Positions 1 through 48,755 of a stretch of DNA of 48,755 nt are shown in pieces. The stretch is from Pseudomonadota bacterium (GTDB lineage Bacteria > Desulfobacterota > Desulfobacteria > Desulfobacterales > Desulfolunaceae). The stretch is from positions 1-48,755 of the forward strand of contig JAHIRD010000087.1 in NCBI GenBank assembly GCA_018818835.1, written 5' to 3'. Both the position numbers and the translations under genes were made by a program. Positions within the stretch are counted from its first letter, which is position 1, and the number at the start of each line of letters is the position of its first letter. The notes beneath the pieces are model-generated. The model saw only the letters and a program-made list of their open reading frames with translations, did not search any database and had not been told where the DNA came from.

Positions 1-41
1 AAGGGATAACTCGGTGCGGTAGACTGCTGTCTACATTATAC

Positions 42-539
42 TCAAGCCGGAAGGAACCACTCCTTCCGGCTTTCTTGCACCTGTCTTACATCGGTATTTT
101 TACGTGGGATTCTTCTGGGACTCGTGCGTGGGAATCTACACGGGGTGTTGTACACGCAGATATGCCCCACAGGATGACTCCATTCAAAGCCACGAAAAGC
201 CACAAAAACACCATCCAGCGTGAACAGATCCGCCTGAACCCCCGTATCTTCCCATTCAGATGACCCCACCAGCTCAGCATGGTCTGTCACAGCATAAAAA
301 TCATACCCTGCCACGTCACGTGCAAAAGCAAAGGCTTCGGCAGGTGTTCCTTGTCCATCGGAATAGGCTGTATGGCTATGAAGATTTCCAAAAAAAAATT
401 TCTTCCCATCCATGATATCGTCAAGGCCCGAACCGTCGTCATAGGGGACATCCTGGTGATCATTAAACACCGAACCCTCCTGATCACAGGCAAAACATCC
501 AAGCGAGATGATGATCATCATCATCCAGAACTGTTTCAT
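42..539 (-). pseudogene. Truncated PHP-domain lipoprotein (CehA/McbA-like metallohydrolase fragment)
   Basis: The start is well supported: a GGAGGAG ribosome site lies just before ATG at 539. The N terminus is a lipoprotein signal with candidate lipobox Cys15 (SLGC). The PHP metal-binding signature is clear: LHSHTAYSDG with His54 and His56, then VTDHAE with Asp86-His87. PHP proteins hydrolyse phosphoesters with bound divalent metals. The recognisable fold stops after the FEWSHPVGHICVYNT segment near residue 132. The last ~33 residues are arginine/proline-rich and do not look like the family, and known members are several times longer. The frame ends inside a hairpin (44-72). The simplest reading is a 3'-deleted or frameshifted remnant, though a short secreted protein cannot be excluded. 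Confidence 0.6.
44..72. terminator. Perfect 12-bp hairpin, probable terminator
   Basis: Arms AAGCCGGAAGGA (44-55) and TCCTTCCGGCTT (61-72) are perfect inverted repeats around loop ACCAC. On the + strand a short T-run follows, so it may end a gene lying left of the window. The PHP fragment on the - strand reads into it, and its stop codon (42-44) touches the arm. Confidence 0.6.
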
Positions 540-1012
540 ATCTCCTCCATAAACAGTAAAAAAAGACCGTTGTTCTTATTTGAAGAGCATAGCAGAAGGA
601 ACATTATTTGAAAAGTGTATTTGCATGAGTGACCTGCCCCGGATTTTTTTGAAATATTTGCATGAGTGACCTGCCCCGGATTTTTTTGAAAAACGTGTAA
701 CGAATGGAGAAACATTTTAGGAGATGATGTTCAGGTCGCGTTTTGCAATGAATGATATAATATTTCTATTGTGTTTTACGCCCTTAATATGTATATATAA
801 TACATTGTTTATCTTATAATTTGTGTCCTTTATCCAAAAACATATAAATCACCACAAAAAAACATAATCAGGGCTTATATTCCATCCACAGGTCATGCAC
901 TTTTGGCTTTCTTAGGACAATCATAGAATATTTCTTGTTTTCAGGCGTCATTGCGGCGATGGTTCGCAGGTATTTCAATATAATCTTAGGGTGTTTTTTC
1001 AAGGAGGATAGT
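540..1012. other. Intergenic region between PHP fragment and porin
   Basis: It contains the tandem 36-bp repeat at 619-691 and then a very AT-rich stretch (about 735-870), which is the likely promoter region for the porin gene. No convincing ORF or RNA gene is visible. Confidence 0.5.
619..691. repeat. Two tandem copies of a 36-bp unit
   Basis: Units at 619-654 and 656-691 are identical, each containing TGCATGAGTGACCTGCCCCG followed by GATTTTTTTGAAA, with a 37-bp period (one base between copies). The bases just before and after the pair also resemble the unit's ends. No third copy was noticed in the window. Confidence 0.85.
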
Positions 1013-2212
1013 ATGAGGAATTATTTAATCAAGAGCCTATGGCTAATCTCATTGATGTTGATTTTTATCAGTCCCTTCAATGGTTTTGCGGAACAAAACG
1101 TCCGAATTCACGGGTTTGTGTCCCAAGGATATTTGAAAAGCAGCTCCAACAACTTTCTCGCAGAAACAGACAAAGGGACTTTTCAGTACAATGATATGGG
1201 GCTTAATTTCCAATATTTCACCGGCGACAAGGTATCCATCGGCGCGCAACTGGGTGCCCGCGATCTGGGCGATGTGGGAAATGACAAAGTGGGCGTGAAC
1301 TGGGTCTACGGAGATTATAAATGGCGTGACTGGCTGGGATTCAGAGCCGGAATCATGAAAGCGTCCAGCACACTTTATGGAGAAAACCGTGATGTGGATT
1401 CCTTGCACACCTGGATCATAATGCCTCAATCCCTTTATAATGAACAGCAAAGAGACGCGTCCCAAGGCTTAAAAGGGATTTCCCTCTATGGGAACATAGA
1501 CATGGCCTCAATGGGTATGCTGAAATACGATTTGAGGATGGCGGACCTTCAGGTAGGCCTTGACAGCGGTACAGCGCAGACAATCATAGCCAGCGGAGGA
1601 GTCTCTTCCGTTACGGACATATCCTTCGATACGCTTTATGCGTGGTCTTTGCGATGGAAAGCACCCATAGATGGTCTTCAAGTTGGAGCGGACGGAGCAA
1701 TGACCGGCGGATTGTTTCAAGCAATCAGCCCTAACCCGTATTATGATCCGACCAATCCCTTGTTCGGACCCGAGACCTTAAATATTAGCATAGACACGAA
1801 GGAAGTACTATCGACATCTTATTCTCTCGAATATGTGTACCGGGATCTGATTCTGACCACTGAATGGTCAATATCAGATCAGAAGGTAGCCTATTATGTG
1901 ACCGGTACCCCCCCTGGATCGTACACAAAAACAAAAGCAACCAGCTACTATTTCAGTGCATCCTACAGATTTCTGGACTGGCTCGAAATGGGCACCTACT
2001 ATTCCAAGTCCGTCGCTGACGACGATGAACGCGGCCCGGATAACGAGTTAAAAGATATTTGCCTGACAACCCGCTTTGACATTACCGACAACATGACCTT
2101 CAAACTGGAAGCCCACTCCATGAAAGGAACATACGGAGTATCTGCCGGGGACGACGGCAGTCTTGATGATTCCTGGAATCTGTTCGGAGCCAAAGTATCC
2201 TATAATTTTTAA
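1013..2212 (+). CDS. Outer-membrane beta-barrel porin
   Basis: A 399-residue exported protein. ATG at 1013 is chosen because AAGGAGGA sits directly upstream and the signal peptide (MRNYLIK, hydrophobic core, FAEQ cleavage region) begins there. A longer reading from 935 would put a charged stretch before the signal. The mature part alternates short amphipathic strands (for example IHGFVSQGYLKS, GLNFQYFTGD, SYYFSASYRF) and ends in ...KVSYNF, the terminal aromatic residue used by the Bam insertion machinery. It resembles general or anion-selective porins. The PstS-like gene 94 bp downstream suggests a link to oxyanion or phosphate uptake, but substrate cannot be read from sequence. Confidence 0.8.
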   Translation: MRNYLIKSLWLISLMLIFISPFNGFAEQNVRIHGFVSQGYLKSSSNNFLAETDKGTFQYNDMGLNFQYFTGDKVSIGAQLGARDLGDVGNDKVGVNWVYGDYKWRDWLGFRAGIMKASSTLYGENRDVDSLHTWIIMPQSLYNEQQRDASQGLKGISLYGNIDMASMGMLKYDLRMADLQVGLDSGTAQTIIASGGVSSVTDISFDTLYAWSLRWKAPIDGLQVGADGAMTGGLFQAISPNPYYDPTNPLFGPETLNISIDTKEVLSTSYSLEYVYRDLILTTEWSISDQKVAYYVTGTPPGSYTKTKATSYYFSASYRFLDWLEMGTYYSKSVADDDERGPDNELKDICLTTRFDITDNMTFKLEAHSMKGTYGVSAGDDGSLDDSWNLFGAKVSYNF

Positions 2213-2306
2213 AAAGTGGTAGATATTCTGATTTGCATTCATTCAGAGATCATTTTGAGTGAATCATTGAATTATTCAAAATAGATAAATCGGGAGGTAA
2301 ACGATT

Positions 2307-2738
2307 ATGAATATGAAACATAGTTTCAAAACCATCATTCTATCACTTTTTGTTTTTGGCTTAATCAGCCCTTTATGGGCCATGGCGGAGGATGTTATTG
2401 TTATCGCCAATAAAAGTGTGCCCCAAAGCAGTTTGGACGCTGATATTGTTAAAAAAATTTATGTGGGTGACATCTCCATCTGGCCGGATAATACAACCGT
2501 TGTGGTAACGATCATGGATAAATCGGATTTTCATGAGGATTTTTTAACAAAATATGTTAGCAAGTCAAAATCCCAGTTTAAGGCGACGTGGAAAAATATC
2601 ATGTTTTCAGGAAAAGGCCCCTATCCCAAGCAATTTGATAATGTTGACGACCTCATCAAATTTGTGACCAACACCACAGGAGCCATTGGGTATGTGAACG
2701 CAAGCGCATCTCCGGCGGATGTGATCGTCCTGAAGTGA
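2307..2738 (+). CDS. Small PstS-like periplasmic substrate-binding protein
   Basis: A 143-residue protein with a GGGAGGT ribosome site before ATG 2307 and a signal peptide ending near AMA-ED. The mature part carries the family pattern of short PstS-like phosphate-binding proteins: IVIANKSVP near the N terminus, the IVKKIYVGDISIWPD segment, FKATWKNIMFSGKGPYPK, and a C-terminal TGAIGYVNAS. That last element is typical of PstS relatives, where it contributes to the anion site. It is about half the length of a full PstS and no PstCAB permease is nearby, so it may act as a sensor or accessory protein rather than a transporter subunit. It follows the porin on the same strand and the two probably form an operon. 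Confidence 0.75.
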   Translation: MNMKHSFKTIILSLFVFGLISPLWAMAEDVIVIANKSVPQSSLDADIVKKIYVGDISIWPDNTTVVVTIMDKSDFHEDFLTKYVSKSKSQFKATWKNIMFSGKGPYPKQFDNVDDLIKFVTNTTGAIGYVNASASPADVIVLK

Positions 2739-2896
2739 TATCGTAAGCCATCCCTCGACTTTTTACTAATTCATCAATTTTACAAGATAATGCTACGTGG
2801 TATATAATTCCAAAATACACATTCAGAAATCCCAGGGAATCCATGAAGCACACGACGTACGAAGGAATTGCCTCAGGCAGCCAGAGGCTTTTGGCC

Positions 2897-2934
2897 TTCT
2901 TCGTGTCCTTCAGTGAGCTGTGCGAACGGGTGGT
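2897..2934 (+). repeat. Mosaic intergenic repeat, copy A
   Basis: Reads TTCTTCGTGTCCTTCAGTGA then GCTGTGCGAACGGGTGGT. Closely matching copies lie at 18031-18070 and 46765-46802 in the same orientation and at 9051-9087 in reverse. More diverged reverse copies are at 8780-8820 and 46475-46511. Confidence 0.8.
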
Positions 2935-2954
2935 GAATAAAAAAGAAAACAACG

Positions 2955-2985
2955 TTTCAATCCCAGGCAATGCCTGGGATTGAAA
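2955..2985. repeat. CCCAGGC-core hairpin, copy 1
   Basis: Arms TTTCAATCCCAGGCA (2955-2969) and TGCCTGGGATTGAAA (2971-2985) are perfect complements. A run of A follows on the + strand and TTTC lies before it, so it could terminate transcription on the - strand. It belongs to a small family with 8971-8991, 11398-11432 and 46892-46919. Confidence 0.75.
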
Positions 2986-3336
2986 AAAAGCAGTTTAACC
3001 ATGAAGATGCCGCTCAATCTGACTTGAGATAGGTTGTGCGGCACAACACCCGACTATGAAATCCTCCATATTTTTTAATGCATATCGTATTTTCTTCTTG
3101 ATGCCATATCGTAACACCCCGGATAACCGGCTGGTGTCGACTCCCCATCGTTTTTGCCTTCGATTAAAATAAGCACAGAGAGCTGGTAGAAAAAAAAAGG
3201 TTTTTCATGTATGATCCACGTTGCGGTTTTGCTGGAGTCATGTATTTGTTTCTTGACACACCTGGGGTATCATTTTAATACATTCATTTCACTAAAACGT
3301 AACACAAACGATCTATCATCAATCAAGGAGCAGAAA

Positions 3337-4089
3337 ATGGATAAGCTTAAACGTTTTTCCGGACGGTCCCTGTTGTGGATTGTGTTCATAACAGTGCTGC
3401 TGGTTGCGGCTCTGGATTATGCCTTGTACCAGGGTATCAATCTGATGACGATAAAGGCCGGAGAGGCTGCCGCCATTTCCGAAGGGATCCGGTTCAAGGA
3501 CGGTCTGGCCCAGTACATGTATTTAAACCCATGGTTTGTGAAAGTGTTTGTGCCCGGCACCATGGCCGTGGGGCTTTTGTTTTCCCTGTTTGCCTGGGCA
3601 GCCATGAGGATGGTGTTCAAACAGAGCGTGACAGAGGAAACTGTAGCCCCCTTGAAGAAAGGTCAATCCAAGGATGCGGTCAAACCGGCCCAAATTGAGG
3701 AAAATACCCAAAAGCGTCTTTTCCTGCATTTGATTTCCGTGCTCCAGAAAGAAGGACGCCTCCTTGACTTTTTTAACGAAAAACTGGATCAGTTCGATGA
3801 TGCCCAGATTGGTTCTGCCGTTCGAAAGATCCATGAAGACTGCTCCAAAACCCTGTCCAAATACCTGGCTTTGGAATCGGTGATGCCCCAGAATGAAGGG
3901 GAGATCGTGACCATCAACGCCGGATTTGATCCGGCAGAAGTCAAACTCACGGGCAAGGTGGTGGGCGATCCCCCGTTTAAGGGGCTTTTACGCCACAAGG
4001 GATGGAAAACATCCAAAATTTCAATCCCCACATTGTCTGTCCAGGAAAATCCCGGTGTCATTGCACCGGCAGAAGTGGAAATTGAGTAA
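3337..4089 (+). CDS. DUF2760 family membrane protein of Hsp70 operon
   Basis: A 250-residue protein. ATG 3337 is preferred because AAGGAG precedes it and the two membrane segments then fall near the N terminus. These are about residues 10-30 (LLWIVFITVLLVAALDYALY) and 68-92 (VFVPGTMAVGLLFSLFAWAA). The rest is a soluble region with the family's features: a helical LISVLQKEGRLLDFFNEKLDQF segment, then HEDCSKTLSKYL, and a C-terminal LTGKVVGDPPFKGLLRHKGW. DUF2760 proteins are commonly encoded immediately before Hsp70-like genes, as here (12 bp gap). The function is unknown; a membrane-linked partner of the two Hsp70-like proteins is an inference from context. Confidence 0.85.
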   Translation: MDKLKRFSGRSLLWIVFITVLLVAALDYALYQGINLMTIKAGEAAAISEGIRFKDGLAQYMYLNPWFVKVFVPGTMAVGLLFSLFAWAAMRMVFKQSVTEETVAPLKKGQSKDAVKPAQIEENTQKRLFLHLISVLQKEGRLLDFFNEKLDQFDDAQIGSAVRKIHEDCSKTLSKYLALESVMPQNEGEIVTINAGFDPAEVKLTGKVVGDPPFKGLLRHKGWKTSKISIPTLSVQENPGVIAPAEVEIE

Positions 4090-4101
4090 AAGGAAAAAAC
4101 C

Positions 4102-5925
4102 ATGTCAGACCATAGATATATCATCGGCATTGACCTTGGGACCACCAACAGCGTGGTGGCCTACACGGAGATCCAGCCTGGGAAGGATGATGCCCCCAGG
4201 GAAATCCGTGTGTTTTCCATCCCCCAGATTGTGGATGAGGGCAGTGTGGCAGACAGGGACATTCTGCCGTCCTTTGTTTTTCTTCCCGAAAGTCATGATG
4301 TGGCAAAAGGGGGGCTTGCCCTTCCCTGGGACGTGGAAAACATTCTGGCCGTTGGGGAATTTGCCCGGAACCGGGGGGAAGAGATTCCCATGCGCCTGAT
4401 TTCCTCGGCCAAGTCCTGGCTCTGCCATACCCAGGTTGATCGGAACAAACCCATCCTTCCCTGGAAAGGGGCAGAAGATCTGTCCAAACTGTCTCCGGTT
4501 GAAGCTTCGGCCGCCATACTCAGTCATATCCGGGATGCCTGGAATCATGCCATGGCCCAGGATGATGAACTCAATGCCATGGAATTCCAGGAAATCTATC
4601 TGACGGTTCCGGCGTCCTTTGATGCCGTGGCCAGGGAACTGACGGTCAAGGCAGCAACCTTGGCAGGCCTTGATCATATCACCTTGCTTGAAGAGCCCCA
4701 GGCCGCGTTTTATGCATGGATCAACAACCAGGGGGATCGTTTTCGCAAAGCCGTGAAAAAAGGCGAACTGGTGCTGGTCTGCGATGTGGGGGGCGGCACA
4801 ACCGATTTCAGTCTGATACGGATTTCGGACAAGGACGGGGAACTTTCCCTGGAGCGTCTCTGTGTGGGCAATCATCTGCTTGTTGGCGGGGATAACATGG
4901 ACTTGGCACTGTCCTATACCCTTTCCGGAAAATTTGCGGAAAAAGGAACAACGCTTGATTCCTGGCAGATGCGGGGTCTTTCCCACACCTGCCGAAGGGC
5001 CAAGGAAAAGATTTTATCGAATGAGACGGTAACGGAGGTTCCGGTCACCGTCCTTGGAAGGGGCAGTGGTCTGATTGGCGGAACCCTCAAGGAGTCGTTG
5101 ACAGAAGACGATATGGACCGTGTTATATTGAACGGCTTTTTTCCGGCCTGTGGTCCCATGGACCGTCCCCGGGAAAGAAAACGGGCAGGGCTTCGGGAAC
5201 TGGGCCTGTCCTATGAGGCCGACCCTGCCATCACCCGGCATTTGGCCGCCTTCCTCGCCATGAATCCGGGCTCGGACAAGGGTTTTGAGATCCCCGATGC
5301 CGTGTTGTTCAACGGCGGTATTATGAAGGCCCCACGGGTACGGGAACGCATTCTTGACCTTCTTGGCCAGTGGAGCACACACCTTGGCCAGGATAAGACG
5401 GTGCGGGAAATAAGTTCCATGGATTTTGATTTGTCCGTGGCCAGGGGGGCTGCCTATTACGGCCTTGCCCGGCAGGGAAAAGGCATTCGGATACGTGCCG
5501 GGCTTGAGCGGGCCTACTATGTGGCCATAGAATCATCCATGCCGGCCATTCCGGGCATGGACGCTCCGTTAAAGGCCCTGTGTGTGGCTGGGCAAGGCAT
5601 GGAAGAGGGCACCGAAACCATGATTACCAGCGAAGAATTTGTGCTGGTGATTGGTGAGCCCGTGGTGTTTGATATTCTGGGCGCAACCCGGCGAAAAGAC
5701 GATCAGCCAGGAACCCTTGTGGATGAATGGGAGCCGGGTGAAATCGAGGATATTGCCCGGATCGAAACCACCCTGGATGGTGATTACGGAAAAACCGTGC
5801 CGGTGAATTTTGAAATTCGGGTCACAGAAATCGGAACACTGGAATTCTGGTGTGTGTCACGGGAATCCGGTGAAAAATGGAAATTGGAATTCAATGTCCG
5901 GGAAAATGACGATGACAGCCTCTGA
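4102..5925 (+). CDS. Hsp70-like ATPase (non-DnaK type), first of a pair
   Basis: A 607-residue protein starting MSDHRYIIGIDLGTTNS, with GGAAAAAACC just upstream. The Hsp70/actin nucleotide-binding fold is clear: phosphate-1 loop GIDLGTTNS (residues 9-17), LTVPASFDAVARELTVKAA, LLEEPQAAFYAW, phosphate-2 loop CDVGGGTTDFSLI (near 227-239) and an adenosine motif FNGGIMKAPRVRERI. The C-terminal ~100 residues form a short beta-rich segment, but the long EEVD-type lid of DnaK is absent. It belongs to the DUF2760-linked Hsp70 family. Its 3' end overlaps the start of the next Hsp70 gene, indicating translational coupling. Client proteins are unknown. Confidence 0.9.
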   Translation: MSDHRYIIGIDLGTTNSVVAYTEIQPGKDDAPREIRVFSIPQIVDEGSVADRDILPSFVFLPESHDVAKGGLALPWDVENILAVGEFARNRGEEIPMRLISSAKSWLCHTQVDRNKPILPWKGAEDLSKLSPVEASAAILSHIRDAWNHAMAQDDELNAMEFQEIYLTVPASFDAVARELTVKAATLAGLDHITLLEEPQAAFYAWINNQGDRFRKAVKKGELVLVCDVGGGTTDFSLIRISDKDGELSLERLCVGNHLLVGGDNMDLALSYTLSGKFAEKGTTLDSWQMRGLSHTCRRAKEKILSNETVTEVPVTVLGRGSGLIGGTLKESLTEDDMDRVILNGFFPACGPMDRPRERKRAGLRELGLSYEADPAITRHLAAFLAMNPGSDKGFEIPDAVLFNGGIMKAPRVRERILDLLGQWSTHLGQDKTVREISSMDFDLSVARGAAYYGLARQGKGIRIRAGLERAYYVAIESSMPAIPGMDAPLKALCVAGQGMEEGTETMITSEEFVLVIGEPVVFDILGATRRKDDQPGTLVDEWEPGEIEDIARIETTLDGDYGKTVPVNFEIRVTEIGTLEFWCVSRESGEKWKLEFNVRENDDDSL

Positions 5926-8704
5926 TTCAATGGCTTATATTGTGGGGATCGATCTGGGTACCACCAATTCTGCGGTGTCCTATCTGGACCTGTCTGAGGC
6001 CGATGAAAAGAAACGGAAGGCCATCACGATTTTCAAGGTTCCCCAGCTCATTGGTCCTGGTGAGATCGGCCGGGAGAATGTCTTGCCCTCGTTTCTTTAT
6101 ATCCCTGGACCCTACGATATTTCCCGGGAAGCCATTCTCCAACCCTATCCCACGGCAGACAACCATTTTGCCGGCTTATTTGCACGGGATCATGGGGCCA
6201 AGGTCCCTGCCCGTTTGATTTCGTCGGCCAAAAGCTGGCTCTGCCATCACAAGGCCGATCGCAAGGCAAAAATTCTGCCCTGGGGATCGGGCAACGAGGT
6301 GGGCAAACTGTCTCCCGTTGACGCCTCGGCCCATTATCTGGCCCATATCCGGAGATGTTGGAATAAGGATATGGGAGACGATGAGTCCCTGTGGCTGGAA
6401 AATCAGTTTGTGGTGATCACGGTTCCGGCCTCCTTTGACGAGGCGGCCCGGGAACTGACCGTTGAAGCTGCAAAGCTGGCAGGTCTTAAAACCATCACCC
6501 TTCTGGAAGAACCCCTGGCGGCATTTTACAGCTGGCTGTCACGCCATGAAAACGACTGGGATAACTATGTCAAGCCCGGTGAGCTGATTCTGATTTGTGA
6601 TATCGGCGGTGGCACCACGGATTTCAGTTTGATCACCGTGAGGGAAAGCGAAGGAAGTCCCCGATTTGAACGGATCGCCGTGGGGGATCACCTGATTCTG
6701 GGGGGGGATAATATTGATCTGGCCCTGGCCCGGCGCGTGGAAATGGGCTTTGGGAAAAACCGGCCTGCCCTTTCCGGTGACCGTTGGAAAAATCTTTGCC
6801 ATCAGTGCAGGCAAGCCAAAGAAGCCCTTCTCAGCGGCAAAAGTCAAAAAGAAAAAATCATTCTCATGGGGCAGGGCAGCAGCCTGATCGGCGGCACGGT
6901 TTCAGGCGATCTGACGAAGCCCATGATCGAAGATATTCTGCTGGAGGGCTTTTTCCCCTTGGTCGGCCCGGATGAGAAAGCCGTCCGGGCAAGTCGCAAA
7001 GGTATCAGCGAATTCGGACTCCCCTATGAGCAGGAACCGGCCATGACACGGCATTTATGCGGGTTTCTTGATAAGCATAAAGCCCATATTGAAACAAGCC
7101 TTGGCATCAGTCACCAGCCCAGGCATATTCTGTTCAACGGCGGATCTTTGAAGCCCCGGATCATCACTGAGCGTATCCGGGAGGTGGTCAGGCATTGGTT
7201 TGGTGAACAGGATCAGGCCCTACCGACTGTTCTTGAAAATCCGGATCCGGATCTGGCCGTGGCCATGGGGGCCTCCTATTACGGCATGGCCAAGCTTGGA
7301 AAAGGGGTGCGTGTGGGTAGCGGAAGCCCCAGATCCTATTATCTGGGCATGGCCAGCCAGACGGACTGCCATGCTGACCAGGCTGTCTGCCTGGTTGAGA
7401 GGGGGCTTGATGAAGGGTCGGTGGTGGAATTGACAGACCGGAACATGACGGTTCTGGCCAATCGCCGGGTGAGTTTTGATATGTACAGCTCCAGTTACAG
7501 GTCCGCAGATAAAGCCGGGGACCTGGTTCGCCTGGATGACAGCCTGACCCCGCTTCCTCCGGTCCAGACAGTGATCAAGTATGGAAAAAAGAGTGGGGAA
7601 ACCCATTTGCCTGTTCATATTCAGGCCGAATACACCGAAGTGGGAACCCTGGATATCTGGTGCCGTTCCCTTGAGAGCACCCATCGGTGGAAATTGAGTT
7701 TTCAATTGCGTGCCCAGGAAGACCTTGCCTCGGTTTCCGACACCCAGGTTTTTGACCAGGACCTCATTGATCAGGCTGTTCAGGTCATGACAGAGGCTTT
7801 CAACACACAGGACAGGTCCAAACGTGAGATCAGCGATGCCTTATCCCACATGGTAAAGCAGATCAGCAGCCTTTCAGGCTGCACCAAAAATACCTGGCCC
7901 CTGTCTTTGCTCAGGAGCCTGACCGACACCTTGTTGGATCTCATGGAAGTAAGGGCTTATAATCCTGAGGTGGAAAGCCGATGGCTCAATCTTACAGGGT
8001 TTTGTCTGCGTCCGGGCTTGGGTCACGGATTTGACCCGGAACGGATCAAACGGCTATGGGCCATCTATAAAAAAGGTCCTGTCTTTGCCAACAACACCCA
8101 GGTCAATAAAGAATGGTGGATCATGTGGCGGCGTGTGGCCGCAGGGCTCACCCCCGGCCAGCAACGTCAGTTTTTCCAGGACCAGGTCCTGATTCTTGAT
8201 CCTAAAAATACCCGATCCACGACCAAACATACTGCCCAGGAAAAACTGGAGATCTGGATGGCCATGGCCAATATGGAACGCCTTTCCGTGAACGATAAAA
8301 TCCGGCTGGGTCGTAAACTCTTAAGTGAAATTCATCCCCAAAAATCCTTGCCCCAGCATTTTTGGTCCCTGTCCCGCTTCGGTCTTCGGGATCCCCTTTA
8401 CGGATCCGTTGAGAGGGTGGTTCCTCCGGCTGAAGTCGCAACCTGGATAGAGGGCCTTTTGTCCCATGACTATAAGGACCCCACCCATGTTGCCGGGGCC
8501 TTGGTTAGAATGGCCAGGAAAACAGGAGATCTGATGCGTGATGTGGACCCGCCTACGACCGCAATGATTTTGGAATTTATGAACCGACACACGATTCCAG
8601 TGAAAAACACCGGACCCTTGACGTCGGTCATTGCCCGGAGCCACAGCGAGGAGAATGCCGCCTTTGGTGATGCCTTGCCCGCCGGTATCGTGCTTCATGG
8701 TTAA
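5912..8704 (+). CDS. Hsp70-like ATPase with C-terminal DUF3731-type extension
   Basis: This is a paralog of the preceding gene with the same landmarks: GIDLGTTNSAVSYLDL, ITVPASFDEAARELTVEAAKLAGL, LLEEPLAAFYSWL, CDIGGGTTDFSLI and FNGGSLKPRIITERI. About 300 extra residues follow (from near LIDQAVQVMTEAFNTQDRSK), rich in Trp/Arg helices such as TKNTWPLSLLRSLTDTLLDL and NKEWWIMWRRVAAG. This matches the DUF3731 domain found on such proteins. ATG 5912 (GGGA upstream) and ATG 5930 (aligning best with the paralog) are both possible starts. Either overlaps or abuts the first gene's stop at 5923-5925. With DUF2760 and the first Hsp70 it forms one operon and probably one chaperone unit. Confidence 0.88.
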   Translation: MTASDSMAYIVGIDLGTTNSAVSYLDLSEADEKKRKAITIFKVPQLIGPGEIGRENVLPSFLYIPGPYDISREAILQPYPTADNHFAGLFARDHGAKVPARLISSAKSWLCHHKADRKAKILPWGSGNEVGKLSPVDASAHYLAHIRRCWNKDMGDDESLWLENQFVVITVPASFDEAARELTVEAAKLAGLKTITLLEEPLAAFYSWLSRHENDWDNYVKPGELILICDIGGGTTDFSLITVRESEGSPRFERIAVGDHLILGGDNIDLALARRVEMGFGKNRPALSGDRWKNLCHQCRQAKEALLSGKSQKEKIILMGQGSSLIGGTVSGDLTKPMIEDILLEGFFPLVGPDEKAVRASRKGISEFGLPYEQEPAMTRHLCGFLDKHKAHIETSLGISHQPRHILFNGGSLKPRIITERIREVVRHWFGEQDQALPTVLENPDPDLAVAMGASYYGMAKLGKGVRVGSGSPRSYYLGMASQTDCHADQAVCLVERGLDEGSVVELTDRNMTVLANRRVSFDMYSSSYRSADKAGDLVRLDDSLTPLPPVQTVIKYGKKSGETHLPVHIQAEYTEVGTLDIWCRSLESTHRWKLSFQLRAQEDLASVSDTQVFDQDLIDQAVQVMTEAFNTQDRSKREISDALSHMVKQISSLSGCTKNTWPLSLLRSLTDTLLDLMEVRAYNPEVESRWLNLTGFCLRPGLGHGFDPERIKRLWAIYKKGPVFANNTQVNKEWWIMWRRVAAGLTPGQQRQFFQDQVLILDPKNTRSTTKHTAQEKLEIWMAMANMERLSVNDKIRLGRKLLSEIHPQKSLPQHFWSLSRFGLRDPLYGSVERVVPPAEVATWIEGLLSHDYKDPTHVAGALVRMARKTGDLMRDVDPPTTAMILEFMNRHTIPVKNTGPLTSVIARSHSEENAAFGDALPAGIVLHG

Positions 8705-8779
8705 ACGACGAAGATCATAAAGAGCACAGATGACGTGTCAATGGGAAGATGGCTTTGGGCGGAACATCGTTTTTTTATC

Positions 8780-8820
8780 AACCACCCACTCCCGTTGGTC
8801 GCTTGCGAACACGAAGAACA
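8780..8820 (-). repeat. Mosaic intergenic repeat, diverged copy
   Basis: ACCACCCACTCCCGTTGGTC followed by GCTTGCGAACACGAAGAAC is a diverged reverse-orientation relative of the mosaic element. The closest layout is at 46475-46511 (ACCACCCGCTCCCTGAGGTC). Confidence 0.55.
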
Positions 8821-8835
8821 AGTGCGGCAGACAGT

Positions 8836-8937
8836 GTTCCAATGTCCGTGTCAGTCCGTGGTCGTCTGTGTTCGTCCACGAAAGAAATAGCCTGGACAAA
8901 CACGGACTGTCACAGACAAACACGGACATGTTCCGCA
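8836..8937. repeat. Imperfect inverted repeat of GTCCGTGT-type elements
   Basis: The left side has TGTCCGTGTCAGTCCGTGG then GTCTGTGTTCGTCCA (8864-8878). The right side has TGGACAAACACGGAC (8893-8907) then CAGACAAACACGGACA. The inner 15-base arms differ at two positions around a 14-base loop, and both outer ends carry a GTTCC word (CAGTGTTCC left, ATGTTCCGC right). It could fold as a long imperfect hairpin. Confidence 0.7.
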
Positions 8938-8970
8938 GAAGGTGTTGCAAGGTTAAACTGCTTTTTTTCA

Positions 8971-8991
8971 ATCCCAGGCAAGGCCTGGGAT
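8971..8991. repeat. CCCAGGC-core hairpin, copy 2
   Basis: ATCCCAGGC (8971-8979), loop AAG, GCCTGGGAT (8983-8991), followed by TTTT on the + strand and preceded by a T-run. It is flanked by GGTTAAACTGC, the reverse of the tail beside copy 1. It could act as a terminator for the Hsp70 operon. Confidence 0.7.
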
Positions 8992-9050
8992 TTTTATAAT
9001 CCCCATGAAGGACCTGAAGTCTATGGTAATCTTGTTTTTTCTTTTTTTAA

Positions 9051-9087
9051 ACCACCCGTTCGCTACGCTTCACTGAAGAACACGAAG
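9051..9087 (-). repeat. Mosaic intergenic repeat, reverse copy
   Basis: ACCACCCGTTCGCTACGCTT then CACTGAAGAACACGAAG is the reverse complement of the mosaic element. It is preceded by the reversed poly-A/CAAG/ACCATGAAG module also found after the copy at 18031. Confidence 0.8.
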
Positions 9088-9238
9088 AGCCACGAAGAAG
9101 GGCAAAGATTAAGTTTCCAGTGGCCAGCTCCCCGCCTTCGCGGGGACAAGCTTTAAAAAGCTGGGCCGGTCTTCGCCCGGTACGCAAATGGATTGGGGTG
9201 ATTGGTGTGTGAGAATTAGGTCAATAACGATGTTAATA

Positions 9239-9275
9239 GGACATATAGGTCCCATAGGTCGCCTAAGACCCATAT
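9239..9275. repeat. 9-bp-period GTCCCATAG tract, site 1
   Basis: Consecutive ATAGGTCCC-ATAGGTCGC-CTAAGACCC units. It is the same family as 17911-17945, 22093-22143 and 37861-37900. Confidence 0.65.
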
Positions 9276-9352
9276 CTTTTTTTGCTTGTGGCCCTGCCGC
9301 GCTGTGCTCTATGTGTTCAGCGACCAAAGGAAACGAGGCAGAAATTTTTTTA

Positions 9353-11239
9353 TCATCTATCCTCATAGATTTTACAGCAAACCCTGTTTTTCCCCATGGA
9401 TTTTGATTTATAAAGGGCAAGGTCGGCAAGGGTGACGAGCTTTTCACTGTTTGGGCAGCTTATGTCGGGGTTGAGGACAGCGACGCCAAAACTTCCGCTG
9501 ACTCGAACACCCGGGTGGCTATCAAGACTAATCTGGCTGATCTTCAAGCAGACACGCTCCGTGACAGTGATGGCAAGGTCCTTATAACAACAGGGCAGGA
9601 CCATCATAAACTCATCCCCCCCGTAACGCCCGGCCAGATCGTAATCCCTGTTGTCTTCCATGCGGTGACCCTGGTATTTTGCGGCTATATCGTATTCGCG
9701 GATACAGGTTTTCAATATGCCTGAAATTTTCATCAGAACCTGATCACCGACCTGATGCCCGTAGGTGTCGTTAAATCCTTTGAAATCATCCACATCAATC
9801 ATGGCCACAGCCATGGGAGCTTTGTTTTTTCGAGAGGTCATGAAGATTTCATCCAGGCGATCAAAAAAAGCAGCATGGTTGTACAAACCCGTCAAGCTGT
9901 CCCGGATAGCCATTTCCTCCAGCTTGATATTCTGCCTTTCAAGCTCTTCCGTGATGAGAATCATGGATCGTGTGCGTTCCGTGACCTTGTTTTCAAGGTT
10001 TTCGTTCAGGTCCTCGTTTGTTTTCAGAAGTTCGATGAACCGGTAAACCAGAACGATCGCCGTTCCGATATACAGTGCGGCTGCACCAATGGGAAACAGC
10101 ATGTTATCAAAGGTATATCCTAAAAAAGAGAGCTTGAAATAGGACAGTTTGGATAAATAAATGAGGCCGTCATGGATGGCTCCGGCCACAACGGTGAGGC
10201 CAAATATCGAAAATAATATGGAATAAGGTTTTTTCAAAAAGAGGGCTGAAAAATGACAGGATAGATTGTAAAAGCCGATGCTGCCGGATACAAAGACAAC
10301 AAGAAAGCCATATTCTCTGAAATCGGCTGGTTTTGCGATAAGAAACAAGGGAAAGGATATCACAAGGTAGGCCACCAGGAACCATTCGATTTTTTTTCGT
10401 TTAAGGTCATAAAGACGATGGAGAAAAAGAGGATGGGCCACATTGATGGCAATCCATGAAAAGGCCACTATCTTGAATCGGACATCAATACCCCCGGGAA
10501 AACGCCAGAGACTGCAAAGATCAAAAATGATAAAAAATCCGCAGAGCAGTTGGATGCCATAATAAAGGTATTCGGTTGATTGGGGGCGCTGAATATAAAA
10601 CAGAAAAAATAATAACAACAAGGGGATCCCCATGGCAATGATAATATAATTGAGGATAATCCGCACGAAAAGACCCTTGGTCCTATCTTTTTCCCAGCTC
10701 GGGACGTCGAGAAGGCTTAGGTCGCCTGAAACATCGCCGTAAGTGTGGAACCAGACCCTTACGGTAATCACATTCTCAAAACCGGGTCGTATCATATGAT
10801 TGGAGATAAAATAATGCCGGGAGATGTTCCACATGGACATGTCATGGGGTGGGAAATTGCCTTCGCTTCCGATTTTCTCACCGTTAAAAAAGGTTTCATC
10901 CGCATGTGAGATTCGTCCCAGGCTCAGCCCCAAGTCCTGGTTGGCCCAATCCATGGGGATGAAAATGGTTTTTCTTAACCAGGCCGTCCCGATACAGCGT
11001 CCTGTTTTTTCGAGGGAATACTTTGAAATACTCCCTGGAAGAATAATCGTTTCCCAGGATGATTTATCTTTGTTTCCTAATTTTCCCCAAGGAGGGTCCT
11101 CACCCAGATGAATGGACCAGGTCCCTGTTAGATCCATTCTCAACGGCTTTGCTTCAGCAGCATGGCCCCATGGTGAGGGATATATAATGGGAATCAGAAA
11201 GAAAAGGAATCTAAGTAATGTGAAGAGATTCGAGGACAA
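9353..11239 (-). CDS. 7TM-type diguanylate cyclase with duplicated I-site segment
   Basis: A 628-residue protein that makes cyclic di-GMP from two GTP. It starts at TTG 11239 (AAAAGG upstream; no better in-frame start before the signal peptide that ends near GHAAEA). Residues ~30-185 form a jelly-roll extracytoplasmic sensor (LTGTWSIHLGEDPPW, TAWLRKTIFIP). Seven membrane helices span about 195-400, a short coiled region follows, and then the GGDEF domain (RDSLTGLYNHAAFFDRL to the end). The catalytic GGDEF is at 540-544, so it should be active. Just before it the usual RxxD inhibitory site occurs twice: REYDIAAKYQG, then six linker residues, then RDYDLAGRYGG. This is a 17-residue tandem duplication. 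Expressed alone, with no neighbour on its strand nearby. The input signal is unknown. Confidence 0.88.
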   Translation of the reverse strand: MSSNLFTLLRFLFFLIPIIYPSPWGHAAEAKPLRMDLTGTWSIHLGEDPPWGKLGNKDKSSWETIILPGSISKYSLEKTGRCIGTAWLRKTIFIPMDWANQDLGLSLGRISHADETFFNGEKIGSEGNFPPHDMSMWNISRHYFISNHMIRPGFENVITVRVWFHTYGDVSGDLSLLDVPSWEKDRTKGLFVRIILNYIIIAMGIPLLLLFFLFYIQRPQSTEYLYYGIQLLCGFFIIFDLCSLWRFPGGIDVRFKIVAFSWIAINVAHPLFLHRLYDLKRKKIEWFLVAYLVISFPLFLIAKPADFREYGFLVVFVSGSIGFYNLSCHFSALFLKKPYSILFSIFGLTVVAGAIHDGLIYLSKLSYFKLSFLGYTFDNMLFPIGAAALYIGTAIVLVYRFIELLKTNEDLNENLENKVTERTRSMILITEELERQNIKLEEMAIRDSLTGLYNHAAFFDRLDEIFMTSRKNKAPMAVAMIDVDDFKGFNDTYGHQVGDQVLMKISGILKTCIREYDIAAKYQGHRMEDNRDYDLAGRYGGDEFMMVLPCCYKDLAITVTERVCLKISQISLDSHPGVRVSGSFGVAVLNPDISCPNSEKLVTLADLALYKSKSMGKNRVCCKIYEDR

Positions 11240-11397
11240 TAAAAAACCTTTTATAAACCTATGCCAAAGTGGTGTAATTGATGACTCTTTTTACTTATAA
11301 CGGAAGACAGGAGAAAAAGTCAACTATTTAGGCATCTTCGTCCATTCAAGGCATGGATGCAGATTCATGCCCTTGTTCTTGTGGCAACACTGTTTTT

Positions 11398-11432
11398 GAC
11401 ATAACTCCCAGGCTCTGCCTGGGAGTTATGTC
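11398..11432. terminator. Perfect 16-bp hairpin between two - strand genes
   Basis: GACATAACTCCCAGGC (11398-11413), loop TCT, GCCTGGGAGTTATGTC (11417-11432). It lies just past the stop of the C25 peptidase gene (- strand) and so probably terminates it. The CCCAGGC core also places it in the hairpin family at 2955 and 8971. Confidence 0.75.
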
Positions 11433-11460
11433 TGCGTTGTCTTTAAGAGGATGTGGGAAC

Positions 11461-14400
11461 TCATTCAGGGTCGGATAAAGAGACAATAAAGCATCCCCCC
11501 CCACCGCCGTCATCTCCTCCGTCACCTGGGGAACCGCTTTTTTCGGTCACGGTGATCAAGGCGGATTTGAGTTCGGAATCCGAGCTGTCCGGTCCTGCAA
11601 TCATAAGGCTGACGTCATAGACGCCCGGTGCATTGAATGTATGGGTGGGGGACGAGGCCTCGCTGGTCTCATTGTCACCGAAATCCCAATGGTTAAAATC
11701 GATACGTCCTGAGGATTGGTTTGTAAAGGAAACGGTCAAAGGCGCGGGGCCTGTGGTATTATCGCAGGTGAATCCGGCGTTGATGAAGGTGCTTCGAAGT
11801 TCATGGACCGTCTGGTTCCCTGACCGGTCCTGGGCATGGAGATACATGACGTTTCTGCCCTGGGCAAGGTCAGCCTGGGCAGGAAGGTCAAGGCTGAAGG
11901 TGACGCACTGGGTATCCGCGGGCAGATTGCCCTGGATGGCCGTGGCCATAAGATCCGGCCGGGACACGGAACAATCGTCCATCTGGTCTGCCGGAATGAG
12001 ACTTTCGTTTGTCTCCCAGGTCCCATTTGCCGTGAGAAAGAGCTGGGCGATTTCATCTTTCACAGAGACGGTGATCCGTGAAACTCCGCTGCCGAAATTC
12101 CGGTCGCAGGCCATGCCTGAGAGTGTCCCGCTTTGGGCTGTTTCATCAAAGTCGGACAGGTGGGTGAAGGCTGGTGACTGGAGATCCCTTCCGGATAAAA
12201 TGAAATGCTGGTTGATATTATCTCCCTTGGCACGGATGATGAGGGTTCCGTCTTTGGGAAGGACAGGGCGGTATCCTCTGGGTATGGCGGAAAGGCTGAG
12301 TTGATAGGTTCCTTCCGGTATATCCAAAAAAATATAAGATCCGTCGAGCCGGGTTGTTTGTGTGAGCGTCCCGCTTTTTCCGGTGAGTTCAAGGTCGGCC
12401 ACCAGGGGATTCCCTTTGGTGTCACGGACTGTTCCATCAACCGCAATGGGCCGTTTGATCAGGTTCATGAAAAGGTAATCACTGGTGAGAAGGCCAATGC
12501 CTTGGGCCGTCATGGCTGCTTTGAAGGTGATATGATCCAGATCCGGCAGGTTTTCATCTTTGAGGGTCAGTTCAAAATAAAGGGGCTCATCCATTTTAAG
12601 ATTATCCCGGGTGCGCAGGACATCGTCTTCCGTAAGATCATCATAAAGTTCCTCATCAACAAGCAGTCTCACCCTGGCATTTTGTGCTTCCCCCTGACCA
12701 TCATGGTGAAAGACCACGGCAATTCGGATGGTATCACCGGGCTGGACCTGGGTACTCGGGCTTGAAATGGCCAAAAGGTCTATTTCCTGATTTTGATTTC
12801 TCATGGTGTTGACCCAGAGCAGATGGGGTGCCCAAGGCTCTTCCTGGGCTTTGGAATAGGATGATTTGGTTGGAAATTCAGGCATGGCCCGGACCCAGTA
12901 AAATCCGTTTTCAATGCCCAGGGACTGGGTGTTCCAGTTGCTTTCCCATCGGTCTGTTTTTTCATTGTACACGGCTTCCGAAATGTTTTCCCACACATGG
13001 GACTGGTAATCTTCATGAAAGGGCCCGGAATACTGGAAAACCACTTTAAAGGGATCATTCCCGTCAAGGACCTGGAACCCGAGATTGAGGGTATCGTCCA
13101 CATAGCTGGGCGGGAAATTAAACATATGGCGGCCGGCCTCGGCTTCAAGCATATTTGATAAACGTTCCCGGACCTCCAGAAAGTCGGAGCAGGAGGGTAC
13201 TCGCAAGCTGGTGGTATGCCATTCCTCCTCGTTGCCCGCCCCGTCCACCGCTCTCCAGGAGAATTCATAGTCGGTCATGTAAAAGCAGGGAAATTCAACG
13301 GTAACTGAGGGCCCGGGCGATGAATGGTAAGATGAACCGGACCCGAAACGGTAATCGATCCGTGATACGCCGCTCAGGTTATCCGTGGCCTGGATTCTCA
13401 TGGAATCCGCATCAAAGGCAAGGACCCCATCCACCACCACCGGGTCGTCATCTCCGTATGTGGCCGTGATTTCCGACTGGGGTAAGGTGAAATCAAAGGA
13501 TATGGCCCCTTGGTTGATCATTTCCGTATGGCCAAGCTCGTTGATTGAATAGTAGCGAATGCCGTATCCCTCATTGCCTTCCAGGGATGCGGTCAGGTAT
13601 ATGGGTACACTGAAATCGGTTCCGTCACGCCATTGTGTGAGGGTTCCGTCCAGGCTGTAATTGTACCGGGTGGTCCGGATCGGAATCTCGGCATCAAAGG
13701 GAGACAGGTGAACATCCACATAAAAGGTTTCCCTCAGATGGTCGGTAAGATTCTGGCGGTTTACCCATGGGGTATAAAATGCCGTGGTTGTGGGCGGTGT
13801 CATGGCCCCGGTCACACCGTTGATCCGCAGTGAGGGATCACCAAACAGCTGGACTTTGTAAACCGAGTGAAACCGGGCCGGTGGAAACCAGTTCCAGCGG
13901 CCCCCCACATCCGCATCCGGCCAGTCGCTTTCGTGTATCCAAGATGAACAGGTGGCCGTGTCCAGATTGTACTCATCGATAAAGTCCTCGATGGCCTGAC
14001 GGTAGCAGGAACCCATGGTGGCCAGGCCGCTTTCAACGGCCCTGAATATGCGTGAGTCAAAATACAGGCCCGGAGGTTGATTGGACACGAGGCTGCCGAT
14101 ATAAATAACCCCCCCATCCGAGTAATCGGTGAGAAAGGCTTCGGCCATGGAATTTTCATCAGCCGCCAGGGTAACGGGGGCAAGACGTGGTGATGAATCG
14201 GAATCTGACTGGGCATAGCGCGCAGTGGAGCAGGAGCCCGGCGCAATGACAATGGACGGTTGCCAGGCGTTGGTCAGGGCCGAGACATCGGACCTTCGGA
14301 ATCCCGGTTCTGCGAGACTGCCCGATGACCCATGACCGGCATAATTGATGAACTGGGGGTAATGATCGTTGACATAGTCAATGATGGTGTCATGGGCATT

Positions 14401-15267
14401 CACATCCGATGTGGTCCGTCCCCCATCGGTAAAATCCCAGGGCTCCCCGCTTTCCCCCAGAAGATAGGAAATATCAAGGAGGCTTTCCATGAACGTGCCG
14501 ATATTCAGCTTGGTTCTCTGGCTGGTGCTAAAGCCCCCGCCGATGAACAAGGCTTTTTTTTCTGCGTAGGGTGTATTGTTCTCATAGGACATGACTTTGA
14601 TCATGTAACGGAAGAATTCATCGGGGTTTTTGCATGGGATTCGTCCCAGGGCCACGTCCGGGTGTATGGTGTTTTCATCGGTTCCCCTGAAATTATCATA
14701 ATATTTTTCCCCATAAAAACCATCGCCGTCAGCATCCCAGTTGTCGAAATTCCTGGCAGGGTCTTCATCATCCCAGAGGTTTGAGTAGTATGCATCACAG
14801 GGGAAAAACCCATAGGAGTCGAAGGGATACCATGATGAGGTTCCGTCGTTCCATGCCCAGTGGGTGAGGCCCACCGATGAATAGCCGAAATACTGGTACC
14901 GGATGGGGAAAATGCCCGTATCTCCGACAAGCATGACGTATCGGGCATCCGAGTACATGGCCTGGTTGTAAATCAGACGTTTGATCCGTTCAGGTTCGTC
15001 CGCCCCTTCGGTGTCATAGGCCCTGTTGATGAACTCCAAGGTAAAGACCTGGGTGTCCATGCCGGTTTCTTCCTTGTAGGTTTCAAATTGTTCGGCCACC
15101 TGGACCCATGCTTCATCCTGCTGAACGACTGACCCCGTTGGGTTGTATGGAACGATGATCAGAAGTTCTGCAGAAATCACAGGAAGGGCCTGGATGCACA
15201 GAACAAAAAATACAGTGACCCATGGGATCAGACACAGAAACGGTTTAAAGATGTATTGCCGGTTCAT
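11461..15267 (-). CDS. Secreted gingipain-like C25 cysteine peptidase with PKD domain and CFI tail
   Basis: A 1268-residue exported protein with AAAGGAG before ATG 15267 and a signal peptide to about residue 33. The C25 peptidase domain covers roughly 35-480. It has YVMLVGDTGIFPIRYQYFG, then the catalytic His312 in FINYAGHGSSGS, and the nucleophile candidate Cys346 in IVIAPGSCSTARYA, followed by the family's MAEAFLTDYSDGGVIYIGSL. Next come Ig/Big-like and carboxypeptidase-regulatory-like domains (GTVRDTKGNPLVADLELTGK), then a PKD domain (GPAPLTVSFTNQSSG, WDFGDNETS). The last residues are a Gly/Asp-rich linker and GGGGGCFIVSLSDPE. That tail is similar to the one on the protein at 18161-22000 and may be a sorting or anchoring signal. 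Peptidase substrates are unknown; C25 members include gingipains and the PorU surface sortase. Confidence 0.88.
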   Translation of the reverse strand: MNRQYIFKPFLCLIPWVTVFFVLCIQALPVISAELLIIVPYNPTGSVVQQDEAWVQVAEQFETYKEETGMDTQVFTLEFINRAYDTEGADEPERIKRLIYNQAMYSDARYVMLVGDTGIFPIRYQYFGYSSVGLTHWAWNDGTSSWYPFDSYGFFPCDAYYSNLWDDEDPARNFDNWDADGDGFYGEKYYDNFRGTDENTIHPDVALGRIPCKNPDEFFRYMIKVMSYENNTPYAEKKALFIGGGFSTSQRTKLNIGTFMESLLDISYLLGESGEPWDFTDGGRTTSDVNAHDTIIDYVNDHYPQFINYAGHGSSGSLAEPGFRRSDVSALTNAWQPSIVIAPGSCSTARYAQSDSDSSPRLAPVTLAADENSMAEAFLTDYSDGGVIYIGSLVSNQPPGLYFDSRIFRAVESGLATMGSCYRQAIEDFIDEYNLDTATCSSWIHESDWPDADVGGRWNWFPPARFHSVYKVQLFGDPSLRINGVTGAMTPPTTTAFYTPWVNRQNLTDHLRETFYVDVHLSPFDAEIPIRTTRYNYSLDGTLTQWRDGTDFSVPIYLTASLEGNEGYGIRYYSINELGHTEMINQGAISFDFTLPQSEITATYGDDDPVVVDGVLAFDADSMRIQATDNLSGVSRIDYRFGSGSSYHSSPGPSVTVEFPCFYMTDYEFSWRAVDGAGNEEEWHTTSLRVPSCSDFLEVRERLSNMLEAEAGRHMFNFPPSYVDDTLNLGFQVLDGNDPFKVVFQYSGPFHEDYQSHVWENISEAVYNEKTDRWESNWNTQSLGIENGFYWVRAMPEFPTKSSYSKAQEEPWAPHLLWVNTMRNQNQEIDLLAISSPSTQVQPGDTIRIAVVFHHDGQGEAQNARVRLLVDEELYDDLTEDDVLRTRDNLKMDEPLYFELTLKDENLPDLDHITFKAAMTAQGIGLLTSDYLFMNLIKRPIAVDGTVRDTKGNPLVADLELTGKSGTLTQTTRLDGSYIFLDIPEGTYQLSLSAIPRGYRPVLPKDGTLIIRAKGDNINQHFILSGRDLQSPAFTHLSDFDETAQSGTLSGMACDRNFGSGVSRITVSVKDEIAQLFLTANGTWETNESLIPADQMDDCSVSRPDLMATAIQGNLPADTQCVTFSLDLPAQADLAQGRNVMYLHAQDRSGNQTVHELRSTFINAGFTCDNTTGPAPLTVSFTNQSSGRIDFNHWDFGDNETSEASSPTHTFNAPGVYDVSLMIAGPDSSDSELKSALITVTEKSGSPGDGGDDGGGGGCFIVSLSDPE

Positions 15268-15561
15268 GGTGTGGCTCCTTTTAAGAAACGTGGACTATTT
15301 TTTTATTAAAAAAGTCCTCATGTTTCATATCCAGCGTCGCTGGGTTTATGGTTGACTCTGATTGATAAAAGCGCCTTGCTGAGGATGGCGCAAGCCTTAA
15401 GGGTTTGTTAGAATAGACGGAGGCTTTGGTTTTTTCTTGCAGGTGTTTTTACAACTATTCAATACAGGGTCACGTATTTACTTCTAAGCAGCAAGGGGGT
15501 ATATACCGATAAGAATATCTATATCATCACATCACACTGGCCAGGGGGGCAAAAATTGGGC

Positions 15562-17904
15562 ATGAGTGAAGAAAAGGAAGATAACATAGGTGTAAACCTC
15601 AAGGTAGAGGTCTCAATTGATTATTGCGATATTTTTAATGCCTTACCCGGTGCCGTTTTTATTGGAGAGGGGCCTGGCGGAAGGATTCTCGATGTCAATG
15701 AATCCATGCTCAACCTGTATGGTTTTGAAGGAAAAGATGAGGTTGTGAACCGGACCATGAACGATTTTTGTGCCAGCGATGGCGCCCACAGCGGTGGGGG
15801 GGTGCTGGAAAAAATCCGAATGGCTTCAGGGGGTCAGCCCCAGGTTTTTGAAATCCTGGCCAAGAAAAAAAATGGTTATCTTTTCCGGGTGGAAATGTCT
15901 TTGAAACCCTGCCTGATCAGCGGTCAGATGCGGGTTCTTGTCATGGTGCGTGATATGGGCCAGGGGGAACATGCCGAGGATGCCGCAAAGGATGAGCAAC
16001 AGTTCACCCAGGCCCTACTGAACAGCCTTCCCGGTATTTTTTATGTGTATTCCTATCCTGACTATCGACTGATTCAATGGAACAAGAACCATGAAAATAT
16101 TTTGGGATTCAAAGCAGGAGAGCTCAAGAAACGTTATGTTTTGGACTGGTTTCAGCCCCAAGATCATGACCGTGCGCGTCAAGCCCTGAATGGGGTTATG
16201 GAAAAAGGACAAAACAATATGGAGGCTGAACTCCTGGCCAAGGACGGTAGACTCATCCCGTTTTTTTTGACCGGTGTCAGGTTTGAAGCATCGGGAAAGG
16301 TCTTCCTGGTGGGTGTGGGCGTGGATATTTCCGAACAAAAAAAGGCGGAAAAAGCCTTTCGTGAAAATGTGGCAAGGCAGAGGGCCATGATCGCAAACAT
16401 CGCCGACGTGATTGCCATTATCGATAAACATGGCGTGAATCGCTATAAAAGTCCAAATATTGAGCGCTGGTTTGGCTGGCTCCCTGATGACCTGGTGGGT
16501 CAGAATGCCTGGGGGAACATCCACCCGGATGATGAGGAGAGGATCAAATCTCTTTTTGTATCACTTCTCCATGGGCCGGACAAACACAAGACCCTCACAG
16601 ATCAGAGCCGTTATCGGTGCAAGGATGGCACCTATAAATGGATGGAATTCACGGCTGTAAACCTTCTTAAGGACCCGGATATCAATGGCCTTTTGCTGAG
16701 TTACCATGATATCACCGAACGGAAACGGATCGAAAACGAGAAGGAAAAACTCCAGGACCAACTGCTCCAGTCCCGAAAAATTGAGGCAGTGGGACGTCTG
16801 GCCGGGGGGGTTGCCCATGATTTCAACAACATGCTTTCCATCATCATCGGAAGGGCTGAACTTGCCTTGATGAAACTTACACCGTCTGAGCCGCTTTACA
16901 AAGATCTCTGTGAAATTGAAGCCGTGGGAAAGCGGTCTGCGGAACTGACACGCCAGCTTCTGGCCTTTGCCCGAAAACAGGCCATTGCCCCCAGGGTTCT
17001 GGATCTTAATCAGACCATCGAAAGCATGATCAAGATGCTCAGACGGTTGATTGGTGAAGATATCAGCCTGATCTGGAAACCGACAGACTGTCTGTGGGCG
17101 GTTCACATGGACCAGGCCCAGCTGGACCAGCTTCTTGCCAATCTTATGGTCAATGCCAGGGACGCGATCCATGATGTGGGAAACGTGGTCATTGAAACAG
17201 ACAACCGGGAGGTGGATTCAATCTATTGTGAAACCCACGCGGACGTGGAGCCCGGAGACTATGTGCTGTTGTCGGTCAGCGATGATGGCTGCGGCATTGA
17301 CAAAGGTGATCTGCCCCACGTGTTCGAACCCTTTTTTACCACAAAACCCCTGGGTCAGGGAACGGGGCTTGGCCTTGCAACCGTTTACGGCATAGTCAAA
17401 CAGAACCGGGGGTTTATCAATATCTACAGTGAAAAAAACAGTGGAACAACCTTGAATATATATCTCCCTAAACATACAGGCAATCCATCAAGGTCCATTG
17501 AACCGGACCGGTCCCATTCCCTTGAAGGGGGCCCTGAGACGATTCTTCTGGTTGAAGATGAGCCCGAAATTCTTGAAGTGGCCAAGACCATGCTGGAAAC
17601 CATGGGATACGGTGTTCTGCCTGCAAATTCTCCGGATCAAGCCATCAGGCTGGCCAAGGAACATGGTGATACAATCCATCTTTTGATGACCGATGTGGTG
17701 ATGCCTATTATGAATGGCCGGGAACTGGCCAAGCTTCTCACCGGCCTTTATCCCGGGCTCAAGCGGTTGTTCATGTCCGGTTATACGGCCAATGTCATTG
17801 CCAACCGGGGGGTTCTGGACGAAGGGGTGAATTTCATCCAGAAACCCTTTTCCATGAAAGAGCTGGCTGAAAAGGTTCGAGGCGCGCTGCATAGCCGCAA
17901 CTAA
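15562..17904 (+). CDS. Hybrid sensor histidine kinase with three PAS domains and a receiver
   Basis: A 780-residue protein starting at ATG 15562 (MSEEKEDN), with a GGGG-rich site upstream. There is no signal or membrane helix, so it is cytoplasmic. Three PAS domains lie at about 22-135, 145-265 and 275-390 (for example SLPGIFYVYSYPDYRLIQWN and VGVDISEQKKAE). The HisKA box is RLAGGVAHDFNNMLSIIIGR with phospho-acceptor His419. The ATPase boxes follow: N box LLANLMVNARDAI, G1 VSDDGCGI, F box FEPFFTTKPLGQGTGLGL. A C-terminal receiver has phospho-acceptor Asp711 in LLMTDVVMPIMNG and the K in FIQKPF. No separate output regulator is next to it. It sits between two divergent secreted-protein genes, so it might sense a related cue, but this is only positional. 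Confidence 0.92.
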   Translation: MSEEKEDNIGVNLKVEVSIDYCDIFNALPGAVFIGEGPGGRILDVNESMLNLYGFEGKDEVVNRTMNDFCASDGAHSGGGVLEKIRMASGGQPQVFEILAKKKNGYLFRVEMSLKPCLISGQMRVLVMVRDMGQGEHAEDAAKDEQQFTQALLNSLPGIFYVYSYPDYRLIQWNKNHENILGFKAGELKKRYVLDWFQPQDHDRARQALNGVMEKGQNNMEAELLAKDGRLIPFFLTGVRFEASGKVFLVGVGVDISEQKKAEKAFRENVARQRAMIANIADVIAIIDKHGVNRYKSPNIERWFGWLPDDLVGQNAWGNIHPDDEERIKSLFVSLLHGPDKHKTLTDQSRYRCKDGTYKWMEFTAVNLLKDPDINGLLLSYHDITERKRIENEKEKLQDQLLQSRKIEAVGRLAGGVAHDFNNMLSIIIGRAELALMKLTPSEPLYKDLCEIEAVGKRSAELTRQLLAFARKQAIAPRVLDLNQTIESMIKMLRRLIGEDISLIWKPTDCLWAVHMDQAQLDQLLANLMVNARDAIHDVGNVVIETDNREVDSIYCETHADVEPGDYVLLSVSDDGCGIDKGDLPHVFEPFFTTKPLGQGTGLGLATVYGIVKQNRGFINIYSEKNSGTTLNIYLPKHTGNPSRSIEPDRSHSLEGGPETILLVEDEPEILEVAKTMLETMGYGVLPANSPDQAIRLAKEHGDTIHLLMTDVVMPIMNGRELAKLLTGLYPGLKRLFMSGYTANVIANRGVLDEGVNFIQKPFSMKELAEKVRGALHSRN

Positions 17905-17910
17905 AAAAAA

Positions 17911-17945
17911 GACATGGGACTTATGGGACCTATGGGACGTATATG
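17911..17945. repeat. 9-bp-period GGGAC tract, site 2
   Basis: Reads ATGGGACTT-ATGGGACCT-ATGGGACGT, an exact 9-base period with conserved ATGGGAC and two variable bases. It starts right after the histidine kinase stop codon. Confidence 0.8.
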
Positions 17946-18030
17946 CCCTGTTAACAGCCAAGGCAACTTCCAACAAAAAAATTAAAGCTATAGGCAAATA
18001 ACTTGCTAAAATTATTTATTTTTTCTTCGC

Positions 18031-18070
18031 GCTCTTCGTGCCCTTCAGTGAGCTACGCGAACGGGTGGTT
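18031..18070 (+). repeat. Mosaic intergenic repeat, copy C
   Basis: CTCTTCGTGCCCTTCAGTGA then GCTACGCGAACGGGTGGTT, followed by poly-A, ACAAGTTTACCATGAAG. It is the same arrangement as the copies at 2897 and 46765. Confidence 0.8.
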
Positions 18071-18160
18071 TAAAAAAAGAAAAAACAAGTTTACCATGAA
18101 GCATGACGTTCATGAAGAAAAAACTATTATCCCCAAGAGTTTAGCCCTTCTCCGTGATCT

Positions 18161-21100
18161 TTAATCGCCAAATATAGGCGCAAGGCTTCCCACAAAGCAG
18201 CCGCCTCCGCCTGAATCACCGTCACCGGAGCCTGTACCCAGGGGAGTGGCTGAAATTCGGGACGGGCCTCCGGTGTCTGTGACGCTGCCGTTGGTGGTAT
18301 CCAGGTCATCGTCACCCCGTAAACCGTCTACAAAATGAAGGGTGATGATGTTGCCAACGATCTCTGCCCCGGTGGTTCCATCAAAAAGGAATTCATACCA
18401 GTGGGCCGTGGCATTGTCCGGGGTGGGGCCGTATTTGTAATAACTTGAAACCGTCGTGCCTGGGGGAAGGTAAAGGGTGAGTGTTGTCCCTGCACCGGGG
18501 GTCAGGCCTGCTATGATAAAATCAAAAAAACCAAAGGGGAAATCCACATCCGGTGCATCGGCAGAGGAGGGGTTGCCCGAGGCTCCAACATTGCTGAGAA
18601 CTGTTCCCGTGGGTGATTCCAGCGTCACATAGGCATCACCTGCAAAGGAATCAAGGGCGGTGACATTGGCCTGGTCTCTGTCGGGGGTTCCGTCTTCATT
18701 GCCGTCGTACAGGGGGTCGTCGCCATCCGGCCCGGATTCGGATGCGGGATTGACTGTGCTGTCATGATCGTTGTTGTCCAATCCACCGGAGAGAGACGAG
18801 TCATATCCGTCTCCGTCGGCGTCTTCGTCACAGGCATCCCCAAGACCATCGCCGTCCATATCCTCCTGGCCAGGATTGACAACAGACTGGCAGTTGTCCA
18901 CATTGCCGCAGACAGAATCTCCGTCCCGGTCGTTGTCCCCATCCAGGGGACAGATATCCAAATTCCCGCATATTCCGTCATGGTCCTGATCATTTCCAGC
19001 GTCATAGGGGCAGTCATCCACACAGTCATAAAGGCCGTCACTGTCTGAATCAAGATCCGGGTTGCCGCAGCCGCAAATGCCCGGAGATACTTTCAAGGGG
19101 TCATCGGGACAGAGGTCCACCGTATCCCCTGAAACCGTTACATCGTGGGAAACCGAAATCTCGCCGCCCCGGTTGTCATAGGCCGTCAGAGTGACACCAT
19201 AGGTTCCGGGTAAGGCATAGATGTGGGTGATGGAGTCCTCGGTTGTGACCACGGGTTCTTCTTCACCGAAATTCCAGAGCATGTGGGTGATGGCGCTGTC
19301 CCCATCATCCATATGCGCTGTAAAGGTAACGGTATCACCGGTTAAGGGCCGTTCAGGATCAACAATGAAATCACCTTGGGGAATCAGGTTGGGGCCCAGC
19401 TTGAACAGCCATATGCCCGGATTTCGCGCCCGTGTGGCAAGAACCACAAGACTGCCATCGGCCAGATAAGACACGGCCTGTCCTATGTCCTCGGTATCTG
19501 TATTACCCATCTCCTTTTCCCAGAGAAGATTCCCCTCGCCATCGCATCGGACCATGTATAGGTTGTTGCCGTCCGGGTATTTTAGGACATCGCCCACAAG
19601 AATAAACCCTCCATCAGGGGTTGCGGCCCCATTGCCGAACACCTCATACGAATAGTCGGTTCCAAAATGCCTGGCCCAGATCACATCACCGTCCGGATCA
19701 AGTTTGATCAGACCGTAATCGTTCAGGTACTGGCCTGCCAGCACGAAATCGTGGCCCATGGTTTCATGGAGATAATAGATGGTGCTTTTTGTGGTGTCAT
19801 TGCCCATCTTTTTTCGCCATTCTTCATTCCCCGAACCATCGGTCTTGATCAGAAGCATAGGGGAGTTGGACGCATAAACATAATAATCGCAACTGACCAG
19901 ATAGCCGCCAGCTTGAACCGGTAGCACTTCAAGCCCTTTGAGATGGTGGTTTTCCGGATCAGGGGTGTCTTCAAATAGCTGGTGCCATTGCTCATGGCCC
20001 TCCCCATCGGTTTTGATCAGACACATGTTGTAGATCACAGCCGCTGGATTGGATATTTTCAGATGGGCCGAATGGCCGGTGATGACGTACCCCCCGTCCG
20101 GGGTGGGCTTCACATCCCCAGGGCTGTCTCCGTGTCCGTAATCAAAAACCCTTTCCCAGATCACATCCCCCGGAACATAGGGCCCCTGGGCAAAGGCTGC
20201 GATCTTCATCAGTTTGATATCCAGTCCGGGCAGGAGGTCTTCCGGATCGGTGTTGCGCACTCCCAGGGCAATCAGGTGTCCGTCATGGGCCAGTGTCACC
20301 GATTTGATAAACTCGTTTCGATTACCATAGGCCACATCCCTATAGATTCGTGACCAGTCCGTGTTTCCATGGGAGTCGGTTTTTATGCCCCACATGTCAC
20401 AGCTGGCGCTTGTGCCCATGCAATTGATGCCCCCGATAAAGAAGCCGTTGTCCGGAGTCTGTACCATATCATAGCCATAATCCCGGCCATCGCCGTAAAG
20501 GCGCTCCCACTGCATGTCCAGATCCCTGACCTCGAGGGTTTGGCTTGTCTCTTGCCGGACACCATGGTTGTCGGTGACATAAAGGGTGACCCTGTATTGG
20601 CCAGGCGCTGCATAACTGTGGCTGGCCATGGATTCGGTTCCCGTGAAACCGTCTCCGAAATCCCATTCGTACAGAAGAATTTCCCCATCCGGGTCAGACG
20701 AGGCCGACCCGTCGAACATCACAGGTATATGCATGAACAAAGGACTTTCAGGGCTGTAATCAAAGGATGCTGTGGGGGGCTGGTAGGACCCGCTCATTTT
20801 TGCGGCAAACATCCAGGAGCTTTCTTCCCAGCGGGCCGTTCCGGCCACGATCAGGGACCCGTCATCGTCCTCCACGACCCCTTTTCCTTCATCGCGTTCC
20901 GCCTCCCCCAGAACCACATCCCAGATCATGTCACCTGCGGCATCGGTCTTGATCAGCCATATATCTCCCTGGCCATGCCATCCGTATGACTGGGTGGTTC
21001 CAGCCATGGCAAACCCCATGTCTGAGGTTTGAATCACTTCATTGCCCACATCGTTCATTCCTGTAGCCCCCAGGCAGGGTTGGGCTCGTCCAAAGGTGTG

Positions 21101-22000
21101 CTCAAAGGCTGTGGTGCCGTCTCGATTGATTTTCAGCAGAACCAGATCCGTATGCTCAATGTCGCCTGGGACCAGGGTCGACCCCGTGGCCACATAACCG
21201 TCTTCCACCTCAATCACCGACATGTAGGAATCGGTTCCAACGGTCCAGGAAAGGGCAGGCGGGGTTGCGCTATCAAGTTTGTAAAGACCGTCCTCCGTTG
21301 CAAGGATATAGCCTCCGTCCGATGTGGGACAGGCCGAGTGAATGATGGGGTGCACATACCATGTGCCACCGGGCAGATCCATGTACATGTCCCAAGTGAC
21401 ACCCCCCATGGTATCGGTTTGGATCAGATAACCGGTCCAGGCGCCCAGAAGCGGGCCATTGCTGTATACCCCGCCGAGAACAAGTCCGTCACCATCATGA
21501 GCAACCTGATACGTATAATCATCAAAGGGATTTCCGTATGTCTGGTCCCAGACTTTTTCAAGGCTTAAATCGGTTTTCATCAGCCAGGCATAGGAGGTGT
21601 AGTATTCTTGACGATCATATTCATAAGCCTGATGCCTGCCGCCGGCCACCAGGTAACCGTCAAACAGGCCTTCGCCGTCAAAACTTTCAATGATGTCAAA
21701 AGCCTGGTTGTGGTCTGTTTCACCATCAAAGGTTTTCCAGTTGACCACGTTCCCCTCCCTGTCAAAGCGGGCCAGGGCTGTCCAGAAATCAAGGGCAGGA
21801 CTCTCCATGCCCGTTTGCCGGCCGGCCAGAACATAACCCTGGCTGGTGGCAACGATGGATTCTGCCCGGCTGTCCGTTAAAAAAATCTTTCCCCACTGGG
21901 CCCCCGCAGGTGCCGGAAATTCCGCTGCCGGACAAAGTGAACAGCATGAAAAAAAGATTAAAAATAATCCCCAAATGGGATGAATCCTCAAGCTTGACAT
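18161..22000 (-). CDS. Secreted PKD / thrombospondin-3 / choice-of-anchor U surface protein with CF-tail
   Basis: A 1279-residue exported protein. ATG 22000 (MSSLRIHP) is chosen because AAGGAGA lies just upstream; an ATG six codons earlier lies before that site. Residues ~35-420 and ~520-870 are propeller-like repeats of the type GG(Y/F)xxAGxxxSYG...IWLIKTDxxG. A PKD domain follows each block (YEWDFGDGFTG; LWNFGEEEPV). Next is a calcium-binding thrombospondin type 3 region with many DxDxDG loops (NQDHDGICGNLDICPLDGD, EDMDGDGLGDACDEDADGDG), then a choice-of-anchor U-like domain (DAPDVDFPFGFFDFIIAGLTPG). It ends in SGGGGCFVGSLAPIFGD. Choice-of-anchor domains sit directly before varied C-terminal sorting signals, which supports reading this tail as one. 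The ligand or role is unknown; adhesion or surface coat are possible. Confidence 0.85.
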   Translation of the reverse strand: MSSLRIHPIWGLFLIFFSCCSLCPAAEFPAPAGAQWGKIFLTDSRAESIVATSQGYVLAGRQTGMESPALDFWTALARFDREGNVVNWKTFDGETDHNQAFDIIESFDGEGLFDGYLVAGGRHQAYEYDRQEYYTSYAWLMKTDLSLEKVWDQTYGNPFDDYTYQVAHDGDGLVLGGVYSNGPLLGAWTGYLIQTDTMGGVTWDMYMDLPGGTWYVHPIIHSACPTSDGGYILATEDGLYKLDSATPPALSWTVGTDSYMSVIEVEDGYVATGSTLVPGDIEHTDLVLLKINRDGTTAFEHTFGRAQPCLGATGMNDVGNEVIQTSDMGFAMAGTTQSYGWHGQGDIWLIKTDAAGDMIWDVVLGEAERDEGKGVVEDDDGSLIVAGTARWEESSWMFAAKMSGSYQPPTASFDYSPESPLFMHIPVMFDGSASSDPDGEILLYEWDFGDGFTGTESMASHSYAAPGQYRVTLYVTDNHGVRQETSQTLEVRDLDMQWERLYGDGRDYGYDMVQTPDNGFFIGGINCMGTSASCDMWGIKTDSHGNTDWSRIYRDVAYGNRNEFIKSVTLAHDGHLIALGVRNTDPEDLLPGLDIKLMKIAAFAQGPYVPGDVIWERVFDYGHGDSPGDVKPTPDGGYVITGHSAHLKISNPAAVIYNMCLIKTDGEGHEQWHQLFEDTPDPENHHLKGLEVLPVQAGGYLVSCDYYVYASNSPMLLIKTDGSGNEEWRKKMGNDTTKSTIYYLHETMGHDFVLAGQYLNDYGLIKLDPDGDVIWARHFGTDYSYEVFGNGAATPDGGFILVGDVLKYPDGNNLYMVRCDGEGNLLWEKEMGNTDTEDIGQAVSYLADGSLVVLATRARNPGIWLFKLGPNLIPQGDFIVDPERPLTGDTVTFTAHMDDGDSAITHMLWNFGEEEPVVTTEDSITHIYALPGTYGVTLTAYDNRGGEISVSHDVTVSGDTVDLCPDDPLKVSPGICGCGNPDLDSDSDGLYDCVDDCPYDAGNDQDHDGICGNLDICPLDGDNDRDGDSVCGNVDNCQSVVNPGQEDMDGDGLGDACDEDADGDGYDSSLSGGLDNNDHDSTVNPASESGPDGDDPLYDGNEDGTPDRDQANVTALDSFAGDAYVTLESPTGTVLSNVGASGNPSSADAPDVDFPFGFFDFIIAGLTPGAGTTLTLYLPPGTTVSSYYKYGPTPDNATAHWYEFLFDGTTGAEIVGNIITLHFVDGLRGDDDLDTTNGSVTDTGGPSRISATPLGTGSGDGDSGGGGCFVGSLAPIFGD

Positions 22001-22092
22001 GGTGAATCTCCTTTGCATGGTTAAAATATCAGCACTGTTTATGTCTTATTGACGTGCCGAAAATCGATATCTTGCAAAGAAAATTATCCAAA

Positions 22093-22143
22093 ACCCATAA
22101 GTCCCATGACTCCCATAAGTCTCATAGGTCCCATAAGTCCCAT
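22093..22143. repeat. 9-bp-period GTCCCATAA tract, site 3
   Basis: Five or six consecutive units: CCCATAAGT CCCATGACT CCCATAAGT CTCATAGGT CCCATAAGT CCCATT. This is the longest such tract in the window, between two - strand genes. Confidence 0.85.
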
Positions 22144-22220
22144 TGAAAAAATGTAATTTTGATTAAAAAAAGGAAATACAGCAGACAACCGGAAAGGATT
22201 AAGCCAATGATTCAAAAAGA

Positions 22221-22262
22221 TTTTAAAAGGTTACCCCTTTTTCACTCCCTAACCTTTTAAAA
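22221..22262 (-). terminator. Hairpin terminator of the chalcone-isomerase-like gene
   Basis: TTTTAAAAGGTTA (22221-22233) and TAACCTTTTAAAA (22250-22262) are perfect 13-base complements with a 16-base loop. Read on the - strand the hairpin follows the stop at 22290 and is succeeded by TCTTTTTG, as expected for a terminator. Confidence 0.65.
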
Positions 22263-22289
22263 TACTGTGCCTGTAAAGATTGGTTTAAA

Positions 22290-22895
22290 TTATTTTTTAA
22301 TCTCCGGACTTGAAAGAAGATTTTTTGCTAAAGATTGGAGGTTTTTTTCTGTTCTATCGCCCAGCCAGATGCCAAAAAGAGCGGGTTTGACGGCTATGCC
22401 GGGAATCATTATTTTGGCTTCTTTGCTTCCGTTTTTAAATACCTGGACACCCACGCCTTTTGTGTAAAGAATTTCAAAAAGGTCCCCGTCTTTGATGTCA
22501 TCGGCAAAGGCGCTTAGAAAGGCATCGATTTCTTTTTGGATGGGTGCGGTATTTCCTTTTGTGGCTTCAATGAAACCTTCTTTGGTGTGGTTGATGAATT
22601 TTTCCGACGTAATCAAGGACGTCACGATTTTGATCCTGAGCATCATGGTTTCATCGGCATCAATAATTGTTTTGGGATCGCTGGTTTTTGTCGTAAGATA
22701 AAGGCTTGCCACATAGATATCCTTATTGATGGGGCCAAGTCTCTTTTCCCTCATGCCAGCGCCATTGAGCAGAAGTTCCGTGTCTCCCACGGCCAGTTTT
22801 TCAGGAACATCAACGCCGTCGACAACGGCTGCATAAGACATTGATGCAGCAAGTAAACTAAACATCATTACGCACAACAATCGTTTGATCATCAT
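22290..22895 (-). CDS. Periplasmic chalcone-isomerase-like protein
   Basis: A 201-residue protein with GAGAGGTGA before two adjacent ATGs (22895 or 22892) and a signal peptide ending near SYAA-VVDG. It matches the bacterial chalcone isomerase-like family: VDVPEKLAVGDTELLLNGAGMREKR, then DIYVASLYLTTKTSDPKTIIDADETMMLRIKIVTSLIT, and a C-terminal GIAVKPALFGIWLGD. Plant enzymes of this fold close chalcones to flavanones. The bacterial secreted members lack a known substrate, and lipid binding has been suggested for the wider fold. It is a stand-alone gene with its own terminator; nothing nearby suggests flavonoid metabolism. Confidence 0.85.
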   Translation of the reverse strand: MMIKRLLCVMMFSLLAASMSYAAVVDGVDVPEKLAVGDTELLLNGAGMREKRLGPINKDIYVASLYLTTKTSDPKTIIDADETMMLRIKIVTSLITSEKFINHTKEGFIEATKGNTAPIQKEIDAFLSAFADDIKDGDLFEILYTKGVGVQVFKNGSKEAKIMIPGIAVKPALFGIWLGDRTEKNLQSLAKNLLSSPEIKK

Positions 22896-23235
22896 TCACC
22901 TCTCATTCGGTTAGGGTTAATATGAACTATTCCCTGGTGCCTGAGTGTCTTATTTATGACCAGGAAGATGTCACCTGACAATGGGTGACGTATGGAGCTT
23001 CATAACACAAATGATACGAATGTAAAATTGATTTTTCTGCTTAAGATTTGATGAAGCCCCTAAGGACCCCGTGGGTATGTCCATTGATTTATTTGACACC
23101 ATGGGAAAAAACTGATTAAAAAGGAACATCACATGTAATCTGTGTGACCCGTTTACCATTGATAATAAATGAATACCTGATTGGCCCTGGTGCAGGGTTT
23201 TGATGCCCTGAGGGCTTATAAGGGGGATTTGTATC
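22896..23235. other. Divergent intergenic region
   Basis: 340 bp between the chalcone-isomerase-like gene (-) and the propeller-barrel fusion (+). It presumably carries both promoters. No repeat, hairpin or ORF that I can support. Confidence 0.5.
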
Positions 23236-26200
23236 ATGTGTCTTACCCGTTTTACATATGTTCTTGCCCTGTTATTCGTCTTTGCTGTTTATCAACCAGC
23301 CCATGCCGAGGTCTTTACGGACCTGGGTCTTTATGGGGGACAGGTTTTTTCCCTGGCCATTGACCCGGATCAGCCGGATCGTATTTTTGCCGGCATTTAC
23401 CTGGGAGACGGACTGTACTTTAGTTCCGACGGGGGCAACCATTTCCAGCCGGTCAGGACCGGAAGTGTTCTGGGTGCCGAAGGGGAATTCAAGAACCATG
23501 CGATCTATGATGTCAAAATCGCCCCGTCAAAGGGAACCACGGTCTTTGCCACCAACCATTATTGTCTTGAAAAAAGTGAGGATGGGGGGCTGAGTTGGAG
23601 TCATATCACCAATGGGCGCATGCAGGCCGATTGCGCAAACAGTCAGGGGGATGTCTGGCGTATGTGCAAACGCATTGCCATTCACCCCACAGATCCCGAT
23701 ATTGTGTATGTGGGCACTGAAAAGCCCTATGGAAACACCACGGCAGGTGGGGCGGTGTACAAAACCATGGATGGGGGCGATTCCTGGATCAAGTTGAATG
23801 GTGGAGCGGACCTGGATACCATTGTGACAGACCTGGCCTTGGATCCACAGAATCCTGACAGGGTCTTTGTGACAACAGCCTCAGCCACCACTGGGTATGG
23901 CCAGGGAAGCCTCTACCTGAGTGAGAACGGAGGGGCGGAATTTGAGAAAATAAGTGGCGACGAAACCGTGGGGGCTTATTACGGGATCGCCGTCAAGCCG
24001 GACAATGGCACCGTGGTTTTTACGGGGTGCGATTACGGTCTGTTTAAATACAGTTATGACGGGGATCAGTGGGTGGTTACCCAGGTTCTGCCCGAGGCTG
24101 TTTTTGCCGGGGACCCGGTTTTTGACGCTCACAATCCCGATCGTTTGTATGTGGCCTGGAAACGTCCCTCGTATTTTGGTGGGGATGATCGCTCCAAGGT
24201 GTCCGTGAGCACCGACGGAGGGACCCGGTTTGAAACGGTCACCCTGGATACGGCCATGTCCGATAAGTTGTCCGTGATTGCACTTCACCCCACGGACCCT
24301 TTGATCATCTATGCCGGTGATATGACCATGGGTTGTCTGATCAGCCGAGACCAGGGCCAGACGTTTTCTTCGTCCAGCCAGGGAATTTTTGGGGTCATTA
24401 CATACGACATGGCTGTGGATCCTCACGATACCCTGCATATGATCGCCGGAACCAGCTCGGGCCTGTTCGAACGAAAGGCAGGAAATGTCTGGTCCCGGCT
24501 CAGGCAGGGGATTGTCCGGTCCGTGAGCTTTGATCCCCATGACAACCGGATTTTTTACGCGGGTATTTCCGGGATGAGTAACCGGCTTCACAAGACCCTT
24601 GACAGCGGTGACTCCTGGACAGAAAGCGATGATGTGACGAGTTATATCAGCCATATTGCCGTGGACCCCACGGAGAGCAGCACGGTGTATCTGACCGAGG
24701 GGCAGCGGGTCAGAAAAAGTGTGGACGGCGGTGCACGCTTTGAGACGGTTCTGACCGGCCAGAATCTTTCCGGGCAGGCCCACAGCATGAATGTGGTGGC
24801 AGTGGACCCCACAGACTCAGATCATCTCTATGCCGGGGGTGGAAATTTTTATGTGCCAAGGGTCTATGGTGATCTTTGGGAAAGCAGAGATAAAGGGGAA
24901 AACTGGACCCGCACCGGACTGGTCAATGCCATCATAAACGACCTTCTGATTGATCCGAACCATCCTGAGATTCTTTATGCAGGCTGCGGTTACAGTGCCA
25001 ATTACCAGGATCCTGTCCTCAAAAGTATGGACGGGGGGGCATCCTGGCAGGTTGTGGAACAGGGGCTGCCCAACAAGACCACGCGTCTTTTGAATATCTG
25101 GGGGGCCTCAAGGGATCAGGTCTATGCCGTGGGCTGGGACGGACTGATCGTCCATGTCTCATTGGGTGAGGTCTCTGTGATGAATTCCGGTGACAGTCAT
25201 GATTTGTATGGCATCGCAGGTGTCTCGGCCCAGGATATGTTTGCAGTGGGAGGGGCCGGAACCCTTCTTCATTTTAACGGCAGTGCCTGGGCACACCAGG
25301 AAAGTCCAACCACCGATAACCTGATTGACGTATGGGTGCATGCATCCGATGATGCGTTTGCCGTGGGGGCCAACGGGACCATTGTCCATTATGACGGGAA
25401 TGTGTGGACCTCCATGGTCGGCAATACAGCCGAGCACCTTGAAGGTGTTTTCGGTTTTGGGGCCGATGATGTCTATGCCGTGGGAGGGAAGGGGCTTATT
25501 CTCCATTATGACGGGAACCAGTGGTCGCCCATGACCAGCTCCCTGCCCGTGGATACCTCCATCAATCTCCTGGATATCTGGGGCAGCGATTCGTCCCATA
25601 TTTATGCGGTGGGACCGTCGGGCACCATTCTTTTTTTTGATGGAAATGGCGACGGAGTGTGGGTTGCCATGGACAGTCATACCACCGATTACCTGGCAGG
25701 CATCTGGGGAACGGTGACCGGTCAGGTCTATGCCGCAGACAGCTATGGTGGTCTGTTGAAATTTGAGAACAATGACTGGCAGCCCGTGGCCGCAGACAGG
25801 ACAATTGCCTCAACGGAAGTCTGGGGTTTTTCCGACTCCGATGTGTTTGTGTGCGATACCTATGGGGGGATTTTCCACCTGGCAGAAGGTGCATGGGACA
25901 CGGTGCGGGAGCCGGGAAACACCGGACGGAGTGTGGTTGATCTGGCCTTTCACCGGGAAAACCCCGATATCATTTACGCGGCAACCTACTATGGCGGTCT
26001 TTACATTTCTCCCAACAAGGCGGAAACCTGGCTGCATCTGGGGACCCCGGAATACTCTGTGTTCGCCATTGCCCCGGGTTCCCTGTATGCAGGAACCCAG
26101 GGAAAGCTGGTCCAGTGTACGGGAACCGGTGTCGTTGCAGGGAAGGTGACCGATGCCCTCAGCGGATCTGCCCTTACCGGGGCCAGGGTTGAAAGCACCC

Positions 26201-28725
26201 TGGGAGGCCTGTCCCTTTCCGTGAATGGGGACTATATGATGGTCACACCATCGGGTATCTGTGATCTGACCGCCGTTGAATCTCTCCATCTCGATACGGG
26301 CCTTTCAGGCATAGAAATTTACGGTGGAAACGTCAGCTGGGCCAACATCGCCATGCAGCCAAGAATCATGGAACTCTATCCCCAGGATGGGGCGAATCCT
26401 TCGGGGACAATCCCGCTTGCCGTGCAGATAAACGATCCCGACGGCATTGACCTGACCCAATCCGGAAATGTCCGATTTCTGATCAACGACAGCACCCAAA
26501 GCTATGTGAGAGACCTGGCCCATGACACGGTCCGTGTGATCAAACTCAACCCCGACGAAGAGGACAGCCATGTCACGGCCTTCTGGTTCGTGTATGACAG
26601 AACCAGGGAAGATATTGATCCTTTTTATGCTGTGGGCGCAATCATCGAGGCCGAGGTGGAAATCCTGCACGTGTCCCATGGCACCTGGTCGTTTACGGTA
26701 TCTGAGGAACCGGCCCATTTGGACCTGCCCCGGACAGAGTCTCTTGATGCAAGCGATCCCCTTCTCAGCTCAGGAATCTATGATGCCGGGATCCGCATCA
26801 CCCAGGGCATGGCACGGGGGGCAACCATTTTGTACAACAGCAGTATCCATGACACCCCCTTGTTTGGTTCTTCATCGGAATGGGATGACCATCTTCTGGA
26901 AAACGGGGTGGGGATTCCCCTGAACCTTCAGGTTTCAGGAACATTTTTTGATCCTCAGGTGACGGTACTGATTCCTTGTCCCGGCTATCTGGATGTGAGC
27001 GGTATCGCCCTTTATGTGTTCAAAGACGGCATCTGGCAAGAGGCCTGCGATACCCAGGGCAATATTCTCCAGGCCGGGATCGGTTTTATTAAACACGGAT
27101 CACGGGTCAATCATTCGAATGGCGACCCCTCATATATTGAGGTCCAACTTTATCATTTTACCGGCATCCAGGGTGCCACGGGTGATCTGCCTCCCATTCC
27201 GGTGACCGGGGCCGGGGACGGGACCACGGCGGATGACAGCGGCAGCTTCTGCTTTATCGCAGCCGTGGGCAATCATGGATGGACCTGTTCACGGACCCTT
27301 TTTGTGGCAGTGGTTCCCGGGATTCTTTTTATTCTGGCAGGATGTGTGCTTTTCGTCTTAAAAAAAAAGGGGCCAAGGTCATGGGCGTGTCCAATCCATA
27401 AAAACACGGGCGTCTTGTTCAGTCTGTTCATGGCCCTTGTGCTTTTTTTCATGATGCCCGTGGCCACCTTATTTGCAGCAACCCTGTTTCAGCAGGTGGG
27501 CATTGCCTCATCACCCAATCCCGTGGGTTCAGGGGCCAGGGCCACGGGCATGGGTGGGGCGTTTATTGCCATTTCCGATGATGCCACTGCAGCATCCTGG
27601 AACCCATCGGGACTGATTCAGCTTGAAAAACCCGAATTATCCCTGGTGACTGATGCCTGCCTTCGGACCCGGACCTTTTCGTCGGACAGTCATCCCGAGA
27701 TTCATTCAACGGAACGCGTCACCAATGAAAATATCAACTATCTGAGTGCCACATGGCCCTTCCATTCCTGGAAAAACATGGTTTTGTCCGTCAATTATCA
27801 GCGTCTTTATGATTTCAAGATGGACCTTGACTATGTTTATGACTATGCATCTTCGGGCCTTGATCTTACCCAGGCAAAAGCATTCAGCCAGGCGGGGAGT
27901 CTGGGCGCCCTGGGTCTTTCCTGGGCCCTTGAGATGAATCCGAATCTGTCTGTTGGATTGTGTGTCAATGTATGGACAGATCAGCTGGGATGGTCCAACG
28001 GATGGAGCGCCTCTTACCGTGACATGGGTTCAGGCACCCAAGGGGGAGCGCCGGTGACCCTTTCAACACGTATCCATGAACGCTACAGTGATTTCAGGGG
28101 ACTTAACACCAACCTGGGTTTTTTATGGGACATGGGGCAGGGTTTTACCCTTGGGGCTGTCATCAAAACCCCCTTTGACGCAGACTGTCATCACGAATTT
28201 CATGCTGTGAGCATCAGCACCCTGAGCCCCGACAGCACCTTGGATCAGGTCGAAACCGTCACCATACGCATGCCCCTTTCCTATGGTTTGGGTCTGGCCT
28301 TTCGCAGGTCCGACCGATTGACCGCAGCCCTTGACATTTATCGGACCCACTGGAGCGACTTTCGTATCACCGATTCATCGGGGAATCGTTTCAATCCCAT
28401 TGACGGACAGCCCGAATCCCAGTCCCATGTTTCCGATACGCTCCAGATCCGGACCGGTGCCGAATATCTTGTTTTATATCCCGAACGCCAGATCAGTGTT
28501 CCCCTTCGGGTTGGATTTTTTTATGACCCGGAGCCCGCCCATCGCAGTGTCAGGAAATTCTACGGCCTGAGCATGGGGTCCGGTATGACCTTCAAGTCAT
28601 TTTCCTTTGATGTTTCCTATCAGTACCGCTGGACCCATGATGTTGATTCAGGCAACCTCATCGCCACTTCCCATGCCGATGTCCGGCATCACACCCTCAT
28701 GTCATCCATGATCGTTTATTTTTAA
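23236..28725 (+). CDS. Giant fusion: ASP-box/propeller surface protein + CFI segment + TM anchor + PorV/FadL-like barrel
   Basis: 1829 residues in one frame, GGGGGA before ATG 23236, signal peptide to about 26. Residues ~30-620 hold about ten ASP-box (BNR) repeats such as SEDGGLSWSHI and SMDGGASWQVV. Residues ~625-870 are a second propeller type (DVYAVGGKGLILHYDGNQW). A carboxypeptidase-regulatory-like domain starts near 963 (GVVAGKVTDALSGSALTGAR), followed by beta-rich modules. Then comes GSFCFIAAVG (Cys1339), a membrane helix (~1354-1375) and KKK, which would normally be the end of a C-terminally anchored protein. The frame continues without a stop into a second signal-like segment (Met1399, MALVLFFMMPVATLFAA) and a complete ~430-residue PorV/OmpP1-like barrel (GARATGMGGAFIAISDDATA, SWNPSGL) ending in IVYF. 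No ribosome site is evident before Met1399. Either a true polyprotein or two genes joined by stop-codon loss. Confidence 0.85.
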   Translation: MCLTRFTYVLALLFVFAVYQPAHAEVFTDLGLYGGQVFSLAIDPDQPDRIFAGIYLGDGLYFSSDGGNHFQPVRTGSVLGAEGEFKNHAIYDVKIAPSKGTTVFATNHYCLEKSEDGGLSWSHITNGRMQADCANSQGDVWRMCKRIAIHPTDPDIVYVGTEKPYGNTTAGGAVYKTMDGGDSWIKLNGGADLDTIVTDLALDPQNPDRVFVTTASATTGYGQGSLYLSENGGAEFEKISGDETVGAYYGIAVKPDNGTVVFTGCDYGLFKYSYDGDQWVVTQVLPEAVFAGDPVFDAHNPDRLYVAWKRPSYFGGDDRSKVSVSTDGGTRFETVTLDTAMSDKLSVIALHPTDPLIIYAGDMTMGCLISRDQGQTFSSSSQGIFGVITYDMAVDPHDTLHMIAGTSSGLFERKAGNVWSRLRQGIVRSVSFDPHDNRIFYAGISGMSNRLHKTLDSGDSWTESDDVTSYISHIAVDPTESSTVYLTEGQRVRKSVDGGARFETVLTGQNLSGQAHSMNVVAVDPTDSDHLYAGGGNFYVPRVYGDLWESRDKGENWTRTGLVNAIINDLLIDPNHPEILYAGCGYSANYQDPVLKSMDGGASWQVVEQGLPNKTTRLLNIWGASRDQVYAVGWDGLIVHVSLGEVSVMNSGDSHDLYGIAGVSAQDMFAVGGAGTLLHFNGSAWAHQESPTTDNLIDVWVHASDDAFAVGANGTIVHYDGNVWTSMVGNTAEHLEGVFGFGADDVYAVGGKGLILHYDGNQWSPMTSSLPVDTSINLLDIWGSDSSHIYAVGPSGTILFFDGNGDGVWVAMDSHTTDYLAGIWGTVTGQVYAADSYGGLLKFENNDWQPVAADRTIASTEVWGFSDSDVFVCDTYGGIFHLAEGAWDTVREPGNTGRSVVDLAFHRENPDIIYAATYYGGLYISPNKAETWLHLGTPEYSVFAIAPGSLYAGTQGKLVQCTGTGVVAGKVTDALSGSALTGARVESTLGGLSLSVNGDYMMVTPSGICDLTAVESLHLDTGLSGIEIYGGNVSWANIAMQPRIMELYPQDGANPSGTIPLAVQINDPDGIDLTQSGNVRFLINDSTQSYVRDLAHDTVRVIKLNPDEEDSHVTAFWFVYDRTREDIDPFYAVGAIIEAEVEILHVSHGTWSFTVSEEPAHLDLPRTESLDASDPLLSSGIYDAGIRITQGMARGATILYNSSIHDTPLFGSSSEWDDHLLENGVGIPLNLQVSGTFFDPQVTVLIPCPGYLDVSGIALYVFKDGIWQEACDTQGNILQAGIGFIKHGSRVNHSNGDPSYIEVQLYHFTGIQGATGDLPPIPVTGAGDGTTADDSGSFCFIAAVGNHGWTCSRTLFVAVVPGILFILAGCVLFVLKKKGPRSWACPIHKNTGVLFSLFMALVLFFMMPVATLFAATLFQQVGIASSPNPVGSGARATGMGGAFIAISDDATAASWNPSGLIQLEKPELSLVTDACLRTRTFSSDSHPEIHSTERVTNENINYLSATWPFHSWKNMVLSVNYQRLYDFKMDLDYVYDYASSGLDLTQAKAFSQAGSLGALGLSWALEMNPNLSVGLCVNVWTDQLGWSNGWSASYRDMGSGTQGGAPVTLSTRIHERYSDFRGLNTNLGFLWDMGQGFTLGAVIKTPFDADCHHEFHAVSISTLSPDSTLDQVETVTIRMPLSYGLGLAFRRSDRLTAALDIYRTHWSDFRITDSSGNRFNPIDGQPESQSHVSDTLQIRTGAEYLVLYPERQISVPLRVGFFYDPEPAHRSVRKFYGLSMGSGMTFKSFSFDVSYQYRWTHDVDSGNLIATSHADVRHHTLMSSMIVYF

Positions 28726-28947
28726 TGGCCTCACAATATATCAATTAAAATACTTCCCTGTGAATCACATTTAAACTACAATGCTTGATTAATGATTTAT
28801 CATCTGATATGCAGATAAAATCGTTGTCATATCTGATACAAAAACAGTAAAAACATAGAAGCCTATTTTGATGATTATGAGTGATTGTCTGTGCGGAAAT
28901 CGGTCATGGGTCAGATGTGTGTCCCTATCCCTGGAAGGAGTTCCCCT

Positions 28948-31900
28948 GTGAAACGAGAATGGTCTGTGAAAAGAATATGCCTCATCCATGTATTGGTTAT
29001 GGTTGTTTGGGCGTGTGGTTTGATGACCGCAGCCTGTGCCGAAGATGTTATGACTGTTTCTATCGAATCCGAAAGGGATGTTCTCCTTTCCCCCACAAGG
29101 ATGTGCCAGCGGACCATTGATCAGGCTGGAAAGATTCCGGATCACGTACCCAGGCGGGTTACGGTGAAGTTAAAAGCTCCGCTGAACATTGACAATACAA
29201 AGACAAAATCATCACAGGTGCCATTTTTAAGACGACTTGATGCTCTGGGCGTGGCACAGGTGATGCCCGTATTCGGGACCATAAAAACCCACAACGCCTC
29301 CGGGACCATGTCCGAATCCATTGATTATGAAACCATTCGACCTGTTAAAGAATCCCTCAGAACATATTATGTGTTGGATCTTCCCGATGCAATGGACATG
29401 GAAACGATGCTGGGTCACCTGGAAAATGACCCGGATATCCAATGGGCAGAGCCCTGCTATAATCGGTTCATTGAATCCACATCCAATGACCCCTTTCTGG
29501 ATCAGCAGACCTATTTGCACACGGTCCGGGCCCAGGATGCCTGGGATGTGACACGGGGCGTGAAGGATGTGGTCATTGCAGTCATAGATACAGGGGTTGA
29601 TCTCACCCATCCGGACCTGGAAGACAATATCTGGCTTAATCCAGGGGAAATTGAGGGTGATGGTATTGATAATGACCATAATGGATTTATTGATGATATC
29701 CATGGCTGGGATTTTGTCAGTGTCAGTGCAGGCGACGTGGCCAACGGGGAAGACCCTGGGCCCCCGGATAACGATCCCTCGGATTTTTATGGGCACGGAA
29801 CCCATGTGGCTGGAATTGCCGGTGCTGCGGGTGATAACGGCGATGGGGTTGCCGGGATTTGCTGGAATGTCAGTATCATGCCCCTTCGGGCGGGATACAG
29901 GTCAGATGAGGGGCAGGGCGTCCTTGACTCCTCGGCCGTTTCTGCGAGTCTTGTTTATGCTGCCGATAATGGCGCCGATATTGTGAATATGAGTTTCGGA
30001 AGTTTTTATCCAAGCCGCTTGGAGCTTGATGCCATTGATTATTGCAGCCAGGCGGGGGTGCTCCTGGTGGGAGCGGCCGGGAACAGCAGCGTGGACGTAC
30101 CGTCCTACCCTGCAGCCTATGAACAGGTCGTATCCGTGGCTGCCACCAATAATGGCGATTGGATGACCTCAACGACAAATTATGGCATCACGGTGGATCT
30201 TGCGGCTCCCGGATATTATATTTTCAATACCTTGATGGGAAATGAGTACGGCTATAAATCAGGCACAAGCATGGCAGCCCCTGTGGTTTCGGGGATTGCC
30301 GGTCTTATTCTGTCGGCAAATCCCGGGTGGGATGCGCATCGTATTCAACGTCATTTAATTGAAACATCCCGGAATATCAATCATTCAAATCCGTTTTTTG
30401 TCAACCTGCTCGGGGCGGGTATTCCCGATGCCCCTTCTGCCATGGCCGATCTGCCCCAACGGGACAGGGCAGGCATGGTCGACCTTTTTCCGCTGATGGA
30501 CAATGGCTCTGATCTTTCCATGGATTCAGGTGAAACCATCCGTCTTGTTCCAAGCATAAAAAATTTTTCAAGCCCCATCGGCCAACTGTCTGCACGGATG
30601 TCATCATCGGACGAATACATTCAGGTTTTAAACGATACGGTGTCTTTTTCATCAATTGATGAACAGGGCGTGTCCACAGCGGTCGATGATTATTTCGAAA
30701 TTCAGATAGGCCCGGACGCTCCGGAGAATGCCTTTTGCAGTCTGACCATTGACCTTTGGACAAACGCGGGTGTCATCGCAACAGATACCCTGAGGCTTCC
30801 TGTCAATCCCGCCATGGGGCCCCCCGTGATGCTCACGGGGGCGGCCCATGGTTCTGTGAATTACTGGCTGACAGACCTTGACGGAATTCCCGGAGGCGGA
30901 GCCCTTTGTCTGTATAATTCCCAGGGGTTTACAGACACCATGGCTGTGAATGCCTCAATGTGTGACACGGATGGGCAATGGACCCAGCCCCAGCTGATCA
31001 GCGATGATCAGTCGCTCCATGCATCGAATGCCCTGGCTGACGTCCATGGGGACGGGACCATCCATGTGGTGTATTTCGGTGCGGTGGGCAATTGGGATAA
31101 AGAGCTTTTTTATACTCGAAAAGACGGCGGAAATTCGTCCTGGGATGCTCCTTTAAAGATCACCGAACAGGCAGAAATTTACAGTGTCCAGCATTCATCT
31201 TCCTGCCATACTCTTGGGGTGGATCAAAACGGGAATCCCCATGTGGTCTGGGAGGATTACCGAAACGGAAATCCGGCCATCTATCATATGTCTTATGAGG
31301 ATGGTCAGTGGGGCGAAGAAACCCTGATATACCAGGGTGAAGAAGGGTGTGATCCCTATGAATTGACACTGTTATTCGATGAGGTGGGGACCGGTTATCT
31401 GTTTGTTTTGAGTGATATGGAAAATGAGACGGCTGACAGACGATGGCATCTGGACATGATGACCGTCTCTGGCCGCATCTGGAGTCCTCTGGCTTTGATC
31501 AATGCCGCCTCGGGAAATATTCAGAAAATTATTATGGACCAGGATGGTGATCTCCACCTGATTTACATTCACGCCATAAACAACAGCACAGGAAATCTTG
31601 CCTATTATAAACATTATCGAAATTCGATGTGGTCCGATGCGGAAAGGATCACATCTTTCAGCCGCACCGATATGTTTGTGGATTTTCTCATGGGAACTCC
31701 TGGCCTTCCAACCCTTGTTTATTTGAATAACAACGAGGGCATGGACCAGGTGTTTCATACGGATTTAAGCGTCGGGGGCTGGACGGAGGCCCAGTTTATT
31801 TCAATGGCAAAGATCACCCAATACCCCTATCAGTCCCATGCCTATTTCGGTTTTGTGGCTGATGACGCAGGCCATGAATATTTATGCTCCAGATATCAGT

Positions 31901-32628
31901 CCGGGTTTGACCTTGGGGATATTGCTGTGGAATCATCCATTAAAAATCCTTCCAATATACCTCAAAAGCCCGACGTGTTCAGTTATGTGACCGACGAACA
32001 AGACGGGGATGTGATCCATCTGTCCATGGATTCTACCCAGCCCGGGGACATTGACGAGTACATGTACGCCCTGGGGCGTTTTCCGGGCAGCTGTGACCTT
32101 TTATACTGGACACGTGCAGGGGAAAATACATCCATTGTGATTCATATGGCTGAATACATGATGTATAACCCGGCATACACGTATTATGTCAGTGTGAAAG
32201 CACGAAAAGGTGCTTACTGGTCGCCCGTTGCGTTTACTCCTGTTGATTGTGGAAACACCGAATGTGATAATCTTGTGCCAACACCCGATCCCATGACATT
32301 TTCTTCGGCGCCATTCAATAATACTTACGGGTCGGTCCGAATGATCGCAACACAGGCCCAAGACATTCAGGGGGTGGAATACTATTTTGAGGAAATCACC
32401 GGGAACCCGGGGTCAGACAGCAGCGGATGGCAGGATGCCTCCCAATATACAGATACAGGCCTCCAGGCAAACACCACCTACACATACAGGGTAAAGGCCC
32501 GTGACAAATCCTTGGGGCAAAATGAAACAAACTGGTCCCAAGAAGCTTCAGTGACAACCCAAAAGAATGAAACCAAGTCCATATGGACCTTGGTGTGGGA
32601 ATTTTTATTGGGTCTTTATAGAAAATGA
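28948..32628 (+). CDS. Secreted subtilisin-family (S8) serine protease with C-terminal sialidase-like and FN3-like regions
   Basis: A 1226-residue protein. GTG 28948 is chosen because GGAAGGAG lies nine bases upstream; a TTG 21 codons earlier lacks a site. The signal peptide runs to about TAACA-ED. An inhibitor-like propeptide precedes the peptidase domain, where the triad is complete: Asp214 (AVIDTGVDLTHPDL), His283 (GHGTHVAGIAGA) and Ser441 (GTSMAAPVVSG). After a linker, residues ~640-1080 form repeats reminiscent of sialidase-like propellers (GNPHVVWEDYRNGNPAIYH, DLHLIYIHAINNSTGNLAYY). The end holds an FN3-like module (GVEYYFEEITGNPGSDSSGW, NTTYTYRVKARD) and a short hydrophobic tail without the CFI motif. 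Located 222 bp after the fusion gene on the same strand; it could process surface proteins, including the fusion, but this is inference. Confidence 0.92.
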   Translation: MKREWSVKRICLIHVLVMVVWACGLMTAACAEDVMTVSIESERDVLLSPTRMCQRTIDQAGKIPDHVPRRVTVKLKAPLNIDNTKTKSSQVPFLRRLDALGVAQVMPVFGTIKTHNASGTMSESIDYETIRPVKESLRTYYVLDLPDAMDMETMLGHLENDPDIQWAEPCYNRFIESTSNDPFLDQQTYLHTVRAQDAWDVTRGVKDVVIAVIDTGVDLTHPDLEDNIWLNPGEIEGDGIDNDHNGFIDDIHGWDFVSVSAGDVANGEDPGPPDNDPSDFYGHGTHVAGIAGAAGDNGDGVAGICWNVSIMPLRAGYRSDEGQGVLDSSAVSASLVYAADNGADIVNMSFGSFYPSRLELDAIDYCSQAGVLLVGAAGNSSVDVPSYPAAYEQVVSVAATNNGDWMTSTTNYGITVDLAAPGYYIFNTLMGNEYGYKSGTSMAAPVVSGIAGLILSANPGWDAHRIQRHLIETSRNINHSNPFFVNLLGAGIPDAPSAMADLPQRDRAGMVDLFPLMDNGSDLSMDSGETIRLVPSIKNFSSPIGQLSARMSSSDEYIQVLNDTVSFSSIDEQGVSTAVDDYFEIQIGPDAPENAFCSLTIDLWTNAGVIATDTLRLPVNPAMGPPVMLTGAAHGSVNYWLTDLDGIPGGGALCLYNSQGFTDTMAVNASMCDTDGQWTQPQLISDDQSLHASNALADVHGDGTIHVVYFGAVGNWDKELFYTRKDGGNSSWDAPLKITEQAEIYSVQHSSSCHTLGVDQNGNPHVVWEDYRNGNPAIYHMSYEDGQWGEETLIYQGEEGCDPYELTLLFDEVGTGYLFVLSDMENETADRRWHLDMMTVSGRIWSPLALINAASGNIQKIIMDQDGDLHLIYIHAINNSTGNLAYYKHYRNSMWSDAERITSFSRTDMFVDFLMGTPGLPTLVYLNNNEGMDQVFHTDLSVGGWTEAQFISMAKITQYPYQSHAYFGFVADDAGHEYLCSRYQSGFDLGDIAVESSIKNPSNIPQKPDVFSYVTDEQDGDVIHLSMDSTQPGDIDEYMYALGRFPGSCDLLYWTRAGENTSIVIHMAEYMMYNPAYTYYVSVKARKGAYWSPVAFTPVDCGNTECDNLVPTPDPMTFSSAPFNNTYGSVRMIATQAQDIQGVEYYFEEITGNPGSDSSGWQDASQYTDTGLQANTTYTYRVKARDKSLGQNETNWSQEASVTTQKNETKSIWTLVWEFLLGLYRK

Positions 32629-33120
32629 AGATATCATTCCTGAACACGAGTACGATTGAGACCTTCATGCCCTTCTTCTTTGTTCTTTAAGCCCCACGTC
32701 ATGTACAAAAAAGAATCAGCTATGCCACCTTATACGGTGATTGCCGCCATATAAGGTGGCATAGCTGCATTTCCAAGGTTTTTCATTATCCCCCAATTTA
32801 AATATATTGTGAATAATAACTGATAGATAAAAATATTTAGCCCGCATCGGAAAACCTGGCATCTTTTTTGTTATATGAAAGCCTATCTCAGCCAAAAAAT
32901 AACAATGTTAATGATGTCAATCGATGATTAGCAAATAAGCTATGGGTTCAGGGTCACCCTGGATCAGCAACAGCCTATAACCCGAATATGTGATGACAAT
33001 AGGTTTATGTATTTTATATGATTAATAATTTAAGCTTGTTATATCGTATTTTGAAGTCAAATGAAGGTGTATTGGGATGGACTGGTTGAACAGAATGAAC
33101 TAATTCGTTGGGAGGTAGAA
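32629..33120. other. Intergenic region after S8 protease
   Basis: It contains the hairpin at 32717-32767 and then about 350 bp of AT-rich sequence that likely includes the promoter of the next gene. No ORF or RNA gene recognised. Confidence 0.5.
32717..32767. terminator. Perfect 18-bp hairpin after S8 protease gene
   Basis: CAGCTATGCCACCTTATA (32717-32734) and TATAAGGTGGCATAGCTG (32750-32767) are fully complementary around a 15-base loop whose CGG/CCG can pair further. It lies 89 bp beyond the protease stop. There is no strong T-run, so it may instead be a repeat element or a stability hairpin. Confidence 0.6.
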
Positions 33121-34095
33121 ATGGGGAGTTTAGCGTGTATTAAAAAAGTATTCATCACATTGTCGGTCATTCTTTGTATCGCCATGGTGTCCACATCAAT
33201 GGCGGCTGAAGATGGTGCATTGAATTATATTCCGGGTGCACCGGGCTCTGTCCTTGGTGAGTTTCCTCCCATTCCGGGACTGTTTGTTATTGCCCAGACA
33301 TCATACACCTCATCGGATGCCCTGTACGATCACCATGGGGATGAGATTAAGGATCTGGACTTTAATCTGGATGCATGGGCACAAACATTTCGTTTTTTGG
33401 CCAGTTATCCCCATAAAGTCTGGGGAGCAAACATCTATTCCCAATTGGTCGTTCCCATGGTGTCTGTGGACACGTCTGCATCCGTGGATACACATTCACC
33501 GGCTGGCGTGGTGAGTCTTTTTGACGAAGATGATCGTGGCCTTGGGAATCTGACGATCTCTCCGATAATATTGAACTGGCAGCAGGCAGAGTCCCATCAG
33601 TATTTCACGGCCGGCCTTGATATTGCGCTGGAAAAAGGGGCTTCGTACACGAAGGATAAGCATGTCAATGCCGGGACAGGATATTCCACCATTATGCCGG
33701 TACTTGCCTGGCGTTATGATGATCCGGATGGGCTTGATTTTGGGGTAAAGGCTAATGTCATGTTTAATATGGAAAACGATTACACCCATTACGATACTGG
33801 CGATATGCTGTCTCTGGAGTTTATTGGGGGATGGAATCTGGGCAAGATGAAAGTGGGCCTTATCGGCGCATACACACTTCAATACGAAGATGATGAAAGC
33901 AATGGCTCAGAGGTTGCGGACAGCAAAATGAAATCCCTGGTCATCGGTCCCTCCATCGCCTATTCAATGGGGCCCCTGATCATTAATCTCAACTATCAAA
34001 AAGGCATTTTGGCAGAGAACGGTCCCATGACCGATACACTCTGGCTGAATATTGCTCTGCCTCTGTACGTGCCACCCTCGGCAAGACCGAAATAA
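33121..34095 (+). CDS. Outer-membrane transporter-like protein (phenol MetA-pathway / SphA-like family)
   Basis: A 324-residue exported protein. ATG 33121 is preferred (GGGAGGTAGAA upstream; signal peptide ends near SMAA-EDG); the reading from 33061 has no site. The mature protein begins NYIPGAPGSVLGEFPPIPGL and alternates predicted strands such as HKVWGANIYSQLVVPMVSVD, GLDFGVKANVMFNMENDY and MKVGLIGAYTLQYED, the pattern of the MetA-pathway/SphA group of outer-membrane channels. The C terminus runs LWLNIALPLYVPPSARPK, so the terminal aromatic is internal. Family members are tied to uptake of hydrophobic or aromatic compounds. Substrate unknown; the nearby acyl-CoA synthetase is on the other strand and may be unrelated. 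Confidence 0.7.
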   Translation: MGSLACIKKVFITLSVILCIAMVSTSMAAEDGALNYIPGAPGSVLGEFPPIPGLFVIAQTSYTSSDALYDHHGDEIKDLDFNLDAWAQTFRFLASYPHKVWGANIYSQLVVPMVSVDTSASVDTHSPAGVVSLFDEDDRGLGNLTISPIILNWQQAESHQYFTAGLDIALEKGASYTKDKHVNAGTGYSTIMPVLAWRYDDPDGLDFGVKANVMFNMENDYTHYDTGDMLSLEFIGGWNLGKMKVGLIGAYTLQYEDDESNGSEVADSKMKSLVIGPSIAYSMGPLIINLNYQKGILAENGPMTDTLWLNIALPLYVPPSARPK

Positions 34096-34166
34096 GTTGG
34101 TGAACTTGAAAAGGGTGAACGTATAATTTGCCTGTCACCAATTTTTACCTATTTTCGTAATCGTTC

Positions 34167-34256
34167 TCGTACGCGTACTCGAGTCATGCTGACACGGAAT
34201 ACATCAAGTTTTTCATGGTCGAAGAACATTTTTCACTTTTTTGAGTACGCGTACGA
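34167..34256. repeat. Inverted pair of TCGTACGCGTACTC elements
   Basis: TCGTACGCGTACTC (34167-34180) and its exact complement GAGTACGCGTACGA (34243-34256) flank 62 bases. Each contains the self-complementary GTACGCGTAC. The left copy is extended by CGTAATCGT, giving a run of TCGT-type words. The pair lies between two convergent genes. Confidence 0.8.
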
Positions 34257-34293
34257 CTATTTTGGATCGTCAACACCAAATACACCGATTCTG

Positions 34294-36729
34294 TCACACT
34301 GATTGCTCTTGTCCACGCAATCGGTCTGCATGCAACCGTCCATCCACATAAAGGGCCAGTGCCCGAACCGCCTGATCCGATGATCGGAATACGGCCATTC
34401 CTTGATTCATTAGTTCATGGACAAGGGGGTCATACAAATGGCCTCCATCCACGACACCGACCACGGGTTTGTCCAGTTTCGTCAGTAATCGAGGCAGTTC
34501 AACCGCAATACTGCCCGGTTCTTTGAAATCGTATGTCCGATTCTCACACTCGGCCAGGGTGCGCATGGCAGGTGATAAGGGATCAAGGCCCACAACCACA
34601 GCATCCACGCACGGATCCTCACCCAGAAAGCGAACGGCAAGGATATGGGCTTGGTCATCAGCTCCCGGATTAATGTCCAGGGGGTTTTTGACTTCAACCA
34701 GGCTGTCCAGCTTCTTTTGAACAAGCATGTCCTTTAATTTTTCCTGGGATTCAGGCGAAAAAACAGCCAAGGTCATGGCAAAATCATCGGACTGAATATT
34801 GTCTGCCATGCCAACAGATTCGAAGCCGGCACCGCTCAATGCCGCCAGACGATTGCCATGAATCTGTTTTTTATGAAAACGCTGGGACAACATCAGAAGA
34901 TCTTCGAGATGTGTAAAGGTACTGGCAACCATGCCGCCGGCCTGTCTGACACAGGATTCACAGACCATGTAGTCTCCGGCCAGTGACGCCGTATGTCCTG
35001 AGGTGGCGGTTTTGCCTTCGGGAGTACGCCCCGCCTTGTAAAAGATTACGTCTTTACCGGAAATAACTGCCTCCCTCACGGCCTGGCTAAAGGCCAAACC
35101 GTCGAGGTCCTTAAATCCCTCGGCATAGACTGCAATGACATCAATGTCCGGTGCGTTTTTTAGATAGTGGATCATATCACCCAGGGTCAAATCATTCTGG
35201 TTACCCACTGAAATCATATAGGCTGGATCCAGTTCAGGCCGCTTGCTAAGCCGCGTGATCATAAAGGCCCCGCTCTGGCTCACAAACGCGGCGTTACGTT
35301 TATGGTCACCGCGATTTTTGGGCAGTTTGGCGTCCGGGATAAACAAGGTATCGTAATGACCCGGATGGGAAATAACTCCCAAACAGTTAGCCCCCAGAAA
35401 AACCGGTCCGCCGTCACCCACCTGATGGGATTGGTGGATTTTTCCCATGACCAGGGCAGCGCGTTCCTGACTTTCATGGGTTTCGCCCATGCCGCCGGGA
35501 ATCAGCATCACTGATTCGGCTGTATTTAATTCAATGACCTGGTCCACAATATCCGGAACCTTATCCGAATTGACGGCAACCACCAAAAGATCCAGCTTCA
35601 CATCAAGGGAAGCCAGGTCAGGTCTGCACGGGATCCCTTCAAACGTGTCCATGCCCGGCCGGATGATGCGAATGTTTTCAGCATGAAATCCATTGGCCAG
35701 AATATTGGTAAGGATGATCCGACCAAAATTCATGCGGGAGGTGGAAACCCCTATGATACCGATGGTTTTGGGGTGAAGAAGATTCTCGATTTTCCCGAAG
35801 GGACGCGCCACCGGCAAAGGGTTGGGTTTGGCAAACCGGCACATGCCGTCCAGAGGCACCATCAGATAATCGGTAAATGCAAAGGGATTGATTTCCAACT
35901 CTTCGATCACAAAGGGCGCATCCGGGTTGGCCGGTGAGTAGTGGTTGGCCATGGCAATAAAGGAGGCAAAACATTCAATGATCTGTTCGTCCGTGACAAT
36001 CCGGCGTTGTCCCCGGGCCAACCCGGCCAGCTTTTTATAGCTGATGGTCTGCTTGAACAGGTTGAAAAAGGTCTTCCCGTCGGTCATCACCGTCGATGCC
36101 GCCACGATGGCCTGACCCTTTCTGAACCGTTCGGCATACAGCTCGGTGTCCGTTCCCCCCAGACCGGCACTGATGATCATGCCGAACTCCCGGGTATTTC
36201 GAATGCCCACAATCATCTCGTTGCCAAAGGCCTCCGAATCCGGTGGCATGAACTGTACCATTAAAACACCCCGGATATCATGGGCGATGGCCTGCTGAAG
36301 ATGGGCTCCGTTCAAGCCGTGGTATTCGTGGGGACCATGGTCAGGATTGCCTTTGATCATGGCTGCGTAATTTTCCGGAATTTCAGCCATCATTCGCCGC
36401 CAGGCTGAACGGATTTTGTCCGGGTGTTTTTCAACGACTTTCACCCCGCCCACGTCGGTTTTATGGATAATAAAGGGCGAAACAATTTTAAGTACCACCT
36501 TGTCACCCGGCATGGCCATGAGAACCTCATCGGAAGGTCTGGATCCTTTGACCAGAAGATGGGTTTGTGGCGGCGTTTCCGCGCCCGAATGTTTCAGAAG
36601 CTCATAGGTTTCATATTCGAAAAGAAAGTTGCGGCCCTGTTCCTGGGCTTCAGAGAACAGAGAGGTGATCGCATTGAAATCGACCATAACCGTTTCAGGT
36701 GTGTCATCCGAACAGGTAAGGTTTGTCAT
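34294..36729 (-). CDS. ADP-forming acyl-CoA synthetase (acetate-CoA ligase family), beta-alpha fusion
   Basis: An 811-residue enzyme, expected to interconvert an acyl-CoA, ADP and phosphate with the free acid, CoA and ATP. ATG 36729 (MTNLTCSDD) has GGGGAG upstream, so the seven-residue longer start is less likely. Residues ~15-245 are the ATP-grasp (beta) part (FLFEYETYELLKHSGAETPP, DKVVLKIVSPFIIHKTDVGGV). From about 295 comes the CoA-binding Rossmann domain (LHPKTIGIIGVSTSRMNFGR), then the succinyl-CoA-ligase-like part with the phospho-His candidate His579 in SGHTASLAGDY. The beta-alpha order is the reverse of many fused family members. It is divergent from a LysR regulator 129 bp away that may control it. 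The acyl substrate cannot be deduced. Confidence 0.88.
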   Translation of the reverse strand: MTNLTCSDDTPETVMVDFNAITSLFSEAQEQGRNFLFEYETYELLKHSGAETPPQTHLLVKGSRPSDEVLMAMPGDKVVLKIVSPFIIHKTDVGGVKVVEKHPDKIRSAWRRMMAEIPENYAAMIKGNPDHGPHEYHGLNGAHLQQAIAHDIRGVLMVQFMPPDSEAFGNEMIVGIRNTREFGMIISAGLGGTDTELYAERFRKGQAIVAASTVMTDGKTFFNLFKQTISYKKLAGLARGQRRIVTDEQIIECFASFIAMANHYSPANPDAPFVIEELEINPFAFTDYLMVPLDGMCRFAKPNPLPVARPFGKIENLLHPKTIGIIGVSTSRMNFGRIILTNILANGFHAENIRIIRPGMDTFEGIPCRPDLASLDVKLDLLVVAVNSDKVPDIVDQVIELNTAESVMLIPGGMGETHESQERAALVMGKIHQSHQVGDGGPVFLGANCLGVISHPGHYDTLFIPDAKLPKNRGDHKRNAAFVSQSGAFMITRLSKRPELDPAYMISVGNQNDLTLGDMIHYLKNAPDIDVIAVYAEGFKDLDGLAFSQAVREAVISGKDVIFYKAGRTPEGKTATSGHTASLAGDYMVCESCVRQAGGMVASTFTHLEDLLMLSQRFHKKQIHGNRLAALSGAGFESVGMADNIQSDDFAMTLAVFSPESQEKLKDMLVQKKLDSLVEVKNPLDINPGADDQAHILAVRFLGEDPCVDAVVVGLDPLSPAMRTLAECENRTYDFKEPGSIAVELPRLLTKLDKPVVGVVDGGHLYDPLVHELMNQGMAVFRSSDQAVRALALYVDGRLHADRLRGQEQSV

Positions 36730-36858
36730 GATGCAGCTCCCCATAAACATATTATCGTTGTTATTTGACCATTATATTCCTCATTGATCTTGTATTCGTA
36801 ATGTAATTTTTGTATTTAGTAAAATTATATAAAATTAATTTTAGGTTAAGATATTCTA

Positions 36859-37812
36859 ATGCAACCAGACCTGAACCGATTACGCGTTTTTTATTTTGTT
36901 CATTCCCGCCTCAGCATCACCGAGGCTGCCAACGAACTTCACATCACAGCGTCAGCCGTCAGCCAGCAAATTAAAAAGCTGGAAGAGGAAATCCATGCCT
37001 CACTGTTCACACGGCGCCATAAGCGGCTTGTTCCCACATCAGCCGGAAAACGATTGTTCCGGATTGTCGCCCCTTTGATTGATGGTCTGAACGAGGGCCT
37101 GGACACCTTTGAAGACAGTCAAACTGAACCGGCCGGATTGCTTCGCATCGGCCTTCCGGTGGAATTTGGCAGCATCTATTTTCCCCATGTGATTTCAAGC
37201 TACAGGAATCGCCACCCAAAGGTGACCTTTGAACTGGAACTGGGTCGTTCCTCCACCTTGATTCCCAAGGTCGAGTCCGGAGACCTGGATGTTGCATTTG
37301 TGGATACATTCCCCACACGGGGGCAGTATTACGGCGATTATGGAGCGTTTAGCATCAAGCCGCTTATTGAAGAAGAGGTTGTCCTTGCCTGTTCCAACAC
37401 CTTTAATCAGAAATTCTTGGGAGGCGACCACACCTATGGCCATTTAATCGGTCAATCCTATATCTCCCAGGAGCGCGAGTCACGGGCGTTGCACAACTGG
37501 TTCCGTCATCATTTTGGAAAGACGAAACAATCGCTGAATATCGTTCTGACCGTTGCCAATCACCAGGCCGTTCTGTCGGCGGTAAGGCACCATGTGGGGT
37601 TAGGGATTATTGTATCGCATCTGGTGTGGGAGGAGATTCAGTCCGGACGCATCATCGTCATCAAAGGGCATGATGAGCAGGCTGTTAACCGGATCTCCAT
37701 GGTTCAACTTCTGGATAAAGTCCCTGCATTAACGGAAAAATCCTTTATTGATCATTTTGAAACCATGATTTTAAATAGTAAAACCCTGGGAAGACTCAAG
37801 CTTCGCATATAA
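36859..37812 (+). CDS. LysR-family transcriptional regulator
   Basis: A 317-residue protein. The N-terminal winged helix-turn-helix spans residues 1-65 (LNRLRVFYFVHSRLSITEAA, then HITASAVSQQIKKLEEEI and LFTRRHKRLVPTSAG). A linker helix follows, then a LysR substrate-binding domain (GLLRIGLPVEFGSIYFPHVI, VESGDLDVAFVDTFP, VANHQAVLSAVRHHVGLGII). LysR proteins bind an inducer and usually act on a divergent neighbour, here the ADP-forming acyl-CoA synthetase. The 129-bp spacer is very AT-rich (TAAAATTATATAAAATTA), suitable for a LysR operator, though no single site can be named. Confidence 0.9.
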   Translation: MQPDLNRLRVFYFVHSRLSITEAANELHITASAVSQQIKKLEEEIHASLFTRRHKRLVPTSAGKRLFRIVAPLIDGLNEGLDTFEDSQTEPAGLLRIGLPVEFGSIYFPHVISSYRNRHPKVTFELELGRSSTLIPKVESGDLDVAFVDTFPTRGQYYGDYGAFSIKPLIEEEVVLACSNTFNQKFLGGDHTYGHLIGQSYISQERESRALHNWFRHHFGKTKQSLNIVLTVANHQAVLSAVRHHVGLGIIVSHLVWEEIQSGRIIVIKGHDEQAVNRISMVQLLDKVPALTEKSFIDHFETMILNSKTLGRLKLRI

Positions 37813-37856
37813 TCGCAAACAATGGATTGATGATACCCAAATAAATGGCGAGATAA

Positions 37857-37899
37857 AAATCACATAAGTCCTATGGGTCCCATAGGACTTATGTGATTT
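37857..37899. terminator. Perfect 20-bp bidirectional hairpin built from GTCCCATAGG repeat (site 4)
   Basis: Arm AAATCACATAAGTCCTATGG (37857-37876), loop GTC, complementary arm to 37899. It separates convergent genes (LysR on +, tatC on -) and has A-runs before and TTT after. Its sequence is the same ATAAGTCC/TATGGGTCCC family as the tracts at 17911 and 22093, but arranged as an inverted repeat. Confidence 0.8.
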
Positions 37900-37956
37900 A
37901 GGTTGCTTAAAAACAAAGTTATAAGGCCACGTAATTGAAGCTGCTTTGTCCGGAAT

Positions 37957-38763
37957 TTATTTTTTTACGATGGCGCCCTCTGGGACAGGATCGGTTTCAT
38001 CGTCGTCTTCTTCGGTCTCTTCCATGGGTTTACGCCCGAAAATCATGGCGCCGATGATACTGAATTCATAAAGGACAATCAGAGGCAGGGCCATCAAAAT
38101 CTGGGTCACCACGTCCGGAGGCGTCAAAATGGCTCCCACAATAAAAAAAATCACAACGGCATATTTTCTGTTTTTTCGTAAGAACGCTGTGCTGACAAGT
38201 CCAAGGGCGGCCATGCATGTGATAATAATGGGCATTTCAAAGACAACCCCAAAGGCGATCAGGAGTTTGGATACAAAACCCAGATACTCTTTCATGGAGG
38301 GCAGTGCCTGCAGAGTATCGGATGAAAATCCCAGAAAAAATTTAAAGCCCACGGGAAAGACAAAAAAATAACCGAACAGGGACCCACCCACAAAAAAGAG
38401 GGTGGACAGGAAGATCACCGGCGCCAGAAGACGGCGTTCTTTTTTATAAAGCCCGGGGACCACAAACATCCAGAATTCAAACAGGACCACGGGGGCAGCA
38501 AGAAAAACACCGGCAAGGAGCGACACCTTTAAATACGTGAAAAAGGCTTCGGGAAGACCGGTGAAAATGATTTTTCCGTCAGCGGGCATCACTGCCAGTA
38601 AGGGCCGGGTCAGAATATCAAAAAGTTTTTCCTTGAATGCGTAAGCCACCGAAGCCCCGATGACAATGGCAATGAATGACCGGACAAGCCGGTTTCGGAG
38701 TTCTTCCAGATGGGCTGTGAAAGGAACTTTCTGTTCTTCCTGATGATCATCCGCTTCAGTCAT
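37957..38763 (-). CDS. tatC: Sec-independent translocase protein TatC
   Basis: A 268-residue inner-membrane protein with six predicted helices. It is the core receptor of the twin-arginine translocase that exports folded proteins. Signature segments are the N-terminal FTAHLEELRNRLVRSF (the HLEELR box used for signal-peptide recognition), the FEFWMFVVPGLYKKER loop, and FGVVFEMPIIIT with the conserved glutamate. An acidic tail (EETEEDDDETDP) follows the last helix. Its start overlaps the tatB stop in ATGACTGA, so the two are translationally coupled. Confidence 0.96.
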   Translation of the reverse strand: MTEADDHQEEQKVPFTAHLEELRNRLVRSFIAIVIGASVAYAFKEKLFDILTRPLLAVMPADGKIIFTGLPEAFFTYLKVSLLAGVFLAAPVVLFEFWMFVVPGLYKKERRLLAPVIFLSTLFFVGGSLFGYFFVFPVGFKFFLGFSSDTLQALPSMKEYLGFVSKLLIAFGVVFEMPIIITCMAALGLVSTAFLRKNRKYAVVIFFIVGAILTPPDVVTQILMALPLIVLYEFSIIGAMIFGRKPMEETEEDDDETDPVPEGAIVKK

Positions 38764-39079
38764 GGTTTCCCTCGTCTTTTTTACCGGGGTCAGCGTCCGG
38801 GTCGGATTTGGGAATCACGATATCCTTATCAGGATCTGGAAATGAATTCAGCTGGTTATTCGGCTTATCCTTCCTGGTCGTGGCCTGTATGTCAATGGGC
38901 TTCACTTTACGATCCGGTACATCCAGATTGATTGAATCCTTAAATTCATGGGTGGCACGTTTGAACTCACCCATGGCTTTACCCAGAGATTTGGCAATAT
39001 CGGGCAGCTTTTTGGGCCCGATGACGATCAGTGCTATGGCCAGAATCAGTAAAATTTCCGGCATACCCATTCCAAACAT
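38756..39079 (-). CDS. tatB: Twin-arginine translocase subunit TatB/TatA-type
   Basis: A 107-residue protein. ATG 39079 (MFGMGMPEILLI) has AGGAGA upstream, so the longer reading to 39118 is rejected. One N-terminal membrane helix (EILLILAIALIVIGPKKLPD) is followed by an amphipathic helix (IAKSLGKAMGEFKRATHEFK) and a polar, proline/aspartate-rich tail. The GPKKLP hinge with Pro after Gly and the long tail fit TatB better than TatA, but single TatA-type proteins in this group are hard to separate. It is the first gene of the tatBC operon; a tatA partner is not in the window. Confidence 0.88.
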   Translation of the reverse strand: MFGMGMPEILLILAIALIVIGPKKLPDIAKSLGKAMGEFKRATHEFKDSINLDVPDRKVKPIDIQATTRKDKPNNQLNSFPDPDKDIVIPKSDPDADPGKKDEGNHD

Positions 39080-39118
39080 AATGTTCTCCTGACTTAAAAG
39101 CGTAACAGTCAAACGCAA

Positions 39119-39484
39119 ATAAACACGGATTATTTTAACAGTAACTAAAAAAGAGGGCCGGTTTCACCGATCCTGAAACCTGGAATCGGTGGGCTCACTT
39201 TTTAGTGTAATGGTGATTTGTACTTATTTTAAATGACTGTGTCAAGATCAAGTGTTAGCAGCACGTTTGCTGACGTGTGCTTACGAATGGAAGAAAATTT
39301 GTTCAAGATGCTTTGATGTTTGACATGAGACGGAGGATGTAATAGTCATTAAAGACGTTTTCAAAAAGAATGGTTGAAATGTCTGTCATGTTATTCATAC
39401 GCATAGGAACGGCCAGGTGGGGAAACGAAAACGGTCAGACATCGTGATACCGGCCAATCCATGCCTTAGCAAAGATAAAAATCC
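39119..39484. other. Divergent intergenic region tatB / IclR
   Basis: About 365 bp carrying promoters for both directions. Only a weak 7-bp inverted repeat is visible (CACCGAT 39165-39171 with ATCGGTG 39185-39191). No ORF or RNA recognised. Confidence 0.45.
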
Positions 39485-40276
39485 ATGTCCATTCAGTCGG
39501 TTAAGCGAGCCATAACGATTCTAACTCTATTTACGCCGGAGAGGCCTAAGCTGGGCATCACCGAAATAAGCAAGCTGATGAACCTGCCCAAGCCGACGAT
39601 CCATGGGCTTGTCCAGACCTTGATTCAGCAGGATTTTCTTATTCAGGACAAAGAAACCAGAAAATATTCCCTGGGATTGAAAATTTACGAACTGGGAATT
39701 TTTCTGTCAGGAACACTTAAAATCAATCAGGTCGGTGGCGGGATATCCCAACGTCTGGCAAAAAACACAGGACAGATGGTCCGCCTCGGAATCTGGGACA
39801 GGGACTGGGTTTTAATCACCATGAATCTTTTCCCCACCGTGGATGATTCATTTCTTATCAGGCAGCTGGGGCTTGGGCCCCGTGTGCCTGCCCATTGCAC
39901 AGGTCTGGGTAAAGCCATGCTCTCCACATTCTCACCTGGATCACTGAAGGAATTTCTCGAAAGGAACAGTCTGTCACGGCATACGTCCATGACACTTACC
40001 GATCCCAAGATTCTGATCTCTGAGTTGGAAACGGCTCGAAAGCATGGCGTTTCAAGGGAAAGAGAAGAGTATCTGAAGGGCCTTTCCTGTATCGCCGCCC
40101 CAATTTTTGATGATGTGGGCGAAGCCACTGCAGCCATAAGTTTGTCAGGAGGCCCGGATTTTTTAACCCATCAGGATCTGAACGGGATGACAGATCAGTT
40201 GCTCCAGACAGCTGCTGAAATTTCCCTGGGAATGGGGTGTCCGATATCATTAATTATGGGCGGTAAGCACGCATAA
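39485..40276 (+). CDS. IclR-family transcriptional regulator
   Basis: A 263-residue protein. The N-terminal winged helix (SVKRAITILTLFTPERPKLG, EISKLMNLPKPTIHGLVQTL, FLIQDKETRKYSLGLKIYEL) is typical of IclR. The C-terminal effector-binding domain contains PAHCTGLGKAMLS, ARKHGVSREREEYLKGLSCIAAP and the closing SLSGG segment. It starts at ATG 39485 with a weak AAGATAAAAATCC leader. It precedes the TauE/SafE permease by 17 bp, so it probably regulates its own operon in response to a small organic acid or sulfonate-type ligand (inference). Confidence 0.9.
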   Translation: MSIQSVKRAITILTLFTPERPKLGITEISKLMNLPKPTIHGLVQTLIQQDFLIQDKETRKYSLGLKIYELGIFLSGTLKINQVGGGISQRLAKNTGQMVRLGIWDRDWVLITMNLFPTVDDSFLIRQLGLGPRVPAHCTGLGKAMLSTFSPGSLKEFLERNSLSRHTSMTLTDPKILISELETARKHGVSREREEYLKGLSCIAAPIFDDVGEATAAISLSGGPDFLTHQDLNGMTDQLLQTAAEISLGMGCPISLIMGGKHA

Positions 40277-40293
40277 GTCCGCGACCAGGGATC

Positions 40294-41136
40294 ATGACAT
40301 ACTTTCGCAAAAGCGCTCTTTGGATCGGGCTTGTCCTCTTGTTTTTTGCTGTTGCAGGACCCTATGCCGGAATTGTCCCCAAGACAGCTCTGGTTATTTT
40401 CGGTCTTTGTTTTACCTGCGAACTGATCGATAGTGGCCTGGGCATGGGGTATGGAACCATTCTGACGCCGGCCTTGATGTTTATGGGTTTCTCCCCCTGG
40501 GATATTGTACCTACCCTGCTTCTTTCCGAACTTTTGAGTGGTTTCACAGCGGCATTTTTTCATAATGAAGTGAAAAACGTGGATCTGGGATGGGGTGGAA
40601 AAGATTTAAAGCCTGCGCTGATTCTTGCGTGCGGCAGTGTGGTGGGGGTTGTTGCGGGTGTCAGCCTTGCTCTGACGCTACCCCAGGACCTTTTACGCAT
40701 GCTCATTGGATGCATTATTCTTATGTCCGGCCTTTTTGTGATCCTCTTATCCCGGCATCTCATCGTCTATAAACACTGGAAAATGCTTGTCCTTTCAGCC
40801 ACCGCTTCGTTCAACAAAGCCATAAGCGGGGGTGGTTATGGCCCTCTGGTGACCAGTGGTCAGATTTTAAGCGGTGTCAAGGGCAAGTCCGCCGTGGGAA
40901 TCACGTCCTTTGCCGAGGCATTCACCTGTTTGTTGGCCGCAAGTGTTTTTATTGCCCAGGGTGGGTATGTCAATGTCCGCCTGCTTGTTCCCATGTGCGC
41001 AGGTGCCTTGATTTCTGTACCTTTTTCCGTGTTTGCAATCCAGAAATCCAATGAAAACCAGTTGAAAATCGTCATTGGTGTTTTGACTCTGGCCATGGGT
41101 GGTCTGACGATTTTCAAGGCCTTGCAGCTGTACTGA
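40294..41136 (+). CDS. TauE/SafE (TSUP) family permease
   Basis: A 280-residue integral membrane protein with about eight hydrophobic helices, and AGGGATC before ATG 40294. Family marks are the two related halves, each with a Gly-rich motif: SGLGMGYGTILTPALMFMGFSP in the first and KAISGGGYGPLVTSGQILSGVKGKSAVGI in the second. TSUP proteins move sulfite, sulfoacetate or other organosulfur and organic anions. In a likely sulfate reducer a role with sulfur oxyanions is attractive, but substrate is not readable. It is co-transcribed with the upstream IclR gene. Confidence 0.88.
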   Translation: MTYFRKSALWIGLVLLFFAVAGPYAGIVPKTALVIFGLCFTCELIDSGLGMGYGTILTPALMFMGFSPWDIVPTLLLSELLSGFTAAFFHNEVKNVDLGWGGKDLKPALILACGSVVGVVAGVSLALTLPQDLLRMLIGCIILMSGLFVILLSRHLIVYKHWKMLVLSATASFNKAISGGGYGPLVTSGQILSGVKGKSAVGITSFAEAFTCLLAASVFIAQGGYVNVRLLVPMCAGALISVPFSVFAIQKSNENQLKIVIGVLTLAMGGLTIFKALQLY

Positions 41137-41427
41137 ACGTCTTCCAGATCATCGGTCCTTGTTGTCTGTGACAAAAAAATTACACTCGTCTAGTTTTTTT
41201 TATTTGAAAAAAACCCGCTGACGTGCCATTCCTGTTCCGTAGCAACTCAATTATCAAAACGCATATACCCCGACAGTCTGTGTGATAAGCTGTTGATCAT
41301 GGTGTGATGTTTTCACGTGTCCTGCTTTGTTGTCTCATGTTAATACCCCGGACAGGTGGTTCCGCTATCCGGAACTTAAACCTATGATGTGTCACATTGG
41401 CGGTGTCAGGAGCGTAAGGAATTGGCC

Positions 41428-43287
41428 ATGGAAGATTATTACATCGTGTATAACCCCATGCCTTTCTATCTGATGGATCTGATTGGACGATGCAAAACTC
41501 CAATGGACGTGTTGAGATACCTCACGGGCCGCGATCCCCTCAGGATTAATGAAAGGAATTTCAAGGATTATCTTTTATTCAATCCACGGCTGCAAAAGCG
41601 GGGCATGGTGGATACCCTGGCCCTTGAAAGCAAGGCTGCGGATTATATTGCCAATCAAGTGGCGAAAGCCAAGCCTTTGTCCCGGGTGATTCTGGGGGAT
41701 TGCCGCAGAAGGCGGATTGATCAGATCATGGATGCCCGGTGCGGTCAAAAACCCAAAGCGGTTTTCATCACGTCCATGAGTGCCAACTTTCCCACGGCCG
41801 CCATGATCGCTCTGGTCTTGAATCATGCCCGGATTCCAGTTGTCATCGGGGGGATCCATGTCTCAACCTCACCTGACGATGTGGATCAGTTTATCAGGCA
41901 TCATGCGCCCTTTCCGGAATATATCAGCCAGGTCACCGGCGCCGGTGATTCGACGGTTATGTCGAGGATTCTGGATGACATCGGGACAGATGCGCTCAAA
42001 AAGACGTATACCGGTGATGCCATGATTGAGGATGGTATTTGGGGGGCTGAAAACGTGGACCCCATGGTGCCCATGGAGCTGGTTTTTTTAGAAAACCTCC
42101 CCCTGATCGGAGGCCTTGTGAAAAAACTGCTTCGGATCAACCCCATCACACCCTATCTTGGCTGTCCATTTTCTTGTCATTTCTGCTCCATATCAAGTCT
42201 GCCCCAAAGGCAAAGGCGTCTGGTGTCACGAAGCCCCGAGGATTTTGTTTCCGAGATAAAACATATGCAGAAAGATGGAGTCAATTTTCAGAACAGGGTT
42301 TTCTTTTTTCTACCGGATAACCTGCTTTTGGGCGGGGAAAGGCTGGAGGCTCTGCTGGATGCCATTATCGAAAGTGATGTCATGATCAGCTATGCCGCTC
42401 AAATTTCCATTGATGTTGCCCGGAATCCTGAGCTTCTTCAAAAATTGAGGGCATCAGGCGCCATCCATTTTTTTATCGGATTTGAATCCCTGGATATGGA
42501 CAATCTGAGGTCCATCGGGAAAAGTATTGTGCCCCATATTGAAAAAAACGGCCAGACCGTGAGGGACTATTATTCTGCGATGATTCGAACCATCCAGTCC
42601 CATGGAATTTCCGTTCACGGGGCATTTATTTTCGGCCTTCCCAACGATGACTTCCAAGACTTGGACAATCATACGGGAAAGGACATTGCCGATTTCTGCA
42701 AAGAGCATCATATCGGAATCCAGGGATGCCCCCTGACGGATTTACCCGGATCACTTAATTTCAAACTGGCCCAGGAAAACAAGACATACATCTATGGAAA
42801 GCAGGGGACCATGGATTATTTTCTGGCCCTTTGTGTGTCCGACCTGTCCGAATGCAACCGGAAGGTCCCGGAAACCCTTGATGAAAGCATGCTGGTGGTT
42901 CTGCATATGACCTACGATGCCATCAGGCGCGTGGGAGCACGGTGGAATGTTTTGAAAAATTCCATATTCGTGTTTTTTGGTGCCCTACGACATCCCAGCA
43001 AGACCGGCAGGCATTCCCTGAAACAAAGAATTATCGAAGCCTTTATCTCCGGATCGGCCCAGATGATCGTGAACAACCTCTATCACGCAAATGAAACCGT
43101 TTACTCAAAACCTGGTGTCAGGGGCTCCTATGAACGGTATTTTGAACGGGAAAAAAATGAATCCATCCGGAATCTGTTCCGCCCCTATGTCAAACAGTTT
43201 ACGACTCAACAACCGCGAATGTTTAAATTAAAAAAAACAGAACCCGTAAAGGCGAAAGCCCACGTTGAAGAACGAACAGTCCTATGA
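41428..43287 (+). CDS. Radical SAM protein with degenerate B12-binding-like N-terminal domain
   Basis: A 619-residue protein. ATG 41428 (MEDYYIVYNPMPFYLMD) is preferred over the 13-codon longer reading because AAGGAA lies just before it. Residues ~75-200 resemble the cobalamin-binding Rossmann fold (PKAVFITSMSANFPTAAMIA, HARIPVVIGGIHVSTSPDDV), but the cobalamin-ligating DxHxxG is not visible. The radical SAM core begins YLGCPFSCHFCSIS, with cluster ligands Cys246, Cys250 and Cys253. It continues with VFFFLPDNLLLGGERLEALL, FFIGFESLDMDNL and GAFIFGLPNDD. A C-terminal ~150-residue region has no recognised family. The stop codon (43285-43287) lies inside a 20-bp hairpin. The reaction is unknown. 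Confidence 0.85.
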   Translation: MEDYYIVYNPMPFYLMDLIGRCKTPMDVLRYLTGRDPLRINERNFKDYLLFNPRLQKRGMVDTLALESKAADYIANQVAKAKPLSRVILGDCRRRRIDQIMDARCGQKPKAVFITSMSANFPTAAMIALVLNHARIPVVIGGIHVSTSPDDVDQFIRHHAPFPEYISQVTGAGDSTVMSRILDDIGTDALKKTYTGDAMIEDGIWGAENVDPMVPMELVFLENLPLIGGLVKKLLRINPITPYLGCPFSCHFCSISSLPQRQRRLVSRSPEDFVSEIKHMQKDGVNFQNRVFFFLPDNLLLGGERLEALLDAIIESDVMISYAAQISIDVARNPELLQKLRASGAIHFFIGFESLDMDNLRSIGKSIVPHIEKNGQTVRDYYSAMIRTIQSHGISVHGAFIFGLPNDDFQDLDNHTGKDIADFCKEHHIGIQGCPLTDLPGSLNFKLAQENKTYIYGKQGTMDYFLALCVSDLSECNRKVPETLDESMLVVLHMTYDAIRRVGARWNVLKNSIFVFFGALRHPSKTGRHSLKQRIIEAFISGSAQMIVNNLYHANETVYSKPGVRGSYERYFEREKNESIRNLFRPYVKQFTTQQPRMFKLKKTEPVKAKAHVEERTVL

Positions 43288-43320
43288 TTTTGGGCGCTTG
43301 CGCCCAAAATCATAGGACTG
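43277..43320. terminator. Perfect 20-bp hairpin containing the radical SAM stop codon
   Basis: CAGTCCTATGATTTTGGGCG (43277-43296), loop CTTG, complementary arm 43301-43320. The TGA stop of the + strand gene is in the left arm. It stands between convergent genes. Confidence 0.8.
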
Positions 43321-43326
43321 TTCCAC

Positions 43327-43353
43327 ATAACAATTTTGGAACAAAATTGTTAT
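43327..43353. terminator. Perfect 12-bp hairpin containing the apt stop codon
   Basis: ATAACAATTTTG (43327-43338), loop GAA, CAAAATTGTTAT (43342-43353). The TAA stop of apt on the - strand lies within the right arm. Confidence 0.75.
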
Positions 43354-43871
43354 TCGCCTTCAAACTCGCAGAGGGTGAATATTTTCTGGTCCTTGATTTT
43401 TTCCCGGCCTTTGAGATCAGGAAGCTCGACGATAAATGCACATTCCACGATATCTCCGCCAAGTTTTTTTACAAGCTTCACAGCGGCTTCCATGGTTCCC
43501 CCCGTGGCGATCAGATCATCCACAATCACAACACGTTCGCCTTTTTTGATGGCGTCTTCGTGCATTTCCACCGTGTCCGTGCCATATTCCAACGAGTATG
43601 TTTCAGCGATGGTTTTGTAGGGGAGTTTACCTTTTTTCCGGACCGGGACAAACCCGATGTTAAGCAGATAGGCAAGAACGCCCCCAAAGACAAATCCCCG
43701 GGCGTCGATGCCCACAATTTTATCAATGTTCATGTCTTTGTACCTGCTGTGGAGCGCATCACAGCTTTGTTTGTATGCCGCAGGGTCTTGCATCAGGGTT
43801 GTTAAATCTCTGAAGATAACGCCTTTGATGGGCCAGTCGCTTATTGATCTGATTTTTTTTGTAAAATCCAT
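43350..43871 (-). CDS. apt: Adenine phosphoribosyltransferase
   Basis: A 173-residue enzyme converting adenine and PRPP to AMP. ATG 43871 (MDFTKKIRSISDWP) has GAGGAA upstream, whereas the longer open frame runs back into mtnP. Landmarks are GVIFRDLTTLMQDPAAYK, VGIDARGFVFGGVLAYLLN, the flexible loop GKLPYKTIAETYSLEYGTD and the PRPP-binding motif RVVIVDDLIATGGT. Length matches the family. It lies 7 bp after mtnP on the same strand. That enzyme releases adenine, which Apt salvages, so the pair is functionally coherent. Confidence 0.95.
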   Translation of the reverse strand: MDFTKKIRSISDWPIKGVIFRDLTTLMQDPAAYKQSCDALHSRYKDMNIDKIVGIDARGFVFGGVLAYLLNIGFVPVRKKGKLPYKTIAETYSLEYGTDTVEMHEDAIKKGERVVIVDDLIATGGTMEAAVKLVKKLGGDIVECAFIVELPDLKGREKIKDQKIFTLCEFEGE

Positions 43872-43878
43872 GGTTTCC

Positions 43879-44625
43879 TCACTTAATTTTGGAGATTGTA
43901 TTGATGAGTATCTGCTTGACTCGGTGAGCGTTTTCGTTGAAAACCTCCAGAATTTCATCCCAGGAAACCGGGGCTTCATCCTCTTTCCAACAGTCATAAT
44001 CCGTTGACATGGCAACAGCGGCATAGGGTATTTTCATCTCGTTGGCCAACATGGCTTCCGGTGCGGTGGACATATTGATCACATCGGCTCCCCAGATTCT
44101 GAACATCTTGGATTCGGCCTTGGTTGAAAACCGGGGGCCTTCAATGGTGACGACTGTGCCGCTGGGGTGAACGGGGAATCCCAGATCCTTGGCCGTGTTA
44201 TAAAGTTTATCCCTCAGGTCTTTATCAAAGGGTTCAGCCATGGGTGTATGCTCGGCTCCGTTCTGGAAACAGGTAAAAAAGGTATTGTTTCTGAATCGTG
44301 TAAAATCAATAAACTGATCAAGGACCACGAAATGACCCCGGTCGATTTCCTGTCGAAGGCTGCCGCAGGCTGTGGTGGCCAGGATGTGAGTGACACCCTG
44401 TTGTTTAAGGGCGTGAATGTTGGCTTGATTGTTGACCTGGGTGGGACTGAACTGATGATTTTTTCCGTGGCGGGAAAGAATCACCACATGGGTGTCCTGA
44501 ATCAGGCCCAGAGTCAGAGCTGATGAGGGTTTGCCGTATGGCGTGTCCACAAGGACTTCTTCAGGATTTTCAAGAATGTTCGGGTCATCAAGGCCCGATC
44601 CTCCAATGATGCCTACTTTAATCAT
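43879..44625 (-). CDS. mtnP: S-methyl-5'-thioadenosine phosphorylase
   Basis: A 248-residue enzyme that splits methylthioadenosine with phosphate into adenine and methylthioribose 1-phosphate. It begins MIKVGIIGGSGLDDPN with GGAGATTTT upstream. Family motifs are the phosphate-site SRHGKNHQFSPTQVNNQANI, TACGSLRQEIDRGHFVVLDQ, TVVTIEGPRFSTKAESKMFR, and MSTAPEAMLANEMKIPYAAV followed by STDYDCW. The last favours methylthioadenosine/adenine over inosine-guanosine specificity. It is operonic with apt and divergent from mtnA, whose enzyme uses its second product. Confidence 0.93.
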   Translation of the reverse strand: MIKVGIIGGSGLDDPNILENPEEVLVDTPYGKPSSALTLGLIQDTHVVILSRHGKNHQFSPTQVNNQANIHALKQQGVTHILATTACGSLRQEIDRGHFVVLDQFIDFTRFRNNTFFTCFQNGAEHTPMAEPFDKDLRDKLYNTAKDLGFPVHPSGTVVTIEGPRFSTKAESKMFRIWGADVINMSTAPEAMLANEMKIPYAAVAMSTDYDCWKEDEAPVSWDEILEVFNENAHRVKQILINTISKIK

Positions 44626-44853
44626 TTAAAAAATCTCCTCAAAATAAACCGGACGAAGGTGCATGCCAGATTCGTGGGTGTACTTTTTATTCATAATTTG
44701 ATAAACATGTCTCGTTATTGGTTTTGAGTAAAAGGAACAACTTTGCTCAAAGCAACTATTCCGTCATGGGTTTTGCCTGTTGGGAATGCTATGGAAATCT
44801 TATAGGTCAATCTTTGGGCCTTGACAATAATTATTTTAATGAGAGGAAACACG
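44626..44853. promoter_or_regulatory. Divergent control region between mtnP and mtnA
   Basis: A 228-bp spacer from which mtnP-apt and mtnA are divergently transcribed, suggesting shared control of methylthioadenosine salvage. A TTGACA at 44821 is too close to the mtnA start to be a usual -35 with a good -10. No S-adenosylmethionine riboswitch fold could be recognised by eye. Confidence 0.4.
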
Positions 44854-45960
44854 ATGAGGGTGGATGGAAAGGATGTGAGGCCAATCTGGGTGAATCCGCA
44901 GGATGATACCGTGGTCCAAGTCATCGACCAGAGGAAACTTCCCCATGAATACGTGGTTGCAGATCTAAAGACAGTCAATCAGACCATTGAGGCAATCAAG
45001 GAGATGTTCGTAAGGGGCGCCCCTCTGATCGGGGCCACAGGCGCTTATGGTGTGTACCTTGCCGCACGTCAGTGTATGAACCACGGATTGGCGGAACTTG
45101 AAAATCAGTGTGACCGTCTGAAAGCGGCAAGGCCCACTGCTGTGAACCTGGCCTGGGCCGTTGACAAGGTTTTGGACCGCATCAAGCTCCTGGACGATCC
45201 CCAAAAACGGGTTAGCCTGGCCAGAAGCATGGCAGATGAAATTACGGAAGACGAAGCGGACAACTGCCGCAAGATAGGCGAATTCGGGGTGACCCTCATC
45301 GAAGAGATTGCCCGGGTAAAAAAAGGGCAGCGGGTGAACATCCTGACCCATTGCAATGCGGGTTGGCTTGCCTGTGTTGAATACGGCACAGCCACGGCAC
45401 CGATATATGAAGCATTTAACCGGGGAATTGATGTCCATGTGTGGGTGGATGAAACCCGGCCCTTGAACCAGGGAGCGCGGCTTACGGCCTGGGAACTGGG
45501 CAAACATGGCATTGCCCATACGGTGATTACCGACAACGCCGGAGGGCATCTGATGCAGCACAAGATGGTGGACCTGGTGATTACGGGAACGGACCGGACA
45601 ACCTTCACCGGGGATGTGGCCAATAAGATTGGGACCTACCTGAAAGCCCTGGCTGCAAAGGATAACGGAATTCCTTTTTACGTGGCCCTACCGTCATCAA
45701 CCTTTGACTGGACCTTGAAAGATGGCGTTTTGGATATCCCCATCGAAGAAAGGGACCCCGACGAAGTTAGATTTGTTCAGGGGCTGCATGGGGATAAGCT
45801 TGTTAGTGTTCTGGTGCCTCCGGTTGATTCGCCGGCGGCCAATTATGCCTTTGATGTGACACCGGCACGGCTGGTCACAGGATTTATAACCGAAAGAGGT
45901 ATCTGCCCGGCATCCGAGACAGGGGTCATGGGTCTTTTTCCGGAAAAACGACAGGGCTGA
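44854..45960 (+). CDS. mtnA: S-methyl-5-thioribose-1-phosphate isomerase
   Basis: A 368-residue enzyme of the eIF2B-like isomerase family that converts methylthioribose 1-phosphate to methylthioribulose 1-phosphate. ATG 44854 (MRVDGKDVRPIWV) has GAGAGGAAA upstream. Landmarks are MFVRGAPLIGATGAYGVYLA, ARPTAVNLAWAVDKVLD, the active-site cysteine region LTHCNAGWLACVEYGTA, DETRPLNQGARLTAWEL, and the catalytic aspartate region VDLVITGTDRTTFTGDVANK. It is divergent from mtnP and only 23 bp before the siroheme decarboxylase gene. The later oxygen-dependent salvage genes (mtnB, mtnC, mtnD) are not in the window. Confidence 0.95.
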   Translation: MRVDGKDVRPIWVNPQDDTVVQVIDQRKLPHEYVVADLKTVNQTIEAIKEMFVRGAPLIGATGAYGVYLAARQCMNHGLAELENQCDRLKAARPTAVNLAWAVDKVLDRIKLLDDPQKRVSLARSMADEITEDEADNCRKIGEFGVTLIEEIARVKKGQRVNILTHCNAGWLACVEYGTATAPIYEAFNRGIDVHVWVDETRPLNQGARLTAWELGKHGIAHTVITDNAGGHLMQHKMVDLVITGTDRTTFTGDVANKIGTYLKALAAKDNGIPFYVALPSSTFDWTLKDGVLDIPIEERDPDEVRFVQGLHGDKLVSVLVPPVDSPAANYAFDVTPARLVTGFITERGICPASETGVMGLFPEKRQG

Positions 45961-45983
45961 TCAGAAAAAGGAAACAAAAATCT

Positions 45984-46457
45984 ATGCTGACTGAACTTGA
46001 AAAGAAAGTCATCGCCTCCATCCAGGGCGATATCCCGGTTTCTGAAAATCCTTATCGTGACATGGCTGAGAAGATAGGGGTTTCGGTGGATGACTACCTC
46101 TCTGTCCTCCAAGGTTTATCGGATCGGGGGATCATCCGGCGCTTCGGTGCCACCTTGAGACACCAGAAATCAGGATTCACGGCCAATGCCATGGTGGCAT
46201 GGCAGGTTCCTGAGGACGATGTGGAACAGGTGGGCGATCAAATGGCGTCTTTCTCCGAAGTGTCCCATTGCTACAGAAGAAATCCGGCTCCGGGCTGGCC
46301 GTTCAACCTGTACACCATGGTCCATGCCACCAGTGAAGACGAATGTCTGAATATTGCCAAACGGATTTCCGAAAAGACATCCGTTGAAACCTATTCCCTT
46401 TTGTTCAGTCGACGGGAGCTGAAAAAGACCTCCATGAAATATTTCAGCAAAGAGTGA
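45984..46457 (+). CDS. ahbB: Siroheme decarboxylase subunit, AhbB-type (Lrp/AsnC-like)
   Basis: A 157-residue protein with GGAAAC before ATG 45984. An N-terminal Lrp-like helix-turn-helix (LEKKVIASIQGDIPVSENPY, YLSVLQGLSDRGIIRRFGA) is followed by an RAM-like domain: LRHQKSGFTANAMVAWQVPE, SEVSHCYRRNPAPGWPFNLY and TMVHATSEDEC. These match AhbB, which with AhbA decarboxylates siroheme to didecarboxysiroheme in the heme route used by sulfate reducers. Separating AhbA from AhbB is by motif resemblance only; neither AhbA nor the radical SAM enzymes AhbC/AhbD are evident beside it. It probably shares a transcript with mtnA. Confidence 0.85.
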   Translation: MLTELEKKVIASIQGDIPVSENPYRDMAEKIGVSVDDYLSVLQGLSDRGIIRRFGATLRHQKSGFTANAMVAWQVPEDDVEQVGDQMASFSEVSHCYRRNPAPGWPFNLYTMVHATSEDECLNIAKRISEKTSVETYSLLFSRRELKKTSMKYFSKE

Positions 46458-46474
46458 CAGTATCGTTTTTCATT

Positions 46475-46511
46475 GACCACCCGCTCCCTGAGGTCGCTGA
46501 AGAACACGAAG
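46475..46511 (-). repeat. Mosaic intergenic repeat, diverged reverse copy
   Basis: ACCACCCGCTCCCTGAGGTC then GCTGAAGAACACGAAGG; relative of the copies at 8780 and 9051. Confidence 0.6.
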
Positions 46512-46764
46512 GGCACGAAGAAGGGCAAAAAAGCCTTGGCTGCCCTGATGGGAGCCAAATTTTTAAAAAGTTTGATCCGTCGTCGCCAAGGCTATGACGG
46601 GGCAGTTAAATAGGTTTAGTGTTATCTGCTATGGTTTCATGCCTCGTTGCCAGGTTGGGTCTATGGTCGAGATTAAGTACATACATCTTTGAAGACATAG
46701 AATGATACCATCAAAATCACTATCCATTTGTCCAGCTTTTTAAAAGCTGGCCGCCGGAGGCAAT

Positions 46765-46802
46765 TTCTTCGTGTCCTTCAGTGAGCGCAGCGAACGGGTG
46801 GT
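46765..46802 (+). repeat. Mosaic intergenic repeat, copy E
   Basis: TTCTTCGTGTCCTTCAGTGA then GCGCAGCGAACGGGTGGT, nearly the same as the copy at 2897. It is followed about 90 bp later by a CCCAGGC hairpin, again as at 2897. Confidence 0.8.
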
Positions 46803-46891
46803 AAAAAACATGTGATTGCGGCTTTGCCGCACTGTGTACTTCATGGTAAATTTGTTTTTTATCTTCATGTGCATGGTTAGACTGCTTTTGA

Positions 46892-46919
46892 CTCACGCCC
46901 AGGCTTTGCCCGGGAGTGA
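46892..46919. repeat. CCCAGGC-core hairpin, imperfect copy
   Basis: TCACGCCCAGGC, loop TTT, GCCCGGGAGTGA pairs with two internal mismatches. It is preceded by GGTTAGACTGCTTTT, close to the GGTTAAACTGCTTTT in front of copy 2. Confidence 0.55.
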
Positions 46920-46960
46920 ACACCATCTTTATAATTTTTACGAGTTCATCAAGCTTAGCT

Positions 46961-48313
46961 ATGCAAGGAAAACAAACGGCCCCCCACATCCTTTGCGTCA
47001 ATCCCTGGATTCATGATTTTGCAGCCTATGATGTCTGGGCAAAGCCCATGGGTCTTCTGATTCTTGCGGCCATCTTACGGGATCACGGGGTGCGGGTTTC
47101 CTTTATAGACTGCCTGGACAGGTTTCATCCCAGGGCACCTGAACGAGATCCCGGAGCCCGGCATGGCCGTGGGCCCTATGTGAAAACACCCCTGCCAACA
47201 CCTCCTGATTTATCGGATATCAAACGGCGGTTTTCACGTTACGGCATCAAACCCGACTGGTTTGTGGAAGATCTTGGGCGAATGGAAAAGCCGGATCTGA
47301 TCCTTGTCACATCCATGATGGCCTATTGGGCCTCAGGTGTGGCCGAGACCATCGAACATATCAAAACATGTTGGCCTGACGTGCCGGTGGTTCTTGGAGG
47401 GATATATGCCACCTTGTGCGAGGATCATGCCCGGAAGAGATCCGGGGCTGATCGTGTGGTCTCGGGCCTTTTCGAACACAGAATTCTTGAGCTTGTGGAG
47501 GGGATGACAGGATATCACAAAGACCCCCTCTATGATCTGGAAAGTCTGGATGCACTTCCCTATCCGGCCTATGATCTCCAGCGGACCATCAACCACGTGG
47601 CACTGCGCACCAGCAGGGGTTGCCCCTTTCGTTGTGCCTACTGCGCCTCGGCCTTTCTGGCACCTGCTTTTTCACGGAGAAAACCCGATGATGTGTTGGC
47701 CGAAATCAGGTTCTGGCATGAGCGATACGGTGTCCGGGATTTTGCGTTTTACGATGATGCACTTCTTTTATCTCCTGAAAATCATGCGGAAATTCTTTTC
47801 AAAGGCCTGATCGAGTCCGGTATGCCCCTGAGGTTTCACACCCCCAATGCACTTCACGTCAGGGAAATTACTCCCCAAATGGCCCTGCTCCTGCGCGGGG
47901 CAGGATTTGAAACACTGCGCCTGGGTGTGGAATCCACGGATTTTACGAATCGGAAAGACATGGACCGGAAAATCAGTGAAAGTGATTATTCCCGGGCCGT
48001 CAACGCGCTGAAAGATGCAGGTTTCAGGCCGGACCAGGTGGGGGCATATCTCTTGATCGGGCTTCCGGGGCAGAATCTGTCAGAAGTTGAATTTTCGGTG
48101 AGGGAGGTGCTCAAAAGCGGAATAACACCGGTTCTGACCCATTACACCCCCATTCCCCATTCATCGTTGTGGGGGGAAGCGGTAAAATCATCCCGTTTTG
48201 ATCTTGAATCAGATCCCCTGTACACGAATAATTCCATTTTCCCCTGCAGGTTGGGCTCGTTTCCCTGGAAGGAGATCACTCAGTTGAAACGTATTATCGG
48301 TGGGGAAAAATAA
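46961..48313 (+). CDS. B12-binding domain radical SAM protein
   Basis: A 450-residue protein. ATG 46961 (MQGKQTAPHILCVNPWIHDF) is the likely start since homologous proteins begin just before the NPWIHDFAAYD segment. No strong ribosome site is visible, and a GTG at 46916 lies within a repeat. Residues ~8-190 resemble the cobalamin-binding domain (WAKPMGLLILAAILRDHGVR, PVVLGGIYATLC), without a clear DxHxxG. The radical SAM core starts RTSRGCPFRCAYCAS with ligands Cys221, Cys225 and Cys228. It continues FAFYDDALLLSPENH, GFETLRLGVEST and GAYLLIGLPGQ. It belongs to the large group of uncharacterised B12/radical SAM enzymes; the reaction is unknown. Confidence 0.87.
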   Translation: MQGKQTAPHILCVNPWIHDFAAYDVWAKPMGLLILAAILRDHGVRVSFIDCLDRFHPRAPERDPGARHGRGPYVKTPLPTPPDLSDIKRRFSRYGIKPDWFVEDLGRMEKPDLILVTSMMAYWASGVAETIEHIKTCWPDVPVVLGGIYATLCEDHARKRSGADRVVSGLFEHRILELVEGMTGYHKDPLYDLESLDALPYPAYDLQRTINHVALRTSRGCPFRCAYCASAFLAPAFSRRKPDDVLAEIRFWHERYGVRDFAFYDDALLLSPENHAEILFKGLIESGMPLRFHTPNALHVREITPQMALLLRGAGFETLRLGVESTDFTNRKDMDRKISESDYSRAVNALKDAGFRPDQVGAYLLIGLPGQNLSEVEFSVREVLKSGITPVLTHYTPIPHSSLWGEAVKSSRFDLESDPLYTNNSIFPCRLGSFPWKEITQLKRIIGGEK

Positions 48314-48497
48314 CCCTAAAAACACCTTGTCATTGGATAACGTTTTGACATCGTTTCTTCTTTGCTGTAGATTTCTTAACATTCAGATATTTATCCGATT
48401 AAAAATGGCGTGATTCGGATGGGTCTGAAATGCTTCAAAAACTTCTGAATTAAAACCGTTGCTCGTAAAAAAACACATAAAAAGGAATTCCTTTTAA

Positions 48498-48755
48498 ATG
48501 GGGTTTATTAAAAAACATCCTGCCTTGGTTTCAGGACTAAGTTTGACGGTGCTGTTTATTATCTTATGGTTCACCGGTATGGACTTCCTCGACATCCTGG
48601 AGTTGAAATACTATGATGTCCGCATGAAATTGAGGAGTGATTTTGATGCGGCCAGCGATATAGTCATTGTGGATATTGATAATGATTCCATTGAAAAACT
48701 GGGGCGCTGGCCCTGGCCCAGATCCAGGGTGGCCGAGGGTGTTACAAAGATCAGT
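48498..48755 (+). CDS. CHASE2-domain sensor protein, 5' part only (runs off window)
   Basis: The frame is open from ATG 48498 to the window end (86 codons). It begins MGFIKKHPALVSGLSLTVLF with an N-terminal membrane helix, then FLDILELKYYDVRMKLRSDF and IVIVDIDNDSIEKLGRWPWP with RSRVAEGV. This is the hallmark start of the extracytoplasmic CHASE2 sensor domain. Such proteins end in adenylate cyclase, histidine kinase or other output domains, which lie beyond the edge. The likely ribosome site AAGGA lies within a 16-base palindrome AAAAGGAATTCCTTTT just before the start. Confidence 0.85.
   Translation, partial: MGFIKKHPALVSGLSLTVLFIILWFTGMDFLDILELKYYDVRMKLRSDFDAASDIVIVDIDNDSIEKLGRWPWPRSRVAEGVTKIS

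Follow-up and report, generated by a model that had tools for sequence, protein, structure and literature searches.

How did a surface protein with a sorting-type ending come to share one reading frame with an outer membrane barrel, and what would become of the product? This question is raised by positions 23236-28725 (+) of the window, by which we mean the whole 48,755-nucleotide stretch of DNA that was analysed, where a reading frame of 1829 codons runs uninterrupted. The 1829-residue frame is genuine as sequence and is the join of two genes, referred to here as the passenger and the barrel. Both halves have clear homologs, so that neither is a chance match.

Parts of the fused frame

The passenger begins with an N-terminal signal peptide read by eye (residues 1-24, MCLTRF..AHA/E, hydrophobic window 1-19; 23236-23307 (+)), and a hydrophobic stretch sits at the equivalent place in its relatives. 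Propeller repeats follow at about residues 25-960 (23308-26115 (+)), with profile matches to Sortilin-Vps10 (81.4 bits) and to PSII_BNR/YCF48 (PSII_BNR, 38.4 bits); they are collinear with the corresponding proteins of three related loci, L071, L072 and L075. Comparison with L072 suggests that about residues 961-1331 (26116-27228 (+)) form a carboxypeptidase-regulatory-like domain and then a beta-rich one, for which the fold model here is poor.

The initial annotation had placed a sorting-type ending in the middle of the frame, and it is indeed present there. It consists of a CFI-box-like sorting motif with Cys1339 (context SGSFCFIAAVG; 27229-27264 (+)), a hydrophobic helix at residues 1357-1375 and a KKK at 1376-1378 (27304-27369 (+)). 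The helix is the best 19-residue hydrophobic window (mean KD 2.87); helix and KKK are a putative stop-transfer element, and the gene of the best relative ends at this point. A run of nine A (A9, 27360-27368 (+)) marks the junction and is followed by the linker GPRSWACPIHKNT (residues 1379-1391, 27370-27408 (+)), a read-through of what was presumably intergenic space. Next comes an internal signal segment (residues 1392-1414, 27409-27477 (+)), whose hydrophobic part, 1392-1410 (KD 2.39), contains Met1399 and whose predicted cleavage site is LFA/ATLFQQ. The second signal-like segment at Met1399 and the complete barrel with an aromatic end that had been proposed to follow the tag were thus both confirmed, the last residue being Phe1829.

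The barrel itself occupies residues 1415-1829 (27478-28722 (+)). Residues 1437-1803 match the Pfam Toluene_X/OmpP1 model with 43.8 bits, above the gathering score of 29.7. An AlphaFold2 model of residues 1415-1829 (mean pLDDT 90.7, with an N-terminal tail of low confidence) aligns with FadL (1t16; Z 35.6, rmsd 2.9, 365 residues aligned) and with BamG (9n2d; Z 36.5, rmsd 3.4, 357 residues aligned). Two T9SS translocon entries follow at Z 26 through their chain F, which we take to be PorV. Judged by this model, the barrel is a full FadL/BamG-type fold: it shares the fold of the FadL/TodX/BamG family over about 360 residues at Z of about 36, at only 11-20% identity to the structures. The curated NCBIfam cut-offs of BamG (67.6 of 250 bits), PorV_fam (66.2 of 90), PorVQ2 (35.6 of 325), T9SS_OM_PorV (31.1 of 250) and PorQ (20 of 220) were all missed by the barrel. 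The SprA_N translocon model (PF14349) had no match in the genome that carries the window, and the control genomes were equally without one, so that a T9SS-like locus is neither supported nor discounted by this. A fold model of residues 1040-1829 is confident for the barrel but mostly of low confidence for the passenger domains and for the helices near 1355-1376 and 1391-1423, and it gives no usable view of the contact between passenger and barrel.

Two separate genes in relatives

We surveyed 291 genomes of the order, scoring up to five candidates per genome. Barrel matches at E 1e-20 occurred in 39 of them, the genome of the window included, and apart from the 1837 aa of the window the open frames of the listed matches were at most 568 aa long. 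A search of genome contigs with the whole fused protein found no relative; from the search with a barrel alignment, the best 79 of 505 confirmed stretches were added as loci. After duplicate removal, 124 distinct barrels including that of the window were retained among the matches listed. None of the other 123 is fused: each is preceded by an in-frame stop within 148 codons of the aligned barrel, as against 1415 codons in the window, and no frame exceeds 601 codons. In 119 of these the frame is closed at both ends, and in four (L165, L186, L190 and L229) it runs off the stretch downstream; two short frames (the second copy of L209, 276 codons, and L210, 200 codons) begin inside the aligned barrel.

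The FadL/TodX/BamG family thus offers no second fused member among these listed matches, and a conserved polyprotein family was rejected on the same count. The initial annotation had proposed that homologs be aligned and the architecture be taken as real if related genomes kept the fusion. By that test it is not conserved, since the homologs are two genes wherever the pair is visible. The same count speaks for an error of sequencing or assembly, in which a base was miscounted near the A9 run or within 27381-27398 and the cell has two ordinary genes. We regard this as possible but somewhat less probable than a real fusion, and weigh it further below. The fusion was seen in one genome, and the eight genomes of the family that were searched include no second one of the same genus.

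The seven closest relatives among the matches listed (L070-L076; 49-58% barrel identity) show what the unfused arrangement looks like. In five of them (L070, L071, L072, L073 and L075) a CFI/CII-tagged gene with its own stop lies immediately upstream on the same strand, and all five tagged genes are homologous to the passenger of the window. Where both genes are seen, they are separated by a stop and 60-249 nt. The closest parallel is L071, with passenger, stop, a 60-nt gap and barrel: its passenger, 41% identical to that of the window over 1403 columns, runs collinear with it as far as residue 1378 and stops two residues later. Passenger identity is 42% for L072 and 40% for L075, 37% over 378 columns for the shorter frame of L073, and 44% over 90 residues for L070, where the gene is cut by the contig end. 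The tails of these upstream genes read GGGGGGCFISRAACG (L071), GGVCFIKTAAI (L072), GGGGCFIQVSFR (L075), GCFIATAAYGS (L073) and GGGGGGCIISAAACR (L070). Of the remaining two loci, L076 has its tagged gene cut down by the contig edge to a Gly-rich CFIMTLTSE tail, and L074 has no tagged gene upstream of its barrel. The gene pairs of the relatives fall in four other families (labelled f41, f17, f21 and f29).

The surroundings vary. In L070, L071, L072, L074 and L075 the next frame after the barrel has 667-693 codons; in L071 (7972-10041, about 690 aa) it matches CsgG/FlgO and Glucodextran_B, and by eye sigma-like and anti-sigma-like genes come after it. In its place, the window has a subtilisin-family (S8) peptidase gene directly after the fused gene (28885-32628 (+)), which lacks a CFI tail and ends in WTLVWEFLLGLYRK. 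Elsewhere in the window (3211-8704 (+)), a DUF2760 gene is followed by two adjoining Hsp70-like genes, the second with DUF3731 (DnaK-related). In the more distant L077, L078, L082, L083 and L086, the gene upstream of the barrel encodes a protein of about 980-1060 aa; these proteins have the C-terminal pattern KxGMxLIFFxE...ELG in common and are not CFI proteins.

The junction and its possible origins

The junction at 27360-27372 reads AAAAAAAAAGGGG, and its A9 run is the point where homology to the L071 passenger ends. That relatives have separate genes, and that collinearity extends as far as this run, is observed; the fusion event itself we infer from these comparisons. The L071 passenger and barrel share one frame and, by eye, are kept apart by two stops, whose loss would fuse the genes. 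The explanation we favour, to which we give about an even chance, is that two ancestral adjacent genes were likewise joined by stop loss at or just after the A9 run, and that the precursor is then cut into two chains.

The run is conspicuous in its own right. Only three A/T runs of at least nine occur in the 48755 bases, the two others lying elsewhere in the window, and by position alone 0.006 would be expected in the 105-nt junction zone. This placement favours a miscounted base. It would also suit a slippage switch, in which the A9 run lets the frame shift at the RNA polymerase or the ribosome, or by mutation within the population, so that a short passenger (ending GAKVMGVSNP) is made alongside the fusion. 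The run is followed by GGGG; with one added base the frame closes at 27399-27401, 10 codons after the KKK, and with one base lost it closes at 27452-27454. We consider such a switch unlikely, because the nine-A run is absent from the junction stretches of the seven relatives and two other such runs lie elsewhere in the window.

The start of the barrel gene bears more directly on a miscounted base. An out-of-frame ATG at 27381-27401 (+), with AAGGGG 8 nt before it and a TAA after 6 codons, sits at the position expected for the barrel start; it may be a remnant of the barrel's own start, and it counts in favour of an error. Of the in-frame starts that lie 15-40 codons upstream of A1415, none has a Shine-Dalgarno match as long as 4. 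Among the relatives, the barrel ATG of L070, L071 and L074 follows a GGAGG or AGGAGG, and the others have weaker sites. Since those of L075 and L076 are also weak (AGGA at most, by eye), the missing ribosome site in the window is not decisive.

In silico single-base edits over 27340-27444 comprised 315 substitutions, 105 deletions and 420 insertions. All 105 deletions break the frame, and in 17 of them the barrel regains an ATG that has a ribosome site and leads into a charged N-terminus, which makes a one-base error a live rival. These rescuing deletions all leave a 73-nt overlap and a passenger tail longer than those of the relatives, which counts against an error. So does the outcome of the substitutions, of which 14 break the frame and none of the 14 provides the barrel with a start that has a ribosome site. 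Every insertion breaks the frame as well; eight give some start with a site, two of these being ATG, and none gives an ATG with a charged N-terminus. These results neither prove nor exclude an error. Short-read assemblies are rarely wrong by one base, which would also count against it if such reads were used. Codons 1378-1414 (37 codons) are open, and since they are equally open in 20% of shuffles, this is no evidence either way; the third-position GC of codons across the junction gave nothing decisive. On balance, a real fusion with a lost barrel start is somewhat better supported than a sequence error, because a mere hidden stop would leave the barrel start in place.

Proposed processing, the CFI box and candidate partner barrels

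If the fusion is real, the anatomy of the chain suggests a route by which it could be handled. The stop of the first gene, encoding the CFI-tagged propeller protein, would have been lost at or shortly after the A9 run, giving a single frame with the barrel. The chain would enter the Sec pathway via its first signal, and the passenger would move to the periplasm until the helix 1357-1375 and the KKK halted transfer, leaving a basic loop in the cytoplasm. The hydrophobic segment 1392-1410 could then serve as a second, internal signal, and signal peptidase I might cut after A1414 to free the barrel for the BAM machinery. The passenger would presumably be held by its tail until a CFI-box step anchored it, so that the cell would end up with the two proteins encoded by separate genes in the relatives, at 1:1. 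These steps are read from sequence features, and among possible mechanisms a signal peptidase I cut at the internal signal appears the likeliest. L at -3 is an acceptable residue for signal peptidase, if not the most usual one. The site is LQA/ATLFQQ in L070 and L071 and LWA/ATLFQQ in L072, so that L-x-A/ATLFQQ is kept. The internal processing that the initial annotation had suggested would fit a chain with two signals and a putative stop-transfer helix between them. The Bradyrhizobium FbcH cytochrome b/c1 polyprotein is likewise one chain that holds two envelope proteins, with an internal signal at which signal peptidase separates them. Unlike the outer membrane fusion of the window, FbcH concerns inner membrane respiratory proteins and is conserved and studied. 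A literature search on internal-signal polyproteins gave no useful precedent among the matches listed.

The order of passenger then barrel also recalls type V autotransporters, in which a single chain displays the passenger by its own barrel with no membrane stop between the two. Here, a strongly hydrophobic helix and KKK intervene. An uncleaved chain of this kind would have its FadL-type barrel display the passenger outside, with the N-terminal tail running through the pore. The resemblance of the barrel model to FadL and BamG is consistent with this, as the N-terminal tails of the FadL family are described as reaching outside through the barrel, in BamG via a lateral opening (PMC12611786). 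We consider this reading very unlikely: the helix and KKK should halt transfer at the inner membrane, the relatives use two chains, and the barrel was modelled with low confidence in its N-terminal tail.

The fused layout, for which the initial annotation knew of no described family, has a published parallel. MXAN_5598 of Myxococcus xanthus combines an adhesin region, an internal MYXO-CTERM and an outer membrane barrel in one frame, and its authors suggest a possible fusion of two genes with processing at the internal tag (PMC11980579). Compared by this described layout, both proteins have an N-terminal surface region, an internal Cys sorting tag and a barrel in one frame, and the layout is in that sense known in kind. 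On the same description, the window protein is distinct in its tag (CFI box versus MYXO-CTERM), in its FadL/BamG-type barrel and in its lineage; the barrel part of MXAN_5598 carries OmpA domains, none of which is listed for the window protein. The same authors liken to MXAN_5598 the combination of TraA and TraB, a tagged surface receptor and its partner encoded in overlapping frames (PMC11980579). As in the relatives' pairs, tagged protein and partner lie side by side, but TraA and TraB are separate chains and by that comparison the barrel carries OmpA-type domains. A cell-contact function for the window protein might be proposed after TraA/TraB, though only by analogy.

In the window, the order of Cys1339, helix and KKK is like that of the tripartite MYXO-CTERM tag in arrangement only, and its basic residues are Lys, whereas the MYXO-CTERM end is described as Arg-rich (PMC11980579). 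The MYXO-CTERM system proper was rejected, since the MrtX-type myxosortase model (NF040593) had no match in the genome at E 0.001; four of the 14 control genomes gave weak matches, all below the cut-off, so that the control contains no true positive. The genome does have three secretin matches and, elsewhere, one CPBP-family (PF02517) gene.

The CFI box (NCBIfam NF041763), a curated putative sorting motif, scores 12.6 bits in the window by segment scan and 14.7 by genome search, both below the curated cut-off of 15.9. At E of 10, weak matches also occur in 11 of the 14 control genomes (one above the cut-off), so that the score alone proves little; the case is carried by the position of the motif and by the homologs. 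Cys1339 is followed by a further 490 residues, and the motif is therefore not C-terminal in the fused protein. The genome has 21 matches at E up to 10; in 15 of them the motif is no more than 31 residues from the stop of a frame of at least 340 aa (for example GGGGCFINSLDK, or GGGCFINSLDK directly before the stop). The other six are that of the window, the best-scoring one, L090, which the script did not place, and four in frames of 26-70 aa that look like chance. By eye, the 15 C-terminal matches mostly have no helix after the motif, so a helix after the tag, as in the window, L070 and L071, is not a fixed feature. Their extreme C-terminal form also differs from the CFIATAAYGS with a long tail of L073. 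Two further genes of the window have CFI-type tails below the NF041763 cut-off: a C25 (gingipain-type) peptidase with PKD (11461-15267 (-), tail GGGGGCFIVSLSDPE) and a PKD protein with choice-of-anchor U (18161-22018 (-), tail GGGGCFVGSLAPIFGD). A full-text search of one limited library returned no papers for the CFI-box by name. We know of no machinery that handles it.

CFI/CFL/CFV tags are commoner directly upstream of barrels, in 8 of 94 same-strand genes versus 6 of 471 in the class "other" of the same loci (one-sided Fisher P 0.0006), with 0/69, 2/70 and 0/53 tagged at the positions up2, dn1 and dn2. A second count, using another pattern in the last 160 residues, gave 10/94 upstream versus 13/663 (P 0.0002); it leaves 84 of the 94 upstream genes tagless and misses the CII tag of L070. 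These P values are only a guide: the loci are related, frames were called mechanically, and both counts cover genes of at least 100 aa that have a stop within the stretch, the window excepted. CFI-tagged proteins and barrels of this family thus pair recurrently, though to a modest extent. A wider scheme, to which we assign a low probability, would have the CFI surface proteins of the order handled by adjacent FadL/BamG-type partner barrels, much as PorV acts with T9SS cargo; the fused gene would be its extreme, and the A9 run would set the balance between fusion and free passenger.

If the precursor is cut at the internal signal, it would constitute a bacterial two-protein precursor for the outer membrane. 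The fusion, together with the adjoining genes of the relatives, makes the FadL-type barrel a candidate partner of the CFI box, and this pairing of CFI-tagged proteins and barrels is a more useful lead than the fusion itself.
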